Below, piece after piece: positions 1 to 64,000 of a stretch of DNA of 64,000 bases. A program made the position numbers and the translations under genes. The notes beneath the pieces are model-generated. The model was not told the DNA's origin and did no database searches. It was given only the letters and a program-made list of their open reading frames with translations. The stretch is from IMG/VR virus record IMGVR_UViG_3300019762_000005, positions 1 to 64,000 of that record; one strand, 5' to 3'. The DNA comes from a virus. How positions within the stretch are numbered: the stretch's first letter is position 1; every line of letters starts with the position of its first letter.

Positions 1-1487
1 AGAGCATCAGTATCTTTAGTAGCTATACCGAATACAGATTTCTGAAGTTTAGCTCCGTGAATATTTGTAGTCTCATAATCAAGATTACCTACTATATTGT
101 CTATAGTTGCTCCATCTAATCCTTTACCGTCAAGTGCTGATCTAAGTATGTTCTCTCCTAATAATGTGTTAGCAGCTATGACTTCTTCCCCTGTATCTTT
201 AGGTGCTGAGATATACATATCTAGTAATTCTGCATCTAAATGATTATACTTGCTCTTGATCGCATTGTTCAATTCTTCTTTAGCTCTAAGTCTTTCTGGA
301 TGAGCTTGATTATACTGCTCATCATGGAATCCTTTTATCTGCTTACTACGTTCGTAGTTAGATTTTCTAGCTCGTTCAGAAGCAGTAAGAACTTCTCCTC
401 TTTCCAATTTCTTATTGATAGATCTAACGCCTTTACGAGCTTCAGCCCAGTTGGCATTTCCTTTATCATCAACCTTTACATTCTCTTGAGTCTCAAAAAG
501 TCTCAACCGATTATCTTCTTCAACTTTAGTAGGTGTAGCTTTTGCTCTAGCTTCAGCTTGCATTGCTGCAGCAGACTTAGTAAGTTGTCCATGTTTCTTT
601 TCTTTAGAGAAAGAGTACGCATTTATAGCAGATGTAATAGCAGCTCCTAGTTCAGTGTTAGGGTTAATCTTTCCTGTAGCTGTATCAATAGCATAGTTAC
701 CTCCTTCACCTTCAAGATTCCCTTGAGTATCTATACCAAGGTTCGCTCTTCCACCTACTTGAGCCATACGAGCAAACTCATCACGCTTCGCCATGATACC
801 AGGAATAATACTAGACCCAAGTTTTGCTTTATCAACAAATACTTTTTGACCCTGTATTACAAGTTCGTAATATGGATTACCAGGAACAGGTTTAGTAGTG
901 ACACCAAGGTCAATACCATCTTCCTTTACACGTTTACCTAAATCGTCAGTGTACTTAATAGGGTCAACACGGTCAAGTATGTCAGCTCGTTCTCCGCTCA
1001 ACCCTTCTAAGTACGAAAGAGATGCGTCGTCACCTCCGCTATAAGCTGTTTGCTTATCTATGAATGCTTGTTTTTGAGCAAAGACATGTTGCCTGTCTGC
1101 TGTTGTTTTAGCCGCTTTAGCAGCTTCATCAAAATTAGAAATAGTACTATCATAATCTTTTTTCCTTTGTATGTACGGAGCTAAATCGCCACTCTTAGTA
1201 GCTTTCCTGAAATCTCTATTAAGATCCATTATCTGAGACGTTAAACTCCTAGAGTCTTCTAAAGCTCCCGGGGTATTAATTAGGTCTTGAACCTGTTGGT
1301 TATATGGATCAAGAGTACTACTTAGGTTAGCTCTGTCCGCATCTATTCCTTCTACGTCAAAAGGATTGGCAGATATAGTATTTTTGAGTCCGTCTTGTGC
1401 AACTTTCTTTTTAGCTAAAGCTGCATAATAAGGCTGAGTATTTATATCTATTCCTCCTAGTATTGGATTACTGAATTTGTTTGGCAT
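1..1487 (-). CDS. Large virion-associated protein, partial (C-terminus beyond window)
   Basis: The reading frame is open from an ATG at 1487 (MPNKFSNPILGG) to the left edge, giving 495 codons with no stop, so the gene is cut by the window. The protein is hydrophilic, rich in Ala, Lys, Asp and Gln, and largely helical in look, with no membrane segment or recognisable catalytic motif. It starts 4 bases after the stop of the 543-aa protein, so it is the next gene of the late operon. In crAss-like phages, large helical proteins that are packed in the capsid or ejected lie in this position after the tail muzzle gene; that role is inference from position only. Confidence 0.8.
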   Translation of the reverse strand, partial: MPNKFSNPILGGIDINTQPYYAALAKKKVAQDGLKNTISANPFDVEGIDADRANLSSTLDPYNQQVQDLINTPGALEDSRSLTSQIMDLNRDFRKATKSGDLAPYIQRKKDYDSTISNFDEAAKAAKTTADRQHVFAQKQAFIDKQTAYSGGDDASLSYLEGLSGERADILDRVDPIKYTDDLGKRVKEDGIDLGVTTKPVPGNPYYELVIQGQKVFVDKAKLGSSIIPGIMAKRDEFARMAQVGGRANLGIDTQGNLEGEGGNYAIDTATGKINPNTELGAAITSAINAYSFSKEKKHGQLTKSAAAMQAEARAKATPTKVEEDNRLRLFETQENVKVDDKGNANWAEARKGVRSINKKLERGEVLTASERARKSNYERSKQIKGFHDEQYNQAHPERLRAKEELNNAIKSKYNHLDAELLDMYISAPKDTGEEVIAANTLLGENILRSALDGKGLDGATIDNIVGNLDYETTNIHGAKLQKSVFGIATKDTDA

Positions 1488-1490
1488 ATC

Positions 1491-3122
1491 TTATCCTCTT
1501 TTATAATTCTTCATAAATTCTGGATTCTGCATAATCAAGAAAGCTTCTTCGGCATTCTTAGCATAGCCCATTTGTACAAGCTCGTTTGCAGTTGCTTTGT
1601 TAAATCTGTTCTGAGCATAGGTATTAGCTATTTGCTGACCTTGTAATGCTGCAGCTCCTAGATGAGACTCCTTAGCTGCCACAGAAGCTTGATTCGTTTC
1701 ATCAACTCTGAATTGACGTTGAGCATTCAAGTTGTCAACATTTAGCTGATTCCCGATATTGAATTGGTCTGCACCCATTTGTCTTTGAGCGTCAATGTTC
1801 TCTTTTTGCACTAATGCTGCTGAGTCAGCTCTCTGCTTATTAACTTGAGCGTTTGCAATGTTCGACAAGTATGAGCCTGAAGAACCAGCACTTGCTGAAG
1901 CTATAGCATCACGTTGAGCGTTGAAAGTCTCCACATTTTTAGCTATGAGCGGATTGATATTTACCTCTGGAGCTTTCAACTTCCCAACTGATGTTTGATA
2001 ATCTTGAGCTCTTAATTTGTCTGCAGGTTTTAATCCCTGTACTAAATTGTACGCCAATGGAGCGTAAGCACCTACATTTTCGATTCCTTTGAGTAAAGGC
2101 TCGGTATTTCCAAGATCTCCACCGTTAGCGTACATCTTGTCCATATTCCCTCCGTAAGCATAAGGTTGACCTTGAGGATGAGTTGCTCCAGCCATCATTG
2201 ATCCATCTGGCATTTGATGTTGCGGTTGTTGCGGTTGAGGCATCTCTACTCTTTTAAAAGCTTCTTGTGCTTCTATAAGTCGCTTCATTTCTTCCTTCTT
2301 TGAGTTAGCATCTATACGATCACCTTTTCTCATGGAATACTTTTTATCTAGCTCTTTAGAATAGTCTGAAAATGACTTTCCTACAAACTTCTCTGGAATC
2401 TTAAACTCTCCTGCTAATTGTTTATTGATAAGTATCCTGTCAGAAAACACATAATTCTCTGGAGTGTACTCAGTCTCACCTTGTTCAACAGAATTTCCGT
2501 TACCCATAGGTACTCCTCCTAAAGGATTTTGTTCGTGTAAACCTCCAGCGTCAAAAGATACAAGATCTTCCATACCTCCAGCTCCTTGTTGAGACATTCC
2601 TCCACCCATAGCAAACTGCCCTCCTTGACCTACGTTTGTAATAACGCTTGTCGGTTGATACAACCTTTGTTGTTCTAGGCTTAGAGATTTGTTTTGTTTT
2701 TCTTGATTGGCTAGATTTAAACTTTCTAGTTCTTTGGACTGTTGGTTCTCAGCATGAGCTCCAAGTCCTGCAGCTAATCCGCCAAGAACAGCTCCACCAG
2801 CAATACCCCAAGGCCCTAAAGCTGCGCCTGCACTCGCTCCAGAAATAGCTCCTTGACCAAAACTACCAATAAGGTTAGCGTTGTTCTTGTCCATACCTCC
2901 ACCATAAGCTAGTTGCTGTAAAGGCATTCTGTTAATTTCAGGCATCGCGCCCATTTGAGGCAAAGCTAAAGTGTCAAGCCCTCCTTGCATTACATCTATA
3001 TTTATAGGAGCAATAAGAGGAAAATCTTGATCCTCAGCTGGTATTCCAGTGTAAACTTTCTTTTTCTTCTTATTCTTGTCTCCTGGACCTCCTCTGTAGA
3101 TACCGTTTAAATTGTTAGCCAT
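1491..3122 (-). CDS. Gly/Gln/Ala-rich virion protein, candidate ejected cargo protein
   Basis: 543 aa. The N-terminus is basic and low-complexity. A Gly/Ala-rich stretch near residues 90-120 (GQGAISGASAGAALGPWG) resembles the glycine-zipper segments of phage proteins that insert into membranes. The middle has recurring YGG-x-MDK motifs, and the C-terminal half is Gln/Ala/Asn-rich and helical (many NAQ/NVDNLNAQRQ turns). It lies between the 1417-aa tail protein and another large helical protein. In crAss-like phages a cargo protein follows the muzzle protein, so cargo or ejection is the best guess. A TATATTTGC element sits three bases before the ATG. Confidence 0.75.
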   Translation of the reverse strand: MANNLNGIYRGGPGDKNKKKKKVYTGIPAEDQDFPLIAPINIDVMQGGLDTLALPQMGAMPEINRMPLQQLAYGGGMDKNNANLIGSFGQGAISGASAGAALGPWGIAGGAVLGGLAAGLGAHAENQQSKELESLNLANQEKQNKSLSLEQQRLYQPTSVITNVGQGGQFAMGGGMSQQGAGGMEDLVSFDAGGLHEQNPLGGVPMGNGNSVEQGETEYTPENYVFSDRILINKQLAGEFKIPEKFVGKSFSDYSKELDKKYSMRKGDRIDANSKKEEMKRLIEAQEAFKRVEMPQPQQPQHQMPDGSMMAGATHPQGQPYAYGGNMDKMYANGGDLGNTEPLLKGIENVGAYAPLAYNLVQGLKPADKLRAQDYQTSVGKLKAPEVNINPLIAKNVETFNAQRDAIASASAGSSGSYLSNIANAQVNKQRADSAALVQKENIDAQRQMGADQFNIGNQLNVDNLNAQRQFRVDETNQASVAAKESHLGAAALQGQQIANTYAQNRFNKATANELVQMGYAKNAEEAFLIMQNPEFMKNYKRG

Positions 3123-3125
3123 GTT

Positions 3126-3134
3126 GCAAATATA
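3126..3134 (-). promoter_or_regulatory. Bacteroidota-type -7 element, 3 nt from start codon
   Basis: On the minus strand the sequence reads TATATTTGC-AAC-ATG, an exact TAnnTTTG match followed by the start of the 543-aa gene. The spacing leaves no room for a 5' leader, so a transcript from here would be leaderless. No good TTG -33 box is seen at 17-23 bases upstream. Confidence 0.5.
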
Positions 3135-3141
3135 TTAAAAA

Positions 3142-6100
3142 TTAAAACATCTGAAAGTCAAAGTACGATAATACTCTATCCATCTTGAATGTCTTGTTGT
3201 TATTATTTTGAAAGTAAAACTCTACTACGAAGTATGTTGAACGCATTCTTGACTTCCCAACATTACTGTGAGATGGTCTATTGTCCGTTAACTGATTGTC
3301 TCTTGGAATTTTTAGTCTCCATTTGTCAAACCTTCTTTCTATGTACTTGTTTACTGTTACTCCTCTTATCTGTCTAGTCTGAGAAAGATCTACTTTCCCT
3401 GTGTCTTGATTATCGTTATACACTCTAACTGCAGAAATTGTTTCATTTCTTAATGATGATTCTATTAAAGGATTTACAACTCCGTTAAAATCTTCATCGT
3501 AAAACGTTCCTTTGTCATGCAGCATATTAACTTTAGAGTTAAACTCTATAAATCTGAGTATCTTGTTGTAGTCAGACCTTTCGTTAACTACGATACTAAT
3601 CATAGACTCTACCGGATCGTTATCGTAATATACTCCATGTTCTCCGCAGCCGTGTCTATACACTTGAGTATTGTTCTCTGGGTTAGGAGAGAAAATAGTT
3701 CCGTTGTTATTGACGTAAATGTTTGGCCTAAACTTGTAGAAAGAGTTGAATGCGGCATTCATTTCATTAAAAGCCATTGTGTATCCAGTTCTTCTATTAA
3801 CTAAGTAAGGAGGGTTCGTTATAGCACTGTCATCTAGGTATTGTTGCCAAGTGAATCCAGCATTAAAAGTTTGAGTGGTATTGCCAGTGTATTGAACCAG
3901 CTGACCATCTATAACTATGTGCTCTCCTGGATTCAATGTCGTACCAGCCAATATAGGCTTGGTAGAGCTCGTGTCTCCATTGCTTCTTTTTTCAACCCCT
4001 AAAAAGGTATAGACAACAATCTTTTCTTTCGTATCATAAGTACAATGAACTCCTTTGTCTAGCAACGGATTGTCTCCGCCGTCAGATTTAGTCAGTAAGA
4101 CATCTTGATGTAGTGTTCTGTTGAAGAATCCATGAAAACCTTTTAAGTCGCTTATAGGTCCGTTTCCTCCTCCAGTAAACCTCATCATCTTTCTATGAGT
4201 AGCATCGAAATACCAAATACTATTGTCGGTTGCTAGAGCTCCCCATTGATGTATGCATCCGTGTTTTGTCGAGATATATCCATAATCTCGCAATCCTTGA
4301 CCTGTACCAAGCTCTGTAGATACTCCATCAGAAGCAACTACTAATGCTCTTTCATTAATCAAGAACTTTCCAAATCCTCTGTCTTGTAAGTAATAAATCT
4401 CATCATTAAGATTTAAAAGCCTATTGATTGGTCCGTACTTAGTGTCAACATCTAAATAGTTGTTTGTTCTAAATTTCGACCAAGAATCTACAGTCTCTCC
4501 ATTAATCTTTGCATCAGATATAAATGTTCTAACATCTTGAGTCTTAGGACAAGAACAATCGCTAAATTCTATAGGTTTCGGAAAGTACGTAACGTTTCTA
4601 TCTACCTCGGAATATACAGTATTGTATAGGAACATATCTCCTTCAGTACCTCCAGTCTCAACTCGTCTATAGCCATCTGGATTTCCATCATCATCATGGT
4701 CAAAAGAATTGCCTTTGTTGTAGGTGTTCCCATGAGTAAGCTCCAGATTGATTCTTGATTCCACAGGTATCATAGCTACCTCAAAGTAGGAGTCATTATC
4801 GTCAGTCACGTTAGCAGATAGTCCTCTTGTTTGAGCAAAGCTATCCCAGAACAATCTTAAGAAGTCAAAGTATCCTACATATATATCTCCTCCGAATACA
4901 GTAGTTGTAGTTGCTCCATTTCGTAAAAGGTGAGTACAAGGTATAAATACATTCGACGCTACCTTTTCTGGACCAGTTCCTCCGTATTGTTCTGTAACGT
5001 ACCTTTGGTACTCCAAAATGTTTCTTGTGAAGTTTCCTGGATTTGCGGTTGGAACATAAGCCGTATTAGCTACTCCACCTGCTACAGGGGTGCTGAATAC
5101 ATTTGCTCCCTGGTGGTTAAGTGTTAACGTAAGATTTGTACCTTGGAAAGCTCCTTGAGTATAGTCGGAAGAATCTACCGCTAATCCACCTGCACCATAG
5201 ATACCATAGTTTCTAAAGTTCTGAGTATTCACGTTTTGAAGAGCAAAGTCTCCTTGTCCTCCACCAGTTCTAACGAATCCTGTTATTATAGCGGTATTGT
5301 CTACTCCAGCAAAACCAGGAAGCCCTCCAGCAACTCTAGTTTTATCAACAACTTCTTGTCCACCTATATACCCAGGGTTTGCAGGGTTCTCTCCTGGAGT
5401 GGTAGAAGCTCCTCCTGAAGCAACATCTTCAGCACTTATATTGTTGTACAATCCTACAGATCGAATAACATCATTACCGTCAACAAATCCAGAAGTAAAA
5501 GCATTGTATGTTTGCTCTGGACTAAAGAAAGAGATCATGTCAGAATTAGAAGTTCCTCCGTTGTAATTGTTAGGAGAAGACATTGTAAATCTACTTCCTA
5601 TAGATGGGGGTGTGAAATTGACTCCTCCGTGAGTGTAGTATTTGACACCTACGCCTTGGTAAAGCTTTGTTGAATTTTGAACGTTTCTATCGACACGAAC
5701 AATTTTGTACCCTGATATTTGAGCAGTAAGACAAGCTGGTAGTGCAATCTCAAAGTCAACTCCAAGAGTAAAACCTTTTACATTTCCAAAAGCATCTACT
5801 TCTGTTATAGGAGCATTCGTAACAGACGGCATACGTATATCACCAATGTAATATACGAATGACGCTGTACCCTTTTTAGAGAAGAATACTATTCCAAAAC
5901 GATAGATTTCTCCTCGTTTATATCCGGTCTTATGACCTGCAATGTATGATGAAGCGAAATTGTCATGACGCTTTCTAACGTGTGTGTATTCAGAACTGAT
6001 ATTAAATGTCCCATCTCCAAAAGGAGTAGAACCAAATTGACTGTTCAACCCATCATCTAACAAGAACTCTTCGTTCTTAAATGTATATTTTACATAACCG

Positions 6101-7395
6101 TTTGGACTTTCACCTCCAAGCTGATTATCCAATCTAAACCTGTATCTTCGATGCGAGGTTGACCAGTCATTTATAGTTCCAGTAGGATTCGATCCGTTTG
6201 CTCTTCCTGAATCGTCATTGTATGGATTGCTATACAAAGCTTCACGAGCAGTAAGTCCATGAGTCGCTTGCATGAATGTTTGATGACTTGCAGTTGGCAC
6301 ACCACCAAAGGCGTATCTCAATGTTACAAAGTCATCAGTATCTATACAAGTCGGTTCGAAGCAGTCCTCTTTAATATTTGATGCTAACAGGATATTGTCT
6401 TTTACTTCAAATGTTTTGTTAGTGTGAAAAGGATAGAAGTTCTGAACGTAATCAGCAAAAGTTATTGCTATCGCATTCGATTCATTACCAGAGTCAGTAA
6501 CTGTATAGTCTGTTCCTCCGTCAACATTTACCGTATCAATCTGATGTATAACAGGAGCATTTCCGTAAGTATCCTTAAAGATTCTTATCAGAGTAAGTGT
6601 ACTGTAATTACTCACATTAATAGTTGACAAATCAATATCTACTTGTATCGCCTTTCCAGTATTAGTACCTCTTACACTACCTTCTATATCCGAAGTGTTG
6701 GTGTTGTCAGTACCCTGGTATAGGGGTATAAGCTTTGATGCATGAGCAATGATAGTTTGCTTCCCGTCATCACTAAGTAATCTATAGGCGTACTGATATA
6801 CACCTGCAGCTAAGTTACCTCCTCCGATAATGTTTGTTAATACAGGGTTCAATAGAGTAGCATCTGGATGTATGTCTAAGTCGCTTGGAGTTATACCTCC
6901 ATAAGAAGTTGGTCCAGTGTAAGCACCAGTACCAAAATTCGGATCTGAAATATTAATAGATCGAGTAGCTTCGTTGTAGTCAGAAAACACTACCCTTCTA
7001 GTACACTCATTTTCCCATCTACCTACAGCTTCTATTGGGTGAAAAGCTGAGAAGTTCAAGTCTGGATGGTCGTACACTAGATTCAGAGTCGCTCCACAAT
7101 CAGTATCGTAGTCAACTCTGTAGATGTACCCATGTCCTCCGACTTGTGTATCTACGGTAGATGTGAAAAGAATAATCTGCTCTCGTATATGTGCAGATCC
7201 TATAATTTTCTCATTAGTATTTGGAAGAGTAATATTCAAACTATTACCTCTAAAGTTTATGACAGAATGGTTTGAATCACCATCTGTAGTAATAACTTTA
7301 ATATCCTCTGCGTGATAATAAGTAGAATTCTTTACTGAATTAACAGAAGAATCCTTATCCATTCCTCCATTGAATGTATTAATAGTTTGTTGCAT
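3142..7395 (-). CDS. 1417-aa tail protein, candidate muzzle/tail stabilisation protein
   Basis: The largest complete gene in the window. It is Asn-, Thr-, Gly- and Tyr-rich with long beta-type segments and no signal peptide or membrane helix. The N-terminus (MQQTINTFNGGMDKDSS) resembles the start of large phage tail-tip proteins from Bacteroidota phages. It includes Cys-rich spots (CSCPKTQD) and a repeated RVDYD/YSEVDRN character consistent with a beta-propeller or sandwich architecture. It follows the 252-aa ring-like protein and precedes the Gln/Ala-rich proteins, which is the muzzle position in crAss-like virions. The function is inferred from size and order; structure prediction would decide it. 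Confidence 0.75.
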   Translation of the reverse strand: MQQTINTFNGGMDKDSSVNSVKNSTYYHAEDIKVITTDGDSNHSVINFRGNSLNITLPNTNEKIIGSAHIREQIILFTSTVDTQVGGHGYIYRVDYDTDCGATLNLVYDHPDLNFSAFHPIEAVGRWENECTRRVVFSDYNEATRSINISDPNFGTGAYTGPTSYGGITPSDLDIHPDATLLNPVLTNIIGGGNLAAGVYQYAYRLLSDDGKQTIIAHASKLIPLYQGTDNTNTSDIEGSVRGTNTGKAIQVDIDLSTINVSNYSTLTLIRIFKDTYGNAPVIHQIDTVNVDGGTDYTVTDSGNESNAIAITFADYVQNFYPFHTNKTFEVKDNILLASNIKEDCFEPTCIDTDDFVTLRYAFGGVPTASHQTFMQATHGLTAREALYSNPYNDDSGRANGSNPTGTINDWSTSHRRYRFRLDNQLGGESPNGYVKYTFKNEEFLLDDGLNSQFGSTPFGDGTFNISSEYTHVRKRHDNFASSYIAGHKTGYKRGEIYRFGIVFFSKKGTASFVYYIGDIRMPSVTNAPITEVDAFGNVKGFTLGVDFEIALPACLTAQISGYKIVRVDRNVQNSTKLYQGVGVKYYTHGGVNFTPPSIGSRFTMSSPNNYNGGTSNSDMISFFSPEQTYNAFTSGFVDGNDVIRSVGLYNNISAEDVASGGASTTPGENPANPGYIGGQEVVDKTRVAGGLPGFAGVDNTAIITGFVRTGGGQGDFALQNVNTQNFRNYGIYGAGGLAVDSSDYTQGAFQGTNLTLTLNHQGANVFSTPVAGGVANTAYVPTANPGNFTRNILEYQRYVTEQYGGTGPEKVASNVFIPCTHLLRNGATTTTVFGGDIYVGYFDFLRLFWDSFAQTRGLSANVTDDNDSYFEVAMIPVESRINLELTHGNTYNKGNSFDHDDDGNPDGYRRVETGGTEGDMFLYNTVYSEVDRNVTYFPKPIEFSDCSCPKTQDVRTFISDAKINGETVDSWSKFRTNNYLDVDTKYGPINRLLNLNDEIYYLQDRGFGKFLINERALVVASDGVSTELGTGQGLRDYGYISTKHGCIHQWGALATDNSIWYFDATHRKMMRFTGGGNGPISDLKGFHGFFNRTLHQDVLLTKSDGGDNPLLDKGVHCTYDTKEKIVVYTFLGVEKRSNGDTSSTKPILAGTTLNPGEHIVIDGQLVQYTGNTTQTFNAGFTWQQYLDDSAITNPPYLVNRRTGYTMAFNEMNAAFNSFYKFRPNIYVNNNGTIFSPNPENNTQVYRHGCGEHGVYYDNDPVESMISIVVNERSDYNKILRFIEFNSKVNMLHDKGTFYDEDFNGVVNPLIESSLRNETISAVRVYNDNQDTGKVDLSQTRQIRGVTVNKYIERRFDKWRLKIPRDNQLTDNRPSHSNVGKSRMRSTYFVVEFYFQNNNNKTFKMDRVLSYFDFQMF

Positions 7396-7405
7396 GTTTT
7401 TGTAT

Positions 7406-8164
7406 TTATGATCCGTCTACATTCTTGCGCCAGTGCCTAATTTCAGGAGCTTGCATATTCTTAAAGAATGTAGAGTGGTCGTTTATCTCAGAAATCATAG
7501 AAGTTCTATCGTTCTTGAATCCTTCCATTCTATCTAAAGAAGGCATCTTCGAGTAGTTAACTGCTTGAGCAAAATACCAATCTCTTTCTCTTTCGTAGTG
7601 GAAGTATTTACCATCGCTTAAATCGTCTCTTTGCCAAAGTATAGACGCAACCTTATGAGCTATAAAACTAGTAGCTCCTTGTATCCATTGTTGATCAGCA
7701 GGAATCATAGGATCTCCTTCATCGTTAGTTGGTAGAGCTTTATACGAAAGTATAACATAACCTTTGTCTTGAGATGTGAATATGTAATTGCTATTAACCT
7801 GGTATGTTAATGAACTAGGACATTTATAATCAGCATCACTACAATGATAGTTTGTATGAAACTTGTCAGTAGCCCATCTCATAGGATGTAGCTTCGCTTT
7901 GCCGCAGTTAATATCTTCAGCAGAACCATACGCAAAAGCAGCCTGAACTATCAAGCTTAAGTCTGATGGTAGAGAACCTCTAGCATCTTTTATTTCTATA
8001 GCTTCTATCTTCGTTGTTAATACTAACGGACTATTAGTTGCAGCCATGAATTCGAATAGCCATATCATAGCCTCTTCGTTGGACATGGTATAGTTCAGTC
8101 CTGAGTTATCTCTATAGTATTTATCAACAATAGATTGGTAGCTAACTAATCTTCCATTCTCCAT
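7406..8164 (-). CDS. Tail ring/adaptor protein candidate
   Basis: 252 aa, mixed alpha/beta. The N-terminal half is helical (SNEEAMIWLFEFMAATNSPL), followed by a stretch with HCSDADYKCP, a beta-rich segment (NYIFTSQDKGYVILSYKALP) and a C-terminal helical end. This helical-beta-helical layout suits the multi-subunit rings of short tails. It is directly upstream (in transcription) of the 1417-aa tail protein with a 10-base gap and shares one base with the preceding small gene. A ring of the tail barrel is inferred from position; no catalytic motif is visible. Confidence 0.7.
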   Translation of the reverse strand: MENGRLVSYQSIVDKYYRDNSGLNYTMSNEEAMIWLFEFMAATNSPLVLTTKIEAIEIKDARGSLPSDLSLIVQAAFAYGSAEDINCGKAKLHPMRWATDKFHTNYHCSDADYKCPSSLTYQVNSNYIFTSQDKGYVILSYKALPTNDEGDPMIPADQQWIQGATSFIAHKVASILWQRDDLSDGKYFHYERERDWYFAQAVNYSKMPSLDRMEGFKNDRTSMISEINDHSTFFKNMQAPEIRHWRKNVDGS

Positions 8165-8427
8165 TATAGATTTCCTTCTTTCATAAATTTAGCAAGCTTA
8201 TCCGCTAAAGATAGCTCTTCCATTGGATTAGTTTCTGAGATATACTTTTTAGTGTTATACTCCCATTCTCCATCTGCATTCTTTCCTTCAGTAGAAATAG
8301 TCTTTATGTATCCATTTTCAACTTGCTCTACTACTACAGTTTCTCGGTTTCCATCTTCTTCTATAGACTTCTCCCATCTTTTATATTCTTTTTTAGCCAT
8401 TGGTGATTCTTTTGGTATTAGTGTCAT
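8164..8427 (-). CDS. Small conserved-looking phage protein, unknown
   Basis: 87 aa, charged, no membrane segment. The ATG at 8427 overlaps the stop of the preceding gene as ATGA, suggesting translational coupling. A second in-frame ATG at 8400 (MAKKEYKRWEKSIEEDG) is an equally good start, since that N-terminus looks like the real beginning of the fold. A beta segment (VVVEQVENGYIKTIS) and a helical C-terminal tail follow. It lies inside the tail/connector gene run, so it is probably a virion or assembly protein. No function is recognised. Confidence 0.7.
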   Translation of the reverse strand: MTLIPKESPMAKKEYKRWEKSIEEDGNRETVVVEQVENGYIKTISTEGKNADGEWEYNTKKYISETNPMEELSLADKLAKFMKEGNL

Positions 8428-8954
8428 TGCTCAGTGAAATATACGGTATTTTTTCCATTTGGAGTTTTTAAGTGTTTGGACAACTTCTGTCTAAACCCTT
8501 TTACAGGTACAACTTTATAAAAAGCACTACCCTTTATTACTCCGTTTCTGAGAGTTGCTCTCATCTTATAATAGTATCCATCATTAGAACTATTATCTGA
8601 GAACAAAACTTTCTTATCTTTTATAGCGACAATCTCTTCTCTTGTCATTCCTTTATACTTATCATGCCAAAACTTCCAAGTCTTACCCCAATCTGGATAA
8701 AGATACTTAGTAGTGAAATTTCCTTCCTTATCTGTATATGTAGTTTTTCTCATTTCTACCATTACAGTCATTAAGCTTGGTATGATGAATTTCTTACCTT
8801 CTGTTATTACTTTTTCGATACATCTGTTGTTTACTTCTGATATTAATGAAGCGAAGTCTGAACGAGGCATAGGGTTCTTAACCTCTTTTGGATACCTCTT
8901 TAGTATATGAGACTTCTTAAAATCTATCTTTTCTGCTAATTTTCTTGCTGTCAT
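8424..8954 (-). CDS. Possible IHF/HU-like DNA-binding protein
   Basis: 176 aa, basic (many Lys). Residues about 28-70 (DFASLISEVNNRCIEK followed by EGKKFIIPSLMTVMVE) resemble the helix-helix then GxxFxIPxLGTF strand of the HU/IHF fold. A more basic C-terminal half with KMRATLRNGVIKGS follows. IHF-like genes are known in the late clusters of crAss-like phages, which supports this reading. The similarity is weak by eye and the domain is larger than bacterial HU (about 90 aa), so another DNA-binding or connector role remains possible. Confidence 0.5.
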   Translation of the reverse strand: MTARKLAEKIDFKKSHILKRYPKEVKNPMPRSDFASLISEVNNRCIEKVITEGKKFIIPSLMTVMVEMRKTTYTDKEGNFTTKYLYPDWGKTWKFWHDKYKGMTREEIVAIKDKKVLFSDNSSNDGYYYKMRATLRNGVIKGSAFYKVVPVKGFRQKLSKHLKTPNGKNTVYFTEQ

Positions 8955-8962
8955 ACTTTCTA

Positions 8963-9661
8963 TTAAGCTTTTACGTCTTGTGAATCATTCATTTCATCCT
9001 TTCCAGTCAGTTGCTTTCTCATCATCTGCTCTACTATTATAGGTTTCATGTACTCCCACATCCACATATTTAAAGGATATCCTTCTTCGTAGTTCTCACA
9101 AACAACAGTTGGATCTAAAGACCCGCATTTATTGAACCTCATAACCTCTAAAGGATCTTCAAATACTCCTCTACACTTGATCTTCTCAATCATTAAGAAT
9201 CTTTCGTCAAGAGAATACATATACAGCCTCCTATTGTAAAGAAACACGTAAGTTTGAGCCTTTCCATATAGGGGCTTAGCTAGAAACTCTATCCTTTTGT
9301 AATTTACAAAGTTAAACCTTTTAGCTATTATATCTACAGGTCCTATATCAGTCAGTGCTTTAGAGCTATAAAACTCTATCGAGTTAGGTATGATTTCTTT
9401 AGACCTCAATATTTTACAACCTACAGGAATCACTTCTCCACAACATTCCGCAGAATTAACAACTTCCATTTCTATACACCTTAAGTCCTGTATGACGTTT
9501 GGGTCAATACTTCTTTTGTTCTTATTGTATTCGTTACGCATCCATAAAACACGTTGTTGATTAATAAGATCTACTTGATAGTCTCTGGAAAATGTGGTCT
9601 CCACCTGATTGATATTTAATGCTTCATCAAGTTGAGACGTTAATGTGTCTATTGTAACCAT
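8963..9661 (-). CDS. Tail/connector structural protein candidate
   Basis: 232 aa. The N-terminal helix region (TLTSQLDEALNINQ) is followed by a mostly beta middle (VDIIAKRFNFVNYKRIEFL) and a helical Met/Trp-rich C-terminus (MWMWEYMKPIIVEQMMRKQ). It sits beside the IHF-like and ring-like genes, where crAss-like phages encode conserved tail-barrel proteins. The pair of Cys in SAECCGEV has no clear metal-site partners. The start is the ATG at 9661, three bases after a TATATTTG promoter-like element. Assignment is positional only. Confidence 0.65.
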   Translation of the reverse strand: MVTIDTLTSQLDEALNINQVETTFSRDYQVDLINQQRVLWMRNEYNKNKRSIDPNVIQDLRCIEMEVVNSAECCGEVIPVGCKILRSKEIIPNSIEFYSSKALTDIGPVDIIAKRFNFVNYKRIEFLAKPLYGKAQTYVFLYNRRLYMYSLDERFLMIEKIKCRGVFEDPLEVMRFNKCGSLDPTVVCENYEEGYPLNMWMWEYMKPIIVEQMMRKQLTGKDEMNDSQDVKA

Positions 9662-9664
9662 ACG

Positions 9665-9673
9665 TCAAATATA
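9665..9673 (-). promoter_or_regulatory. -7 element 3 nt from start codon of 232-aa late gene
   Basis: The minus strand reads TATATTTGA-CGT-ATG, with the same three-base spacing to the ATG as at 3126-3134 and 18183-18191. No TTG -33 box is obvious. The recurrence of the geometry is the main support. Confidence 0.45.
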
Positions 9674-9679
9674 ATGTTT

Positions 9680-9964
9680 TTACTCGTTTCTTTTAAGAAT
9701 ACTATAAGCCTTTTCTATAACGCACTTCAATTGAGCCTTAGTGGTTTTATTATAAGTAGCTGTTGATAACGGTATATCTCTTGAATCGTACCTATTAGCA
9801 CTACTGATAAGTCCGTTTGTAATCCTAATGTCTTTAAGTAAGTTATCACAAGAAACTCCATATTTCATTTTTTTTATATGTTTCAACACCATAGAAGCAT
9901 ACCTACATTGCAGTATCACTCTATGCTTATTCAAACATTCTACTGTAGATATATCTATTCCCAT
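9680..9964 (-). CDS. Small basic protein, unknown
   Basis: 94 aa, basic and mostly helical, with conspicuous Cys residues (about 8, 20, 39 and 80) that do not form a CxxC pair. It overlaps the stop of the collagen-like gene by one base and is followed by a promoter-like element, so it is the last gene of that transcription segment. No motif is recognised. A virion accessory role is likely from the neighbourhood only. Confidence 0.6.
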   Translation of the reverse strand: MGIDISTVECLNKHRVILQCRYASMVLKHIKKMKYGVSCDNLLKDIRITNGLISSANRYDSRDIPLSTATYNKTTKAQLKCVIEKAYSILKRNE

Positions 9965-10863
9965 TATATAGTTGTTTTAGCACTGTTATAAGCTGTTACA
10001 AATATAGACCTAACTGTTAAAGTTGGATTTCCCGATTTAGCGAAAACACTAGTTAACGACATTACAAGGTCTGCACTTATTGGTATGTTCAGCAATTGAG
10101 ACGATACACCTGATGGATCTGTGGTCCAAGGAGCTAAGTTTGGATTATGAACTGTTGTTGTAACTGTACCTGTAGCTGTAGTAGCTGTACTCATTCGAGC
10201 TTTTATAACTGTCTTAAGCATAGATGCATCCGTCGCATTTAAAACACCAGTCTGAAAAGCTGTTCCGTTCAAGTCTCCGTTTAAAATATGACTACTCGTT
10301 AATACTGTAGGGATAGAAAGCCAGTCTATCTCAATCTCAAACTCTGCACCAGGAGTACTTAAAAAAGCATACGGTATAGTAGGAGCAGTATATGGAGCTC
10401 CTAAAGCTTCATTCACGTCTGCAGTAACTGTATTATGTGAAAAGTCAGCGTTTGTATTCTGCTTAAACTCCAGAGTAGGCTGATTAATCATAAAGTATTG
10501 ACCAGCAAAATCAGAAGCTACTGGTATTCCTCCTGATATAGTAGTTACTAAAGCCATAAATCCAGTATTGCTAGGAGCTAACGTGAAGCCGTTTCCAGCT
10601 GCGTCATCAGCCCAAGCTGCATAAAAAGCACCTACCAGAGGCTCTGTTAAACTTGTTGTGGTAGCATCATCAAAAGTTACTATCCATTGATTACCTACAT
10701 GGGTAATAGTAGATATACTTCTGCCATTTGTCCCATTCGTTCCGTTAGTACCATTTACTCCGTTCGTTCCTGGTGCTCCTACGGCTCCAGTATCTCCTTT
10801 ATCACCTTTTATGTTTGTAAGGTCCATGCCTGTTCTTCCACAAGCGTCACATGATTCTGCCAT
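9964..10863 (-). CDS. Collagen-like (Gly-X-Y) virion fibre protein
   Basis: 299 aa from the ATG at 10863 (MAESCDACGRTGMDL), which falls right after the previous stop. A longer start at 10905 would overlap that gene by 38 bases. Residues about 20-50 form a collagen-like run (GDKGDTGAVGAPGTNG then repeated GTN triplets), which makes rigid triple-helix stalks in phage fibres and head decorations. After it comes a beta-rich globular C-terminal domain of about 230 aa. The CDAC pair near the N-terminus is shared with the Cys-rich C-terminus of the upstream partner (CGFFTEDCGCSN). It is probably a trimeric fibre or head-decoration protein. Confidence 0.75.
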   Translation of the reverse strand: MAESCDACGRTGMDLTNIKGDKGDTGAVGAPGTNGVNGTNGTNGTNGRSISTITHVGNQWIVTFDDATTTSLTEPLVGAFYAAWADDAAGNGFTLAPSNTGFMALVTTISGGIPVASDFAGQYFMINQPTLEFKQNTNADFSHNTVTADVNEALGAPYTAPTIPYAFLSTPGAEFEIEIDWLSIPTVLTSSHILNGDLNGTAFQTGVLNATDASMLKTVIKARMSTATTATGTVTTTVHNPNLAPWTTDPSGVSSQLLNIPISADLVMSLTSVFAKSGNPTLTVRSIFVTAYNSAKTTI

Positions 10864-10867
10864 ATTT

Positions 10868-11923
10868 TTAGTTGCTACATCCGCAGTCTTCAGTAAAGAA
10901 TCCACAGATTTTGTTTAAAGTTGTTATAATTTCTGAACTATCTGTTACACTCAAGCAAGTAAGACCTGCTTTAACACCGTCCAATAGTAATTGTGCTTCT
11001 AATACTTTGTCTTCTAAAGCTTTGAATGCAGTATCAGAACACTTATCTGTAGATGCATATTTAGCCCAAAGACCATCTATACAGTTCTGAGCATTGCAGT
11101 AGAAGAATCTCTTTTGAGTAAGTAGTGTTCTAGTGTATGCTGGTTGATGGTATCTATATACATCCATCTTGTAGGCGAACTCATAGTATCCATCTGTCTG
11201 ACCCCAAGTATGTTCTGGCAAGTCAAAAGACCCAGTATGAGTTGTAGGCCAATTGTTTGTAACAGTAGTTACTACAAATGTAGTAAGATTAAGCGTTTTC
11301 TCTACCAATACTATAGTGTCTACAACGTTTCCATTAATATCTTTAACTTCTATATATAGCTTTGTTAATACAGTGAAGCCATTCAAAGGATAAGTACCAG
11401 GATTAATAGTCCATCCGTTATCATTATCAGGAGAACCTCCGTCTATAGAAGTAGTTTCCTTAATGTTCAACTTGTTGCAAGTACTAGCCATACATATAGT
11501 AAGAGATGTTTCTGGTAGTGGAACTTGGTACAAGAATGCTGGATTCAATAAGCTGTACTTGTATGCTGCAGATGTAGGTGTACACGCTGTGTCAAACGTA
11601 TATGTAGCTTCAGCCTCGTAGTCTCCATCTCCATGAGCATAAGGAAATGTTCCTAAAGAGAATCTATCTGTAGGTGTCGCAGGAAGATTAGCTATAGGAA
11701 CAATTATAGTTTCTATTAATACTCTTATTGCTGGATTGGTATCAAATATATCTATCGAAATACCTGTTACGTTTCCAGTTCCTGCTGCTGGATCTGCTGG
11801 ATTACAATACCCTGCAGAACCCCATCCGTCAGTAACTCCACCAGTAAGCAATCCAGAGACATCAAATATCTCTATAGTGCTACTATCGTCATTACCTCTT
11901 ACTTCTATTTTTGGTACAAACAT
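10868..11923 (-). CDS. Beta-rich virion protein paired with the collagen-like fibre
   Basis: 351 aa, Thr/Asp/Gly-rich with many alternating beta strands in the first 260 residues. Then comes a helical C-terminus (DTAFKALEDKVLEAQLLL) ending in a Cys-rich tail (CGFFTEDCGCS). It has no signal peptide. It lies immediately upstream of the collagen-like gene and downstream of the lysis genes. The C-terminal tail resembles adaptor ends of Bacteroidota phage structural proteins; a fibre or head-decoration function is inferred. Composition matches the neighbouring virion genes. Confidence 0.65.
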   Translation of the reverse strand: MFVPKIEVRGNDDSSTIEIFDVSGLLTGGVTDGWGSAGYCNPADPAAGTGNVTGISIDIFDTNPAIRVLIETIIVPIANLPATPTDRFSLGTFPYAHGDGDYEAEATYTFDTACTPTSAAYKYSLLNPAFLYQVPLPETSLTICMASTCNKLNIKETTSIDGGSPDNDNGWTINPGTYPLNGFTVLTKLYIEVKDINGNVVDTIVLVEKTLNLTTFVVTTVTNNWPTTHTGSFDLPEHTWGQTDGYYEFAYKMDVYRYHQPAYTRTLLTQKRFFYCNAQNCIDGLWAKYASTDKCSDTAFKALEDKVLEAQLLLDGVKAGLTCLSVTDSSEIITTLNKICGFFTEDCGCSN

Positions 11924-12519
11924 TAAAATTTCGTTTTTAGAGGAAGCTTTATACCTGCCTCATGTTCATTATTGCTGTTAAGTCTTATGTTGTGCTGATA
12001 AAATATCTGCATGTCGTTCTTTAGCTTCACTGTAGCATTCAGTCCAATCTTCGTTACTGTACTATCGAATCCTACTGATCCACCTACAAATAACATATTC
12101 TTCTTTGCTGAAATATACTTTTCAATTATTAGAGAATCAGTATTTGTTACTACCCTCTCAACCTCTATTGTTTTGACAGGACACATTACACTGTAATTGA
12201 AATTGCTTTCCACTATTGTTCCATCCACTACAGCTGTAAAGTTAGCTTTTAAATCTGGCTTCATAACATGATACGTGTAATTCATGTATTGATTCGAATC
12301 CAAGTACACGGTATCAGGCTTTAGATACACATACCTAGTAGGGCCTTCTTTGTATTCTATAAAACTGTCAACTCTTGTTACAGTATCTGAAGTGTGTACA
12401 TATCGAATAACCTCTTTCTCTATAGTCTCAGAATGATCCCTTTTGCAGGAGTTAATCTGTGAAACCACAAAGAATGACATTACAGATAATAGTAACGCTA
12501 ATAATAAATTTGCTCTCAT
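11923..12519 (-). CDS. Membrane-anchored envelope protein, spanin candidate
   Basis: 198 aa. An N-terminal hydrophobic segment (residues 3-22, ANLLLALLLSVMSFFVVS) is followed by QINSC, a weak lipobox-like end, and then a charged region. The C-terminal third alternates strands (GGSVGFDSTVTKIGLNATVK) like a periplasmic or outer-membrane beta domain. It sits last in a holin, lipase, M15 peptidase series and overlaps the peptidase by four bases. That position and topology fit a spanin-type lysis protein, but no coiled coil or C-terminal membrane segment is obvious, so the role is tentative. Confidence 0.6.
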   Translation of the reverse strand: MRANLLLALLLSVMSFFVVSQINSCKRDHSETIEKEVIRYVHTSDTVTRVDSFIEYKEGPTRYVYLKPDTVYLDSNQYMNYTYHVMKPDLKANFTAVVDGTIVESNFNYSVMCPVKTIEVERVVTNTDSLIIEKYISAKKNMLFVGGSVGFDSTVTKIGLNATVKLKNDMQIFYQHNIRLNSNNEHEAGIKLPLKTKF

Positions 12520-12992
12520 ACGTCAAAAAGGTACACTTTTGGATTATCAATATCACAATGAACGTCAAGGTGTACCCAAGATATTGGCTTACCGTTCTTG
12601 TTATGTTCTAGTCTTAATCTGTAAGGGAATAAATCTTCGTTAGCTACAATCCACATTCTAACTTGTTCAGCTGTCATACCTTCTACTTTGAAGTCTAACG
12701 CCTTACCCATTATGTGAGCAGATAAGTATAATCTCCCTTTCTTTGTCCTGTTCTTCAGGACGTCAGTCATGTTATCCCTAAGTCCTCTCTCATCGTATAT
12801 ACCACCTTTCTTCCAAGTGTTAGCTGTGAAAGGTAGGTTCAAATTCTTTCTGAGTATAAGTATCGTCTCAAGTAGCCTGGGACATAGAAACCTCCAAGCA
12901 GCTTCTCCATACTTTTTGTAGACTATTGGACCTACTAGTTCCTCTATACTGAAAAACTTTTTAATTCCTTTATAAACTTCTTCTTCAGTCAT
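12516..12992 (-). CDS. Peptidase M15 endolysin (D,D-carboxypeptidase/endopeptidase type)
   Basis: 158 aa. The M15 zinc signature is visible: SAHIMGKALDF gives the S-x-H-x(2)-G-x-A-x-D pattern (His93, Asp100), and WVHLDVH supplies the third zinc ligand (His141) near the end, with Glu129 a possible catalytic acid. Such enzymes cut peptide cross-links in peptidoglycan. There is no signal peptide, so export must rely on the holin-like neighbour. It overlaps the patatin-like gene by 8 bases and the membrane-anchored gene by 4, consistent with one lysis operon. The length is typical for single-domain phage M15 endolysins. Confidence 0.88.
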   Translation of the reverse strand: MTEEEVYKGIKKFFSIEELVGPIVYKKYGEAAWRFLCPRLLETILILRKNLNLPFTANTWKKGGIYDERGLRDNMTDVLKNRTKKGRLYLSAHIMGKALDFKVEGMTAEQVRMWIVANEDLFPYRLRLEHNKNGKPISWVHLDVHCDIDNPKVYLFDV

Positions 12993-13830
12993 GTAGTATT
13001 CCTATTTCTGTACCTTGTACGTATGATTTGTAAGTTTCCGAAGGTTTGAATATCATTGGCTGTATGCTTGACTTCTTTTTCATAAAGATCATTTCAACGT
13101 TTTTACCGTCTTCTACTGCGTCTCTTCCGTCTTGAATATCCTTGATAAGATTCGCTCTAAAAAGCAATCTAGGAATTGAAAGTATCCCTTGTATAATGTT
13201 GTCGTTTCTGAAATCGTGTACTGGATCTTCCTCATCAAGAACAATAGCTCTTACTATATCAGAGTTCTGAATAGCGTAATCTATCGGCAAGGAAGTAGAA
13301 AACCCTCCATCTCCGTATTCTACACCATCTACAAATTCTGTAGCTGTGTAAGGATATGCTAATGTCGAAATCCAAACCCACTTTGTAAACTCCTTCCAGT
13401 TGTGGTCCATGTTAGACTTGTATAGGGATTTACTAGTGCTCATGTCTGTTACTACTACAACAATCTCTTTGCCTTCTTTCTTGAGTCTTCTGTGAGTCTC
13501 TTGAGTGTACTCTCTTCGTATTGTTTCTAGTAGCTTGTTAGTAGTTCCAATAGGATTCTCCATTACAAAGTTCCATGCTAGAACACCTTTTCTAAGCTCT
13601 CCGCTACTATCAAATGGTGCTCTATCGTATATAGATTTGTTAGTAGAAGAAAGAAAAAGCTTTTTAGCTTCAGAGTTCTTTCCTTGAGCGATCATAATAC
13701 ATACCAAAGCTCCTGTACTAGTGCCTACGTATAAGTCGTAGCTTCTTCTTCTGATAGATTCTACACCTACAGCAAAAGCTCCGTTGAAGCCTCCGCCAGA
13801 TATTACTATTGAATTAATCTTTTTTTTCAT
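12985..13830 (-). CDS. Patatin-like phospholipase in the lysis cassette
   Basis: 281 aa. The N-terminus carries the patatin oxyanion loop (SGGGFNGAF, residues 11-19) and the nucleophile elbow GTSTG with Ser38. The catalytic Asp of the Ser-Asp dyad is Asp174 in YGDGGFS. All three patatin blocks are present and in order, so the enzyme should be an active acyl hydrolase on phospholipids. There is no signal peptide. It overlaps the holin-like gene by 17 bases and the M15 endolysin by 8, placing it in the lysis operon; membrane-lipid attack at lysis is the natural inference. Host takeover of lipids is an alternative. Confidence 0.85.
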   Translation of the reverse strand: MKKKINSIVISGGGFNGAFAVGVESIRRRSYDLYVGTSTGALVCIMIAQGKNSEAKKLFLSSTNKSIYDRAPFDSSGELRKGVLAWNFVMENPIGTTNKLLETIRREYTQETHRRLKKEGKEIVVVVTDMSTSKSLYKSNMDHNWKEFTKWVWISTLAYPYTATEFVDGVEYGDGGFSTSLPIDYAIQNSDIVRAIVLDEEDPVHDFRNDNIIQGILSIPRLLFRANLIKDIQDGRDAVEDGKNVEMIFMKKKSSIQPMIFKPSETYKSYVQGTEIGILHD

Positions 13831-14347
13831 CTGTCGGTAATTTAATGTTTAACCAAGACTTTGCTTTCTTAAGTATAGGCATAAATTCATCCCATCCGAG
13901 ACGAATAAAGTTCTCTATGTTTGATATGAAAAAGTTTATCAGTACAAAATTGAAGAAGGCATAGTGCAACCATTCATAATAATTGAATTCTACACCAAAT
14001 ATAGGTTTAATCTTTACGTTGTTTGCTAATACGTGAGCGAACCCAATCATCAACATGTACACAAATAGCTTTACCCAACCCCTCTGAAACTTATTGGATT
14101 CAAAAGGCTTTCCTTCTTTCTTTGAAGCCTTGATTCCAGACCACATTTCTACAGCAAACAACCCTAACATTACCACTCCTACTACAGACTCTATGCCCAC
14201 AAACTGTTCAAAGTAGTAGGCTAGTGTAGCTAGTATTACGGAAGAGGTGGCCAATATCCCTTTAGTGTTATGGAATAAGCTGTCTAAAAAATCATTGTAG
14301 TCTCTGAAGCCTAAAAATAGGAATGTTGTATGGATAATCTTTTTCAT
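13814..14347 (-). CDS. Holin-like membrane protein
   Basis: 177 aa with three or four hydrophobic helices: residues about 35-50, 53-68, 90-105 and 125-142. The segment FAVEMWSGIKASKKEGKPF, followed by RGWVKLFVYMLM, matches the look of the phage_holin_4_1 (toxin-secretion/lysis holin) family, where a DxxxG helix end is followed by a KxG-rich loop and another helix. It is first in the lysis operon and has its own promoter element 17 bases upstream of the ATG. The C-terminus is charged and cytoplasmic-looking, as expected for holins. It is longer than most class I holins (about 140 aa). Confidence 0.75.
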   Translation of the reverse strand: MKKIIHTTFLFLGFRDYNDFLDSLFHNTKGILATSSVILATLAYYFEQFVGIESVVGVVMLGLFAVEMWSGIKASKKEGKPFESNKFQRGWVKLFVYMLMIGFAHVLANNVKIKPIFGVEFNYYEWLHYAFFNFVLINFFISNIENFIRLGWDEFMPILKKAKSWLNIKLPTDEKKD

Positions 14348-14364
14348 AGTCGTTTTTTATTATT

Positions 14365-14373
14365 GCAAATATA
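14365..14373 (-). promoter_or_regulatory. Promoter -7 element for the lysis operon
   Basis: The minus strand reads TATATTTGC followed by 17 AT-rich bases and the ATG of the holin-like gene. It matches TAnnTTTG exactly. No clear TTG -33 box lies 17-23 bases upstream. It is the first such element upstream of the lysis genes, in a 30-base intergenic gap. Confidence 0.55.
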
Positions 14374-14377
14374 GAAA

Positions 14378-14656
14378 TTATTTCTCTACTTCTACAGTTC
14401 CCCAATGATCTTTCCCTCTGAGCCTGCCTCTATTGGACTTTCTTAAAACTTTATTGTTGTTCACCTCAAATTCAAAAAGCTCGTCTTCAGAGCAAGGAAA
14501 CACTGTTCCATCTACACAATGCACTATCAATTGCCTAGACTTCTTCTCTACCTTGATGTAGTCAACTACTTTTAACTCTTCTTCGTAATATATTCTTGCC
14601 CCTGAGCAAGTGACGTTTAACGCCATTTCTGTGAATGAAAATATTCCTTTTGCCAT
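14378..14656 (-). CDS. Small unknown late protein
   Basis: 92 aa, mixed beta strands (KVEKKSRQLIVHCVDGTVF) ending in a basic loop (KSNRGRLRGKDHWG). There is no membrane segment and no recognised domain. It is the last gene of the fibre block, 4 bases after the 232-aa gene and just before the lysis promoter. It could be a small fibre chaperone or a virion protein; nothing in the sequence decides. Confidence 0.6.
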   Translation of the reverse strand: MAKGIFSFTEMALNVTCSGARIYYEEELKVVDYIKVEKKSRQLIVHCVDGTVFPCSEDELFEFEVNNNKVLRKSNRGRLRGKDHWGTVEVEK

Positions 14657-14660
14657 CTTT

Positions 14661-15359
14661 TTATACTTTTACTCCGTATCTAAACCATTTCATTAAATCT
14701 TCTCTAAGAGGACTCATGTTCCCATCACCAGCATTTCCTAAAAAGCCTTGGGAGTCAAGCCCTACCGTTGCGTATACTGTTCCTGGAGTGTCTTCTATAA
14801 AGTCGAAAAATCCAACTCCCATACCTGGGCTGTCTACAGTACCTTTTAGTGCTTGACGTTCATAAGCAGCAGAAAGATTCTGCGTTAAAGAGAAAAAAGA
14901 AGCTGCTTCTCCTAAAGGTAGATGCTTTCCTATTATAAAGTATAAATACTCATCGTTCATCCTTTTAGAGCAAGCCTCTATGTTTTTAATGTGATCCTTT
15001 GAAAAAGCTACTAAAAGAGTTTCTCTGGCTTGTTCTAAAGAGTAACCTTTACCCATCAAGTACGGAACAGAATCAGTATCAGAAGAAAGGTCTAAGGCAA
15101 TCAATGCATCTTTATCTCCGTCTGTTAGTAAAGCCCAACCGTTAGTATTTAAATAGTCTTTACACCATTGCTTAGCAACGCTATATTCTTCTATTGAATT
15201 ATTGAAATTTTTAAACCATTCTTCTATAGAATCCACTAACATAGAGTTAGGTTCTGATAGGTTTTCAGAAGTAAAGTACTCAAATTTTACATTTGGATCT
15301 TCAGCTATTAAAGCTGAATATGTTTTTCCTGCTGGAATTATTCTGTGTAAGTGTAACAT
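14661..15359 (-). CDS. Unknown protein of the fibre block
   Basis: 232 aa. The first 60 residues alternate strands and helices, the middle is helical (GYSLEQARETLLVAFSKDH), and the C-terminal third is Gly/Phe-rich (GVGFFDFIEDTPGTVYATVG). It has no signal peptide, membrane helix or catalytic motif. One base separates it from the 185-aa gene upstream. Such helical-plus-Gly-rich proteins downstream of fibres can be tail-fibre assembly or attachment partners, but this is inference from context. Confidence 0.65.
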   Translation of the reverse strand: MLHLHRIIPAGKTYSALIAEDPNVKFEYFTSENLSEPNSMLVDSIEEWFKNFNNSIEEYSVAKQWCKDYLNTNGWALLTDGDKDALIALDLSSDTDSVPYLMGKGYSLEQARETLLVAFSKDHIKNIEACSKRMNDEYLYFIIGKHLPLGEAASFFSLTQNLSAAYERQALKGTVDSPGMGVGFFDFIEDTPGTVYATVGLDSQGFLGNAGDGNMSPLREDLMKWFRYGVKV

Positions 15360-15360
15360 A

Positions 15361-15918
15361 TTATAATATTTTTTGCCAACGGCTTATATTTGTATTGTAA
15401 ACTGCCATGAACCCAGTCTTAGAAGGTACATTCATGTTCGAACCTATGTCCCATCTATGTATAGCAAGACTGTTAGAATCTTGATTTCTAAGGTTAATAT
15501 TGAAATTTCCTTGATTGAAAAAGAAAACTGGTTGACTGGTATTGGCAGGAACTAACCCTCTTATTCTTCTATTATTTGAAGTAGAAGAAAGATATACTAT
15601 AGTTACATTATCTAGATTTCCTGTACCAGCTGGATCGTAGTCATCCTGATGACTCGAAAAAGAAATTGGAGTTATAGAGCTAGAAGAAATGTTTAACCCT
15701 GTAGGTGAGATTACAGAAGCCACACTAATCTCTCTAACGCTTTCAGATACTAGCCCATCAATATTTACATAAGCATAATTTCCATTATTAAATCTAAATG
15801 TTTTATCATTGTAAGCAGGATTTGGAAGAGCTGCATTTAACTCTGCTAAATCTATAGCTTTAAAATGCACTGGTGTCTGAATTAATACAGATCCACCTGT
15901 TACGGATGTTATTGCCAT
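15361..15918 (-). CDS. Beta-rich virion/fibre protein
   Basis: 185 aa, low in charge and rich in Ser, Asn, Thr and Ile, with repeated short strands (TGGSVLIQTPVHFKAIDLAE; RNQDSNSLAIHRWDIG). This is typical of trimeric phage fibre or head-decoration domains. The opening resembles that of the 104-aa protein encoded at 18241-18555 (VQTPINL versus IQTPVHF), hinting at a shared attachment peptide or fold. It lies directly downstream of the SGNH hydrolase. A receptor-binding or spike accessory role is likely. Confidence 0.65.
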   Translation of the reverse strand: MAITSVTGGSVLIQTPVHFKAIDLAELNAALPNPAYNDKTFRFNNGNYAYVNIDGLVSESVREISVASVISPTGLNISSSSITPISFSSHQDDYDPAGTGNLDNVTIVYLSSTSNNRRIRGLVPANTSQPVFFFNQGNFNINLRNQDSNSLAIHRWDIGSNMNVPSKTGFMAVYNTNISRWQKIL

Positions 15919-15924
15919 GTTCTA

Positions 15925-17130
15925 TTAATTTTCTAAAACCGATTTTGCTACAGCTATACCTGTGTATCTAGCACCAGCAACTAACGTGACAGGAGCTACA
16001 TTTAATATGTCAATTCTGTAAATCGGATTGTCTTTGTTTACTAAAGCACCTAACTGTACTTCGTCTTCTTCAACTCCAGTCATTGTAAAATTCTGACCAT
16101 TCATAGAGAACTCAGAAATTCTATCAAACTTTGTAGGCTCTACATTCAACTGTAACTTATACCCTAACTTAAGCTTTGAAACATTCAAAGGAAGATTTAC
16201 GCTATTCACGATATGAGTAGCATAGTCAGCATACCCAGCAGGACTAGGATGTACATCATCAGCAAAGCTATTAGCTCTCAATGTTGAGTAGTTTCTAGTT
16301 CCTCCGGTAGACCAATCCAAGTAGTCAACTATCGTTACTTGTGGATTATTAGTCTTAAAATCTCCTTCAAGCCAAGTGTTGATTTCTAAAGCCTTAGCTT
16401 CTCTAGTAGCATTATAAGCGGCATGAGAACCAATATTGGCTACTACCAAATCTATATTATTGTCTAAACAGCTTTGAGCAAAGAACTCAAAATTGTTCTT
16501 TATTGTTTGCGAAGGAGTGTTATGAAACACATCGTTTATTCCACAATGTAAGAAAACTGCTGTAGGCTTTTGACCTCCAAAGTCTAAAGTCCTTGTTCCT
16601 CTTCCATCGCCTACGTTTGTATCAATAGCTAATACATCTCTGCTCCATCTGTTACGAACCATTTGAGTAGTTTGACCACCTATACCTTGATTGATTATAG
16701 GGATGTTCCAGTGTTGTGCTAACTCATAGCTCAATTGACCTGGCTCAGAAATGTTTAATGGATCATAAATATTTGCTGCTGGATGTAATCTTCCGTGCAA
16801 AGTAGGATGTCCTTCTGATATAGAATCTCCTATTACGACCATATAAGGAAGTACTAAGTCAATACTTTTCTCATTTAAATTAGCAATCAATACACCTCCA
16901 TATCCAGTTCTGTTTAAATGTCCAAGAGTATTAACGTCAGATGGCTTCCATAATGAAGGTGATAAACGAGTAGATGCATCTACACAAGCAACATCTATTT
17001 CCTTGTATATTGGCTGTTCATTTGTTCCTCCTGAATTGTTAGACCCTCCGCTATTGTCACAAGGGCAAGTTGTAGAAGTCGAGATTGATCCATCGTCGAA
17101 TACTGTAATGTAATTAGTTATATTAGGCAT
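15925..17130 (-). CDS. SGNH/GDSL hydrolase, fibre-associated esterase
   Basis: 401 aa. A 90-residue N-terminal part has a Gly/Ser/Asn linker (GGSNNSGGTNE), then an SGNH fold with all four blocks: block I VIGDSIS (Ser103), block II QGIGGQ (Gly151), block III CGIND (Asn199) and block V DDVHP (Asp291, His294). The last ~90 aa form a beta-rich domain. SGNH esterases in phage tails commonly de-acetylate capsule or O-antigen. Its place between fibre genes supports a virion-borne esterase acting on the host surface. There is no signal peptide. Confidence 0.88.
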   Translation of the reverse strand: MPNITNYITVFDDGSISTSTTCPCDNSGGSNNSGGTNEQPIYKEIDVACVDASTRLSPSLWKPSDVNTLGHLNRTGYGGVLIANLNEKSIDLVLPYMVVIGDSISEGHPTLHGRLHPAANIYDPLNISEPGQLSYELAQHWNIPIINQGIGGQTTQMVRNRWSRDVLAIDTNVGDGRGTRTLDFGGQKPTAVFLHCGINDVFHNTPSQTIKNNFEFFAQSCLDNNIDLVVANIGSHAAYNATREAKALEINTWLEGDFKTNNPQVTIVDYLDWSTGGTRNYSTLRANSFADDVHPSPAGYADYATHIVNSVNLPLNVSKLKLGYKLQLNVEPTKFDRISEFSMNGQNFTMTGVEEDEVQLGALVNKDNPIYRIDILNVAPVTLVAGARYTGIAVAKSVLEN

Positions 17131-17150
17131 TTGTCTTAAAATTTTAATGT

Positions 17151-18179
17151 TTATGAAATTATATTTCCATCAGAAACTCTTCTGAAGTTTGTTCCGTCAC
17201 CCACAGCAATAGTATGTCCTCCTGACTCATCTGTTACTACTATAACACTACCATTTCTAGCAGTTAAAGCTAAAGCTGTAGCTACAGTAAATACGTTATT
17301 CAATTGGAATTGACCGTCTCTATGAACAGTTGTTTTTACAGCTCCGTCTATTAACACTTGTTGTTCTACTGTACCATCTGTATTAGATACAGCTTTAATC
17401 TCATTAGTAGTAGACATCCTAGTAGCTCCTGTCCAATACTCAGAATCCATCCTTATAGTAGAGGTCTTCTGGAGATTGGTTACTGAAGAAGCATCGTTTA
17501 AAAGAAATATTGTAGTGTCGTCTACCTGCTTCTGTATAGTAGCAAAAGTATATGCATTAGTAGCGTCTCTTATGTCAAACTTACTACTTCTAGTAGCTAG
17601 ATATGTAGAGTTTGTAAAGTTAGAATCTCTAAGTATTGTAGTATCTATCTTTAAGTACCAATTTATAGGAGCTGTTATAGCTGAAGTTACCAATGATGCA
17701 TTCCCGAAAGAAGCATTAGTAGAGGTAGAAAAAGCACCTGTAACTGATAAAGCAGCTCCATTTATTTTTGCATGCCCCTCACTAGGTCCTATTGACAATC
17801 CTCCAGTTGAACCTGAAGCATAGAAATGTGATCTTCCAACACTATTCATATTGAAGTAGTTGTCCTTAGTCTCGTCTCCTACTTTAAATACGTGTTGACC
17901 TGCTTCTGCGAATATTTCAAATTTGTGAGTAGTAGGTGCAGTTCCAACTCCTACTCTATTAGTATTTGCATCTACAAGCAGGTCTCCTGAGATTGAAGTT
18001 AATCCAGATGCACCTCCACTTCTAGGATCTATAAAAGAAACTCCAGCAGTATCCTGTATTCTGTCTCCATTAGAAACAATTATATGTTGACCTCCAGTAA
18101 AGTTTCCAATATCTAGAGTCTCGTCAAGGTTCTCTCCTCCTCCTTGAGGAGTTCTTATTTCGGTTGAAGTATTCGCCAT
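17151..18179 (-). CDS. Tail fibre / receptor-binding protein
   Basis: 342 aa from the ATG at 18179; an upstream in-frame start at 18209 lies within a terminator-promoter region and is unlikely. The sequence has the usual fibre motif NTNRVGVGTAPTTHKFEI (residues about 70-90) found in shafts and knobs of Bacteroidota phage and bacterial fibre proteins, followed by Gly/Ser/Thr-rich strands. It ends in a domain with NGSVIVVTDESGGHTIAVG, a common fibre C-terminus. It opens a transcription unit that continues into the SGNH hydrolase. Confidence 0.8.
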   Translation of the reverse strand: MANTSTEIRTPQGGGENLDETLDIGNFTGGQHIIVSNGDRIQDTAGVSFIDPRSGGASGLTSISGDLLVDANTNRVGVGTAPTTHKFEIFAEAGQHVFKVGDETKDNYFNMNSVGRSHFYASGSTGGLSIGPSEGHAKINGAALSVTGAFSTSTNASFGNASLVTSAITAPINWYLKIDTTILRDSNFTNSTYLATRSSKFDIRDATNAYTFATIQKQVDDTTIFLLNDASSVTNLQKTSTIRMDSEYWTGATRMSTTNEIKAVSNTDGTVEQQVLIDGAVKTTVHRDGQFQLNNVFTVATALALTARNGSVIVVTDESGGHTIAVGDGTNFRRVSDGNIIS

Positions 18180-18182
18180 ATT

Positions 18183-18191
18183 GCAAATATA
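18183..18191 (-). promoter_or_regulatory. -7 element 3 nt from start codon of fibre gene
   Basis: The minus strand reads TATATTTGC-AAT-ATG, directly after the U-tract of a terminator. It has the same geometry as the elements at 3126 and 9665. With the usual distance from -7 element to start of transcription, the mRNA would begin at or inside the ATG. Confidence 0.55.
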
Positions 18192-18192
18192 T

Positions 18193-18222
18193 AAAAAAAG
18201 AGGACACATTTTTATCTCCTCT
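18193..18222 (-). terminator. Intrinsic terminator between fibre transcription units
   Basis: On the minus strand AGAGGA, a 12-base loop and TCCTCT form a 6-bp stem followed by seven U. It lies 18 bases after the stop of the 104-aa gene and just before the promoter of the fibre gene. Confidence 0.75.
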
Positions 18223-18240
18223 AATTGATTGGTTAATAAA

Positions 18241-18555
18241 TTATGATAACCAGCTAACGAAAGCTGTTTGACCTGCTACAGGAGTTACTGTAATAGATGT
18301 AGGAGATACATTGTCTACGTCATCACTCACTGAAAAATCTTGTGTAGATACTGCTCCTGGAATTGTAGCTACATATCCTCCGGTACAAGCTATATCTCCA
18401 AAAGCCCCTGTTCCGTCTCCTAAATTTGCTACAGAGAATGACTTTACACCTGCAGGTATTACTGCTGGAACTCCGTTTGTAGCTAAGACAGAGTTAGGTG
18501 TTAAATTTATAGGTGTCTGTACCTGTATAATATTTACTGAACTTGATGTACTCAT
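18241..18555 (-). CDS. Small beta-rich virion protein (fibre or decoration)
   Basis: 104 aa, very rich in Ser, Thr, Val and Gly, with few charged residues. It starts MSTSSSVNIIQVQTPINL and ends in a strand pattern (TSITVTPVAGQTAFVSWLS) like an immunoglobulin-type or jelly-roll domain. It is followed by an intrinsic terminator, so it ends the transcription unit that contains the 156- and 159-aa proteins. Head decoration and fibre tip are both possible. Confidence 0.7.
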   Translation of the reverse strand: MSTSSSVNIIQVQTPINLTPNSVLATNGVPAVIPAGVKSFSVANLGDGTGAFGDIACTGGYVATIPGAVSTQDFSVSDDVDNVSPTSITVTPVAGQTAFVSWLS

Positions 18556-18576
18556 TTCTTTTTCACTTTTAGTGGT

Positions 18577-19056
18577 TTATAAAAATATAGCTGTTATAGA
18601 GTTTTCTACCCCAGCAGTTATCGCAAATGCAACAGTTCTACCTACTTCTACGTGTAAATTATTAGACGTACTTGTAACACCATCTTTCAAAATAGTGAAT
18701 GTTCTTCCATCTCCAGCAAGAAATTCTGGTTCAGCTACAGTACCAATTGGTGGTGGAGCTATAGCATACATAATAGGCACTCCTTCTCTTTGATTCCCAT
18801 TTACTAAGGCTGTTCCTATGTCTATAGCGCTTAACCCGTTTAATGCAGGGATAGTAGATATAGTTGAGAAGTTAACCTTTGACTGGCTTTTAGACACCTC
18901 TGTTCTTGTAGGGCCTCCATCAAAGATAGTAGGAAAGCCTGATTCATCGTAGATAAAGATGTTTCCTGTATCTGTTGCTAAATACATCGTACCTCCTTCT
19001 AACTTTCCTGGTTTGTCTTTTTCAACACCGTATAGTGTTCTTAATACTGCTCTCAT
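18577..19056 (-). CDS. Fibre-type protein
   Basis: 159 aa. The N-terminal motif LRTLYGVEKDKPGKLEGGTMYLATDTGNIFIYD resembles the opening domain of many fibres, in which a feature is 'displayed' as in GTLYLATDTG-x-IY (here quoted in two pieces: LEGGTMYLATDT and GNIFIYD). The C-terminal half is beta-rich. It overlaps the 49-aa gene by an ATGA junction, indicating translational coupling. The residues fit a trimeric fibre or head-fibre module. Confidence 0.7.
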   Translation of the reverse strand: MRAVLRTLYGVEKDKPGKLEGGTMYLATDTGNIFIYDESGFPTIFDGGPTRTEVSKSQSKVNFSTISTIPALNGLSAIDIGTALVNGNQREGVPIMYAIAPPPIGTVAEPEFLAGDGRTFTILKDGVTSTSNNLHVEVGRTVAFAITAGVENSITAIFL

Positions 19057-19202
19057 GATTCTTCTTTTTTGTTTTCTGTTTCTTGTACGTTAATCTGATT
19101 TTGAATGTTGCTGATTAATTCTGCAACTTGACTATAAGGTAAACTTGATAAAGCCTGCCCTACAATGTTTACTTCTCCTTCTGTTAATTTCAATTCAATC
19201 AT
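19053..19202 (-). CDS. 49-aa helical small protein
   Basis: A short gene from the ATG at 19202 to a TGA that overlaps the next ATG (ATGA at 19053-19056). The product starts MIELKLTEGEVNIVGQAL, then forms an amphipathic helix rich in Gln/Asn and ends with a charged tail (ETENKKEES). The sequence LTEGEVNIVGQALSSLPY resembles small helical phage proteins found beside fibre genes. It has no known function. The tight coupling on both sides supports it being real. Confidence 0.65.
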   Translation of the reverse strand: MIELKLTEGEVNIVGQALSSLPYSQVAELISNIQNQINVQETENKKEES

Positions 19203-19212
19203 AATCCTTTTT

Positions 19213-19683
19213 TTAAGTTCTTGCATAAACGATTCTTACTAGTGATCCCGCACCTACTGTTAATACTGGAGCTGTACTTGTTGTTGTAGCGTTTCTAGGT
19301 CTTTCCCAAGAAAAAGATTCACCATTCTGTAGTGTCACAGTATTACCATCATCGTCAGCAAATGTTATTGCAGCTGCTAGTGTTATAACTCTAATGGTGT
19401 ATGATTCAGTTGTAGCTAATGGACTCCAAGTTCCTGGCCCTTGATCCGTAAGACCTGTAAATGCCGTTGTTGGAGTTGTAGTTGGCAAAGGTGGGGACAA
19501 TGCTCCAACTGGAACTATAGCTGCTCCTCCTGGGCCTGTCAAGTGACTAGTAGTCCCGTCTAAGTTTGTTATTGTGTATATAGGTGTCCCAGCTGAATCA
19601 ATAGACCAAGAGCCTGCTCCTGTTCCTGTGACAGCTCCACCTCCTCCACCTGCTGCGGGTGTAATTCCTGAAGTTAACGGCAT
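19213..19683 (-). CDS. Gly/Thr-rich virion protein
   Basis: 156 aa. The N-terminus is a Gly-rich linker (AAGGGGGAVTGTGAGSW) followed by a short strand repeat with TPIYTITNLDGTTSHLTGPG and a beta-rich C-terminus. Charge is very low. This is typical of flexible fibre or decoration proteins. It is separated by 3 bases from the 120-aa gene and leads into the coupled 49-aa gene. Confidence 0.65.
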   Translation of the reverse strand: MPLTSGITPAAGGGGGAVTGTGAGSWSIDSAGTPIYTITNLDGTTSHLTGPGGAAIVPVGALSPPLPTTTPTTAFTGLTDQGPGTWSPLATTESYTIRVITLAAAITFADDDGNTVTLQNGESFSWERPRNATTTSTAPVLTVGAGSLVRIVYART

Positions 19684-19686
19684 ATC

Positions 19687-20049
19687 TTAGTATTTTCTTT
19701 TATCGGTTGGTTCGGTGTAGTCTAATACTACCTCTGTTACAGTTGTGTCTGCGATTACGATTCCTTTTATAACTCTATGGAAATCTCCTTGACAGTTCTT
19801 AAATAATACAGAACCTCTAGGATGCATTATGTTAGATGCTGGTATTACACGGATGTTACCTCCTGTGTTAATCCACATCGTACAATTATATGGTAACGGT
19901 ATGAATAGACCGGTTGAATCTACTGGGTAAATCTGACCTGACTCAAGCGTTAAGCCTATTCCAGATATAGTTCCTCCTTCACATCTCGTTGGTTGAAAAT
20001 TAACTGGTGTTCCAGAGAATCCTCGTATTTTTGCAAAAATGTTTTTCAT
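19687..20049 (-). CDS. Small virion protein, unknown
   Basis: 120 aa, beta-rich, with a hydrophobic core pattern (LTLESGQIYPVDSTGLFIPL and NTGGNIRVIPASNIMHPRG). It opens the transcription unit after the terminator at 20063-20102. A degenerate promoter-like element (TAAATTCG) lies just before the ATG. No catalytic motif is seen. A decoration or fibre base protein is a reasonable guess. Confidence 0.6.
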   Translation of the reverse strand: MKNIFAKIRGFSGTPVNFQPTRCEGGTISGIGLTLESGQIYPVDSTGLFIPLPYNCTMWINTGGNIRVIPASNIMHPRGSVLFKNCQGDFHRVIKGIVIADTTVTEVVLDYTEPTDKRKY

Positions 20050-20062
20050 ATTACGAATTTAT

Positions 20063-20102
20063 AAAAAAAAAGGATGGGATCGACAGCTAACCCCACCCTT
20101 TT
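20063..20102 (-). terminator. Intrinsic terminator after the 420-aa capsid-region gene
   Basis: On the minus strand AAAAGGGTGGG pairs with CCCATCCTTTT (11 bp, one G-U) around a 13-base loop and is followed by a run of U. It ends the head-gene transcript and precedes the fibre block. Confidence 0.85.
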
Positions 20103-20133
20103 CAAGATTTTTAAAATTGTATGTTACTACGTC

Positions 20134-21396
20134 TTACTCGTTTAAGCTTGTAGGAACAAGTCCTCTTGCAGCTAAAGCAGCGTTAGTAATAAACTGTCCT
20201 AGCAATACTCCACCTCCATTCGCTCCAACTAAGGTATCAGGATTAGTGTTTGCTAATTCGAAGTAAACCAATACGCTTCCTTTTGCATTCTGAGTAGACA
20301 ATAAGTCTCTGTGCTCTTCTCTCCAACGAAGTTGTAAAACTCCGTAAGTAGCTAAAGCTACAACGTTTTGATCTCTAGCAGTTGGAGGAGTAGACAACAT
20401 GTGATTCTGTCCTTCGAATCCATGAGATAAGTACTCATTCATCGCCACATCTTCGTACTCTCCTACACCTTCGTAAGAAGCAGCAACAACTGCTGGTCTA
20501 ACTAACGAGTCAGAGAAGTAAACTTCAAAACGATTCGTGTAGTAATCTCTGAATGTGTTAACATCAAAGTAGTTTCTGATTCCTACGAATCTTAATCCGT
20601 AGTTTGTTGCTGGCGTACCAAAGGCATCATCAACTGCAACTACAGCAGCACTGTTCCCTCTATAAGGAGACTTCAATGTTATAGTGTTATTCACTAAATC
20701 AATACTGTCGATGATGTAAGAATCACCTAAGATTTGAATCTCATTACCTACTGCAGGAGCACCAGTGATAGCACCTGCGAATTGTACCAATGTAGAATTG
20801 AACGCTACAGATGCATTACCTAATGCATTGGCAATTATAGTAGCATCTGAAGTTATAGAAACAGACAAATAGTTTTGCTCTCCTAATCCTATTCCTAAAG
20901 ATTCTAAAGCTAAGTTTCTACCTAACTGTTCAGCTAATCCGTGAGCAACTTCTAACTGAGAAGCAGTACTATCAGTTTTGTATTGACCTGCTATAGCAGT
21001 TTGAGGAAACTTTCTGTTGGCAGCATCATTGTCGCGCTTGTTTATTCTTACGTGGTAAGAAGTATTGTTACCTGACGGTAAAGAACCTGCTGTACCATCC
21101 CATCCAAGAACAACTTCATGTTGAACTGCTGGTCTGTAATTCTTCCAAGAAACTTCAGTCTTCTCAACATCCATGATGTCCTTAAAGATTAAATCCTTGT
21201 TAGGCCCTTGTGATTGAACAATCCTTACTGGACCTGTTACAGGATAACCAGCGATAACCTTGTTCTCTAAGTTCGTTAATATTACCTCTCCAGCATTGGT
21301 GTTGAATGGAGTAACTATAGTTCCAACCGCAAGTCCTGAAGAAGTTACGTTTCCTGCGATGAACGTATAAGTATTATGATCTTGTTTTCTTAACAT
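20134..21396 (-). CDS. Abundant-looking virion protein of the head/tail region, unknown
   Basis: 420 aa. The first 130 residues are beta-rich (NTYTFIAGNVTSSGLAVGT), and then come helical and beta segments. The middle includes an insertion-like beta domain (APAVGNEIQILGDSYIIDSI) and the C-terminal half is helical with a Gly-rich end (ANGGGVLLGQFITNAALAAR). It is followed by a strong terminator, as expected for a highly expressed structural gene. It could be an auxiliary capsid, head-fibre anchor or tail-tube protein; its order after the capsid and connector does not decide. Confidence 0.65.
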   Translation of the reverse strand: MLRKQDHNTYTFIAGNVTSSGLAVGTIVTPFNTNAGEVILTNLENKVIAGYPVTGPVRIVQSQGPNKDLIFKDIMDVEKTEVSWKNYRPAVQHEVVLGWDGTAGSLPSGNNTSYHVRINKRDNDAANRKFPQTAIAGQYKTDSTASQLEVAHGLAEQLGRNLALESLGIGLGEQNYLSVSITSDATIIANALGNASVAFNSTLVQFAGAITGAPAVGNEIQILGDSYIIDSIDLVNNTITLKSPYRGNSAAVVAVDDAFGTPATNYGLRFVGIRNYFDVNTFRDYYTNRFEVYFSDSLVRPAVVAASYEGVGEYEDVAMNEYLSHGFEGQNHMLSTPPTARDQNVVALATYGVLQLRWREEHRDLLSTQNAKGSVLVYFELANTNPDTLVGANGGGVLLGQFITNAALAARGLVPTSLNE

Positions 21397-21430
21397 TTTT
21401 CTATGTTTTTTTTATTATTAATTTTTAACG

Positions 21431-22168
21431 TTACTCCAGTGTGTTTATTGGAGGTATGTACTCTTGCTTTTGTTCTTTTATTATTCCTAGAACTAAATCT
21501 CTAGCAATGTCTATTATAATCTCCTGAGCAGTCTCATTCAATATACAATTTCTTTGGTTAGTCAGTATTGTTCTATCAACAATTATCTGACTAGCTTTAC
21601 TGAGATAGTTAATCCTATATCCAGTAATAGTAAACGTTCCATCACTAACAAGTTGATGCCTTCTAGCTGTACCAGAGTTAGTTATATTGCTTGTTTGTCT
21701 TGAGTACTGCATTCTCCAAACCAAAGGTTCTAAACCGTCTAGTTTTGGCTTCTTGTACTTGTTACGTTTCAAGCGTCTAAACTCGTGATGAGCTGTAGGT
21801 TTAACGTCAATCACTAAAGGATTTCCATCGCAATCAGTTCTATTAACAGTAGCGTCTTCATATATGGTGTACATGAGATCTTCTGGTAAGTCGAAAAATC
21901 TACCATCTCTAAGTACCCCAGTCTGACTAGCAGACACAGGGCAATTAAAGAAGTTTATCAATTCTGCTATAGATTGGTTCTTAGCTTCAGTCTCTTCGAA
22001 ACCTTGACCCTTTCTATTGTTTAAATGGTCGTACTGTTGTTTGATGAAATAATTCTGAGCATTAGTCAAAAAGCTTGACAACTCGAAGTCCTCATACCCT
22101 GGCGAACCATTGGTATGACCTCTATCGAGCAAAAGCTCTAATCCATCTGCCATTTCATTACTAGTCAT
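21431..22168 (-). CDS. Head-tail connector ring protein candidate
   Basis: 245 aa. The helical N-terminus (MADGLELLLDRGHTN ... LTNAQNYFIKQQYDHL) is followed by a beta segment (RDGRFFDLPEDLMYTIYEDA) and a helical C-terminus (AQEIIIDIARDLVLGIIKEQ). The LPEDLMY turn and overall layout resemble adaptor proteins that sit below the portal in short-tailed phages. It starts one base after the stop of the 345-aa gene. The assignment is by layout and position, downstream of the capsid gene. Confidence 0.6.
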   Translation of the reverse strand: MTSNEMADGLELLLDRGHTNGSPGYEDFELSSFLTNAQNYFIKQQYDHLNNRKGQGFEETEAKNQSIAELINFFNCPVSASQTGVLRDGRFFDLPEDLMYTIYEDATVNRTDCDGNPLVIDVKPTAHHEFRRLKRNKYKKPKLDGLEPLVWRMQYSRQTSNITNSGTARRHQLVSDGTFTITGYRINYLSKASQIIVDRTILTNQRNCILNETAQEIIIDIARDLVLGIIKEQKQEYIPPINTLE

Positions 22169-22169
22169 C

Positions 22170-23207
22170 TTATCTTGTACGGTTTATTCTGTTTTCAATT
22201 TGCATTTTTAATTCTTGGTTCTCAGGATCTCTTAAGAAGTATGCCATATCTCTAAGCTCTCCTACTTCCTTCCCGTTATCCAAGGCATAAATATTACCAG
22301 CTACTTTCTTGATAGCTTCAACTCTTAAAGCATCATAAATGAATACCTTGTCATCGAACAACTCATCTTCAACGATTTCTAAGAACTTGTTATGGTCTCT
22401 TTCAAGAGTTGCCATTACTTTGTCCTTTAAGTAATCAGTGTTGTATCTAGCAGGTATATTATTACCCATAGACTTGATGAAGTTAACCATCTTACTATCT
22501 GACCCCATTAGCTCAGCAAGTAAAGCGTATGCTTTAGCTTTGCTCTTAGAATCTTCAAGTCTTTGTGAAAGAACTTTATTCTCATCGACTATGGCGAAGT
22601 CAAAGTTTCCGTCAAATCTAGTCTCCCAAGAACTAGCGATAGCCGCTTGCTTCTTAAGTATCATATAGTGTACCATGTGAAGAGGGTCTGAAAGATCTAG
22701 TCTTAAACCTTCTCTAGTAACGGTAACTCTTCCTCTAGCGTCTGTTTTCCAAAAATTCTTTATACCACTAATTTCATTAGGAACTGTCATAGTTCCCATG
22801 TCACAACCCATTATCTTTTCGAAGAATCCTTGTTGTGTCAATTTTTCATTAGGAAATTGGACAGTATAGAACTGTTCAAAGTTGTCAAATATCTTGGACA
22901 AACCACCTTGTCTGAAGAATGGTAACTGAAAGCTACGTTTAGCTCTCTTTAATATGAAAGGTTCGTTATCTACATCTTTACCATTAACTAGTAATGTAGA
23001 CCACTTACCTGTTCCAGCAACGGGAACAATCTTTACGATTCTGTTCTCTAAAAAGTTTTTCAACTTCTTCACCTTTTTTATCGGCTCTTTAGCTACGATT
23101 GGTGCTGCTGGTGTACTCTCTGGAGTTGGGGCAGAAGCAACTACCTTCTCAGTAGTTGCCTTTGCTTTGTTATCTCCTTTATCTAAACTATCTTTCTGTG
23201 CTGTCAT
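22170..23207 (-). CDS. Capsid-region structural/assembly protein, unknown
   Basis: 345 aa. Residues 1-50 are low-complexity (Ala, Pro, Thr, Lys), and then comes a beta/alpha domain (RIVKIVPVAGTGKWSTLLVNG). The phrase GTGKWS only superficially resembles a P-loop: it lacks the hydrophobic strand and GK[ST] helix context. The C-terminal 150 residues are helical (SKAKAYALLAELMGSDSKM). It lies 13 bases after the capsid gene. Conserved proteins of this size follow the capsid gene in crAss-like phages; the role is unknown. Confidence 0.65.
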   Translation of the reverse strand: MTAQKDSLDKGDNKAKATTEKVVASAPTPESTPAAPIVAKEPIKKVKKLKNFLENRIVKIVPVAGTGKWSTLLVNGKDVDNEPFILKRAKRSFQLPFFRQGGLSKIFDNFEQFYTVQFPNEKLTQQGFFEKIMGCDMGTMTVPNEISGIKNFWKTDARGRVTVTREGLRLDLSDPLHMVHYMILKKQAAIASSWETRFDGNFDFAIVDENKVLSQRLEDSKSKAKAYALLAELMGSDSKMVNFIKSMGNNIPARYNTDYLKDKVMATLERDHNKFLEIVEDELFDDKVFIYDALRVEAIKKVAGNIYALDNGKEVGELRDMAYFLRDPENQELKMQIENRINRTR

Positions 23208-23219
23208 TTGTTTATTTTT

Positions 23220-24740
23220 TTAGAAATTAGAAACTGCTAATTGCATGTCAATTATTTTCGTTGGATCTTCGATCATCATTCCTCCTGCCTTCATAAAGTG
23301 CACTTGGTATCCATCTACTGACGATACTGCGAATGAACTCGCTGAGTTCTTCTTAGTACCTGGAGAGAACGGATCTCTCATCCCTGGTAAGTACTTCCAG
23401 ATTAGGTCATCATAACCTTTGGCAGTCGTTCTGTAAACACCTGCTTCTTCTCCGAATCCCATTGTAATCATTCTATGTGATTCAATAGTTCCTTTTCCAT
23501 CTGGATGTCTACGAGAGAAGTGAGTTTCATCATCGAAGAAGTCGATAATCTCAACAGTTAAACGAATACCATTGTAGTACTCATACTCGTTGAATTGGTA
23601 TCCATATCCTAACGTGTTCTTAGAACCTAAATTACTAGGACTAGTAGACTTACTAGCGAACCCGTGATTGATGATAGTCCATCTACTTGAAGCTTTAGCC
23701 TCAATCTGCTTGTGGATTTCAATTGCTCCCCATTCACCAGTCATAACATGTACGTGACGTTTATCACGAGACATCTTACCAATAGACATATCCAGGATTA
23801 ACTCCATGTGGAAATCTAAATCGTAAGAGTTATAGTAGTGACGATTTGATGGTGCGATTTGCTCGAAGAAACCTGCACCTGCTTCAATAGCAAATTTAGT
23901 TTTATCGTCAAAGTTTAAGTACTTGTGGTCAGAACCCCAGTTACGCTTACCGTAAACTTGCATTCTCGCAAACATCTCTTCACATTGGTGATGAGCAACC
24001 ATATCTTGATAGTTGATCCATACCTTTTCTTGAATCTTTCCACCATCAGCAGAGAATCCAAATTCTAAAGGTTCGTTATCACCTTTGTTAATTACGTTAC
24101 CAGGAACTTCATACTCCATTCTCATTTGAGAAAGTCTGTTTTCCATTCTCCAAGGAGACGTAAATGTAGGCTTAGCACCTTGGTAAGATAACGTTGAAGG
24201 AGTAGCTCCATAGAATTTAGAGAAGCGAATACCTCTTACTAATTCTTGAACTGGAACGGCAATTCTTAAGTTTGCGTTCAATAACTCTACTTCATACTTG
24301 AACAAAGAATCTTCTCCGTAAGCACGCTTTACTAAAAAGTGGTAATCATCTACCTCTCCTTTTAATACGTTTGTTTCTTCGAAAAGCCCTTCTTTAAAGA
24401 CTAAGATGAAACGTCCTCTTTGAGCTCCTATCACTGCTGGGAAGTTCCCTGCTGATACTGACTCTCCAGTTAATGTTTCTGCATCCTCTAATGGAATGTT
24501 CTTTTCTTCTTGTCCTTTCAGCATCCACTGATAGAATCCGTTTTCTTGAGTAACCTCTTTTACAGGAAATCTTGATACAAACTCTCTAAGCTTACCAGAA
24601 AGGTTATTCTTATAGATGCTTCTAATAGCTGTATCAATTAACTCAGGCTGTTGTTGGTACAACGTATAAAAATGATTATCGGTAACTAAACCGTTGTAAT
24701 CAACTGCTTCATACATTTGTAATGGAAGTAATTTTGCCAT
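23220..24740 (-). CDS. Major capsid protein candidate
   Basis: 506 aa, a size typical of crAss-like major capsid proteins. The N-terminus (MAKLLPLQMYEAVDYNGLV) precedes a helix/strand mix. HK97-type elements are suggested by an extended acidic/aromatic loop region (GQEEKNIPLEDAETLTGES), a long spine-helix-like segment and beta strands (RLTVEIIDFFDDETHFS). It lies downstream of TerL, portal and an acidic scaffold-like gene, exactly the expected capsid slot. There is no signal or membrane segment. Structure prediction for an HK97 fold would confirm it. Confidence 0.8.
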   Translation of the reverse strand: MAKLLPLQMYEAVDYNGLVTDNHFYTLYQQQPELIDTAIRSIYKNNLSGKLREFVSRFPVKEVTQENGFYQWMLKGQEEKNIPLEDAETLTGESVSAGNFPAVIGAQRGRFILVFKEGLFEETNVLKGEVDDYHFLVKRAYGEDSLFKYEVELLNANLRIAVPVQELVRGIRFSKFYGATPSTLSYQGAKPTFTSPWRMENRLSQMRMEYEVPGNVINKGDNEPLEFGFSADGGKIQEKVWINYQDMVAHHQCEEMFARMQVYGKRNWGSDHKYLNFDDKTKFAIEAGAGFFEQIAPSNRHYYNSYDLDFHMELILDMSIGKMSRDKRHVHVMTGEWGAIEIHKQIEAKASSRWTIINHGFASKSTSPSNLGSKNTLGYGYQFNEYEYYNGIRLTVEIIDFFDDETHFSRRHPDGKGTIESHRMITMGFGEEAGVYRTTAKGYDDLIWKYLPGMRDPFSPGTKKNSASSFAVSSVDGYQVHFMKAGGMMIEDPTKIIDMQLAVSNF

Positions 24741-24785
24741 ACTGTGTTATTATTTGCTTTTTTTATTATTATTATTAACTATTCC

Positions 24786-25964
24786 TTACTTTGCTCCGAA
24801 TATCTTGCTAAGATTGCTAAGCTTATCCTCAACTGTCTTACTTTCATTCGGTTTGAATCCTTCTGCTGAATCAGAGCTATTTAGTAATGAATCTAATTCG
24901 CTAGAAGCTTTAGATTTCGATACCTTCATTAACTTACTGATGTCAGGAGTGAAGTCTCCATTTTTATCTTGTTTGAACACCCCTAAGACGTTCAAGTAAT
25001 TTATCAATGTTGCGAACCCTTCTGGATTCTTATTCTGTTTGTAGGCGATTTCAGTGAACTTTCTACCGTCTTCTCCAACGTGAACTGTTTCAGACATACT
25101 AGACTTAATCTTATCTCTAGTGACTTTGTTCAATGCTAAACCTTCAATGAAGTGATCTTTCTCATCAATCATTGTTGTTATCTTCTGAACAATTTCTTTT
25201 TGAGAATTTTCAAACTTTTCTTCAGCCAACTTCTTAGCATCTGCTTGTTGCTTTACAAAAGCGTTTGTCATCGTCTTTAAAGGTTCTACTGAACTTTTAG
25301 CTTTATCAGTCAATTTGTCTAACAATTTAGCATCGTCTACCATTTCAGTGATTTGATCGTCAGTTAATCCAGTTGCTTTCAAGTACTTTGTATATACTTG
25401 TTCAGCTACCTTTTCATCTTTAAGCTTATCATCTGTAATGTCTTCGTAGAATGCTAAATCTTTAGCTACGTTTATCGCTACACTTTCATCGTCAAACGAC
25501 GATTCTATTTCTAAGAACTTTTTCTTCGCACCAGAGAACTTGTCTCCATACGAACTTTCAAACTTTTTCTTCTTCTCCTCAAGAGTCTTTTCAACCAACT
25601 CTTTAAGATCATCAGCCGACTTAATCTCTCCTTCTTCAAATTCTCCAAGAGCTCCCATTTCTGCTAGTTCTTTTGCGAATACTGAATATTTGTTTTTAGC
25701 ACCTTCTCCTTCTTCTGGAGGTTTAGCCCCTTCTACAGGAGGAGTTCCTTCTGTAGGTGTATTTTCTGGAGCAGCATCTCTTTTTACTGGGGTTATCTCT
25801 ACGTAACCTTCAGGCTTAGTGTCTTCCTTGTTAGCTTCAGGTCCTTTCGGATCTTCTGTAGCTCCTGGAGCTTCCTCACCTTTATTCTTTAAATCTTCTA
25901 GTTGGCTTACTGGAACTATCTCTAGCCCTTCAAACAAACCATCATTCATGCTGTCAAAATCCAT
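24786..25964 (-). CDS. Acidic coiled-coil protein, scaffold candidate
   Basis: 392 aa, strongly acidic and Lys/Glu-rich. Residues 25-90 are Pro/Glu-rich and disordered (TPTEGTPPVEGAKPPEEGEG), and residues 110-290 are long helices (LVEKTLEEKKKKFESS). The C-terminal 40 aa form another short basic helix (EDKLSNLSKIFGAK), like capsid-binding tails of scaffolds. It lies between portal and capsid genes, the usual scaffold position. No protease motif is visible. The function is inferred from composition and location. Confidence 0.7.
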   Translation of the reverse strand: MDFDSMNDGLFEGLEIVPVSQLEDLKNKGEEAPGATEDPKGPEANKEDTKPEGYVEITPVKRDAAPENTPTEGTPPVEGAKPPEEGEGAKNKYSVFAKELAEMGALGEFEEGEIKSADDLKELVEKTLEEKKKKFESSYGDKFSGAKKKFLEIESSFDDESVAINVAKDLAFYEDITDDKLKDEKVAEQVYTKYLKATGLTDDQITEMVDDAKLLDKLTDKAKSSVEPLKTMTNAFVKQQADAKKLAEEKFENSQKEIVQKITTMIDEKDHFIEGLALNKVTRDKIKSSMSETVHVGEDGRKFTEIAYKQNKNPEGFATLINYLNVLGVFKQDKNGDFTPDISKLMKVSKSKASSELDSLLNSSDSAEGFKPNESKTVEDKLSNLSKIFGAK

Positions 25965-26045
25965 AACGTATTATTTGTTATAATACAATGTTACAAAAAT
26001 TATAACGTCCTCTAACATTCTTGTCATGACTCGTTATAATAATTA

Positions 26046-28457
26046 TCACTTCGTATTATTGCTGTTTGGCACATTTTTTTTCCTGTCTATTGCTTCCTGA
26101 GCTTTGTTGTGTCTTACATTCTCTTTCAGCGTATCTCTTTTTATCTCGTTGTCACTTATTACTTTTTGTCTCTCAAGCTCATTCTTACTTCTTTCAAGTC
26201 CATCATCTACACCATTACTGTTAGAATCTAATTTTCTTGATGAATCAATATCTTTCTGACCTACATTAGTATATAGTTCCTCTCTCTTGAAATCTAGTTC
26301 CTCTCTTTTTAGAGCCATCTCATCTTGATGCTTTTGAACTTCCCAATCTCTAGCTTCTTTTTTATCTTGAGCATCTAATTGTTGAGCTTGCTTAGCAACT
26401 TCGTTCTGTTCCATTTGCATCTTCTCATTACGCTCTCTCAATTCTTCAGCACTATTTTTTAACTTTCTGCTTAACTCTTGTACAGACTCAGATTGATACA
26501 TATCTATAATATCAGACAATTCTGCATTACCATTTTGTATCGCTGCATGAGCTAACTGTTTAAGATCTGCGAATAACTGAGCGTCACTTGTGCTATCTGA
26601 AAGATGCAGGTCAAATTCTGCAGATGGAAACTCATCTATCTGGTCCAAAAATACTTGCCCCATGTCATCTAACATGTAAGCACCGTTTTGAGGATTTGTT
26701 TTGTAGGCGAACTGACAAGCTTCAAGATACTTTTTAAGTACCCTTTTTACGAAGTTGTTTTGTATTGAGAACCATTTTTCAGTAATGTGAGACGATTGAT
26801 TAATCTCTCTCTCAACATTTCCAACAGCTTCATTGCTTCCAATAGCTCCTTCTCTTCCTGCTGATACACCAGTTATTCTACCCATAGTTTGTTCTATATG
26901 GAATAACTGATCGTTATACATTTGAATTTCTTTACCATCTCCACTTAAGTCGATAGTAGTTCCTGTTAATGTATTGAATGCACCTGCAGATTTACCTTGA
27001 GAAGGGCCTTTTAATATCTCATTTGTTGGGTCTAAGAACCCTAATTTGTTTACTGTTAAGTACTTAATCCAGTCTTCGGCTTCCCATCCTGAAGGTATCA
27101 TTGATGCGTTTATTAACGCTGCAGACCCTTTATGGGTAGCCAATGCAATCTCTCTTTTCCACCATAGAATATCATAGGCGTAGTCTAATGGCTTGGATAT
27201 ATCTGTTAAAGATGTAGCTCCTACTGTTCCGATATAGTTTGGAGTTACCAGTGATGGATTGACAATCGACCTACCTTGGAATGGAATTACTTCTCCTTTT
27301 ACATAGATGTCTTCTCCGATCACAGCTATCTTATGCCATTCACTTATCCATCTAACCGCTACAAGCTCTTCCCCAACAACGTCATCAAGAATGTAGTTTT
27401 CATTCCTGTAGTCGTACATTGCCTCTCCGTCTTCGTACCATTTAATATATTGTACCTTTCTTTTTCCTTTCCAAGAAACTCTCATTATCCTTATCAGGCC
27501 TTGATCGTTTACTGTCGCTCCAAAAGAATGTTGAGACTTTATCTGAGACCCTGGCACTATTTGAACACCGTCAGGACCTTGAGGTCCATATCTATCGAAT
27601 ACACTTTGATCTCCTCCGTAACCATAGCTACCTTGAGAACCTTCTGAGTATTTTTCAATTTTAGTTATATCTGCAGATGACAATTCATCATTATAATCAT
27701 CCAGTAACTTTCCTGGACCAGAGTACCCAAACTCTACAATTATCTCTGCATCTTCTATTTTCTTAGAATCTCCAGAACCCCATGTGTACATGTTTCTTGG
27801 GTCAACTCTTCTAATTACGGGCTTTCCTGCTAGAACATCTATGTAAACCATTTGCTCTGCTGAAACCAATAAATCTTCAAATTCTTCTTCGAATAAGAAA
27901 GCTAGGAACTGTTCCTTGTATTCTTTCTTTAATATTTTGTTAGCTGTAATCTCAAGTATGTCTTGGTAGTCGTACTTGATGTATTTTTGAAAAGCTTTGA
28001 TTTCTTTTTCCAGTTCTTCTTGATTAATAGACTCTCTAGTTATTTTGTCAATTATGAACTTTTCGAATTTCTTCTTGATGTCCTTTTCTTTACTGCTGCT
28101 ACCTTCCTTATCGTTTGCTGATAGGAAAGCTTTAAAGTCTTTCTTTCTTTTTATGTATTCACCTACAAGTAGGTTTATCTTAGAGTTCCCAATTCCTACG
28201 TGCTTAAATTGTGATGGTAATTTATCAAGACCTATGTCGTCTAAATCAATGTACTTTTTGAAATTGTTGATGTTTATCCTGTTCTCTCTCAAGTCAAAAT
28301 TCTCTTGTTTGTTCTCAAACATTTGTTTCAACCCACCACCATATATAAGAGACTTGGCAAACTCTGCGTTCTTTATGTACCAGTTCTTATTCTTTTTATT
28401 AGAGGCAATTTTCTGTGCTGGAAAAGTTGTTACTCTTTTATTGTGTTTGATTTCCAT
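26046..28457 (-). CDS. Portal protein
   Basis: 803 aa, close to the length of crAss-like portals. The first 160 residues are charged, then comes a clip/wing-like mixed region (VRWISEWHKIAVIGEDIYVKG), a beta segment, and the stem/crown helices (GNVEREINQSSHITEKWF). The C-terminal ~150 residues are a highly charged coiled coil (LREREMQMEQNEVAKQ-type, then DWEVQKHQDEMALKREEL) that could form the barrel reaching into the capsid. It starts 40 bases after TerL. The position between TerL and the scaffold supports the call. Confidence 0.8.
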   Translation of the reverse strand: MEIKHNKRVTTFPAQKIASNKKNKNWYIKNAEFAKSLIYGGGLKQMFENKQENFDLRENRININNFKKYIDLDDIGLDKLPSQFKHVGIGNSKINLLVGEYIKRKKDFKAFLSANDKEGSSSKEKDIKKKFEKFIIDKITRESINQEELEKEIKAFQKYIKYDYQDILEITANKILKKEYKEQFLAFLFEEEFEDLLVSAEQMVYIDVLAGKPVIRRVDPRNMYTWGSGDSKKIEDAEIIVEFGYSGPGKLLDDYNDELSSADITKIEKYSEGSQGSYGYGGDQSVFDRYGPQGPDGVQIVPGSQIKSQHSFGATVNDQGLIRIMRVSWKGKRKVQYIKWYEDGEAMYDYRNENYILDDVVGEELVAVRWISEWHKIAVIGEDIYVKGEVIPFQGRSIVNPSLVTPNYIGTVGATSLTDISKPLDYAYDILWWKREIALATHKGSAALINASMIPSGWEAEDWIKYLTVNKLGFLDPTNEILKGPSQGKSAGAFNTLTGTTIDLSGDGKEIQMYNDQLFHIEQTMGRITGVSAGREGAIGSNEAVGNVEREINQSSHITEKWFSIQNNFVKRVLKKYLEACQFAYKTNPQNGAYMLDDMGQVFLDQIDEFPSAEFDLHLSDSTSDAQLFADLKQLAHAAIQNGNAELSDIIDMYQSESVQELSRKLKNSAEELRERNEKMQMEQNEVAKQAQQLDAQDKKEARDWEVQKHQDEMALKREELDFKREELYTNVGQKDIDSSRKLDSNSNGVDDGLERSKNELERQKVISDNEIKRDTLKENVRHNKAQEAIDRKKNVPNSNNTK

Positions 28458-28496
28458 AGTCTTTGTAATTCTGTAAAAATACTAAAAATATCAATA

Positions 28497-31100
28497 CTAT
28501 TTAAGTATGCCCATTTTTTTAAAGTAGTTGCTCTGTAGGAAACTCTTTTCTACTTTGGTTGCTTCAGTCTTTATAGCTCTGTATTGAGTCTGGTCATGCC
28601 ACATTAACATACACATAGCTGATACCCTATCAAAGTTGGCATCTGGATTGTAAAGGATACATTCCTTAAGAAGTGCTGGGAACTTTATTGTACTTAACAT
28701 CCTAACGTCGCTACTCTTATTAATCTTCTCTAACATCCAAGATTTAAAGAATCTAAGACCAGTTTCATTTATAGGACCAGATGCATTTATACCTTTTGAA
28801 GTATTCGTTCCAGCTTTGTAGGTGTCTGTATTTCTAAGATGAGGAGGGGTTTCTGCTAGTAAGTATGTCTGCTTTCTGTTTTCGAAGTAAGTGTATAACC
28901 CTGGTAAATTCTTCTCATACATTAACGTACCATTGTAATATAGACATAATTTTCTACACATCTCGTAGAAGTCATTAGGATCATCTGTACGACCTGTATA
29001 TTCAGCAACTATTCTACGTGTGAATCTATTCATTACAAATACCGATGTTAGCGAGTCTGTTGATGATACTGCTTTATCAACTGTATCTCCTCCTAACAAG
29101 TAAGTTCCTGCTGGAACTTGTCCATCTACCTTTTGAGGCTTCTCTGAAATTTCTAATGCTCCAACTTTGTTTAGTGATTTCTTTGACAGTGGATAATCTC
29201 TAATTGGTTCTAATTCTGTGTCATTTTTAAACTCTACTTCTCCAGCTTCATTGAACTCCAGCTTACCAACAAAATTAGCATCTAACTCTGTACTACTGTA
29301 TTCTAATTCAGTAAGTGTGTCTTTAAGATCTGCTGCTGGAAAGAATCCTCCTTCAGACACTAAGAATATTTCTGACGGAATAAGAGGTCTGTTAATTATG
29401 AAGGAAAAGTACTTCTCTTTAGAAGATCTCTTCATTTCTTCCCTTCTGTCCTTCCAGTACTTCTCAGCCATAGTGAAGTTGGTTAACTTGTTTGGACCTT
29501 CTTTGAATCTGTTTACTGCCATTGATGCAGGAACGAAGTATCCAATCTTCTTGGATCTATTCTCCCATTGGTCGTGAAATGCTAAACAGTTGTAATCTTC
29601 TGGATTTTCAAATATCTTTTTAAGGTGAGTTACTGAGTTTCCTTTTACAAATCCTCCAGTACCAAACATATATACAGTTCCGTATTGTCTACCATCATCA
29701 GATACAGTATCTTCCAGTCCTCCAAGAACTTCCTCGATATTATTCATAAATCCAACTTCCTCAAGCGCAACCAGCGATGGTCTTGAACCTGCAGCTGCTA
29801 ATGGATCTTTCTCGAATGTCCTATGTATCAGCTTAGAAGCTGACTTTTTAGCCTCTACTGTTTGCTCTGCATTCTTGAACGAACCTTTGCTAGGAACATA
29901 AAGTGGAGACGGATAAAACTCTCCTCCAAACCATATTGATCCTGGTAGATTGTCTAATCCAATCGTAGCTTTACTTAGGAGCTCCATAGAATATTTGGCC
30001 TCTATAGCACCTACAAGAGTCTCTGATGCGAGTGGTGTTTTATTTCTTTTATTCTCCAAATAGAAGTCATAATCAATAGCTCCGTCAAACATCCAGTTAT
30101 GTCCAATCCATACTCCTGCATTGTATGATTTACCCGTATTGTGTTGAACTACATAGTCTGACTTTACAAACAAGTGATCCCCGTCAAGCTTGAATCCAAA
30201 AAACTCTCCTTTGCCTATGTACTCCATATCGAATGAAGATTCCTGCACATTGCTACGATTCGTTAACCCTTTTATCTTTATACTCGACTTATAGAGCTTT
30301 ATTGATTGCAACAAAGATTGATGTTTGAACACGATTTTGGTTCTGATATTTATGTGTTTTCCGTAGTTTGAAACCTGTAATTTATGGTTACTATTTGTTA
30401 CAAATTCATCAAATCCTCCTGTTGTAGGTTTTATCTTATACAGGTCATCTATTCCAGAGTGAGTCCATTGTACATTTCTAGGGCCTCCATCTGGACCCAT
30501 GACTACATCTCCTTTTACAATATCTTGCACAAGCTTTATAGTTCCATCGTACATGACAACCTCAGTATCTTTACCAAAGCAATCTCTACTCTCCAGATCA
30601 ATCACGTTCATTGCTGAATTCTTGTATTGAGGTTTACCCATGCTACCTTTAACATGAACCCTCCTTAAGTATTCTCTGGCTGTGACGTATTCCTTTCTTT
30701 GGCCGTTAGCTTTAAAAGCCTCTGGTACTCCTATCTTCAGCAACGCTTCGCTACCAAAATCCCGTACACCTTGCTCAAATCTAAAACAAGTCTCTTCTGT
30801 ATCTCCTTCAAATCCAGAGAACCCTCTAGCTTCAGCAAGGTTCAAATGCTTATCCCATTCAAGATCACGAATGTACGGCCTACCTAATATCTTTCCGATA
30901 GATTTTTCTGAAGACATTTTGATATGCCAAACGTTAGCAAAAGTATATAATGTTCCTGGCATCCACTTTCCGCCAACCCACATTCCTTCTATACATTTAC
31001 GCTTGACATCTCCCCAATAAGCCAACCTTTCGTACCGTTGAGATACAGGATTGTAACTAGGATGTTCCTTCGTTATAAAGTTCTGAGTGTTATATAGCAT
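28497..31100 (-). CDS. terL: Terminase large subunit, interrupted by an intein
   Basis: 867 aa in total, 719 aa after removal of a 148-residue intein (residues 174-321). The spliced Walker A would read LESRD-TGKSYNAG, a deviant P-loop as in many TerL proteins. Walker B follows at RPSLVALEEVGF (Glu-Glu catalytic pair). The C-terminal nuclease domain has the first Asp in LLGGDTVDKA and later acidic residues (NPDANFDRVSAM). It packages DNA into the procapsid. It overlaps the small zinc-protein gene by 11 bases and leads into the portal. Splicing is required for activity because the intein splits the ATP-binding loop. Confidence 0.92.
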   Translation of the reverse strand: MLYNTQNFITKEHPSYNPVSQRYERLAYWGDVKRKCIEGMWVGGKWMPGTLYTFANVWHIKMSSEKSIGKILGRPYIRDLEWDKHLNLAEARGFSGFEGDTEETCFRFEQGVRDFGSEALLKIGVPEAFKANGQRKEYVTAREYLRRVHVKGSMGKPQYKNSAMNVIDLESRDCFGKDTEVVMYDGTIKLVQDIVKGDVVMGPDGGPRNVQWTHSGIDDLYKIKPTTGGFDEFVTNSNHKLQVSNYGKHINIRTKIVFKHQSLLQSIKLYKSSIKIKGLTNRSNVQESSFDMEYIGKGEFFGFKLDGDHLFVKSDYVVQHNTGKSYNAGVWIGHNWMFDGAIDYDFYLENKRNKTPLASETLVGAIEAKYSMELLSKATIGLDNLPGSIWFGGEFYPSPLYVPSKGSFKNAEQTVEAKKSASKLIHRTFEKDPLAAAGSRPSLVALEEVGFMNNIEEVLGGLEDTVSDDGRQYGTVYMFGTGGFVKGNSVTHLKKIFENPEDYNCLAFHDQWENRSKKIGYFVPASMAVNRFKEGPNKLTNFTMAEKYWKDRREEMKRSSKEKYFSFIINRPLIPSEIFLVSEGGFFPAADLKDTLTELEYSSTELDANFVGKLEFNEAGEVEFKNDTELEPIRDYPLSKKSLNKVGALEISEKPQKVDGQVPAGTYLLGGDTVDKAVSSTDSLTSVFVMNRFTRRIVAEYTGRTDDPNDFYEMCRKLCLYYNGTLMYEKNLPGLYTYFENRKQTYLLAETPPHLRNTDTYKAGTNTSKGINASGPINETGLRFFKSWMLEKINKSSDVRMLSTIKFPALLKECILYNPDANFDRVSAMCMLMWHDQTQYRAIKTEATKVEKSFLQSNYFKKMGILK
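30138..30581 (-). other. Mini-intein in TerL (148 aa)
   Basis: It begins with Cys174 (CFGKDTEVVMYDG, block A), with block B in FDEFVTNSNHKLQV (TxxH-like, here TNSNH) and ends with block F/G FGFKLDGDHLFVKSDYVVQHN, here seen as FFGFKLDGDHLF and VVQHN, followed by Thr as +1 extein residue. The catalytic Cys1, block-B His and terminal His-Asn are all present, so it should splice. There is no LAGLIDADG endonuclease, only a short linker of about 35 residues between the splicing halves. It sits immediately before T-G-K-S of the P-loop. Confidence 0.93.
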
Positions 31101-31380
31101 TCTCTTCTTTGTATTTGTTCCAATCTTCTTCTCCCATTAAGTCTGGGAACTTGTTTCCTCCGCACTGCTTAGTAACAAAGAACTTCCCGGGTGTGCTACA
31201 TCCGCAATGTTGACACTTGAATTTGCAAGAGTCCTCACATACTTTCATTCTGTAAGCCACTTGCTCTTTCTTATACTCTGGTAAATGCATAAACTCCGCA
31301 GCCTTAATAGGTGGGAGTTTACTTATTATCAACCTAGTGTTACCTTGGATGAATTCCGATATGTTTTTTAGTGTTATCAT
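31090..31380 (-). CDS. Small Cys-rich, zinc-ribbon-like protein
   Basis: 96 aa. Residues about 46-75 carry a Cys cluster (CEDSCKFKCQHCGC ... TKQCGG) with enough Cys for a structural zinc or iron-sulfur site. The rest is helical and ends in an acidic tail. It is upstream of terL and overlaps it by 11 bases, suggesting translational coupling. A packaging accessory role is possible but unproven. Confidence 0.65.
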   Translation of the reverse strand: MITLKNISEFIQGNTRLIISKLPPIKAAEFMHLPEYKKEQVAYRMKVCEDSCKFKCQHCGCSTPGKFFVTKQCGGNKFPDLMGEEDWNKYKEENAI

Positions 31381-31958
31381 TAGAAGTCGTCGCTATCTGA
31401 GTCATAGACTACCTTTCCGTTATCTTTTGACAAACTAAGGTCTAAGTTCTTTTTAGTATCAGCGTACTCTTTAAAGTATTTAGCAGTACTGGCTAGTAAT
31501 TTGTCTAGTGCTTCTACAGATTTGAAGTTGACTACATTTAGTCCTGTTTCAGGATCTTCTCTCCCTTCTAGTTCTTCTATATACCATTTCTTAAGAGAAG
31601 ACTGTCTCATCCTCATTATCTCGTACCATTCGTTCATTTCAAACTCTAATGGATCAAGTGCAACCTCTTTGTATTTAGCTATCAAGCTTAAGGAAAACTC
31701 TGATTTCCAATCAAAGTTGACATCCTTTATTATGTCTTTTGCTAATTGAACTTGCTTCTCATCTTCGTTCAACATATACAATTTAGATGCTGGATTGTAG
31801 GCGTAATGTAGTGCCCACATAACCTTGCTTGAGTAAGCTTTCATTCTACTAGCCTTATCGTCTTTGTATAGCGTTTTGAACGGCTCAACGTATTTAAGTT
31901 CTGGGAACTCGTCCCAAAATCTCTTTGTATGGTCAAAATGATTTCTAAGGTTGCTCAT
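31380..31958 (-). CDS. Helical protein upstream of terL, unknown
   Basis: 192 aa, almost entirely helical with Trp/Tyr-rich patches (KVMWALHYAYNPASKLYML; EMNEWYEIMRMRQSSLKKWY) and an acidic C-terminus (VYDSDSDDF). It overlaps its upstream neighbour by 14 bases and shares one base with the zinc protein. A helical protein immediately before terL could be a packaging partner (small terminase role), but no helix-turn-helix is recognised. Confidence 0.65.
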   Translation of the reverse strand: MSNLRNHFDHTKRFWDEFPELKYVEPFKTLYKDDKASRMKAYSSKVMWALHYAYNPASKLYMLNEDEKQVQLAKDIIKDVNFDWKSEFSLSLIAKYKEVALDPLEFEMNEWYEIMRMRQSSLKKWYIEELEGREDPETGLNVVNFKSVEALDKLLASTAKYFKEYADTKKNLDLSLSKDNGKVVYDSDSDDF

Positions 31959-32208
31959 CTAATTTCTTTCTTTTATATTCTCTTCGTCTTTCTAACTTGT
32001 ACTTATTCGGCATTATCTTAGCTATACCGCTGAGATGTAGAACACTCAGAGATTCTTCTATAGCTCCAAGATCATCTTCTTTATACTTTTCAGACATCAA
32101 CTTAGCAGCAGTACGTCCGTAATCTCTGTAAGCTTGAAGGGCCTTTCTTTCGTTAAGACCCTTCTCCCTTGCCACTTCTCTAATTATATCTTCCTGCCAC
32201 TTCTCCAT
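31945..32208 (-). CDS. Small helical basic protein, possible DNA-binding
   Basis: 87 aa, helical. It starts MEKWQEDIIREVAREKGL, has an RKALQAYRDYGRTAAKL helix pair, and ends strongly basic (KLERRREYKRKKLDEQP). The helix pair plus basic tail is compatible with nucleic-acid binding. It lies one base from the exonuclease gene and overlaps the 192-aa gene. It could be a terminase small-subunit-like protein; evidence is thin. Confidence 0.55.
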   Translation of the reverse strand: MEKWQEDIIREVAREKGLNERKALQAYRDYGRTAAKLMSEKYKEDDLGAIEESLSVLHLSGIAKIMPNKYKLERRREYKRKKLDEQP

Positions 32209-32880
32209 TTATAAACTCTTTATAAATTCATGTAGTTTTAAATTCCATTTAGCGTCGTCAAGAGCATTGTGTTCATTACTTTGTTTAGGGTAGTTTTCTA
32301 ATCTTTTACAATACTTTAAATGTTTGTTAAAACTCTCTTGTGTAATACACATTCCAGCATTTCTAACTTTACTATCTAACTCTTGCTTTAAATCTATACA
32401 GTACATTGGGAATCCTTTTGGTAGGTCAATCATACGTCCAAATAACCAACAGAATACTACCCAATCGTAATCAGCATAGTATGCGTAGAAATTTATGTCT
32501 TTCGGTATAATCTTCTCTGTGTTTTCCTTTGGGTAGCCTGTAACAGCGAATCCGTAAGTAAACTCTATAATTTCATTTGCTATTTGAGTCTTTGATTTAC
32601 CCTTCCAATCAATCAATCTTTTAAACCCTTTGTACGTAAAATCTTCTTTATGGTAAGTAGTTTCAGAATTTAATTCTTTCCATATATCTTTAAGTACATT
32701 TTCTCTTAACCACTCATTATTCCAAGCAGCTCTTACGTCAAACTCTTTACAAACATTGTAGTATTCTCTACCGTCTTCCGCTACAATACCTATTGAAATA
32801 AGCTCTATAGTGTCTGTAGCTTTACCTATAAAAGGTTTCTTTTTGTATTCGTGAAATTCTGTGTCTATATAATAATTCAT
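32209..32880 (-). CDS. DnaQ-fold 3'-5' exonuclease (Rv2179c-like)
   Basis: 223 aa with the DEDDh set: Exo I YYIDTEF (Asp6, Glu8), Exo II YADYDWVVF (Asp in the middle), and Exo III HNALDDAKWN (His and Asp). The opening IDTEF followed by ELISIGIVAEDGREYY matches the Rv2179c-like 3'-5' exoribonuclease branch. It probably trims RNA or single-stranded DNA. It is in the accessory block beside the candidate Acb2 gene; a role in RNA turnover or nucleotide scavenging is inferred. Confidence 0.85.
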   Translation of the reverse strand: MNYYIDTEFHEYKKKPFIGKATDTIELISIGIVAEDGREYYNVCKEFDVRAAWNNEWLRENVLKDIWKELNSETTYHKEDFTYKGFKRLIDWKGKSKTQIANEIIEFTYGFAVTGYPKENTEKIIPKDINFYAYYADYDWVVFCWLFGRMIDLPKGFPMYCIDLKQELDSKVRNAGMCITQESFNKHLKYCKRLENYPKQSNEHNALDDAKWNLKLHEFIKSL

Positions 32881-32900
32881 GCTGTCTTTATTGTATTTGT

Positions 32901-33077
32901 TTAAAACCCTGGTTTAGATTCTTCTTTACGATTCTCGTTGAGATCGTGAGTAGCATCCATTGTTCTCTTTATGATTAATATTCCTAAGAAGTATATCTTA
33001 ACTATCGTCTCTTCATTACAAATGTTGTCTTTTATTGACATCCATTTAATTTTTTGCTCTGTGACTCTTTTAATCAT
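32901..33077 (-). CDS. 58-aa small protein with hydrophobic centre
   Basis: From the ATG at 33077 to a TAA at 32901, in the gap between the exonuclease and the Acb2-like gene. The product has a basic N-terminus (MIKRVTEQKIKWMS), a hydrophobic segment IVKIYFLGILII that could pass or skim a membrane, and an acidic/basic tail (DATHDLNENRKEES). It stops only two bases before the upstream stop region, so spacing suits an operon gene. No function is recognised. Confidence 0.6.
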   Translation of the reverse strand: MIKRVTEQKIKWMSIKDNICNEETIVKIYFLGILIIKRTMDATHDLNENRKEESKPGF

Positions 33078-33079
33078 AA

Positions 33080-33301
33080 CTACTCAGTAAAGTTTGCTTT
33101 AACTGCAAAATGACAAGCTCCTTCTAATTCTGTTTGAGCTATAGATATTACTCTATGCTTTTCTCCAGAAGCTTCTTCAGTTCTCATGCCTTCAAGAAGG
33201 TCTATTACTTCAGCAACTTTGTTTTTGATTTCATCAACCGTGCTGTTCTTTGCTGGATTAAATTCAGCCTTTACTCTTTTTTGTCCTAGTGTTTGTCCCA
33301 T
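33080..33301 (-). CDS. Acb2/Tad1-hairpin-type protein, candidate anti-CBASS sponge
   Basis: 73 aa, matching the general pattern of the Acb2 (T4 Vs.4) family: LGQKRVKAEFNPAKNSTVDE near the N-terminus, a helix (VAEVIDLLEGMRTEEASG), then the conserved C-terminal helix ISIAQTELEGACHFAVKA. Acb2 proteins are small helical hexamers that bind cyclic di- and trinucleotides made by CBASS and Thoeris and so blunt host defence. The gene is in a block of small accessory genes with a nuclease. Recognition is by remembered family pattern, so homology should be confirmed. Confidence 0.7.
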   Translation of the reverse strand: MGQTLGQKRVKAEFNPAKNSTVDEIKNKVAEVIDLLEGMRTEEASGEKHRVISIAQTELEGACHFAVKANFTE

Positions 33302-33303
33302 GA

Positions 33304-33762
33304 TTACTTTTCTTTTTGATCTTCTGTTAATTCAGATACTATTCTAGTATCTTTTGATAATTCTGCTTCAGTAATTACATCTCCTCTTCTGTAGATTAAC
33401 CTATAAGGTCCGTTAACCTCTGTAAGAGATTTAAGGTTTTCTGCATTCTTTTCCGATTCATTGTCATATATGAATACTAATCCGTTAGCTTCACATTCCC
33501 ATTTAGTGAAAGGAGATACAACCTCGTCGCTCTTCAATAAGAATATATCTCTAGCCGTCTTTCTATAAACTCTAAGATTATGACTAGACTCTCTCATAAG
33601 TCTTTGAAATATTCTGTTTGCTAAATGCTCGTGAGCTATATCGTTGTCGTGATGATCCGTAACTGTAACGCTACCATTCTTGTATAATTCTTGGATGTGT
33701 GAATCTACCAATCTAGTAGTTCTACCTGTTCCTCTAAACTCGTCTTCTTTTAATTCTGCCAT
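33304..33762 (-). CDS. Small protein with GxGRTTR loop
   Basis: 152 aa. Residues 9-20 read EFRGTGRTTRLVD, a P-loop-like G-x-G-R-T-T variant seen in small phage proteins; the Lys of a standard Walker A is replaced by Arg. The rest is helical then beta (GLVFIYDNESEK; YRLIYRRGDVI). It lies 2 bases before the Acb2-like gene in transcription order. ATP binding is uncertain; function unknown. Confidence 0.6.
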   Translation of the reverse strand: MAELKEDEFRGTGRTTRLVDSHIQELYKNGSVTVTDHHDNDIAHEHLANRIFQRLMRESSHNLRVYRKTARDIFLLKSDEVVSPFTKWECEANGLVFIYDNESEKNAENLKSLTEVNGPYRLIYRRGDVITEAELSKDTRIVSELTEDQKEK

Positions 33763-33771
33763 GATTATTTT

Positions 33772-34404
33772 TTATGAAAATTTAATATCTATTTTTTTCT
33801 TCTTTATTACTTCAGCCTCAGACGAATCTGCTATTTCCTTACCTAGCGTAGATGAGCTAGGAACTTTAGGAAACTCGAATCCACCTATAGAATGAGCTGG
33901 TTTTGCTACTGATTCTATTTCTTGCTCTTCTTTAATCGGTAAAACTTCGTCTATGATTTCTTCCGGTACTGAAGGAGTAGGCTTTGGTATAGGTGTCGGA
34001 GTAGGATACACAGCCTTAGCTGGCTCTTCTTTCCTTGTTAGGATTAGTCCTAGTTCTATACCTTCTTCTGACGGTTCAATGATAAGCGTCTTGTTTAAGA
34101 CTCCGCTCTCTGATAATATCTCCTTTCCAAAAAACTTCTTCGTTTTTAATCTTTTAAGTACTTGGGAGAAGGCAGTAGACTTCATTCCTAAGTCTCTATA
34201 TATCTCCTGTCTAATTTCAGTCGATAGTATAAATTTAGCTCTTTTGTTTTCTTCAATCGAACTATACTCAATATTGTACTCTATGAGCTTAGCTAGTACT
34301 AACTGCTCTTGAGGACTTAGATTTAACGAGAAATTCAGGAAAGCCACCACTTGTCTGTAGACTTGGCCACCTACAAATGGTAATGCTAACTTGAATTCTT
34401 TCAT
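33772..34404 (-). CDS. Winged-helix DNA-binding protein
   Basis: 210 aa. Residues about 25-110 look like a winged helix: LSPQEQLVLAKLIEYNIEY, then KFILSTEIRQEIYRDLGMKS (recognition part with KSTAFSQVLKRLKTKK) and a short wing with KTLIIEP. The remaining 90 residues are Pro/Glu/Lys-rich and disordered, ending in KKKKIDIKFS. It may act as a regulator or as a replication/assembly partner. It is adjacent to the 123-aa helical gene with no gap. Confidence 0.65.
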   Translation of the reverse strand: MKEFKLALPFVGGQVYRQVVAFLNFSLNLSPQEQLVLAKLIEYNIEYSSIEENKRAKFILSTEIRQEIYRDLGMKSTAFSQVLKRLKTKKFFGKEILSESGVLNKTLIIEPSEEGIELGLILTRKEEPAKAVYPTPTPIPKPTPSVPEEIIDEVLPIKEEQEIESVAKPAHSIGGFEFPKVPSSSTLGKEIADSSEAEVIKKKKIDIKFS

Positions 34405-34776
34405 TTAGTTTTCTTGCTGTTTGATAAATATACCTTTAGCTTCTTTCTGCATCTCTTCATCAGTTCTCATCTGAACCGCAGCCTGGTTAATCACAAGCAT
34501 ACCAGTACCCATAAGGTATTGGATCATCTTCTTATACATAACAACGTATTGTTTGAAGACTTGGATTTCCTTGCTAATAGTTATAGCGAACTCTTGTAAC
34601 GCTATGGTCCTATTTACACCTGCTGATTTGGTTGTTAGAGTGATTGAAAACACACCATTCTTAGTGTTGTCCTTAATATTGAATGATTGCCCCATAGAGA
34701 CAAATTCTTTATTAATCTCGTTTACCATTGATTCAGTAAACTTCTTTAGGTAATTAAATTCTGCCGTATCTGTCAT
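34405..34776 (-). CDS. Helical unknown protein
   Basis: 123 aa. The first half has Asn/Thr-rich strands (GVFSITLTTKSAGVNRTIAL) and the second half is a long helix (FKQYVVMYKKMIQYLMGTG) with Met-rich end. No signal peptide. It forms a gene pair with the winged-helix gene (stop and start adjoin) and follows the first gene of this arm. Function unknown. Confidence 0.65.
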   Translation of the reverse strand: MTDTAEFNYLKKFTESMVNEINKEFVSMGQSFNIKDNTKNGVFSITLTTKSAGVNRTIALQEFAITISKEIQVFKQYVVMYKKMIQYLMGTGMLVINQAAVQMRTDEEMQKEAKGIFIKQQEN

Positions 34777-34786
34777 TACGTGTTAT

Positions 34787-35071
34787 TTATTTAGTGAAAC
34801 CTAACGCTACTAATTTATCCTCTGGAGAATTCTTAACAGCTACTTTTTCACTCAACTTCTCAATGAAGCTGTCATGAGCCTCTTCAATAGGCATCTTAGT
34901 ATCGTAATATTTAACACCTAATTCCTTTCCTAACTTGTCAGTAGCAATGAACTCGTTGAACACTTCTTGATCCTCAGACTCAGGATACTCACCTTTTTTG
35001 ATTCTTTTAGGTGAAGAAAGTTCTACTGTAATGATTACTACTTCTCCGTTGATTGTGGTTGTTTTTACCAT
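34787..35071 (-). CDS. First gene of the leftward arm, unknown
   Basis: 94 aa from the ATG at 35071 (MVKTTTINGEVVIITVEL). A longer frame from a TTG at 35239 would run through a terminator hairpin and a promoter-like region, so the ATG start is preferred. The N-terminal strands are followed by a charged helix region (KRIKKGEYPESEDQEVFNE) and a helical C-terminus. It is the entry gene of the leftward accessory block, reached from the promoter region near 35.1 kb and possibly from 35.6 kb. Function unknown. Confidence 0.65.
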   Translation of the reverse strand: MVKTTTINGEVVIITVELSSPKRIKKGEYPESEDQEVFNEFIATDKLGKELGVKYYDTKMPIEEAHDSFIEKLSEKVAVKNSPEDKLVALGFTK

Positions 35072-35146
35072 TGTAATGTTTTGTTCGTTTATATATATAT
35101 GAACTGTAAAGATAGGTAAAAATTTGTAATAGAAAAATCTAGGCAT

Positions 35147-35173
35147 AAAAAAGCCCCTACATAATTGCAGAGG
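35147..35173 (-). terminator. Intrinsic terminator or attenuator upstream of the leftward arm
   Basis: On the minus strand CCTCTGCA-ATTA-TGTAGGGG (8 bp, two G-U) is followed after one C by six U. It would stop leftward transcripts from the 35.6-kb promoter before they reach the gene at 35071, so it may act as an attenuator. A weaker TAnnTTT element (TATCTTTA near 35110) lies between it and the gene. Confidence 0.6.
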
Positions 35174-35256
35174 TGTATTTTCTTCCATCAACTCATCACT
35201 AGATGGTATCTTATATTCTTTCGGCTTCCTTAGACTCAAAAGTTTTTAATAAGTAA

Positions 35257-35421
35257 TTAAAAATTTATCGCTTCGTCATCCTCATAAAGAAGATTGTTAA
35301 TCTCCTTCATCGCATAGCGATGGTTACGGCTTCGCCTATCTACGCTGTTTTGTAGAGAATTGATGCCTAAGAAGTGAATGTTATACCTTTCTTCGTTACC
35401 GTTGTTTGCTTTCAGATTCAT
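35257..35421 (-). CDS. 54-aa basic/acidic small ORF in the divergence region
   Basis: ATG at 35421 to TAA at 35257. The product is hydrophilic with a basic middle (VDRRSRNHRYAMKEI) and an acidic C-terminal part (NLLYEDDEAINF). Codon use (CGA, CGT, CGC, GCG) is unlike the rest of the phage, which uses AGA. It lies downstream of a good leftward promoter and upstream of the terminator at 35147. Two small hairpins overlap it, so it could instead be part of a structured leader RNA. Confidence 0.35.
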   Translation of the reverse strand: MNLKANNGNEERYNIHFLGINSLQNSVDRRSRNHRYAMKEINNLLYEDDEAINF

Positions 35422-35598
35422 ATCGCTTCCGTCACGACTTAGATTCTGTAAGTTTTATGTTGTCTCTAAACAGCTATGTATTTATTGACTTGTTATCACG
35501 ATACTTACTAAAAGGATAGCTTGGAATTAAGAGGTCCCGTAACCAAGAATTTTCATTCCTCAACCGGCAAGCTCCACTATTTGCTCAAACATCCAGAT

Positions 35599-35607
35599 GC
35601 AAATATA
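35599..35607 (-). promoter_or_regulatory. Leftward promoter with TTG-N20-TATATTTG
   Basis: On the minus strand TATATTTGC is preceded by TTG with a 20-base spacer, the full Bacteroidota sigma-A arrangement. Transcription would run left through the 54-aa ORF and the terminator/attenuator into the accessory block. Confidence 0.65.
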
Positions 35608-35721
35608 AGGTTTTATTGCTTATGTGCCAAGATATTAGGTGTGTTTTTTATATTTTTTTTTGGGACTTTTGTATACGAATTGTATGGGTTTTTAATTTTT
35701 AGACCCCCCCCTATACTTTTT

Positions 35722-35782
35722 ATATGTTAGCTTCTATAGACTTTTAATTTTTTAGAACCCCATATGTTAGCTTCTAAAGACT
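35722..35782 (+). repeat. Two 21-bp direct repeats, 40 bp apart
   Basis: ATATGTTAGCTTCTATAGAC at 35722 and ATATGTTAGCTTCTAAAGAC at 35762 (both continue with T) differ at one base. Each is preceded by a TTTTAATTTTT-AGA-CCCC type block, so the repeated unit is longer than 21 bp. They could be phage-RNA-polymerase promoters, operator sites or origin repeats. Confidence 0.75.
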
Positions 35783-35812
35783 ATCCACCCAAACAACCCC
35801 TACTAAGTTTTA

Positions 35813-35829
35813 GCGGGAAAAGGTCCCGC
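35813..35829 (+). promoter_or_regulatory. GC-rich hairpin before the first rightward gene
   Basis: GCGGGA-AAAGG-TCCCGC, a 6-bp perfect stem that is unusually GC-rich here, 35 bases before the first rightward ATG. There is no U-run behind it, so a 5'-UTR stabiliser or protein site is more likely than a terminator. Confidence 0.5.
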
Positions 35830-35864
35830 CCCTTAAATTGCCAATCGGCCAAACAATTACTACT

Positions 35865-36119
35865 ATGGACATTATTATCGACAAAATTACGAACTCAGAA
35901 AAGAACGAAGGATTATCACACTTATCTATGACTGCTAGTGTAAAGACTAAGTTTGGTCTTAACACTACAAAGATGTACATGTGGGTGATGGATACTGAAC
36001 TTAGCGAGGGTGATACTATTACTGTATCTTCTAGCGACTTCACGTCTTATCAGAAAGAGATGACTGGTGATGATGGTGTTACTAGAGTATTGACATACCT
36101 GAAGCCTTCTGTATTCTAA
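35865..36119 (+). CDS. First gene of the rightward arm, unknown
   Basis: 84 aa from the ATG at 35865 (MDIIIDKITNSEKNEG); an in-frame start 27 bases upstream lies closer to the hairpin and is less likely. The product has alternating strands (LSHLSMTASVKTKFGLNTTK; GDTITVSSSDFTSYQ) like a small beta sandwich. Its codon use differs slightly (more C-ending codons), as often seen for strongly expressed early proteins. It sits next to the divergence region. No function is recognised. Confidence 0.7.
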   Translation: MDIIIDKITNSEKNEGLSHLSMTASVKTKFGLNTTKMYMWVMDTELSEGDTITVSSSDFTSYQKEMTGDDGVTRVLTYLKPSVF

Positions 36120-36135
36120 TACCTTAATAGGGTGA

Positions 36136-36447
36136 GTGACCTGTAATGGTTGCTCATCTGTTACCGAGGTTGTATGTGATATGCATGCTTATTGGTTTGA
36201 TAACTACCGACTGTACCAGACTGGACCAGACTGTAACAACAAGGTCGTAGACTATACCTTATTATATAGACACCTGCAGAATTGGAACTTTAGCAAAATA
36301 TCAATACGTACAACATTAGCACATTACGGTCCTTATTGGACCAATATTACTAGACTGTACTGTTATGTACTGACTGTTAACCAGTTAGGCCTTGATAGGA
36401 CTACACTTCTTGGATGGGAAATGTTGAAAAGTGTTGGAAAGTGTTAG
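36136..36447 (+). CDS. Doubtful 103-aa ORF
   Basis: A GTG-start frame (with an inner ATG at 36184) gives a Trp/Tyr/Cys-rich peptide. Codon use has many C/G third positions, unlike neighbours, and the DNA contains short internal repeats (CAGACTG several times, then a 10-bp tandem repeat at the end). It may be non-coding regulatory DNA. It is recorded because no stop interrupts 312 bases. Confidence 0.25.
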   Translation: MTCNGCSSVTEVVCDMHAYWFDNYRLYQTGPDCNNKVVDYTLLYRHLQNWNFSKISIRTTLAHYGPYWTNITRLYCYVLTVNQLGLDRTTLLGWEMLKSVGKC

Positions 36448-36460
36448 CAAGTGTGGATGT
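36421..36460 (+). repeat. 10-bp tandem repeats (iteron-like)
   Basis: Four consecutive 10-mers: ATGTTGAAAA, GTGTTGGAAA, GTGTTAGCAA, GTGTGGATGT, with consensus GTGTTRGMAA. The period equals about one helical turn, as in protein-binding iterons. Confidence 0.5.
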
Positions 36461-36680
36461 AATTTACTTATGCTCTCTCGTACCAATCCCATCATACCAA
36501 CATACATCCATTTTAAAGAGCTTAATGTTATTGTCCTTAACAACCAGTCCAGAAGAATACAACAGTCCGTAAGGATTACATTTTACTAGCATTATACATA
36601 AAATACTATGTGTGTGTTAGCAACCTATTACATAAACAAACAACTTTTTTACACAACAATCATTAAAAACTACTACAATT
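36448..36680 (+). other. Non-coding leader before the small-gene operon
   Basis: About 230 bases with no ORF and no strong hairpin. It holds AT-rich DNA ending in the ACAAC/AAAAACTACTACA type leader that precedes most rightward genes. Promoters are expected here but no TAnnTTTG box with a matching TTG is seen. Confidence 0.5.
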
Positions 36681-37097
36681 ATGGGATTTCAAATACAAAC
36701 TAGTGAAAAGAAAGCAATAGCTATTAACGATTTAGATATTGAAGCATGTGCTCTATGGGGACATGAAGTTGACAAGAAAGCATACGCTAAACCTCTTAGC
36801 AGAGATAAGTTCGAGAACTCTATGGATTATCATTTCCAATCCAATTGGTTTGATGCCATTGGAGGTATGATAGCTCATCCATCAAAATCACCTTACTATA
36901 GTGGGTGGAAAGAGATTAAGCATGGGTTTATTAAACTACATATGGCATCACATTACTTCAAGGGAGATACTTTAGAGTGTCAATCACCAGAGTATATTGC
37001 TGAAGCATACAAACATGTTGTTAAGTATGTAGAGCCATATTTATCATTAATAGATCATTGGGAGTCTAAAGGATATATTCCAGTTAAAATAGATTAA
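36681..37097 (+). CDS. Unknown early protein
   Basis: 138 aa. The N-terminus MGFQIQTSEKKAIAIND is followed by an aromatic/His-rich stretch (FQSNWFDAIGGMIAHPS; LHMASHYFKGDTLEC) and a helical C-terminus. No membrane segment or known catalytic pattern; scattered His and Cys (H34, C25, H103-like) do not form a clear metal site. It opens the run of small rightward genes after the 230-base leader. The gene has a normal A-rich leader and is complete. Confidence 0.7.
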   Translation: MGFQIQTSEKKAIAINDLDIEACALWGHEVDKKAYAKPLSRDKFENSMDYHFQSNWFDAIGGMIAHPSKSPYYSGWKEIKHGFIKLHMASHYFKGDTLECQSPEYIAEAYKHVVKYVEPYLSLIDHWESKGYIPVKID

Positions 37098-37133
37098 AAC
37101 AAAACTGTAACAAACATTAAAAACTACTATATC

Positions 37134-37445
37134 ATGAAGGAATTATTAGAACAATTGTTAGAGTCTTACAGAGAAAGACTTGAGTATGCAATCCTTAAAG
37201 AAGGAAAAGATAATCTTTATTACATTATAGGATTATGTAATAGTGTTAGACATGCTGCTTCAAATATAGAAGACTTCTATAAGCTTAAAGATTATCTTAG
37301 AAAGAATCTGCCTGATAAAGTACATAGACCTTGTGATGGAGGAAGAATTTGGGAAATAAGTGATGATAACTATTCTTTCCCATTAACTATCAAAGGTCAC
37401 GATATGCGTGAAGCTTGGATGATAGAACATATTAACAAACATTAA
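37134..37445 (+). CDS. Helical early protein, unknown
   Basis: 103 aa, helical in the first 65 residues (LEQLLESYRERLEYAILKEG) then a short turn with a CDGG motif and aromatic strand (GGRIWEISDDNYSFPLT). It has no recognised domain. A long intergenic hairpin follows seven bases after its stop and probably ends or stabilises the transcript. Confidence 0.7.
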   Translation: MKELLEQLLESYRERLEYAILKEGKDNLYYIIGLCNSVRHAASNIEDFYKLKDYLRKNLPDKVHRPCDGGRIWEISDDNYSFPLTIKGHDMREAWMIEHINKH

Positions 37446-37451
37446 GATATT

Positions 37452-37512
37452 AATAGAGGACAATAAACGATAGGTTTTATTAGGGGTAGTCATTTCCTAT
37501 CGGTCCTCTATT
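37452..37512 (+). terminator. Long intergenic hairpin
   Basis: AATAGAGGAC (then a 6-base bulge) and CGATAGG pair with CCTATCG and GTCCTCTATT, 17 bp in total around a 21-base loop. It is followed by TATTCATTTATA rather than a pure U-run, so it may be a weak terminator or an RNA processing/stability element. Confidence 0.6.
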
Positions 37513-37543
37513 ATTCATTTATACCCATAAAAAACAACAACCC

Positions 37544-37711
37544 ATGAAAATAGCATTATCATTAATATTAGTAGGAGTAGTATTCGCAATATTATTCATA
37601 GCCTTTATGGCTACATTAGGAGCGATCAACAACCTTATGTTGAGTAACTCATTTATAGCAGTAATAATAACTGCGTCGGTATTATTATACTTCAATAGAG
37701 AAAGAAAATAA
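37544..37711 (+). CDS. 55-aa membrane protein
   Basis: ATG at 37544 after an AACAACCC leader, TAA at 37709. Two hydrophobic helices: residues 3-28 (KIALSLILVGVVFAILFIAF) and 38-50 (FIAVIITASVLLYF), with a short Asn/Met-rich link and a basic end. It is probably an inner-membrane protein made early, for example one that blocks superinfection; this is only an inference from topology and timing. Confidence 0.75.
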   Translation: MKIALSLILVGVVFAILFIAFMATLGAINNLMLSNSFIAVIITASVLLYFNRERK

Positions 37712-37733
37712 CAACCCTTAAAAATAGATTAAG

Positions 37734-37946
37734 ATGAGATATTCGCAACAAATAATAATTGAAGACTTGAAAAAGCTTATAGGAAAAAATGTACACTTCT
37801 CTAATTATGGAGGAAGAAACATAGATATTAAGCATGTATTTGCTGACATTGAATGTGATCAGACAATATATGTAGCTGATGATAATGTAGCTTTAGCTAT
37901 TAACATCTCTGCATTAAAGTATAAAATAAGACAAGAGTCTAAATAA
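37734..37946 (+). CDS. Small unknown early protein
   Basis: 70 aa. N-terminal helix (MRYSQQIIIEDLKKLIGKN), then strands with HFSNYGGRNIDIKHVFADI and a C-terminal helix. The layout looks like a compact alpha/beta protein. Spaced 22 bases from neighbours with the common AACAACCC-TTAAAAA leader. No function is recognised. Confidence 0.7.
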   Translation: MRYSQQIIIEDLKKLIGKNVHFSNYGGRNIDIKHVFADIECDQTIYVADDNVALAINISALKYKIRQESK

Positions 37947-37968
37947 CAACCCTTAAAAACCTAGAGAC

Positions 37969-38211
37969 ATGAAACATTTACCATTTGTATTAATTGTAAT
38001 ATCAATATTATCAATATTAACAGCGTTAATCTTCAGTGAGACTGGAGTAGCTGTAACGTTAGGAGTAACAATATTACCTATATCATTAAAGATATGGATA
38101 GAGCAAGGTCATTATAATGACAAGAAAGTAGTTAATCGCTACAAGTCAAGACATGCTTATGATAGAATTAATAACCCAAGAGCTGTTAATCGCTATAAAC
38201 AACAAAGATAG
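37969..38211 (+). CDS. Small membrane protein with basic repeat tail
   Basis: 80 aa. Two hydrophobic segments (LPFVLIVISILSILTALIF and VAVTLGVTILPISLKIW) form a hairpin, followed by a basic tail in which VVNRYKSRHAYDRINNPR is echoed by AVNRYKQQR. The N-terminus is short and the tail is cytoplasmic by the positive-inside rule. It ends at a TAG. Role unknown; membrane proteins of this type are common among early phage genes. Confidence 0.75.
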   Translation: MKHLPFVLIVISILSILTALIFSETGVAVTLGVTILPISLKIWIEQGHYNDKKVVNRYKSRHAYDRINNPRAVNRYKQQR

Positions 38212-38213
38212 TT

Positions 38214-38471
38214 ATGAATCCAATGTATGTATTTGAGTCACCTATATCTTCAGTGGAAGAGAGTAGCGAGACTATCAGAAGAATAGCAGTATTCACAAAG
38301 AGACAAGGCTTTAAGTTTATCAAAAAGAATCAATCTCCTCTTGCTAAAAGTAAGCTTAATATCAGCGGAATGAAACATGGTGAACATCTTATGTTTCAAG
38401 GAAGAATATTAATTAGAATCCGAGAGGATCAATGCGTAGGTGCTGAAATAAAAACAGTTAACCTAAAGTAA
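38214..38471 (+). CDS. Small basic early protein, unknown
   Basis: 85 aa, basic, alternating helix and strands (SEETIRRIAVFTKRQGFKF; HLMFQGRILIRIREDQ). It starts two bases after the stop of the membrane protein gene. A small nucleic-acid-binding fold is possible from charge, but no motif supports it. It is followed by two hairpins. Confidence 0.65.
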   Translation: MNPMYVFESPISSVEESSETIRRIAVFTKRQGFKFIKKNQSPLAKSKLNISGMKHGEHLMFQGRILIRIREDQCVGAEIKTVNLK

Positions 38472-38481
38472 ATATTTAAGG

Positions 38482-38536
38482 AGCGCATAATGCGCTATAA
38501 TCAGAAGTGGTGTTGTAGTAGTCATCACTTCTGATT
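38482..38536 (+). terminator. Double hairpin, terminator-like
   Basis: First a perfect small palindrome (AGCGCAT-A-ATGCGCT, 38482-38496), then a 14-bp stem (AATCAGAAGTGGTG with CATCACTTCTGATT, one G-U) around a 10-base loop at 38499-38536, followed by TTAAAA. There is no U-run, so termination may be partial. Confidence 0.6.
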
Positions 38537-38573
38537 TAAAAACAAACTACTAATAAAACCAATCCCTATTATT

Positions 38574-38975
38574 ATGGCAAAGCCAAGAACATTAAAATCG
38601 TTAGAAGAATTAGCAACAGTATTCGCAGTAATGAATAAAGAAATTGCTGAGAAGCAAAGTTCTCATGTATTATACATTGAGATGTTAAGAAGACAGTTAG
38701 TTAGCACTCATGAGTTTCATATGCTAATCGACTCTATTAATTCCGAAAAGAAAGAACCAAAGAAAGAAATTAAAGTTCCTTCTAAAGAAGAAGTTGAAGG
38801 TATATTAGCTGAAATGGCACTTGAAATATTACCAATAGATGTTGACAAGACGGTTGAAACTATTAGAGATCATATTTCAAAAGGAATAAGCTTTGATGAT
38901 ATTAGAGCTAAAATGAAACATGAGATGCAAAAAGCATCAATATTAGGTATGATTAAATCATCAATAGAAAATTAA
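38574..38975 (+). CDS. Helical protein, unknown
   Basis: 133 aa, predominantly helical with a charged middle (EKKEPKKEIKVPSKEEVEGI). The N-terminal part (KSLEELATVFAVMNKEIAEK) and C-terminal part (DIRAKMKHEMQKASILGMI) could form coiled coils. It lies between two hairpin elements and is thus likely translated from its own short mRNA. No function is recognised. Confidence 0.7.
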   Translation: MAKPRTLKSLEELATVFAVMNKEIAEKQSSHVLYIEMLRRQLVSTHEFHMLIDSINSEKKEPKKEIKVPSKEEVEGILAEMALEILPIDVDKTVETIRDHISKGISFDDIRAKMKHEMQKASILGMIKSSIEN

Positions 38976-39003
38976 GATTAAAAGATCACAAATAAGAAAT
39001 GAG

Positions 39004-39036
39004 TAGTAGTACAGAGGAGAGAACGCTGTACTACTA
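39004..39036 (+). terminator. Intergenic hairpin
   Basis: TAGTAGTACAG-11-base loop-CTGTACTACTA, an 11-bp perfect stem followed by TTTATAC. It is another of the hairpins that separate the small rightward genes. Confidence 0.6.
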
Positions 39037-39152
39037 TTTATACTACACACTCAGGTAATAGCGAGCTGTTCAAATGAAATGTAAAGAAGTCTCAACCAAA
39101 TCAAAACCAAAAATTAAAACCAGGGTTATAAAACCCACAACAAGAAAAGATT

Positions 39153-39671
39153 ATGAAAAACACAAACACAAGTCCGAAAGCATTATTTGTTAAAGCTGTT
39201 ACTTCAGTAGATGAAGAAAACGAACAATTAGTAGATAAGAATGGTAGAGAGTATAAAAGAATTACTGTCTCAAAAGTAGATTATTCTTTGGTCTTTAATC
39301 CTATTACAGGTAAAGACGAAGTTGCCGTTGGTAAAACTAAAGAATCAGGATTCAAAGCCTATAAAAAGAACTATTTAGATCGTGAAGATTTTGGATGGAC
39401 TCTTGAACCAGGTAAAATGATCCTTGGTGATTTAATAACTAAGAATACTACTCCTTATGAAATTGATGGTAGAATTGTTAATACAGCTACAGCTTTAGTA
39501 GTTGCTAACACTAACGAACCTGAAAACTTTAAAAGAGCTACTGCAGCTGCATTTAAAGATTTAGCATCACAAGGTAAGGATCAACCAGTGAGATTCACGG
39601 TTATCGAAGACGTTGTTGAGGAAGCTGCAAGTGCTGTAGTATCTGCAATTCCTGAAGGAATGGAGGGGTAA
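39153..39671 (+). CDS. Candidate single-strand DNA-binding or replication accessory protein
   Basis: 172 aa. The N-terminal two-thirds is strand-rich with an OB-fold-like rhythm (NGREYKRITVSKVDYSLVF; GRIVNTATALVVANTNE) and basic patches, followed by a region ending in an acidic tail (VIEDVVEEAASA then IPEGMEG). Acidic tails are typical of SSB proteins, though here it is short and lacks the DDIPF end. The gene has an unusually C-rich leader and a strong terminator, suggesting high expression. SSB is a guess; structure prediction would test it. Confidence 0.6.
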   Translation: MKNTNTSPKALFVKAVTSVDEENEQLVDKNGREYKRITVSKVDYSLVFNPITGKDEVAVGKTKESGFKAYKKNYLDREDFGWTLEPGKMILGDLITKNTTPYEIDGRIVNTATALVVANTNEPENFKRATAAAFKDLASQGKDQPVRFTVIEDVVEEAASAVVSAIPEGMEG

Positions 39672-39693
39672 TTACCTTCATTAAATGTTGAAT

Positions 39694-39729
39694 AAAAAGA
39701 CCTATAGCATAAGTTATAGGTCTTTTTTT
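39694..39729 (+). terminator. Strong intrinsic terminator
   Basis: AAAAAGACCTATA-8-base loop-TATAGGTCTTTTT followed by more U, a perfect 13-bp stem with U-run. It ends the transcript of the 172-aa gene just before the tRNA-like element at 39732. Confidence 0.93.
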
Positions 39730-39731
39730 AT

Positions 39732-39842
39732 AGTCAAGTGGCGGAGTTGGTTTCAACGCTCCACTAAATAAAGTGGCAACTGAGTAGTTTAATTATAGCT
39801 AATTAAATAAAAGGTACGCAGGTTCGAATCCTGCCTTGACTA
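39732..39842 (+). tRNA. tRNA-like element of unusual centre (111 nt)
   Basis: The acceptor stem AGTCAAG/CTTGACT is 7 bp and perfect. A D-arm GCG ... TTGGT ... CGC and a T-arm GCAGG-TTCGAAT-CCTGC are both canonical. Between them are a hairpin CCACT-AAATAA-AGTGG with a 6-base loop lacking a U33-type anticodon loop, and a second 8-bp hairpin TTTAATTA-TAGC-TAATTAAA. The length is about 25 nt more than a long-variable-arm tRNA, and no anticodon can be assigned. It could be an interrupted, degenerate or tRNA-mimicking RNA. No CCA is encoded. Confidence 0.5.
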
Positions 39843-39975
39843 CAAGTTAAATAGATAATTCCGAAGAAGGAATATATGTAGCTGACTAATAATACTAATC
39901 GTTGTGCAATCTTACTATAAAACCTGCATAGGTAAACGTGAGTGGTAAATAGCAGAAGTGCTAACAACGTGATAT

Positions 39976-40026
39976 AAGGGTAGACTCTATGTGTAAGTTC
40001 GAATGCGAAGCACTAGAGCTACCCTT
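39976..40026 (+). terminator. Long hairpin before the lipoprotein gene
   Basis: AAGGGTAG pairs with CTACCCTT (8 bp), then CTCTA/TAGAG and GTG/CAC, with an inner TTCG-AATG-CGAA helix, followed by TTATTTATTTATTTATT. The inner part contains GTTCGAAT, like a T-loop. It may be a terminator or part of the structured RNA locus 39732-40026. The 130 bases between the two elements hold only weaker hairpins (ATTCC-GAAGA-AGGAAT; ACCT-GCAT-AGGT). Confidence 0.55.
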
Positions 40027-40057
40027 TATTTATTTATTTATTAAAAAACAAAACCCA

Positions 40058-40261
40058 ATGAAAAAAGCAATTATTATAATAACAACAATCATAGCAACTA
40101 GTTGTGCTAATGTTGACAATTCAGAAGACAAGATTATACACGATCAAGGAAGAATAAAATTTATAGACTTTAAGAGTGAAGGCGCTATAGACTTACATAT
40201 AATCGAAATAGACGGACAGGAGTATCTTGTTAGCTATAGAGGAGGAATTATAAAACTATAA
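40058..40261 (+). CDS. Small lipoprotein
   Basis: 67 aa from the ATG at 40058 (an upstream in-frame ATG at 39989 lies inside the hairpin and is not used). The signal peptide is KKAIIIITTIIATSC with Cys17 as the acylated residue. The mature part of 50 aa is acidic then strand-rich (HIIEIDGQEYLVSYRGGIIKL). Small phage lipoproteins often alter host surface or block superinfection; here that is inference. Confidence 0.75.
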   Translation: MKKAIIIITTIIATSCANVDNSEDKIIHDQGRIKFIDFKSEGAIDLHIIEIDGQEYLVSYRGGIIKL

Positions 40262-40275
40262 TAAAACAAACCCTC

Positions 40276-40614
40276 ATGAAGTATAATTTTACAGTAAGAG
40301 TACATGCCGACGAAGATAGAAGTAGCGGAGGTTTAAGTGACATTAGATACATTGATATATCTGGAATAGTCTTAATATCTAAGCCAGAGAAATTCGGAGG
40401 AGTATGTTTTCATAAAGGAAATCAGAAAAAACACAAGTACACTATGAATTTGTCAAAGAATTTTGCATATGTGGCAGGGTCTATTAACTATCCAATACTG
40501 TGGATAAATAAAGGATTCATTGATATAGTTGTTAAAAACTTCCCAAGAAAACCAGAGTTGAATCTTAATGAATACCAATTAAAGTACAGAAAAATAGAAA
40601 TTATCAACCAATAA
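40276..40614 (+). CDS. Unknown early protein
   Basis: 112 aa, beta-rich (MKYNFTVRVHADEDRSSGGL; YIDISGIVLISKPEKF), basic, no signal peptide. It starts with the AAACAAACCC leader and shares no motif with known families. It is one of several singletons between the lipoprotein and the AAA+ ATPase. Confidence 0.7.
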   Translation: MKYNFTVRVHADEDRSSGGLSDIRYIDISGIVLISKPEKFGGVCFHKGNQKKHKYTMNLSKNFAYVAGSINYPILWINKGFIDIVVKNFPRKPELNLNEYQLKYRKIEIINQ

Positions 40615-40625
40615 AAACTACACCC

Positions 40626-41054
40626 ATGAATATACATAAAGATTTAGAGAAGATTACTATGATTGCAATGCATTATGCTAAAGAGCATAAATGCAACTAC
40701 TATATCATAATGACGAATCCTGATGAAAATGGAGAGTTTCAAGACTCTAGCACTTATGAATATGTTGCTGCAAGCTATTTTGAAAAAGAGAGAACTTGCA
40801 AGGTTATATCTACTACTGAAGAACTATGGAGCAGAGAAGAGATAGAGCCAGGCAGTCCTTTTAAACAGATCGACCATGAAGCTTTCATAAATGAAGTAAA
40901 TAGTAGTTATAAAATCAGGAACTATTCATCTCCAACAGAAGAAAGTAGGTACAGAAGACCACAACAATACAGGAGAGAGTCTCCAAAGATTCAGAGGAAC
41001 AGTAAGTGTCCATGTGAGTCAGGAAAGAAATACAAGCATTGTTGCTTGAAATAA
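40626..41054 (+). CDS. SEC-C zinc-motif protein
   Basis: 142 aa. The C-terminus NSKCPCESGKKYKHCCLK is a complete SEC-C motif (C-x-C-x-S-G-x-x-x-K-x-C-C), which binds zinc and mediates protein contacts (as in SecA's tail). The N-terminal part is a helical/strand domain (EKITMIAMHYAKEHKCNYYI) and a basic linker. It probably acts as an adaptor that docks on ribosome, SecB-like or protease partners; the target is unknown. Confidence 0.8.
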   Translation: MNIHKDLEKITMIAMHYAKEHKCNYYIIMTNPDENGEFQDSSTYEYVAASYFEKERTCKVISTTEELWSREEIEPGSPFKQIDHEAFINEVNSSYKIRNYSSPTEESRYRRPQQYRRESPKIQRNSKCPCESGKKYKHCCLK

Positions 41055-41063
41055 CTAGATATT

Positions 41064-41531
41064 ATGACAGATCAATTAGTAAGCAAGAAAGTAGCAATAC
41101 TAGCTAGAAAGAAAGCGTTCAACAAGCCTTGCAGGTGGGTTCACTATATGCAAGAAGAGCAAGAAGTGCCAAGTAAAATAGATTCAGAAGAGATATTTAA
41201 CTCTGATATAGAAAAAAAGATAGTTGCTACTCCTACTCAGACATCACTATCGACTTGGATTAGAAAGATGAGAGGTGTTCATATTGAAATTGGAAGAAGT
41301 GCATCTGGATACTATTGGGATATGTGTATGTCAGATTCAGGAACTAATCTAGGTGGTAGCGGAATTACTGGTCCAAATGATAGTGGTCAATGGGATGAAT
41401 ATGAAGATGCTTTAGAAGACGCATTAGAACTTCAATTATCAATGGACTTACCAGAAAACTTCAACTCAATAAAACATTGGAGTAATTATGCTCATTTTGC
41501 ACAAAAGAAAAGAAAAAAGAATAACAAGTAA
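41064..41531 (+). CDS. Unknown phage protein
   Basis: 155 aa. The centre has STWIRKMRGVHIEIGRSASGYYWD, reminiscent of a short domain often found in small phage proteins (LxxWLR-x-xxIHIE). An acidic helix (EDALEDALELQLSMDLP) and a basic tail follow. It lies directly upstream of the AAA+ ATPase and starts 9 bases after the SEC-C gene. Function unknown. Confidence 0.7.
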   Translation: MTDQLVSKKVAILARKKAFNKPCRWVHYMQEEQEVPSKIDSEEIFNSDIEKKIVATPTQTSLSTWIRKMRGVHIEIGRSASGYYWDMCMSDSGTNLGGSGITGPNDSGQWDEYEDALEDALELQLSMDLPENFNSIKHWSNYAHFAQKKRKKNNK

Positions 41532-41554
41532 AACATTTAAAAATCAACAACAAC

Positions 41555-42394
41555 ATGGCTATAAAGAAGAAAAAACCAATGAAAATAGTAGGACAAGAAG
41601 CTTTAATAAAAGAAGTAGGAAATGTCTTCAAGGTATTTAAAGCTTCAGAAGGAGAGTTAAGACCACATTTTATACTTACTGGACCAAGTGGTTCAGGTAA
41701 GACAGTAACAATTCAAAGTATGTGTGATGAGCACGAGTTGAATTATGTAGAAATTAACGCTGCTCAGTTAACAAAAGAAGGAACGAGTGGTAATTCATTA
41801 TCAAAAGCTTTAGGTCCTTTAGGTCAAAGCCAAGGAAAGATGACAGTATGTTTTGTCGATGAATTCGATAAGCTTTTTATATCTGGAAATAGTAATGATA
41901 GTTCAGCACATGAATCATCAACTGGAGTTCAGAATGAATTTCTAAAAGTATTAGAATCAGATACTACGCAAGTATTTGGTGATTATGGAAAATTCATTAG
42001 CATTCCTATCAAGAATGTATTATTCATTTTTGCTGGAGCGTTTAATGGAGAAGAGCATATCACAGTTGATAGACTTCGAGAGATAGGAATTAAGACAGAG
42101 TTTTTAGGTAGAGTTGGATTAGTGTATAATACTCAAAAGCTTTCATTGGAGGCTTTGTATACAATAGTTGAAAACTCTCCTTTACTTGCTAAATATCTTT
42201 TGATATATAAAGACGTAAAACGAGAAGATGTAGAATCAACTATTAAAGACTATATTAAAAATAATTTCGAGTTGAACACTTTAGGTGCTAGACTAATATC
42301 TACGCTTATTCATCAATACTTCATTAAAGGAGGTAAAATTGGTGAAGACGAGGTTAAAGAATTAACTTTTCAAAAGACTTTAACTCTTGACTAG
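41555..42394 (+). CDS. ClpX-like AAA+ ATPase
   Basis: 279 aa. Walker A GPSGSGKT (residues 43-50), Walker B VCFVDEFDKLF (97-107) and the ClpX-type sensor strand NVLFIFAGAF with GRVGLVY are in order; the arginine-finger region is near FLGRVG. There is no N-terminal zinc domain as in ClpX and it is short (ClpX is about 420 aa). It may unfold proteins or remodel DNA-protein complexes for the phage. It precedes a long non-coding RNA region. A ClpX-like product is well supported; the substrate is unknown. Confidence 0.85.
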   Translation: MAIKKKKPMKIVGQEALIKEVGNVFKVFKASEGELRPHFILTGPSGSGKTVTIQSMCDEHELNYVEINAAQLTKEGTSGNSLSKALGPLGQSQGKMTVCFVDEFDKLFISGNSNDSSAHESSTGVQNEFLKVLESDTTQVFGDYGKFISIPIKNVLFIFAGAFNGEEHITVDRLREIGIKTEFLGRVGLVYNTQKLSLEALYTIVENSPLLAKYLLIYKDVKREDVESTIKDYIKNNFELNTLGARLISTLIHQYFIKGGKIGEDEVKELTFQKTLTLD

Positions 42395-42398
42395 AGAT

Positions 42399-42471
42399 TA
42401 AAACATACAGTTGTAGGATTAAAACCAGCGACTACTAACAATGAAAATTGCAGCTAGGTCTGTATGTTTTA
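42399..42471 (+). ncRNA. Stem-closed RNA element after the AAA+ gene
   Basis: A 12-bp perfect stem TAAAACATACAG/CTGTATGTTTTA (42399-42410 with 42460-42471) encloses 49 bases that contain a second helix (TTGTAG with CTACTAACAA). It starts 5 bases after the ATPase stop. There is no U-run, so it is more a structured RNA than a terminator. Confidence 0.5.
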
Positions 42472-42480
42472 TAATTATAA

Positions 42481-42552
42481 ATCACTAAAAGGAAAGCTTT
42501 ATTAGACCATCAAGACTACATCAAATTCTTAGAAGCTGAATTAGAAATGTAA
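42481..42552 (+). pseudogene. Possible gene remnant (23 sense codons, no start)
   Basis: Preceded in frame by a stop, this reads ITKRKALLDHQDYIKFLEAELEM then stop. The amphipathic helical pattern is protein-like and codons match the phage's A-rich use, but there is no ATG before codon 23. It looks like the C-terminal tail of a lost gene, or part of a structured RNA that happens to be open. Confidence 0.35.
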
Positions 42553-42557
42553 AACAT

Positions 42558-42724
42558 TAACTACAGAATGAACAGAGTGCCTGTGCAGAAATGCAATTTA
42601 ACATAGTCAGGTTCGATCAGAGGAATGACTCGGGAATAGGTTCAAGAAAGGTGATAAACAGGATATTTAGTTATCAGGCCTATTATTGATTAGCGTTAGG
42701 ACTATCATAGTCATTCTGTAGTTA
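42558..42724 (+). ncRNA. 167-nt structured RNA closed by a 14-bp perfect stem
   Basis: TAACTACAGAATGA (42558-42571) pairs exactly with TCATTCTGTAGTTA (42711-42724). Inside, AATAGG/CCTATT and GATAA/TTATC form a nested arm (about 42635-42683), and there is a T-loop-like GGTTCGATC near 42610. A 14-bp perfect helix over 139 bases is unlikely by chance in AT-rich coding-free DNA. Confidence 0.55.
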
Positions 42725-42874
42725 TTAGTAAAGTGAGAGCCAAACACTTAAAAAGCGAGGTTCGTATATGACCTGTAAACAAAGATATAATAGTAATGCT
42801 AGAAATCGCTATGAAAATTAGTGAGCTGCTCGGAAAAGAAGCGGTCAGTAGTATTATGATAAACAAACTGTAAA

Positions 42875-42947
42875 GTGTCGTTAGTAGAGTGGCCTAGCAC
42901 GTCTTGTGTAAAAACGAGGAAACATTGGTTCGAATCCAATACGGCAT
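42875..42947 (+). tRNA. Probable tRNA or tRNA-like RNA, anticodon unclear
   Basis: Acceptor stem GTGTCGT/ACGGCAT (7 bp, two G-U) and T-arm ATTGG-TTCGAAT-CCAAT are good. The D region has AGTGG but a poor stem. The anticodon stem TCTTG/CGAGG encloses an 8-base loop (TGTAAAAA) rather than 7, so no anticodon can be named safely. The length of 73 fits a tRNA. It could be a divergent tRNA with an expanded loop. Confidence 0.5.
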
Positions 42948-42963
42948 TCAATTATTATTAAAA

Positions 42964-43046
42964 GGGGAGGTAAAGGCAACAATATAGGTTTAGTAGATTT
43001 CTATTAGATAGGGGTCTAAATGCAGGTTCGAGTCCTGTCCTTTCCA
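42964..43046 (+). tRNA. tRNA-like element with a single long central hairpin
   Basis: Acceptor stem GGGGAGG/CCTTTCC (7 bp, two G-U), T-arm GCAGG-TTCGAGT-CCTGT and discriminator A are present. The middle is not a normal D/anticodon pair: TAGATTTCTAT and ATAGGGGTCTA form an 11-bp helix (three consecutive G-U pairs) with loop TAG. The 83-nt element is thus acceptor plus T-arm plus one long arm. Confidence 0.5.
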
Positions 43047-43084
43047 CTTATTACAAAAAAACACATTTAAAAAAAAACAATCCT

Positions 43085-43288
43085 ATGAAAGGACTAAGAC
43101 AAAAGTTTGAAAAAGATGAAATAGTAGGTCTTGATAAAGATTTAGCAACTAGTAGTGAAGTCAAAGTGGTTTCACAATCATCAGGAAGGTTATATACAAC
43201 TGTTACAGCAAGCGACTATAGATGGTCTGTTATGACGTATAGGTTAAGTAAATTGAATCCTGAGAAAGAAGAAGATATTAAAACCTAG
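43085..43288 (+). CDS. Small unknown protein
   Basis: 67 aa, charged, with a strand-turn pattern (EVKVVSQSSGRLYTTVTASD). It starts after an AACAATCCT leader 38 bases past the tRNA-like element and ends four bases before the next gene. No known domain. Confidence 0.65.
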   Translation: MKGLRQKFEKDEIVGLDKDLATSSEVKVVSQSSGRLYTTVTASDYRWSVMTYRLSKLNPEKEEDIKT

Positions 43289-43292
43289 CGAA

Positions 43293-43892
43293 ATGATAGT
43301 AGATATTAAAGATGAAAATAGTTCTGAGGAAAGAAGTGCAGAAATAAACGATCTTTTACCAAAAGTTCCGTTAACAACTTCAATTCATAAAAAGATTGAA
43401 AAGCTCCTATGTCCTTTGATGGTGAAAGCTATAAAAGCTGAACTTGAGATATACAGAGCCTATCCTAAAAGAATGAATGAAGATCCAAAAGTGGCTACTA
43501 AAACATTTGACACTAGGAATCCTTCAACATGTTTTGTTGGTAAAGGATTTAAAATGAATTCTTCCTTGGTAGATAAGGAGTTAGCAATATATAGGAGCAA
43601 AATAGGAACTATAGAACACAAAGAATGGGGTAACTGTACCTTGTTAGAAATATGGGGAGGCGACCATTTTGCTGAACATCCTAAGATGGTTAAAGCTGCA
43701 TTTTCTTATGGAGTTGGACTTCGTGATACTATGCCTACAATAAAGATTTACGTTAATCCTCTTGTATATACTGAAAAATCAGGAAAGACTAAGTACACTC
43801 AGGAGGAAATCGAAGAAAGAGAAGCGTTTGACCTAATGGTCGCTAAAGCTCAGTTATTTGGAGTAAAAGAACCTAAAAAACGAAGAAGGTAA
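43293..43892 (+). CDS. Unknown 199-aa protein
   Basis: A mixed alpha/beta protein with helices in the first half (TSIHKKIEKLLCPLMVKAIK), a middle segment with GFKMNSSLVDKELAIYRSKI, and a strand-rich part (NCTLLEIWGGDHFAEHP; MPTIKIYVNPLVY) before a basic tail (KEPKKRRR). No catalytic motif is recognised. Its TAA overlaps the next ATG (TAATG), so expression of the interrupted gene downstream is coupled to it. Confidence 0.7.
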   Translation: MIVDIKDENSSEERSAEINDLLPKVPLTTSIHKKIEKLLCPLMVKAIKAELEIYRAYPKRMNEDPKVATKTFDTRNPSTCFVGKGFKMNSSLVDKELAIYRSKIGTIEHKEWGNCTLLEIWGGDHFAEHPKMVKAAFSYGVGLRDTMPTIKIYVNPLVYTEKSGKTKYTQEEIEEREAFDLMVAKAQLFGVKEPKKRRR

Positions 43893-44104
43893 TGTATAAA
43901 ACTGAACCACATATTCTAATTCATAAAGAAACGAAAGAGTTTGTGTACTACGATGAAGATGGAGTAAGCTAAACTTCTAAAGACGGAAAGAAAGCTAAAA
44001 TATTTATGGGATTAAAAAGTGCTAACTCCTATAAGAATGTAATGTTGAGTGACGATTACAAAGCATATAAAGTATCAAAGATAATCGTTAAAGAAAATTT
44101 ATAA
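43892..44104 (+). pseudogene. Small gene interrupted by one in-frame TAA
   Basis: ATG at 43892 gives 26 codons (MYKTEPHILIHKETKEFVYY...), then TAA at 43970-43972, then 43 further sense codons in the same frame (TSKDGKKAKIFMGLKSANSY...) to TAA at 44102. The joined 69-70 residues read like one small alpha/beta protein, so this is a nonsense mutation, a read-through product, or a sequencing error. A second-half start at the ATG near 44006 is also possible. Other genes here use TAG, TGA and TAA as ordinary stops, so genome-wide recoding is unlikely. Confidence 0.55.
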
Positions 44105-44111
44105 ATTAGAT

Positions 44112-44807
44112 ATGAAAAAAATTGAAAGCAAATTGAAAGAATTTCTTACTTCTGTTTCTAGTGGAAATGGATATGGACATGGATATGGAGATGGAAATGG
44201 AAATGGACGTGGACATGGATATGGAAATGGACGTGGAGATGGAAATGGAGATGGAAGTGGAGATGGATATGGAGATGGAAGTGGAGATGGATATGGAAAT
44301 GGAGATGGGAGCGGAGATGGGAGCGGAGATGGATATGGACATGGATATGGAATCATAAGTTTTTGTGGAGATCCTGTAGTTTATATTGACTCCACAAAAA
44401 CTGTGGTAAGTCACATTAAAGGAAAAATACTTCAAGGATATATATTAGATGAAAGTTTAAGATTAACTCCTTGTTTCGTTGTTAAAGAAAAAGATGTATT
44501 TGCTCATGGAGAGTCTTTAAAAAAGGCTTATAAATCTTTAAAAGAGAAGATCTTATTAAAAAACCCCATTGAAGATAGAATCCAAGCTTTTGTTGACGTA
44601 TTCGAAAAAGGAATAAAATACAAAGCTGAAGAGTTTTACAACTGGCACTTTATTTTAACAGGTAGTTGTCAGATAGGGAGAGATATTTTTTTAAAAGAAA
44701 ACGACATATCATTATCTAGTAAGATGACAGTGAAGGAATTTATTGAAAAAACAGAAGATAAATATCAGGGAGATATTATAAAACAATTAAAATTAAAATA
44801 TAAATAA
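44112..44807 (+). CDS. Gly-X hexanucleotide-repeat protein, DUF7666-type domain
   Basis: 231 aa. Residues 17-80 are a Gly-x repeat (Gly alternating with Asn, Asp, Tyr, His, Ser, Arg) encoded by tandem GGANNT hexamers. The remaining 150 aa contain the pattern seen in DUF7666 proteins of Bacteroidota and their phages: VYIDSTKTVVSHIKGKIL, TPCFVVKEKDVFAHGESLKK, and HFILTGSCQIGRDIF. The Gly-rich part is probably a flexible spacer or surface. The C-terminal domain's function is unknown. Confidence 0.8.
   Translation: MKKIESKLKEFLTSVSSGNGYGHGYGDGNGNGRGHGYGNGRGDGNGDGSGDGYGDGSGDGYGNGDGSGDGSGDGYGHGYGIISFCGDPVVYIDSTKTVVSHIKGKILQGYILDESLRLTPCFVVKEKDVFAHGESLKKAYKSLKEKILLKNPIEDRIQAFVDVFEKGIKYKAEEFYNWHFILTGSCQIGRDIFLKENDISLSSKMTVKEFIEKTEDKYQGDIIKQLKLKYK
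44161..44352 (+). repeat. GGANNT hexanucleotide tandem repeat inside the Gly-X protein
   Basis: About 32 hexamers (GGANNT, with NNT encoding the variable residue) make up the coding repeat. The array can change length by slippage without changing frame. Because the period is a multiple of three, all three frames and the opposite strand appear open here; only the frame of the 231-aa protein continues outside. Confidence 0.9.
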
Positions 44808-44809
44808 TT

Positions 44810-45100
44810 ATGATAGGCAAAAAAGTTATCACAAGAAATGATGGAGCTGGAGTGTTTTTTGGAGAATTAGTCTCAGCTAAAAAGGACAAAGTAATACTTA
44901 AAAATGTTAAAAAGCTATATTATTGGTCAGGAGCGGCAGCAATTGAACAATTAGCTGTAGAAGGAGTAAAGTCGCCAGAAAAATGTAAATTTACAGTAGT
45001 TGTAGAGGAAATGGAAATAGGTCAAACATTGCAAATAATTCCATGTACAAAAGAAGCTATAAAAAATATTGAAGCCGTTCCTACTTGGAGAATTGATTAA
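44810..45100 (+). CDS. Small unknown protein, DUF6948-like look
   Basis: 96 aa. The opening MIGKKVITRNDGAGVFFGEL followed by KKVILKNVKKLYYWSGAAA is a strand-rich fold that recurs in phage proteins whose 'KKLYYWSGAA' segment faces a conserved pocket; the family resemblance (to DUF6948) is from memory and uncertain. A helix with SPEKCKF and an acidic/basic end follow. It is next to the DUF7666-type gene, an association I believe is common in such phages. Confidence 0.65.
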   Translation: MIGKKVITRNDGAGVFFGELVSAKKDKVILKNVKKLYYWSGAAAIEQLAVEGVKSPEKCKFTVVVEEMEIGQTLQIIPCTKEAIKNIEAVPTWRID

Positions 45101-45120
45101 AGTATCAAAAATAAATTACC

Positions 45121-45441
45121 ATGCTCGAAATAGGAAACAAAGTAATATGTGTAGATGCAAGCATCCAGAATCACATGATAGAAGAGCTATCTAAAGACGT
45201 TCCTAATTGGGTGAAGCAAGACGAAATATATACCGTCAGAGGCTTTAACAACAACAAAGGAATAGTAGTAGGTGTCCTTTTAGAGGAAATAAGTAATCCA
45301 ATAAAATTCTTTAAACTAACAGGTGAATATCAAGAACCTGCTTTTGCTACTTGGAGATTTAGAAAACAAGAAGAAGCATATATTGATTCGCTAGAAATTG
45401 AAGAAGAAAGTATTAGAGAGTTTGAGGTTTTAGAAAACTAA
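45121..45441 (+). CDS. Small beta-rich protein, unknown
   Basis: 106 aa. The motif LEIGNKVICVDASIQNHMIEEL followed by WVKQDEIYTVRGF resembles the short SH3-like domains of small phage proteins that begin by 'GDKVICID...Y.V'. The C-terminal 25 residues are acidic. No function is known. It belongs to the cluster of five small genes before the 592-aa gene. Confidence 0.7.
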   Translation: MLEIGNKVICVDASIQNHMIEELSKDVPNWVKQDEIYTVRGFNNNKGIVVGVLLEEISNPIKFFKLTGEYQEPAFATWRFRKQEEAYIDSLEIEEESIREFEVLEN

Positions 45442-45475
45442 CCCCTCCGCCTCCACAAGAAAAAAAAAGAAAGCG

Positions 45476-45823
45476 ATGTTAAAAATTAAATGGAAAAAAT
45501 CAAAAGGAGGAAGAGCTTTTGAGCACATATTAGAAGGGTGGGTTGGAAATCTACACTCTTTCAATATAGAAGGTCGTTTATGTGTAACTGACCTAAGAGG
45601 GATTAGAAAAACCCCTTGGCAAGCACCAAAACACTACATCATAGATGAGGTAGATAACAAAAGAGAGTTTGCTAAAAACATGGCTTATGAAATTTTAAAC
45701 AACATAAATCCAGAAGTTTACAAAGCTAACTTAGAAAAGCAAAGAATTGATAACGAGAGAACTCAAAAAGTCATGAAAGAGGCACAAGACTTTTTAGATA
45801 AGATTCAAAAAAAACAACAATAA
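45476..45823 (+). CDS. Small basic protein, unknown
   Basis: 115 aa. The N-terminal half is basic and strand-rich (MLKIKWKKSKGGRAFEHILE; GWVGNLHSFNIEG), then comes a helical C-terminal half rich in Gln/Lys/Glu. A nucleic-acid role is possible from charge only. Separated by 2 bases from the next gene. Confidence 0.65.
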   Translation: MLKIKWKKSKGGRAFEHILEGWVGNLHSFNIEGRLCVTDLRGIRKTPWQAPKHYIIDEVDNKREFAKNMAYEILNNINPEVYKANLEKQRIDNERTQKVMKEAQDFLDKIQKKQQ

Positions 45824-45825
45824 CT

Positions 45826-46035
45826 ATGAAAATATTTGAAGTTAAAGAATTTACAGATGGAGGTCCTAACGATAAAGGAGTCTTAATTGGCTACGAAAAA
45901 GGAGAGTCAAGTGAACAGTTAAAAAAGAAAAATGGAATAACTCATGGTTTCATATCTTTTCATGAAATATCTCAAGAGGAATATAACCGAAGAAAAGAAG
46001 GAGCTCGTAGACATTTTGAGTCGTTCACCTTTTAA
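45826..46035 (+). CDS. Small unknown protein
   Basis: 69 aa, charged, with strand-turn-helix layout (MKIFEVKEFTDGGPNDKGVL; SFHEISQEEYNRRKEGARRH). No motif. Fits the tight small-gene operon. Confidence 0.65.
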   Translation: MKIFEVKEFTDGGPNDKGVLIGYEKGESSEQLKKKNGITHGFISFHEISQEEYNRRKEGARRHFESFTF

Positions 46036-46061
46036 TTATTAACAATATTAAAAACTATATT

Positions 46062-46244
46062 ATGACAATAGGAGAAATCAACTTACTATTAATATTATCA
46101 ATCTGTATTGTAATAGGGTTATTTACTAGCGATTTTCTATGGTTTTTACAACCTCTAAGAAGCTGGGAAGGAAGAATACTAATATTAATGCTAATAATAT
46201 TAACAACAGCTCTATCGTACTTAATATGGTGGATGAATCATTAA
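46062..46244 (+). CDS. Small membrane protein
   Basis: 60 aa with two hydrophobic helices (INLLLILSICIVIGLFT and RILILMLIILTTALSYLIWW) around a Trp/Phe-rich turn (SDFLWFLQPLRSWEG). Probably an inner-membrane protein. A 118-base gap with no clear element follows before the 592-aa gene. Confidence 0.75.
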   Translation: MTIGEINLLLILSICIVIGLFTSDFLWFLQPLRSWEGRILILMLIILTTALSYLIWWMNH

Positions 46245-46362
46245 AATATTAACATTTATAAATTATCCTCCTTATGTATTTGAAAGAGTACGCATTATAA
46301 AAACTAGGCTGTAGAGGTAACGCGCAGTATAGGGGAAGTTTATAAATAAAACAAAAAGACTC

Positions 46363-48141
46363 ATGAAAGACGAAGAATTATTAAGAAAAGCAAATTGGCT
46401 GTATCCAAAAGGCACAGTATTTAACTCTTTAGGAGGGGTGAAAAACATTACAGTTGATGAGTTGAACTTAAAAAAATCAAACACAAGAACCATAGAATGT
46501 AAAGAGGGATACCTTTATAATAAAGTAGACGATAAATGGGCTGAGATAGTTTCAAGACCAAATCAATACTTCCGAGTGTCAGATGTAGGAGAATACTACC
46601 CTTCAAGATCAGAAGGAAAAAAATATCCAGGATACATACCTGAAAAATCAATGACTACAGGTCTTTATAAAGTCATAGGAAGAGAGTTTTCAGAAAATAT
46701 AGGAGAACTTTTAGTACTTTCAAATAAAAGTGGAGTGTTTTTTTACAAAGGAACTTCAAGACATCTTGAAGAAATTTCTAAAGAAGAGTATGGAGGTACA
46801 CCTGCAAATAGGTATAAAGGAGATTTAAAAGGATTCCCTACTGAAGTAGTAGAGAAAATGCTAGAATTTCAAGTAGCTCAAGGTAATAAAAGAGATGTAA
46901 CTGTGTTTGAAAATGATAAACGGGGGGTAAAAGACGATGGTGGTTTTGATTGGCGTAGTGACAACATTGTAGGTATTCCAGATTTTTTCAGTAGAGTTAT
47001 AGGTGAAAGAGATTTTAGCTTGTTCTTTAAAGTATTTCCTAATCCAGAGACTTTCTCAGGAAAGATAAAGGGATGGCCTAAAGAAATTGTACATGCTATG
47101 ATCTCTAACCAAGTAAAACAAGGTAACAAGCCAGATAAATCTATATTCGAAGAAATTCCATCAAGAAATCTTTATAATAGAGGATTTGACTGGGATAAAT
47201 CTACAGAAGGTTCACTTTTATGGGAAAAAGTTTTAGCAAATGGAAATCATAAAGCTTTCTTTGATAAAGATATTGAAGAAAGTAAGCCTGATGTAGATCT
47301 AAAAAACTTAGAAGAAGTAAAGAAAGCTATATTATCTGGAGAATTGTGGATAGATAATAATTCTAAAAAACTTAAACCTGAGGATCTAAAAAGTTTAATT
47401 TCAGAAGATACCAGAAGTAGGTGTAGTTACAAATATTACTATAAAAATTCTTTGAATGATAATATAGGGTTTTCAAATTCAGATAAGAAGAAATCGTTAA
47501 TACCAACTATAGAAGCTAAAGATCTTCAAAAAATGTTGAATGTACGTGAAGAGTTTAAAAAAGGAGAGTATATAGTCCTAATAGAAGATAATGGAAGTTC
47601 AGCTTTTAAAGGAAATCACTGTTATAAACAAGCTTGCAATAGAGGTCATATTTACGTAGAAATATCTTCTAGTCAAATTAAAAACGGTCAATGGGCTATT
47701 TATAAATTCAAAGACAAAGACAAAACTTGGAGGTATGCTACGATGTTAGAAATAGCAGAGTACAACGAAAGAGGCAAGCCTTATGACGTTAGTGAAGTGA
47801 AGCCTTTAGAATTTAAAACTGTGCCAAGATCAGCACACGCTTCTAAAGGAGGTAGACCTTCTAGCTTTGGACAAATTGTATTGTATGGAACTGGAGGTGA
47901 AGTGAATGGAAAAGGTTTCTTTGAAAAACAATTTATAACAGGTGTTGATCCAATAATTGAAGATTGCTCCGACTTTTTAACAGAGTATCCTTTTACTACT
48001 GAAGAGTCGTTCAAGAAGAAGAATTGGTCAAGACAATTAGTATCAGATCATTTTTCACCAATAAAAGAAAAACAAGAGGCAGAGGTAAGCCTTCGATTAC
48101 CTAGTGAAATAAATATTTACAAACATTTAAAAAACCATTAA
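46363..48141 (+). CDS. 592-aa protein with internal duplication, module copy 1
   Basis: The gene encodes a hydrophilic protein with no signal peptide. Residues about 150-215 and 220-290 are an internal repeat (FPTEVVEKMLEFQVAQGNKR versus WPKEIVHAMISNQVKQGNKP, each followed by GFDW). A later domain has KKGEYIVLIEDNGSSAFKG ... TWRYATMLEIAEYNERGKP, which is also found in the 593-aa protein at 51942-53723. It is followed directly by a coiled-coil gene (48143), just like the second copy. Function unknown; the size and repeats suggest a scaffold or binding protein. Confidence 0.8.
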   Translation: MKDEELLRKANWLYPKGTVFNSLGGVKNITVDELNLKKSNTRTIECKEGYLYNKVDDKWAEIVSRPNQYFRVSDVGEYYPSRSEGKKYPGYIPEKSMTTGLYKVIGREFSENIGELLVLSNKSGVFFYKGTSRHLEEISKEEYGGTPANRYKGDLKGFPTEVVEKMLEFQVAQGNKRDVTVFENDKRGVKDDGGFDWRSDNIVGIPDFFSRVIGERDFSLFFKVFPNPETFSGKIKGWPKEIVHAMISNQVKQGNKPDKSIFEEIPSRNLYNRGFDWDKSTEGSLLWEKVLANGNHKAFFDKDIEESKPDVDLKNLEEVKKAILSGELWIDNNSKKLKPEDLKSLISEDTRSRCSYKYYYKNSLNDNIGFSNSDKKKSLIPTIEAKDLQKMLNVREEFKKGEYIVLIEDNGSSAFKGNHCYKQACNRGHIYVEISSSQIKNGQWAIYKFKDKDKTWRYATMLEIAEYNERGKPYDVSEVKPLEFKTVPRSAHASKGGRPSSFGQIVLYGTGGEVNGKGFFEKQFITGVDPIIEDCSDFLTEYPFTTEESFKKKNWSRQLVSDHFSPIKEKQEAEVSLRLPSEINIYKHLKNH

Positions 48142-48142
48142 A

Positions 48143-48538
48143 ATGGCAGGAAAAAAATTAATGACAAGGTACAAAGATGAATTGAAGAAATCTTCAGAAG
48201 ACATCTTAATTGAAACTTTAGAGCATCGTGTAGAAGACTTCAGAGATAATACTGATGAAACTATCGACAAGCTAAAAAGAGAGAAGGAAGTAGAATTTCC
48301 TAAATTAATTAAAAGAGCCAAAGCTAAGGTAAGCAAAGCAAAAGAAGATCTTAAGAAGGTTAAAACTTTTGGACCTATGAGTCATAAAAACTTTGACTCA
48401 TACATAAGTGCGGTCATCTCTGCTGAAAAAGAAGTTTCGGTAGTAGAATCAGCATTGAACGTTCTTGAAGGTCAATTGAGCTCTACAGAAGCTCAATTAG
48501 CTTTTTATGAAGATATTAAAGAGTCAATTTCTGACTAA
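48143..48538 (+). CDS. Coiled-coil protein, module copy 1 partner
   Basis: 131 aa, Lys/Glu-rich and almost all helical (ETLEHRVEDFRDNTDETIDK; LIKRAKAKVSKAKEDLKKV). The centre RAKAKVSKAKEDLKKV and C-terminal heptads align by eye with the 146-aa coiled-coil protein at 53726-54166, which likewise follows a ~590-aa gene. Starts one base after the 592-aa gene. It probably oligomerises and binds its partner. Confidence 0.8.
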   Translation: MAGKKLMTRYKDELKKSSEDILIETLEHRVEDFRDNTDETIDKLKREKEVEFPKLIKRAKAKVSKAKEDLKKVKTFGPMSHKNFDSYISAVISAEKEVSVVESALNVLEGQLSSTEAQLAFYEDIKESISD

Positions 48539-48950
48539 TTGATAAAGGAACTGAAACCCTTTCAGCCTTAATATTGAAATTACATAGTAATATGTAGAAC
48601 ACCTCCGATGTAATCCGTATGCGGAGCAAAGGTGTTGGGAGTCGGGAGCAAGGCTTAAAGGTCGTGATCCATCTATTCGTCGCGAAAACAAGTATTTAGT
48701 TACTGAGACAATAGGTGGATGCTAAGAAAAGGAACACCTCTGTAACGAAGACTAATTGAATCGCTATTATTAGTGAGAATATTACTTAGTAAGAACAAGT
48801 GTAGGTTTTTAATGTGCTGAAAATAGACAGGAATAATAGTCACCTGCGTAGCTATATTGTTACTACCGTCGTTTAATCGTCGTGAGTTTTAAACATATCA
48901 AACATTTGCGTGCACATTTTTAATTTTACAATTCAACAAAACAATATATT
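48539..48950 (+). ncRNA. Structured non-coding region
   Basis: 412 bases with no ORF. It begins with CTGAAA-CCC-TTTCAG (48551-48565), then AACACC/GGTGTT with an inner TCCG/CGGA (48598-48636), then a 10-bp helix ATCCATCTAT/ATAGGTGGAT (48667-48720), and further short hairpins. AACACCT recurs at 48732. GC content is higher than in flanking genes. No T-arm is visible. It seems to be one or more structured RNAs or a regulatory leader. Confidence 0.5.
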
Positions 48951-49145
48951 ATGTATCACATCAAGAGAGATGGAGCTTTATTCTGTCAAACAAAAAGAAA
49001 CAAATCTTTTATTAAAGCTAGGTATAACACAATCTCCTATAAAGATGCTCACAAGTTAAGACTTATGAATGGATGCTGTGGCGTATGCAAGAAAGTGTAT
49101 TTTGAGAAAGTCTCAAAAGAATTAATAGTTGTAGAAACAGAATAA
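48951..49145 (+). CDS. Small Cys-containing basic protein
   Basis: 64 aa. Basic N-terminus (MYHIKRDGALFCQTKRNKS), a CCGVCKK cluster near residue 45 that with Cys12 could bind zinc, and a short acidic end. It follows the structured region with a long A-rich leader. Function unknown. Confidence 0.65.
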   Translation: MYHIKRDGALFCQTKRNKSFIKARYNTISYKDAHKLRLMNGCCGVCKKVYFEKVSKELIVVETE

Positions 49146-49151
49146 TTTCTA

Positions 49152-49159
49152 TATATTTG
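49152..49159 (+). promoter_or_regulatory. Rightward promoter TTG-N20-TATATTTG
   Basis: TATATTTG with TTG 20 bases upstream, ten bases before the ATG at 49169. This is the clearest sigma-A type promoter on the plus strand. Confidence 0.6.
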
Positions 49160-49168
49160 AAAACAATT

Positions 49169-49417
49169 ATGACAACAACAATAATCATATCTAAAATACT
49201 ATTTGTCGTATCCTTATGGGTTATAGCTGTTGTGGCAGATTACTTAAACAACTTAGACAATAGAGGTCTGAAACTAAAGAGGTCGCAGAACATACTCTAT
49301 ATATTCAAACAGCCGACACTAAGGTCTTGGATATATAAGATAGATCTGGGGTTTACACCTTGGATCGTTTACCATGATGGGTTAACATACGACCAGTGCA
49401 TTACTCTGAAGAGCTGA
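49169..49417 (+). CDS. Small membrane protein
   Basis: 82 aa from the ATG at 49169 (MTTTIIISKILFVVSLWVIA). One N-terminal transmembrane helix (residues 3-22), a basic loop (NRGLKLKRSQNILYIFKQ), and a C-terminal stretch with aromatic residues. Its own promoter and a strong terminator downstream make it a monocistronic unit. Possibly a superinfection-exclusion or envelope protein; not proven. Confidence 0.75.
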   Translation: MTTTIIISKILFVVSLWVIAVVADYLNNLDNRGLKLKRSQNILYIFKQPTLRSWIYKIDLGFTPWIVYHDGLTYDQCITLKS

Positions 49418-49488
49418 GTGCTGTTGTAAAAAAGTATAAAAAAAAACGGGTAGGACTAAATCGCCCATGAAATAATATTGAAAACTAA

Positions 49489-49527
49489 AAAAAACCTCTT
49501 TGTATGATACGCAAAGAGGTTTTTTTT
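49489..49527 (+). terminator. Strong intrinsic terminator
   Basis: AAAACCTCTTTG-9-base loop-CAAAGAGGTTTT plus further U, a perfect 12-bp stem with U-run, between the membrane-protein gene and the basic-protein gene. Confidence 0.93.
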
Positions 49528-49545
49528 ATGCTTAAAAACAAGATT

Positions 49546-49947
49546 ATGAAAAGAAATAAAAAAGTAGTAATAGTTTGTGGTCCAGGAATATTATCTCACA
49601 TTAGAGAAGTAAATGCAGCTGCTAAAGTGAAAGCTCTATCGTCTAGCGATTTAAGAACGATAGATAGTAAACCAAGATTTGTAACTTCTTTAGCAGGTGC
49701 AAAACAACTAGAGGCGTGCCTTGAGAAAGAATTCAATAATACCCTTAGAATGCCTGCTGAACTACTAATAAAAGCTAATCCAGGAGCAATAGGTCCTAAT
49801 GTAAAATTGCTAGAACATTATGATAAAGCTAATTACTTTAGAGGAAAAGTTAGCAAGGTTAACTGTAAGAAAGAAGAAGCATCATTTGCTAAAGCAAGAA
49901 AGAAACGTAAAAAAACAAAAAAATGTCGAAAAAGGAAGAAAAAATAG
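49546..49947 (+). CDS. Lys-rich basic protein, unknown
   Basis: 133 aa from the ATG at 49546, chosen because an earlier in-frame ATG (49504) lies inside the terminator. Hydrophobic strand KKVVIVCGPGILSHI near the N-terminus with a GPG turn, a helical middle, and a Lys/Arg-rich C-terminal tail (KARKKRKKTKKCRKRKKK). The GPG loop is not a P-loop. It likely binds nucleic acid or ribosomes by charge. It overlaps the next gene by 25 bases. Confidence 0.7.
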   Translation: MKRNKKVVIVCGPGILSHIREVNAAAKVKALSSSDLRTIDSKPRFVTSLAGAKQLEACLEKEFNNTLRMPAELLIKANPGAIGPNVKLLEHYDKANYFRGKVSKVNCKKEEASFAKARKKRKKTKKCRKRKKK

Positions 49948-50207
49948 AAATGCCAAAAAAGCATACAGATCTAGTTGGTACTAAGAGGATATTTTCTGGA
50001 GGTCTTTTTTCTAGCAATAGAGATGAGCCAGAAGCAGAATACGACATCTTAAAATGGAGATGGGGCAGTGCTAGTATATGTGACATGAAGACTATGAAGC
50101 TTAAGCATCCAACTATAGAATACCTCATCAAGAAGGAAGGAATGAAGCGTAGCAGATGGACCAGAGGTTTTCCTGTTATAGAGATAGAACTTATAGACGA
50201 ACATTAA
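49923..50207 (+). CDS. Small unknown protein
   Basis: 94 aa, basic. A short strand-turn region (RIFSGGLFSSNRDEPEAEYD) then MKTMKLKHPTIEYLIKKEGM and IEIELIDEH. It begins in the tail of the Lys-rich gene in another frame. No motif. Confidence 0.65.
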   Translation: MSKKEEKIEMPKKHTDLVGTKRIFSGGLFSSNRDEPEAEYDILKWRWGSASICDMKTMKLKHPTIEYLIKKEGMKRSRWTRGFPVIEIELIDEH

Positions 50208-50219
50208 AATACTTTGATT

Positions 50220-50477
50220 ATGTCAGAAAAAACAATACCAGTATCAGTAAAAAGAGAACTGAAAACTTTAGGAGTTATGTATGGTGAATCTTTTTCTGCT
50301 ATAATGGAAAAGAAATGCACCTATATATACATAGAAGAGGATTTATCTAATCTGTCAAAATACGAGATTGATTTAATGTTTAACATTTACCCAGCTCTAT
50401 TAGACTACAGTTATATATCTAAAAAAATACAAAATGAGATCCAAGAAGCATTGGATTTTGTAAAAGACACATTATAA
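50220..50477 (+). CDS. Small helical protein, unknown
   Basis: 85 aa from the ATG at 50220 (a TTG 6 bases upstream is in frame). Helical with an acidic/aromatic centre (YIYIEEDLSNLSKYEIDLMF). The start region TTGATTATGTCAGAAAA is identical to that of the coiled-coil gene at 53720. No function recognised. Confidence 0.65.
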   Translation: MSEKTIPVSVKRELKTLGVMYGESFSAIMEKKCTYIYIEEDLSNLSKYEIDLMFNIYPALLDYSYISKKIQNEIQEALDFVKDTL

Positions 50478-50481
50478 TCAA

Positions 50482-50703
50482 GAGGGAATGACGGAATGGT
50501 AGACGTATAGCTTATCGGGCTAGAATGGAAAGGAGACGTGCTTAGGGTGCACAAGTCAGGTAAATACGAGTTACCTAAGACTTTCCAATAAGATTGATGA
50601 AAATATTAACGATTATCCGTACTAAGCTACCTGTTTACAGGATAGATAGCGTGCTGACTAACATCAATTATAATTCGTGCAGGTTCGATTCCTGCTTCCC
50701 TTA
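50482..50703 (+). tRNA. Interrupted or oversized tRNA-like element (222 nt)
   Basis: Acceptor stem GAGGGAA/TTCCCTT (7 bp, one G-U), a tRNA-Leu-like D-arm ACG-GAATGGTAGA-CGT and a T-arm GCAGG-TTCGATT-CCTGC are canonical. Between the D and T arms lie about 170 nt. TAGCTT (50508-50513) can pair with AAGCTA (50624-50629) as a split anticodon stem; the intervening part is highly structured (TGGAAAG/CTTTCCA enclosing GTGC/GCAC, AAGTC/GACTT and AGGTAA/TTACCT). An intron smaller than known group I introns, or a tRNA-like RNA, would explain it. Confidence 0.5.
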
Positions 50704-50722
50704 CTAAAACAACAACAACGAC

Positions 50723-50971
50723 ATGAAATTAGAGATTCATCCAGACGGAGAGTGGAATACAGAAAGATATGAATACAAAGGTAGAACTATAGAAATCAAA
50801 TCTAGGGATGACCACGGAATAAAGGCTCATTGTTACCACCAAGGTAAGGTAGTGTTTACCCAAAGATTTGTATTTATTAGACCAGCAAGACTTCTTAAGA
50901 GAATGGAAAGAAGAATTGACATGTGGATTAGTGGAGAATGGACTCCAAAGAAGTTACTAAAACAGAGATAA
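50723..50971 (+). CDS. Small basic protein, unknown
   Basis: 82 aa. N-terminal strand region (MKLEIHPDGEWNTERYEYKG), middle with KSRDDHGIKAHCYHQGKVVF and a basic/aromatic C-terminal helix (LLKRMERRIDMWISGEW). It follows the tRNA-like element. No motif is recognised. Confidence 0.65.
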   Translation: MKLEIHPDGEWNTERYEYKGRTIEIKSRDDHGIKAHCYHQGKVVFTQRFVFIRPARLLKRMERRIDMWISGEWTPKKLLKQR

Positions 50972-50972
50972 T

Positions 50973-51203
50973 ATGTGGAATGTAAAAAAAATAGAAGATT
51001 TGAACTTTGTTTTAATATCTAGTCACAATCAATGGTGTCATTTTAGAGGTCATGGATTTGATGTTCATGTAAATTTAAACACTAAAAACGGAAGTGGCAA
51101 TTACTTCAATTTCCATTCCTACAAATCAAATTTTAAAGGAAATTTTAAAGCTATAATAGAAACAGAAGAAGAATTCAAATCTTTGTTAAAAATGATACAA
51201 TAA
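50973..51203 (+). CDS. Small unknown protein
   Basis: 76 aa, aromatic and His-rich (NQWCHFRGHGFDVHVNLN), strand-rich. Starts one base after the previous stop; its own stop overlaps the next start (TAATG). No known domain. Confidence 0.65.
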   Translation: MWNVKKIEDLNFVLISSHNQWCHFRGHGFDVHVNLNTKNGSGNYFNFHSYKSNFKGNFKAIIETEEEFKSLLKMIQ

Positions 51204-51421
51204 TGAAATTCATATCAACATCAGAAAGCTTTCCAAAAAACAACAATGTAAAAAACGTGTTAGTCAAAACAATAACAGGTAGATACCTTGTTACTAGGTA
51301 TTCGACGTATAATAGGTTTTTTAAATTTGATCAATACGACGAACCAGAATTTTGGCAATCAGGAGGTAAAACTTTTAAAAAAGCAAGCATCGTATCTTGG
51401 TGCTATATAACAGAAGATTGA
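51203..51421 (+). CDS. Small basic/aromatic protein, unknown
   Basis: 72 aa, strand-rich (NVLVKTITGRYLVTRYSTYN) with a C-terminal aromatic segment (PEFWQSGGKTFKKASIVSWC). Translation is coupled to the 76-aa gene by TAATG. It resembles small surface-domain proteins that begin LVKTITG-x-Y; function unknown. Confidence 0.65.
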   Translation: MKFISTSESFPKNNNVKNVLVKTITGRYLVTRYSTYNRFFKFDQYDEPEFWQSGGKTFKKASIVSWCYITED

Positions 51422-51442
51422 CATTTTAAAAACAACAACAAC

Positions 51443-51934
51443 ATGAAAACATTAAAAATATTATTAGTACTAGCAATTGGATTAATGATTCAATCTTGCT
51501 CAAAAGAAAAGAAACTTGAAAGACAAGTTGAAAAGAAAGGATGCCTTGGAGGCGGAGTAGTAGGCTACGTAGTAGACGAATGTACATTAACAATACCTAA
51601 TATCATATCTGTAAATGGAGATGGAGTTAACGAAATGTTTTCGATAACGGTTCACAACCTAAGTGAAGATGATACTATTATAGAGAGATTAATAATCACT
51701 CATAATGGAGGTGCGTTGATGGATAACAATACTAGAGTTTGGCAACCGATAAGAAGCATCGTGGATGAAGGTTTTTACACCTACAGATACAGAGGGTCTA
51801 TTAACGGAGAGACGTTTGATTTACAAGGAGATTTCACACTTGTAAAATACCAAAGAGCCATTAAGAAATGTGAACAGTGTATAACCGTATACGGAAACAG
51901 TATCGCTAATGATCCTGGATTAAGTTGTAAATAA
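51443..51934 (+). CDS. Lipoprotein with gliding/T9SS C-terminal-domain-like motif
   Basis: 163 aa. The signal peptide (KTLKILLVLAIGLMIQSC) has a good lipobox LMIQSC with Cys19. The mature part has Cys34 and Cys47, and IPNIISVNGDGVNEMFSI, a close match to the IPN-x-x-x-PNGDGxND-x-F pattern of the CHU_C/gliding-motility-associated (type B sorting) domain of Bacteroidota proteins; the remaining 80 residues form an immunoglobulin-like strand series. A phage-encoded mimic of a host gliding-domain lipoprotein could interfere with receptors or secretion. Confidence 0.8.
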   Translation: MKTLKILLVLAIGLMIQSCSKEKKLERQVEKKGCLGGGVVGYVVDECTLTIPNIISVNGDGVNEMFSITVHNLSEDDTIIERLIITHNGGALMDNNTRVWQPIRSIVDEGFYTYRYRGSINGETFDLQGDFTLVKYQRAIKKCEQCITVYGNSIANDPGLSCK

Positions 51935-51941
51935 CAATGTT

Positions 51942-53723
51942 ATGAAAATAGAAGATTTAAAACCTGGTCAATTTATCGCTATAGAAAGCTGCCCAGGAGG
52001 AGTTTACATGAGTCCAGATGGGAAAATATCAGGAAACAGCATTAAAGCTTTGTATGAAGACTTATATTTCACTTGTTCTCTTGAAGTAGATGAAGAAGAA
52101 GGAGACGAACCTCTAGGAGAAATAACAGTCCTTAATAACGATTCTTTAGAAGCTATACAATTGAAAGCTTGCATTGAAAAAGACAAATATGTTAGCCTAG
52201 AAGATGCTGCATTAGATTACGCTAGAAAACATTATCCTGTTGGAACTAAATTCAGTCCAGCTCACACCGACGATACTTACGATAAGGAAAATCAATGCAT
52301 AATCACAAGTGATGGTCAATTCCACTTAGAATACGGGGTTATTTGCAACTCTATTAATGGAGATTGTTGGACTAGCTTAGAAAATCCTAAGTATGGAAAT
52401 ACAACAAAGAATAGAAATGTATTCTATAAAGGAATATGGGCTAAAAAAGAACCAGCTAATGAAGAGAGAGCTCAGTCTATACGCAAACATCCGATAATTA
52501 AGAAAGGAATGTATATTGTTATTCTTGATGATGCTAAAGGGCTTATCCCAGGAAGACACGTTTATAGGCAAAAAAAAGACAACAGTAGAGTTTGTCCAGA
52601 ATTAGACATTATAGAAGGTAATAATAATGAAAGAATAAGTGTTAAACCTTGGAGATACGCTACTGAAGAAGAAATAAAACATTACGATGCTATAGGTAAA
52701 CCTTATGATGTTACAATGCCTAGAGCTGTAGTGGATTCAGTTTTAGGTAAGTTTACTGTTGGAAAATGGTATTCAAATCCAAAGAACAGGCACATGGATT
52801 ACGGAAGAGTTTCAAAAGCTGAAGTAAAGGGCTCTTCCCACAGATACAACACGATTCATTTTGACTCAATTGTAAAAGATGGAGTTCAGTCAGATTATAA
52901 AGGTACTCAAAGTAACCTTAATTTCGATAGAGAAATGAGAGAGATAGATTTTGATGATATTCCTATTAAGTCTAATAATGGACAAGAAGAGCTTATAGTT
53001 GGAAAATGGTATTATTACAATAAGTATTACATAAAATTCTTAAAAGTAGAAAGAGGGCTAGTAATATCAAGTGAGTCGATAGACGATAAAGGCTATCACA
53101 TATTTAAAGAAGAGCCTTATGGTCCTCTTGAGATGAATAAGGGACAGTATGAATCTGCAAACATGAGAGGTGTAGAAATATTACTACCATCTGGACATCC
53201 TGAAAAGAAAACTATAACTCTTAGAGAGCTTAAAGATGGGGAAACGTACTTCTTCGATTACGTAACCGGTAAGTACATAAATAAGATAACCGACAAGAGT
53301 CGTCATCTATGCACTTCAATAGAAGTTTGCGGAGATGAAGAAATTCCAAAGCTTAATACTGGATCTATGTACGGAACAGCACATATTAGAGTTGCAACAA
53401 AGGAGGAAAAGCATTGGATGAATCTTTGTATCAAAAAAAATAAAGGTATATCTTTGTCTGAAGCAAGGTTAGAAGATAAAAAGGATTTAGAGTTAGCTCT
53501 TGAAAAAGAAGAAGGTAAAAAGGAATATGAATTTCCTGGAAGAATAGAATTAAGAATAAGCAACAATAGCAACACAACGGTAAAAACAAAGAAAAGATCA
53601 GTACCGATTAGCGTATCTAAAAGCTTAGAGTTAAAAATAGAGGTACGTACACCTAAAAAAAGTACAGAATTATTAACTAATAAAAGAACCACCTCGTTAA
53701 AAATAAGAGGTAAAAACAATTGA
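51942..53723 (+). CDS. 593-aa protein, module copy 2
   Basis: Hydrophilic, Lys/Glu-rich, no signal peptide. A domain (residues about 185-265) contains KKGMYIVILDDAKGLIPGRH and WRYATEEEIKHYDAIGKPYD, the same pattern as in the 592-aa protein at 46363. Two shorter repeats follow (LGKFTVGKWYSNPKNRHMDY versus ELIVGKWYYYNKYYIKFLKV). The C-terminal ~70 residues are low-complexity Lys/Ser/Thr. It is followed with a 4-base stop overlap region by the coiled-coil gene (start 53726). Function unknown. Confidence 0.8.
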   Translation: MKIEDLKPGQFIAIESCPGGVYMSPDGKISGNSIKALYEDLYFTCSLEVDEEEGDEPLGEITVLNNDSLEAIQLKACIEKDKYVSLEDAALDYARKHYPVGTKFSPAHTDDTYDKENQCIITSDGQFHLEYGVICNSINGDCWTSLENPKYGNTTKNRNVFYKGIWAKKEPANEERAQSIRKHPIIKKGMYIVILDDAKGLIPGRHVYRQKKDNSRVCPELDIIEGNNNERISVKPWRYATEEEIKHYDAIGKPYDVTMPRAVVDSVLGKFTVGKWYSNPKNRHMDYGRVSKAEVKGSSHRYNTIHFDSIVKDGVQSDYKGTQSNLNFDREMREIDFDDIPIKSNNGQEELIVGKWYYYNKYYIKFLKVERGLVISSESIDDKGYHIFKEEPYGPLEMNKGQYESANMRGVEILLPSGHPEKKTITLRELKDGETYFFDYVTGKYINKITDKSRHLCTSIEVCGDEEIPKLNTGSMYGTAHIRVATKEEKHWMNLCIKKNKGISLSEARLEDKKDLELALEKEEGKKEYEFPGRIELRISNNSNTTVKTKKRSVPISVSKSLELKIEVRTPKKSTELLTNKRTTSLKIRGKNN

Positions 53724-53725
53724 TT

Positions 53726-54166
53726 ATGTCAGAAAATGGAAATGCAGCAGTAGGATCAGAAAACACTAACCCAACTTTAGGAGCTTACGCTAGAGAAGTA
53801 TTAGCTGGACTTAACAAGAGTGATGCTGAAAAAGCTGCTGAAAGAGTAAACGTTTTAGTGGAGAACTACATCATTGAGACTGAAATGCAAATTTCAACTT
53901 TAAAAACTGGTAAACTTCCTCACTTAAACAATGAGATTAGAAGAGCTAAAGAAAGCATTAAAAATGCCAAAAAAGCTGAAGAAAAAGCTATGTTGGATAT
54001 TTTAGGGTCTTCAAGTTACGAAGATTTCATTGGAAGAGTGAATGAAAAGTCTTTAGCTATTGATGAAGCTAAGGAAAGAATAGAAGCGTTAGAAGCTAAG
54101 AAAGTTACTCACGAGGCTGAAATTGCTAAGTATGAGTCTATATTAGAAAAATTCAAAGCTGCTTAA
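53726..54166 (+). CDS. Coiled-coil protein, module copy 2 partner
   Basis: 146 aa from the ATG at 53726 (an in-frame TTG lies 6 bases upstream). After 40 Asn/Gly/Thr-rich residues it is a continuous coiled coil (EIRRAKESIKNAKKAEEK; RIEALEAKKVTHEAEIAKYE). The spacing of the RAK-x(3)-K-x-AK motif matches the coiled-coil protein of copy 1. A terminator follows 30 bases after its stop. Confidence 0.8.
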   Translation: MSENGNAAVGSENTNPTLGAYAREVLAGLNKSDAEKAAERVNVLVENYIIETEMQISTLKTGKLPHLNNEIRRAKESIKNAKKAEEKAMLDILGSSSYEDFIGRVNEKSLAIDEAKERIEALEAKKVTHEAEIAKYESILEKFKAA

Positions 54167-54194
54167 TTGGGCTTGGAGTGTTAGTATAAAATGT

Positions 54195-54228
54195 AAATGG
54201 GAGCTGTATATCAGTTCCCATTTTTTTT
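54195..54228 (+). terminator. Intrinsic terminator
   Basis: AAATGGGA-GCTG-TATAT-CAG-TTCCCATTT followed by a U-run (ATTTTTTTT). It ends the module-2 transcript before the RNase HI gene. Confidence 0.88.
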
Positions 54229-54262
54229 ACCAATTCTGACACCCAAAAAAAAAGATAATATC

Positions 54263-54763
54263 ATGAGAACAATAGAAATGTATTGCGATGGAGGAGCGAG
54301 ACCTACCAATCCTGGAACAGCTGCTAACGCTTTTTGTGTTATAGAAAATGAAGAGTTGTTGGATAGTGATTCTGAATTTCACGAACACGCCACTAATAAC
54401 CAAATGGAACTTAAAGCTCCTATAAATGGGTTGAGGTTGATTGCTTCTATTTTTAAGCAGGAGCCTAAAGAGTCTATGCCTAAAAAGGTACTTATACATG
54501 TTGATTCTCAATATGTAAACAAAGGGATAAGCGAATGGATATTTGGATGGATAAAGAAAGGTTGGAAAACGGCCTCAAGAAAACCAGTCAAGAATAAAGA
54601 CTTATGGATTGATCTACTTAAAGCCTCTGAAAAAGTTCAGAAGATAGGGATAGAAGTAGAGTTTAAATGGGTAAAGGCCCACAATGGAAATAAATTTAAC
54701 GAAATGGTAGACTCAATGTGTACTGAATGCATAACTGTAAATACAAAAAAAAATGAGCAATAA
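54263..54763 (+). CDS. rnhA: Ribonuclease HI
   Basis: 166 aa from the ATG at 54263; a longer frame from 54197 would overlap the terminator. The catalytic set is complete: Asp9 (YCDGGARPTNPG), Glu49 (NNQMELKAPINGL), Asp81 (IHVDSQYVNKG), His140 (VKAHNGNKFNEMVDSM) and Asp150. It degrades RNA in RNA:DNA hybrids and suits removal of replication primers. The length is that of bacterial RNase HI (about 155 aa). It begins the replication-linked part of this arm. Confidence 0.93.
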   Translation: MRTIEMYCDGGARPTNPGTAANAFCVIENEELLDSDSEFHEHATNNQMELKAPINGLRLIASIFKQEPKESMPKKVLIHVDSQYVNKGISEWIFGWIKKGWKTASRKPVKNKDLWIDLLKASEKVQKIGIEVEFKWVKAHNGNKFNEMVDSMCTECITVNTKKNEQ

Positions 54764-55376
54764 AGAAATTTTGTCAGAAGAAGAAAGATTATTAACAATG
54801 TTATTAAACATCTTTCATAACAAAACCCCTTTCAAAAACTTATCAAAAAAAGTAGAGGAAGAAGGAATGAATAAGTACTATTCTGTAGTTCTAAACAAGA
54901 CTAATCTTTTAACTAAAGATTCAGATGGTTATATTTCTTGGTCTAATGAAGTTATACCTAATGTCGAGACAGCAAAAAAACTTCTTAAGATGAAGAAGAA
55001 ATATGCTTTAGAGCTTAGAGAAAACGAAAAAATAGCTAGAAAGAAAAGACGAGAAAAAGCTAAAAAGAGAGGTGTTTCTGCAGGTGCAAAAAAGGTTATT
55101 CAGAAAGCTAAAAAAGCTAAACAAGCAGGACAAGCTAAACCAACTCCTAAGCTTGAAAAGCCTGGGTTAACTCCTGAAACAAGAAAAGCTATAGCGGACT
55201 TAAAAGAGAAAATGAATGCTAATCATGAAGCTCCTTCTGCTCCTATAGAAGAGGAAGTAGAAGCTAAAAACGAAGTTGCATTTACTCATCCTCCAGTAGA
55301 GCCAGTTGAAGAAACTGTAATCCTTCCTCAAAAAAAGTCTCGATGGAAGAGATTCTTGGCTTGGATGAATCGGTAG
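54753..55376 (+). CDS. Lys/Ala-rich protein with Pro/Glu-rich tail
   Basis: 207 aa. Residues 1-70 are helical; residues 75-145 are strongly basic and low-complexity (KRREKAKKRGVSAGAKKVIQ; KKAKQAGQAKPTPK), like a histone-H1-type DNA-binding tail; the end is Glu/Pro-rich with a basic Trp-containing terminus (KKSRWKRFLAWMNR). Unlike the neighbours it has high Ala content. It probably binds DNA or membranes. It overlaps RNase HI by 11 bases. Confidence 0.65.
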   Translation: MSNKEILSEEERLLTMLLNIFHNKTPFKNLSKKVEEEGMNKYYSVVLNKTNLLTKDSDGYISWSNEVIPNVETAKKLLKMKKKYALELRENEKIARKKRREKAKKRGVSAGAKKVIQKAKKAKQAGQAKPTPKLEKPGLTPETRKAIADLKEKMNANHEAPSAPIEEEVEAKNEVAFTHPPVEPVEETVILPQKKSRWKRFLAWMNR

Positions 55377-55407
55377 CTCTGCTATATTAATATTTTTACT
55401 GTTGACT

Positions 55408-55764
55408 ATGAGCTCTTTTACAGCTCGTAGTCAAACAGTTGATTCTGTTTACAGTTATCTAGTAGAGATAGGTGTAAAACACCCTGAGATAGTACTAAGA
55501 CAATCAATTCAAGAGACTGGATGGTACAAGTGCAAGAATTGCTCTTTAAGTAGAAATAACATATTTGGGTTCTGGTATAAAAAGAAATACATAGAGTACT
55601 TAGATTGGAAAGATTGCTGTAGGTATTATTTGCGTTGGCAGAATAGACACTACAAAGGAGGAGATTATTACGTATTCTTAAAAGAAAGAGGATACGCATC
55701 TGACCCTAATTACGAATCGCTTGTAAAAGCACTAAAACCATTTAAAAATGATGAAAAGAATTAG
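55408..55764 (+). CDS. Glucosaminidase-like peptidoglycan hydrolase
   Basis: 118 aa from the ATG at 55408 (a TTG lies at 55402). HPEIVLRQSIQETGWYK, NNIFGFWYKKKYIEYLDW and GYASDPNYESLVK follow the glucosaminidase/lysozyme-like pattern, with the QxxxESGWG-type loop, the NNxFG turn and the Y-A-x-DPxY end; the catalytic Glu would be the one in SIQETGWY. Upstream codons from 55369 (ILIFLLLTMSSFTARSQ) look like the hydrophobic core of a signal peptide but have no ATG, so the true start may be a rare codon. The early-arm position is odd for a lysin. Confidence 0.7.
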   Translation: MSSFTARSQTVDSVYSYLVEIGVKHPEIVLRQSIQETGWYKCKNCSLSRNNIFGFWYKKKYIEYLDWKDCCRYYLRWQNRHYKGGDYYVFLKERGYASDPNYESLVKALKPFKNDEKN

Positions 55765-56017
55765 GAGGTATTTTAGACCTCCAGTATCAGGATATTACCA
55801 AGACTTTACGTTTTGGGACTATATGAGTCAGTATTTGTTTCTGTACGTATTAATAGCGATAGGAATATCACTAATGCATATATTCGATATGGCTCACAAG
55901 TTAGGATTAACGTACTTTTTGTTAATCTGGGGATTTTTGTGGTTTTGTGGCGGAATATATACATGGAATCACGACTTTAAGAAACGTCAAGAAAAGGACA
56001 AATGGAAGAAGTTTTAG
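55748..56017 (+). CDS. Membrane protein, two helices
   Basis: 89 aa. Two hydrophobic segments (SQYLFLYVLIAIGISLMHIF and LTYFLLIWGFLWFCGGIY), a basic N-terminus (MMKRIRRYFRPPVSG) and a basic tail (KKRQEKDKWKKF). It overlaps the glucosaminidase gene by 17 bases. Role unknown; could be part of an envelope-directed gene pair with its neighbours. Confidence 0.75.
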   Translation: MMKRIRRYFRPPVSGYYQDFTFWDYMSQYLFLYVLIAIGISLMHIFDMAHKLGLTYFLLIWGFLWFCGGIYTWNHDFKKRQEKDKWKKF

Positions 56018-56406
56018 CAGTTTTTTTAATCGTAAAAGCAATATCTGTATTCCTGTTGATGTATTCAGCAGGATACAGTAAAGCTTGCATGGATATAGTT
56101 CAACACAAATACAGTAGAAGTATATTTAGCTTAAGAAATAATCCTGGTTATTACAATCCAAAAGAATCCTGGAAAAGAAAACACGAGAAGAAAAGTTGGT
56201 TGTATAAAACCGTACTTGTATGGACTACTGATTTTTGGCACAAAAAAGGAATGCATTACTCAGTGTCTCTTTCTCTTGGTTTTTTTCTGATAGGAACAGG
56301 ATTCAATGAAAATCCTATAGCAACTTTGATCGTGTTTTTAGCATGTCAATATTACTATAGGGTTGTTTTTGAATATAATTACTCAATAAAACTAATGATA
56401 AAATGA
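56002..56406 (+). CDS. Membrane protein
   Basis: 134 aa. An N-terminal helix (VLAVFLIVKAISVFLLMYSA), a basic loop (WKRKHEKKSWLYKTVLVWTT), and two C-terminal hydrophobic stretches (SLGFFLIGTGFNENPIATL; IVFLACQYYYRVVF). It overlaps both neighbours by 4-16 bases. Three-pass inner-membrane protein of unknown role, in a small cluster of envelope proteins. Confidence 0.75.
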   Translation: MEEVLAVFLIVKAISVFLLMYSAGYSKACMDIVQHKYSRSIFSLRNNPGYYNPKESWKRKHEKKSWLYKTVLVWTTDFWHKKGMHYSVSLSLGFFLIGTGFNENPIATLIVFLACQYYYRVVFEYNYSIKLMIK

Positions 56407-56804
56407 GCAAAAAAAAAACGAAAGAAGACGAAGAAAGAACGTATAATTACGTAAAACTAGCAATTGCTACTCAGGTTATAATAGAGATGCAAGCCGAATT
56501 AAGAAACACAAACGTCTTCAATGGTAAGGCTAAGAATGCAGCTCTAGTAATTAGAAAACAAGCTAGTCATGATATAGAGAAGGATATTATAGGTATATAC
56601 GAAAGAGATAGCGATACTGCTAATAGCTTAATATCTGGAATAGAAACTGTAGCATCTCAACTAGCTACTCTTGACGTAAAAAGAATAGCTAATATGTCTC
56701 TTATTATTAAGAGAATAGAAGATCAAAATTGTATGCTTATAGATAGAGGTTATTATGAAGAGCTCGAAAAGATAAAAGAAAAATACAATAAACTTAAGAA
56801 GTGA
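56403..56804 (+). CDS. Helical protein, unknown
   Basis: 133 aa, hydrophilic, entirely helical (QVIIEMQAELRNTNVFNGKA; DTANSLISGIETVASQLATL). It starts with a 4-base ATGA overlap. No motif. It lies between the membrane cluster and PolB region. Confidence 0.7.
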   Translation: MSKKKTKEDEERTYNYVKLAIATQVIIEMQAELRNTNVFNGKAKNAALVIRKQASHDIEKDIIGIYERDSDTANSLISGIETVASQLATLDVKRIANMSLIIKRIEDQNCMLIDRGYYEELEKIKEKYNKLKK

Positions 56805-57220
56805 TGGGACTAGAAGAGATAATAGGGTCTAACGAGATACTAGAAGAGTCTTCAATGTTTACTTGCTGGTTAAATGAAGAGGAAGAGTACTGCATGCATG
56901 TAAGAGGGTTGACTATTACCGACTTTTCTACTGACGAAAAAGGAGTGTTTTCTGGAGATATTGTTGAGCTTTTTGGCAAGACAGAAGTAATTCTCAATAC
57001 AAATACTACTCAAAGCTTAAAATCATTAATGGATGAAGTTTGTGCCTCTATTCGCAATATTACTATTAAAGACGGAGGGACGGAAGGTATGTCTCTTGTA
57101 TTAGATGCAGATAATAGGTTAACTCAGTTTGAAAATTATCAAATCTACAGATTTAGAACAATAAAATCTATTCAAATTGTAGGTGACAATCAATTAGTGT
57201 TAACATCTTACAAATTATAA
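56804..57220 (+). CDS. Unknown protein next to PolB
   Basis: 138 aa from the ATG at 56804, which overlaps the previous stop (TGATG). The first half alternates acidic strands (EYCMHVRGLTITDFSTDEKG; GDIVELFGKTEVIL) and the second has a helix then strands (YQIYRFRTIKSIQIVGDNQL). Possible small beta-domain protein. It starts one base before PolB is read in order, so it may be a polymerase accessory. Unproven. Confidence 0.65.
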   Translation: MGLEEIIGSNEILEESSMFTCWLNEEEEYCMHVRGLTITDFSTDEKGVFSGDIVELFGKTEVILNTNTTQSLKSLMDEVCASIRNITIKDGGTEGMSLVLDADNRLTQFENYQIYRFRTIKSIQIVGDNQLVLTSYKL

Positions 57221-57221
57221 T

Positions 57222-59042
57222 ATGACAAAGAAAAGAAGTAAATTTTTATACAGCTTGGAGTCTTTTAATGATTTATTTTGCGTTGTTTTTTTAAATACAG
57301 AGACAAAGGTCCACTTGTTTTATCAGATTAGTGAAAAGAATAATATGGTTGAAAAACTACAGAAATTTCTGATTAGCGGTATTCAATTGATAGGATACAA
57401 TAGCATTGGTCATGATTATCAGTTGTTGCACGAAATAGTACTAGCTGATAACAATATAGGGCCCGGTTATATTCGTAAGATTTCAAAAGAAATATTGAAA
57501 GGAGAAAGAGCTATAAGCAATTCCAGTATATTTCCTCAATTAGATCTTTACAGGATAAACGGATATAACTCTAAAAAAATACCATTAAGTTGGTTGCAAT
57601 TTTCTTACGGTAGAAAAGTAATAAGATCTATCCCTGTTCATAAAGATTATCTTTTAAAGAATGTCGACCATCCTTCTATAATTGATAGCTGTAGAGAGAA
57701 TGTAGATTTCTTGAATGAGATTTACGAGAATTCAAAGCCAGCTATTAGAAAAAGAATGGCTTTATCTAAAGAGCTTGGAAACAAGGTAATGAATATGTCA
57801 AACAGTAAAATTGGAGAGTTACTGATAAGGACTGAATTTGAAAAAATATCAGCAAAGACAATTAAAAAAGGAATGAAAACCAGTTCGGTAGAATCTATAA
57901 AACTTTCTGAAGTAATACCTGATGATATTGAATATAATCATGTAGAGCTAAAAAAGTTTGTATCTAGGTTGTCTAAACTTGAAATACATCCAAAAGATAG
58001 TCTTACTACGGATATTGACCTAGACGGACTTGTTATCACATTTTCAAAAGGAGGCTTGCACACCAACGATGTCTCAGGAGTTATAGAGAATACTAAAGGA
58101 GCACTTGAAGAGCATGATGTAATATCAATGCACTCTAGCACCATTGTTAACGAATCTATAGCTCCTAGACATTTAGGTAGGCCTTGGATTAAAGCTGTTG
58201 GAAAAGTTAAAGACATGCGAATGGAGACTATAAGAAAAGACCCTTTAAAGAAAGAGGTGTTTTTCAAAGAAGCCTTAAACGCAGGTTCTTACGGAAAGTT
58301 GAATTATGCTCCATCTTGGCAGTACGACCCTTTAGCCTCCTATAAAACAACGATAATTGGGGAACTTAGGATGTTGGAATTGATCGACAAGCTAATAGCT
58401 ATGGATGTTGAAGTGATTAGTGTAAATAATGACGGTCTAGTATTACATTATTCGGATTGGGATGAAAACCTAGTAGCTGATGTTATAGGTGCTTGGGAGT
58501 CAAAGAATGGATACTCTACAAAGAAAACTACTTTAAAAAAAATAGTTTATAACGGTATAAATAACTATATTGGATTCCTTACTGATGGACATCTACTTAA
58601 AGGTCAATTTGCTATTAACAAGAGCAAAGCTAAAGACAATTCTAGGAAGATAATTCCAATAGCACTGTTTGAGTATTTTGTGAATGGTAAATCCATAAAA
58701 GAAACAATAACCAACCATAAGAATATATTAGATTTTTGTGTTGGTTTGAAAGCTAAAGGTAAGGTGTACTGGATGTCTGACGAAGAAAATCCCATGAAAA
58801 TAGAAAGAGAAGTTATAAGGTATTTCGTCTCTAACGATTCTGTGAAAATATTTGAAGAAGACATTAGAGGTAACAAGATTCCTTTAGAAAAAGGATTAAA
58901 CATTACTATGTTTATGGAGGTTATAGAAGATGTTGATTATAATGTCAATTACAATTATTACATAAACGAATGCTCGAAGATTATTAGATCAGTAGAAGCA
59001 AGAAGAGACGATAAGAATTATAAACAAGAAAAACTATTTTAA
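57222..59042 (+). CDS. Family B-type DNA polymerase (phage PolB)
   Basis: 606 aa. Motif A is DVISMHSS (Asp299), motif B FKEALNAGSYGKLN (Lys349, Tyr357-Gly358) and motif C VISVNNDGLVLHY (Asp404), preceded by GGLH (residues 277-280), the pattern of Bacteroidota-phage PolB enzymes. The first Asp of the usual DTDS is Asn here. The N-terminal exonuclease domain has Exo II-like GYNSIGHDYQLL but Exo I (SLESFND) lacks the DxE Asp. It replicates the genome with DnaB, SF2 helicase and RNase HI. It is shorter than classic PolB (about 750+ aa). Confidence 0.85.
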   Translation: MTKKRSKFLYSLESFNDLFCVVFLNTETKVHLFYQISEKNNMVEKLQKFLISGIQLIGYNSIGHDYQLLHEIVLADNNIGPGYIRKISKEILKGERAISNSSIFPQLDLYRINGYNSKKIPLSWLQFSYGRKVIRSIPVHKDYLLKNVDHPSIIDSCRENVDFLNEIYENSKPAIRKRMALSKELGNKVMNMSNSKIGELLIRTEFEKISAKTIKKGMKTSSVESIKLSEVIPDDIEYNHVELKKFVSRLSKLEIHPKDSLTTDIDLDGLVITFSKGGLHTNDVSGVIENTKGALEEHDVISMHSSTIVNESIAPRHLGRPWIKAVGKVKDMRMETIRKDPLKKEVFFKEALNAGSYGKLNYAPSWQYDPLASYKTTIIGELRMLELIDKLIAMDVEVISVNNDGLVLHYSDWDENLVADVIGAWESKNGYSTKKTTLKKIVYNGINNYIGFLTDGHLLKGQFAINKSKAKDNSRKIIPIALFEYFVNGKSIKETITNHKNILDFCVGLKAKGKVYWMSDEENPMKIEREVIRYFVSNDSVKIFEEDIRGNKIPLEKGLNITMFMEVIEDVDYNVNYNYYINECSKIIRSVEARRDDKNYKQEKLF

Positions 59043-59043
59043 C

Positions 59044-59841
59044 ATGGATTGCACAAGGTTGAAAGATTATGATTTAATAATACTTAATACAAGCGCAGGT
59101 AAGGATTCTCTAGTAATGATGTGGGACATCTTAAGAAGAGCAAAAAAGGAAAACTACCCAATTGAAAGAATAGTGTGCTCACATCAAGACTTAGGTAGGT
59201 TCGAATGGCCAGGAACAAAAGTTCTTGTTGAGACTCAAGCTAGTATATTTGGATTAAAGACTTATTATTCTAAAAGAAGAAACAAGGACGGATACGAAGA
59301 AAACCTGCTTGAATATGTTTTAAGAAGAAGGAAGTGGCCATCTAATAAACAAAGATGGTGTACTAGCGACTTTAAAAGAGGTCCTGGAGCAAGAGTAGTG
59401 ACTAAATTAACTAAAGATTTAGGCAAATGCAAAGTTTTATATGTGTTCGGATTTAGAAGCCAGGAAAGCCCTGCAAGAGCTAAAAAAAATGTTATAGAAA
59501 TAAACAAAAATCTATCAACAAAAAACAGGACGGTACATACTTTTAATCCTATTCTAGGGATGGACATAAAGAAAGTTTGGAGAATAATAAAATTATTCAA
59601 ACTTCCTTACCATTATGCTTATGACTTAGGAATGCCTAGACTTTCTTGTATATTTTGTATATTTTCTCCGTTTGACGCTTTAGTTATAGCTGGTATCGAA
59701 AATATGGAATTACTGGAAGAATATATTTCTGTTGAAGAAGAAATAAATCATACTTTTAGAGATAAGTTTTCGTTAAAAGAGGTTAGAAAAAGCATAGAAG
59801 AAGGGTATAGACCTAAAGGAATTCCAGACTGGGTTATGTAA
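59044..59841 (+). CDS. PAPS-reductase-like PP-loop enzyme
   Basis: 265 aa. The PP-loop SAGKDSLVM (residues 17-25) binds ATP pyrophosphate; RWCTSDFKRGPG, GFRSQESPARAK and the C-terminal Cys pair (RLSCIFCIF) follow the adenylyl-sulfate reductase/DndC-like pattern. PP-loop genes of this kind are regular companions of phage replication genes. Redox sulfur chemistry, tRNA or DNA modification are all possible. It begins one base after the polymerase stop. Confidence 0.85.
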   Translation: MDCTRLKDYDLIILNTSAGKDSLVMMWDILRRAKKENYPIERIVCSHQDLGRFEWPGTKVLVETQASIFGLKTYYSKRRNKDGYEENLLEYVLRRRKWPSNKQRWCTSDFKRGPGARVVTKLTKDLGKCKVLYVFGFRSQESPARAKKNVIEINKNLSTKNRTVHTFNPILGMDIKKVWRIIKLFKLPYHYAYDLGMPRLSCIFCIFSPFDALVIAGIENMELLEEYISVEEEINHTFRDKFSLKEVRKSIEEGYRPKGIPDWVM

Positions 59842-59859
59842 GTACAAAAAAAAATTAAC

Positions 59860-60282
59860 ATGGAGAAATATCAAAAAAAATGTGATTGCTGTGGAAAACC
59901 CTTCAATGCTGGCTTTTTAGATGCTGGTAGTGAATGGTGTTCTATGAAGTGCTTAATAAAAGAGAACCAGAAAGACATTCCATCATATTCAAAGTCAGAT
60001 TGGGAAAAGGATTGTGAAATTTCTCCAGATGTATGTTACTATACTGAATGGGAGGAAATAGATGAGGACGAATGGTACAATAAAGACGGAGTATTATTCA
60101 GAACAGATACTGAGCAGCTTTTATACGAAAGGTTAAACGCTTGTCATTCAGCTATAGACTCATTCTCTGACTTCCAAAAAGAGCTAGGTATTGATAATCA
60201 AGAGTCTGAGTCTTACCTCGCTCTAATAGGAGAATTAGCAGAAAACGAATCATTATTAAAAAAGATAGAAGATGGCAAGTAG
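59860..60282 (+). CDS. Small protein with treble-clef-like Cys motif
   Basis: 140 aa. The N-terminus KKCDCCGKPF ... EWCSMKCLIKEN has a CxxC plus CxxxC arrangement typical of a zinc finger. The rest is acidic and helical (ECYYTEWEEIDEDEWYN-like, here YYTEWEEIDEDEWYN). Nucleic-acid or protein binding is likely. Overlaps the next gene by 11 bases. Confidence 0.75.
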   Translation: MEKYQKKCDCCGKPFNAGFLDAGSEWCSMKCLIKENQKDIPSYSKSDWEKDCEISPDVCYYTEWEEIDEDEWYNKDGVLFRTDTEQLLYERLNACHSAIDSFSDFQKELGIDNQESESYLALIGELAENESLLKKIEDGK

Positions 60283-60532
60283 ATTACAGAAACTGTCAAG
60301 AGACAGATCTCATTTTAAGTGGAGAATATCAGGAATGGTTATACCTGTAAAAGGATTGACTGATTTTGAACGTGAAATTGTTGAAGAGATTAATGTTAAG
60401 ATAAAGCTATTAAAGGATAACTTTGTTGAACAATCAAGAGTACTTGGATTAGACGCAAAACATAGATGTTCTTGCGGTAAAGTCGTTGAAAACAAAGGAG
60501 ACTCTTGTAAAATACACACTTGGGATGAGTAA
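60272..60532 (+). CDS. Small zinc-motif protein
   Basis: 86 aa. A helical middle (DFEREIVEEINVKIKLLKDN) and a C-terminal HRCSCGKVVENKGDSCKIH, with Cys-x-Cys and a later Cys/His that could bind zinc. It lies in a run of three overlapping small genes before the SF2 helicase. Function unknown. Confidence 0.7.
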   Translation: MASRLQKLSRDRSHFKWRISGMVIPVKGLTDFEREIVEEINVKIKLLKDNFVEQSRVLGLDAKHRCSCGKVVENKGDSCKIHTWDE

Positions 60533-60731
60533 AATGACAAGAAAAACAAGAGATTTCGCAGAGTGCGAGACTCACGGTGTTACCAATTTTGAAGAAAATT
60601 CGTTCAAGAACTGTGACGAAAATTGCGAGATCTACAAGATAGGAACTATCACGGAAACTAGAGTAGCGACAACTACTCCTAAAAAGAGACAAGCATGGAC
60701 TCTAACAGAACTGAAAGACAAAAAGGATTAG
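60525..60731 (+). CDS. Small Cys-containing protein
   Basis: 68 aa from the ATG at 60525 overlapping the previous stop (ATGAGTAA). FAECETHGVTNFEENSFK and NCDENCEIYKIG provide Cys/His residues for a small metal site. The basic C-terminus overlaps the helicase gene by 37 bases in another frame. Function unknown. Confidence 0.65.
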   Translation: MSKMTRKTRDFAECETHGVTNFEENSFKNCDENCEIYKIGTITETRVATTTPKKRQAWTLTELKDKKD

Positions 60732-61873
60732 TCCTTGATTGGTTTTCTGCAAAAATGAAAGGTGTAGTATTAGCTGCTACTGGATTTGGAAAATCAAGAG
60801 TTGGACTACTAGCTATAAAAAGAGCTATAAAAGTCAAGGAATTAAAATCTTGCTTAATAATAGTTCCTTCAATAGGATTAAAAATACAATGGGAAAAGCT
60901 AGTTGCGGAAGCAGGTATTAACATTGTAGATGTAATGGTGATAAATACTGCAGCTAATAGAGCTGAAAATCTAAAGTATGAACTAGTGATATATGATGAA
61001 TTTCATAGAGCTGGTTCAGAGTTTTTTATAAAGGCTTTAGAAATTAAAAAAAAATATATCCTTGGTCTTACTGCTACGCTAGAAAGGCCTGATAACACTC
61101 ACTTGGAGTTGGTAAAAATAGCTCCTGTAATTGGAGAAGTTAAACTTGATGAGTGTTTAATAAAAGGATGGGTAAGTAATTATAGGATACTAAATTTAAT
61201 AGTTCCATTTACTAAAAAAGAAAGAGCAGCTCATGAAACAGCTGTTGGAACTTACGAGTACTACAATAAGCTTTGTACTGGAAATGGTAGATACGCTTTT
61301 GAAAATGCTAGAAGTTGGATTAAAGGTAGTGAGCCTACGTTAAAAAGGCAAGCTGCTAAATATTACAACGCTTTGAGAACAAAGAATGATTTAGCGAAGT
61401 ACAACGTGAACAAGATAGCTGTTATAGAAGACATTGTGAATAATAATTTTAGAGATAGAAAAGGATTCATATTCAGTACTTCTATAGAATTCGCTACCGA
61501 CTTGCAAGGTCTGATAGATAAGAAATCTATAATGTATCATAGTAAACTGAAGAAGAAAGAAAAGGAAAAGGCTGTAAAAATGTTTATTTCTGGGAAGAAA
61601 ACAGTATGCAATGCTGTTCAATCTATGAATGAAGGTCTTGATTTTCCAGACGCTTCTTTAGCTATTATACTAGACTCGGATAGTTCGGTAAGAAAAGCTA
61701 GACAGCAATTAGGAAGAATAATTAGAGCTACTGAAGATCCTGATAAGGTAGCAACGTTAATCAATGTTTGTTCGGAAGATTCCGTAGAAAATGGGTGGGC
61801 GGATAAGAAATTTCAGGGATTAAAAACAAAAACTGTCACTATTGACAAGTTAAAACTAATACTTAATGAGTAA
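60695..61873 (+). CDS. SF2 DNA/RNA helicase
   Basis: 392 aa. Q-motif-like RQKGLVLDW, motif I AATGFGKS (27-34), motif II DEFH (101-104), motif III TATLE (126-130), motif V NEGLDFPDA and motif VI QQLGRIIR are in order, so both RecA domains are complete. It is small, typical of the UvsW/RecG-like helicases of phages. It probably works on replication forks with PolB and DnaB. It overlaps the following gene by 8 bases. Confidence 0.92.
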   Translation: MDSNRTERQKGLVLDWFSAKMKGVVLAATGFGKSRVGLLAIKRAIKVKELKSCLIIVPSIGLKIQWEKLVAEAGINIVDVMVINTAANRAENLKYELVIYDEFHRAGSEFFIKALEIKKKYILGLTATLERPDNTHLELVKIAPVIGEVKLDECLIKGWVSNYRILNLIVPFTKKERAAHETAVGTYEYYNKLCTGNGRYAFENARSWIKGSEPTLKRQAAKYYNALRTKNDLAKYNVNKIAVIEDIVNNNFRDRKGFIFSTSIEFATDLQGLIDKKSIMYHSKLKKKEKEKAVKMFISGKKTVCNAVQSMNEGLDFPDASLAIILDSDSSVRKARQQLGRIIRATEDPDKVATLINVCSEDSVENGWADKKFQGLKTKTVTIDKLKLILNE

Positions 61874-62423
61874 GATTGAAGTAGACCTTGTTAAATGTCA
61901 ACTAAACAATATTACTCCTAGCGATTATGTTTTGATACACCTCATGTATCACAGGGATTACAAAAGGATAGAAGGAATTTTCACTAGAAAAGGAGCTTCT
62001 GAGATCAAAAATGGACTAATAGGAAGCAAGTATATACTTAGCGGAAGAGAAGTTCCATTCAAAGAGACAATCCTTAGTTTGAAGAATGTTAAGTCCTTAT
62101 TGAATATCAAAGATGATACATTCGATTTTTGGAAATGGTATAGTATATATCCTCATAAAGTTGGATCGAGAATCCTTAGAGCTACTACACATGGCTCTAA
62201 AGCTGCAACGGACCACGAAAAGAAGTATAGACGAGTCGTTAAATCAATCGAGCATCACGATGAAATTTGCAAAAGGACTGAAAACTATGTAGAATCGCAA
62301 AGGATAGCTGAAAAGTTACCATATTTGCCGGCAATACTAACGGTTCTTAATGGTAGATTATGGGAGCAATGGGACGATATTGAAAAAGAGGAAGACGCAG
62401 CATGGAATCAGACGCTTATATAA
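61866..62423 (+). CDS. Unknown replication-block protein
   Basis: 185 aa. Helical first half (EVDLVKCQLNNITPSDYVLI), a GSKYILSGREVPF segment, and an aromatic part (DTFDFWKWYSIYPHKVGSRI) that resembles short DNA-binding helicase-loader-like proteins. It lies between the SF2 helicase and DnaB, overlapping both (8 and 22 bases). A loader or regulator role is inferred from position alone. Confidence 0.65.
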   Translation: MSKIEVDLVKCQLNNITPSDYVLIHLMYHRDYKRIEGIFTRKGASEIKNGLIGSKYILSGREVPFKETILSLKNVKSLLNIKDDTFDFWKWYSIYPHKVGSRILRATTHGSKAATDHEKKYRRVVKSIEHHDEICKRTENYVESQRIAEKLPYLPAILTVLNGRLWEQWDDIEKEEDAAWNQTLI

Positions 62424-64000
62424 AGAAGATATTACAAAACATCGAGAGAGGGAAGCAAGGTCTTAATGTTGGGTTGCCAATGGGTCTTAAAAGATTGGGC
62501 TCAGTGATAAGCAATATTCAGCCAAAAACGTACACTATTATATCTGGTGGAACTGGTTGTTACGACAGTAATACTGAGTACTTCAATGGAAAGCAATGGA
62601 AGTTCTTTAGTGACTATAAAAAAGGAGAGAAAGTCTTAATGTATAACGGTGACGGAACTGCAGAGTTAGTAATTCCTTCTGAATACATAAAGAAAAAAGC
62701 TTCTTACTTCTATAACTTCAAGAGCAAATACGGAATAGACCAGATGATTTCTGGAGAGCATACCGTGATTACTCTTTCAAAGCAGGGAAGTATAGTTAAA
62801 ACTAGAGCTGATAAGTTTGTTGAAGATCATAACAAGACATCAAGAGGGTCTAAAAAAGCATTTATAACTACGTTTAGGTACAAGCCTGAAAAAGAGATAG
62901 ATGTTAGTAAAGATTTGATAAGGAATTATATAGGCGCAAGAACTAAAGTTTTTCCTGATGAATGGTACAATATGTCTAGTTCTAGTTTGAAAGTTTTTCA
63001 TGACGAGCTTAAATACTGGGATGGTAGTATACCTAAGAATAGTAGCAAGCTGTACTCGTACTCTTCTAATAACAAGAAGAATATCGACTTCGTTCAGTTT
63101 GTCTGTTCCTCTTTAGGGTATAGAGCTAGTGTACACGTAGATGAAAGGTATGAGAATAAGAACTATACTATTTATCAATCCAATAGAACGAAGCCTATGA
63201 TGGTTAATTCTTTAGGAGTTGACAAGATAGATAAAGTCTATAACCACGATGGAATGAAATACTGTTTTACTGTTCCTTCAGGAATGTTAGTAACAAGAAG
63301 AAATGATTGTATAACTATATCTGGGAATACAGGAAAGACAGCTTTCGTTGATACAGCCTACGTTTCAAACCCTTACAGACATATATTGACAGGTAATAAC
63401 ATTTACGATTTGGAGGTTATTTATTTTTCGTTAGAGATAGATCCAGAACAGAAAATAACAAAGCTTATAGCTAATAAGTTATGGGCTGATTATGGATTAA
63501 AAACTACCGTAGGAGAGATACTTTCAAAAGGAGATAAAAGAATACCGCTAGAGGTCGATAGAGCTATAGGTGAAACTACTGATTATTTTGTCAAAATGGG
63601 AGACAAGATTAAGTATAGGAGTGCAGCTAGTCCAGATTATATCTATAGAGAGTTAATGAACTACGCTAAGAAAAGAGGTAAAATTACATTGAACGATAAG
63701 GGAATAGTTATTAACTATCAACCTCATAATCCAATGTTAGTAACCTTAGTTATTGTAGATCATATAGGTCTTATAAAGCCAAACTCTAAAGATAGAAACC
63801 TTAAAGAAGCTATAGATAGAGCTTCTAAAACGTTGATATACTTTAGGAATATATTTGGATTTGCTCCAGTTGTTGTTTCTCAGTTCAATAGAGCCATAGA
63901 GGGGCACGACAGGATGAAAGGCGATAACGAACCTAAGCTTAGTGATTTGAAAGAGTCTGGAGGCCCTAGTGAAGATGCTAATCTTGTTATAGGATTGTAC
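62402..64000 (+). CDS. dnaB: Replicative DnaB-type helicase with intein (partial)
   Basis: Open to the right edge (533 codons seen). After removal of a 257-residue intein, the Walker A reads IISGGTG-TGKTAF. Walker B-like LVTLVIVDHIGLIKP and the H-motif region APVVVSQFNRAIEGHDRMKG with SDLKESGGPSEDANLVIGLY give the RecA-like core of DnaB/SF4. There is only a ~45-residue N-terminal part before the P-loop, so the large N-terminal collar of DnaB is absent or reduced. It unwinds the fork ahead of PolB. Confidence 0.9.
   Translation, partial: MESDAYIKKILQNIERGKQGLNVGLPMGLKRLGSVISNIQPKTYTIISGGTGCYDSNTEYFNGKQWKFFSDYKKGEKVLMYNGDGTAELVIPSEYIKKKASYFYNFKSKYGIDQMISGEHTVITLSKQGSIVKTRADKFVEDHNKTSRGSKKAFITTFRYKPEKEIDVSKDLIRNYIGARTKVFPDEWYNMSSSSLKVFHDELKYWDGSIPKNSSKLYSYSSNNKKNIDFVQFVCSSLGYRASVHVDERYENKNYTIYQSNRTKPMMVNSLGVDKIDKVYNHDGMKYCFTVPSGMLVTRRNDCITISGNTGKTAFVDTAYVSNPYRHILTGNNIYDLEVIYFSLEIDPEQKITKLIANKLWADYGLKTTVGEILSKGDKRIPLEVDRAIGETTDYFVKMGDKIKYRSAASPDYIYRELMNYAKKRGKITLNDKGIVINYQPHNPMLVTLVIVDHIGLIKPNSKDRNLKEAIDRASKTLIYFRNIFGFAPVVVSQFNRAIEGHDRMKGDNEPKLSDLKESGGPSEDANLVIGLY
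62558..63328 (+). other. 257-aa intein in DnaB with degenerate endonuclease
   Basis: It begins CYDSNTEYFNGKQWKFFS (block A, Cys53 of the precursor) and ends with MKYCFTVPSGMLVTRRNDCI then TISGN, followed by Thr+1. Block B is GEHTVIT (T-x-x-H-like His). The middle ELKYWDGSI ... YSSNNKKNIDFVQFVCSSLG resembles a LAGLIDADG-type domain that has lost typical motif pairs. The last residues are GN rather than HN, so the penultimate His is missing and splicing may be slower. Confidence 0.88.

Follow-up and report, generated by a model that had tools for sequence, protein, structure and literature searches.

The closest described counterparts of the sequences discussed here are the promoters of the Bacteroidota primary sigma factor (sigma-ABfr / sigma-A), which consist of a -33 TTTG and a -7 TAnnTTTG element (PMC6847099, PMC9723704). 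The Flavobacterium -7 element occupies positions -12 to -5, with transcription starting 4 or 5 nt later (PMC6847099, PMC9723704), and the -33 element of F. johnsoniae is reported to be weak or not evident. Leaderless messages exist in this phylum, making up 5.5% of mapped mRNAs in F. psychrophilum (PMC9723704), and about 3.7% of 5' UTRs in B. thetaiotaomicron are under 10 nt (PMC7366714); their geometry is predicted to be the same as that proposed below. These host messages were mapped by RNA-seq, whereas the phage messages are predicted from sequence, belong to late genes and have a conserved spacing. Most leaders in Bacteroidota hosts exceed 10 nt, with a median of 24-32 nt, whereas the phage class would sit exactly on the AUG. 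Leaderless transcripts that start at the AUG, as predicted here, have been described as frequent in other phages (PMC5312081). No report of leaderless mRNAs in crAss-like phages was found in the literature searched. Phage phiKZ reportedly produces leaderless transcripts, its messages starting at the AUG. phiKZ is reported to transcribe with its own multisubunit RNA polymerase (PMC10612078), whereas a host-type box is implied for the present phage.

The DNA comes from record IMGVR_UViG_3300019762_000005 (92,675 bases), of which the window, meaning the whole 64,000-nt stretch analysed, covers positions 1 to 64,000. The virus is a crAss-like phage (Crassvirales) that encodes capsid, muzzle, ring and cargo proteins, all of the crAss type. 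Among window proteins, the major head protein (gene at 23220-24740) has a PHROG match at 5e-64, and the muzzle protein (gene at 3142-7395) matches crAss_MUZ at 4e-145. ORFs were picked by a simple length rule. The first 35 kb or so hold the late genes, on the minus strand, and are followed by plus-strand genes; the host is presumably a member of the Bacteroidota. A DNA-level search for close phage relatives returned none, and a generic sigma-70 and terminator scan was set aside as uninformative for this phylum. The record's two ends look like repeats of one another, suggesting that the genome is complete and either circularly permuted or terminally redundant.

Three late genes on the minus strand begin with the arrangement TATATTTG-N4-ATG. 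The first instance, TATATTTG-CAAC-ATG at 3134-3120 (box 3127..3134), leads into the ATG at 3122 of the cargo protein 1 gene (crAss_CARG1, 1491..3122; Pfam PF25725, E 2e-21), which comes after the muzzle gene. The second, TATATTTG-ACGT-ATG at 9673-9659 (box 9666..9673), leads into the ATG at 9661 of the ring protein 2 gene (CrAss_Ring_2, 8963..9661; Pfam PF25702, E 9e-23). The third, TATATTTG-CAAT-ATG at 18191-18177 (box 18184..18191), leads into the ATG at 18179 of a 342-aa gene (17151..18179) with no assigned function, whose product matched no family in Pfam or PHROG. An earlier note on this DNA had described -7 elements three bases from these start codons, all at late virion genes. The three sites are indeed present on the minus strand with identical spacing, but the gap measured against TAnnTTTG is 4 nt, the base after the G having been counted in the note as part of the box, and the virion assignment is supported for the genes at 3122 and 9661 only. 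TATATTTG satisfies the -7 consensus (TAnnTTTG, or TAHHTTTG) at all three sites, as in Bacteroidota sigma-A promoters. Unlike those promoters, with their -33 element, none of the three sites has a -33 TTG at 19-21 nt upstream of the box; the 3122 site has a TTTG 24 nt upstream, outside the usual -33 distance.

Given the published start distance of 4-5 nt, a 4-nt gap would make the A of the AUG the +1 position, and this geometry predicts a start on the start codon at all three window sites. In the reading that we consider likely, the host RNA polymerase, carrying its primary sigma factor, would recognise the three boxes as the -7 elements of late promoters, and the genes for cargo protein 1 and ring protein 2, together with the 18179 gene, would be translated from leaderless mRNAs whose spacing class is held at 4 nt in relatives. 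Counting against leaderless messages are the missing -33 TTG, the rarity of such mRNAs in the studied hosts and the boxless state of most late genes.

The distance-4 arrangement is used by only a minority of late genes in this phage: of about 40 late starts, three have it with certainty and a fourth has it in degenerate form. The degenerate box, TAAATTCG (20054..20061, minus strand), has one mismatch to TAnnTTTG and lies 4 nt before the ATG at 20049, making it a candidate fourth case. Other copies of TATATTTG are followed by longer distances. For instance, the copy at 14366..14373 (minus strand) lies 18 nt before the ATG at 14347 of the holin gene, and that at record positions 90974-90981 (minus strand) lies 19 nt before the ATG of a late gene of 3618 aa (80098-90954), probably, to judge by its position, the virion RNA polymerase region. 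On the plus strand, a copy at 49152..49159 lies 9 nt before the ATG at 49169 and has a TTG 20 nt upstream. A scan of the late gene starts found no box of their own at most of them, so any leaderless mode is partial in this phage. The suggestion of a deliberate late-gene translation mode was thus too broad for this genome, although a distance-4 class does exist.

Two terminator-like hairpins on the minus strand directly precede boxes. One, with a T7 tract (18192..18222; -10.1 kcal/mol, z -2.2), runs through that tract directly into the 18179 box; a longer version of the 18179 ORF, beginning at the ATG at 18209, would have its start within this hairpin. The other, stronger and with a T9 tract (20063..20100; -16.0 kcal/mol, z -3.4), lies directly before the degenerate box. 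Their T tracts abut the -7-like box of the next gene, forming fused terminator-promoter units. With terminators so placed, the genes at 18179 and 20049 would both depend on their own promoters, and for 18179 the reliance would be greater than at 9661 and 3122, where upstream read-through may also yield leadered copies.

The same box recurs before the same virion genes in phi14:2, FpV4 and crAss001. Ring protein 2 has a box-to-ATG distance of 4 nt in the window phage, 5 nt in the relatives L006 and L007 (47% amino acid identity, with the same box as at 9661), 35 nt in crAss001 and 40 nt in cr85_1. For cargo protein 1, the distances are 4 nt in the window phage, 5 in phi14:2, 19 in crAss001, 18 in cr85_1 and 55 in Dulem virus 41. 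This implies that the promoter stays in place as the leader varies in length. The leaders at these genes measure about 14-40 nt or more in crAss001 and further phages, mostly from the gut; such phages would have retained promoters for these virion genes while placing a leader between promoter and gene. Sites at distances 4-6 make up 9 of 24 in the window phage, L006, L007, phi14:2 and FpV4 versus 0 of 37 in eleven crAss-like phages that came from the gut, from sewage or from termite symbionts (Fisher P=8e-5, although independence of the sites is incomplete, L006 and L007 being near relatives). The seven diverged orthologues of FpV4 gp24, a protein with a weak PD-(D/E)XK nuclease match under the Pfam cut-off, all hold the box at distance 4, even as the middle of the box and the spacer letters differ; clustering at the family level adds one member at distance 32. 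Among leadered portal orthologues the distance varies freely. In phi14:2, the box precedes the AUGs of g110, g070 and the portal gene by 4, 5 and 6 nt. Two other searches contributed nothing: the muzzle protein query returned no match among viral contigs, and a ring-2 family alignment was dropped as a query, its conservation being insufficient.

To place these cases in a distribution, box-to-start distances were compiled for 294 crAss-like late-region loci (4.0 Mb), comprising the window phage, phi14:2, FpV4 and IMG/VR contigs gathered by their capsid, portal or ring-2 proteins. TAHHTTTG occurs at 231 non-redundant sites in the 60 nt before gene starts, versus 18-72 for permuted motifs. A spike of 22 non-redundant sites, in 11 gene families, stands at exactly 4 nt, the neighbouring distances of 3, 5, 6 and 7 having 2, 5, 3 and 5 sites. 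Separate from this spike is a broad leadered mode at about 15-30 nt, and few cases fall at 0-3. Counted by gene family, 11 at distance 4 compare with a neighbour mean of 2.75 (P=1.4e-4), and by site P=1e-10; both values come from a neighbouring-bin comparison calculated after the spike had been seen, distance 4 itself being a prior hypothesis. Most of those at distance 2 precede capsid genes, and the ones in phi14:2 relatives were discounted because an in-frame ATG just upstream (MSVGKF in phi14:2) places the box within the gene. The start codons at distance 4 are 19 ATG, 0 GTG, 1 TTG and 0 CTG. A TTG at 19-21 nt upstream of the box accompanies 9 of the 22 distance-4 sites and 19 of 49 and 29 of 73 leadered sites, versus a local background of 0.01-0.03. 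The relatives thus share a weak -33 TTG located some 20 nt before the box, and its similar share in both groups suggests that the short-distance boxes are promoters of the same type. Together with the consensus and the 4-nt distance, the spike, which includes phi14:2 and FpV4, lends strong comparative support to the earlier suggestion that transcripts would start at the ATG, as a prediction from geometry. Within the crAss-like set, the window phage would share with its phi14:2 and FpV4 relatives a minority late-promoter class held at exactly 4 nt.

The most serious alternative is that the boxes are real promoters whose 4-nt spacing is a by-product of tight packing between stop and start codons, with leaderless messages tolerated and most translation coming from read-through polycistronic mRNA that includes upstream sequence. 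Gaps of only 19 nt before 3122 and 18 nt before 9661 fit this account, as do the leaders at the same genes in gut phages. So does the portal gene, which shows that a leader can be gained or lost between relatives: in L021 only CAAC separates the box from the ATG (distance 4), whereas L015, L016 and L019, which share this box and CAAC, start at an ATG some 15 nt farther downstream. Packing alone, however, does not predict the drop from 22 sites at distance 4 to 5 and 3 at distances 5 and 6, nor a spacing frozen in all seven gp24 orthologues, and at 18179 a terminator precedes the box in a gap of 61 nt. We consider this explanation unlikely. Compactness may contribute, but exact 4-nt spacing recurs too often for compactness alone.

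A second alternative, that the distance-4 ATGs are misread and that the true start codons lie further downstream, behind ordinary leaders, is very unlikely. For the 3122 and 18179 proteins, close homologues against which the N-termini could be confirmed are few or absent. The ring-2 N-termini, on the other hand, line up from the first residues in the window phage, L006, phi14:2 and crAss001, RefSeq annotates FpV4 gp24 as starting at exactly the distance-4 ATG, and a spike at exactly this distance would be unexpected if these ATGs were not starts. That AT-rich upstream sequence made three look-alike boxes at one distance by chance is highly improbable: although enrichment in the window is not significant with one mismatch allowed and TAHHTTTG-N4-ATG without the gene-start requirement is marginal (3 in the window versus 0.94, with 5 of 100 shuffles reaching 3), TAHHTTTG stands at distance 4 from three of the 40 minus-strand late gene starts versus 0.02 when the upstream sequences are shuffled (none of 3000 shuffles reaches 3), and it is independently conserved in relatives. 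Counting the exact motif at fixed spacing against chance, as the earlier note had proposed, gives 3 occurrences of TATATTTG-N4-ATG in the window versus 0.04 expected from dinucleotide shuffles (0 of 100 reach 3), none elsewhere in the whole record, and no occurrence of the backward-read control pattern throughout the record.

Bacterial genomes provide a further comparison. Three Flavobacteriaceae genomes of 2.7-5.7 Mb hold 7-8 copies each of the exact pattern (backward control 2-8), so that its density is much higher in the phage. A fourth gives 31 versus 7 for the backward control, a count inflated by repeated TATATTTGGTCAATG. In genome G003 (which contains L334, Polaribacter filamentus), exact TATATTTGGTCAATG recurs many times, and a dispersed repeat therefore carries the motif there.

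The sharing of exact 4-nt spacing by many distant relatives points to a conserved route to leader-free late messages, as far as sequence can suggest one. To our knowledge, Bacteroidota are without Shine-Dalgarno leaders, and translation start in their phages is poorly known. A conserved leaderless late-promoter class would provide messages defined by their sequence, some of them from genes of the cultured phages phi14:2 and FpV4, for testing leaderless initiation in Bacteroidota. As a practical rule, TAHHTTTG 4 nt before an ATG likely marks both a promoter and the true start codon. A bolder proposal, possible if doubtful, is that environmental crAss-like phages of Bacteroidota have a dedicated class of leaderless late mRNAs, marked by the 4-nt spacing and initiated distinctly by the ribosome directly on the 5' AUG, through which selected virion genes could be expressed separately when leadered initiation is limiting.

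Several other features of the record deserve mention. An Rfam tRNA match on the plus strand at 39732-39842 spans 111 nt versus a 71-position model, lacks an ARAGORN call and may contain an intron or other insertion; no anticodon is assigned to a second tRNA, located at 42875-42948. A 10.4-kb contig (L014, IMGVR_UViG_3300019764_000053) is 100% identical to window positions 19745-30185 and represents the same virus or the same assembly source. Finally, the terminase-like large protein (867 aa; 28497-31100, minus strand) has a Hint/intein domain at about residues 174-320, which appears to split the Walker A motif (SRD-C...HN-TGKS).
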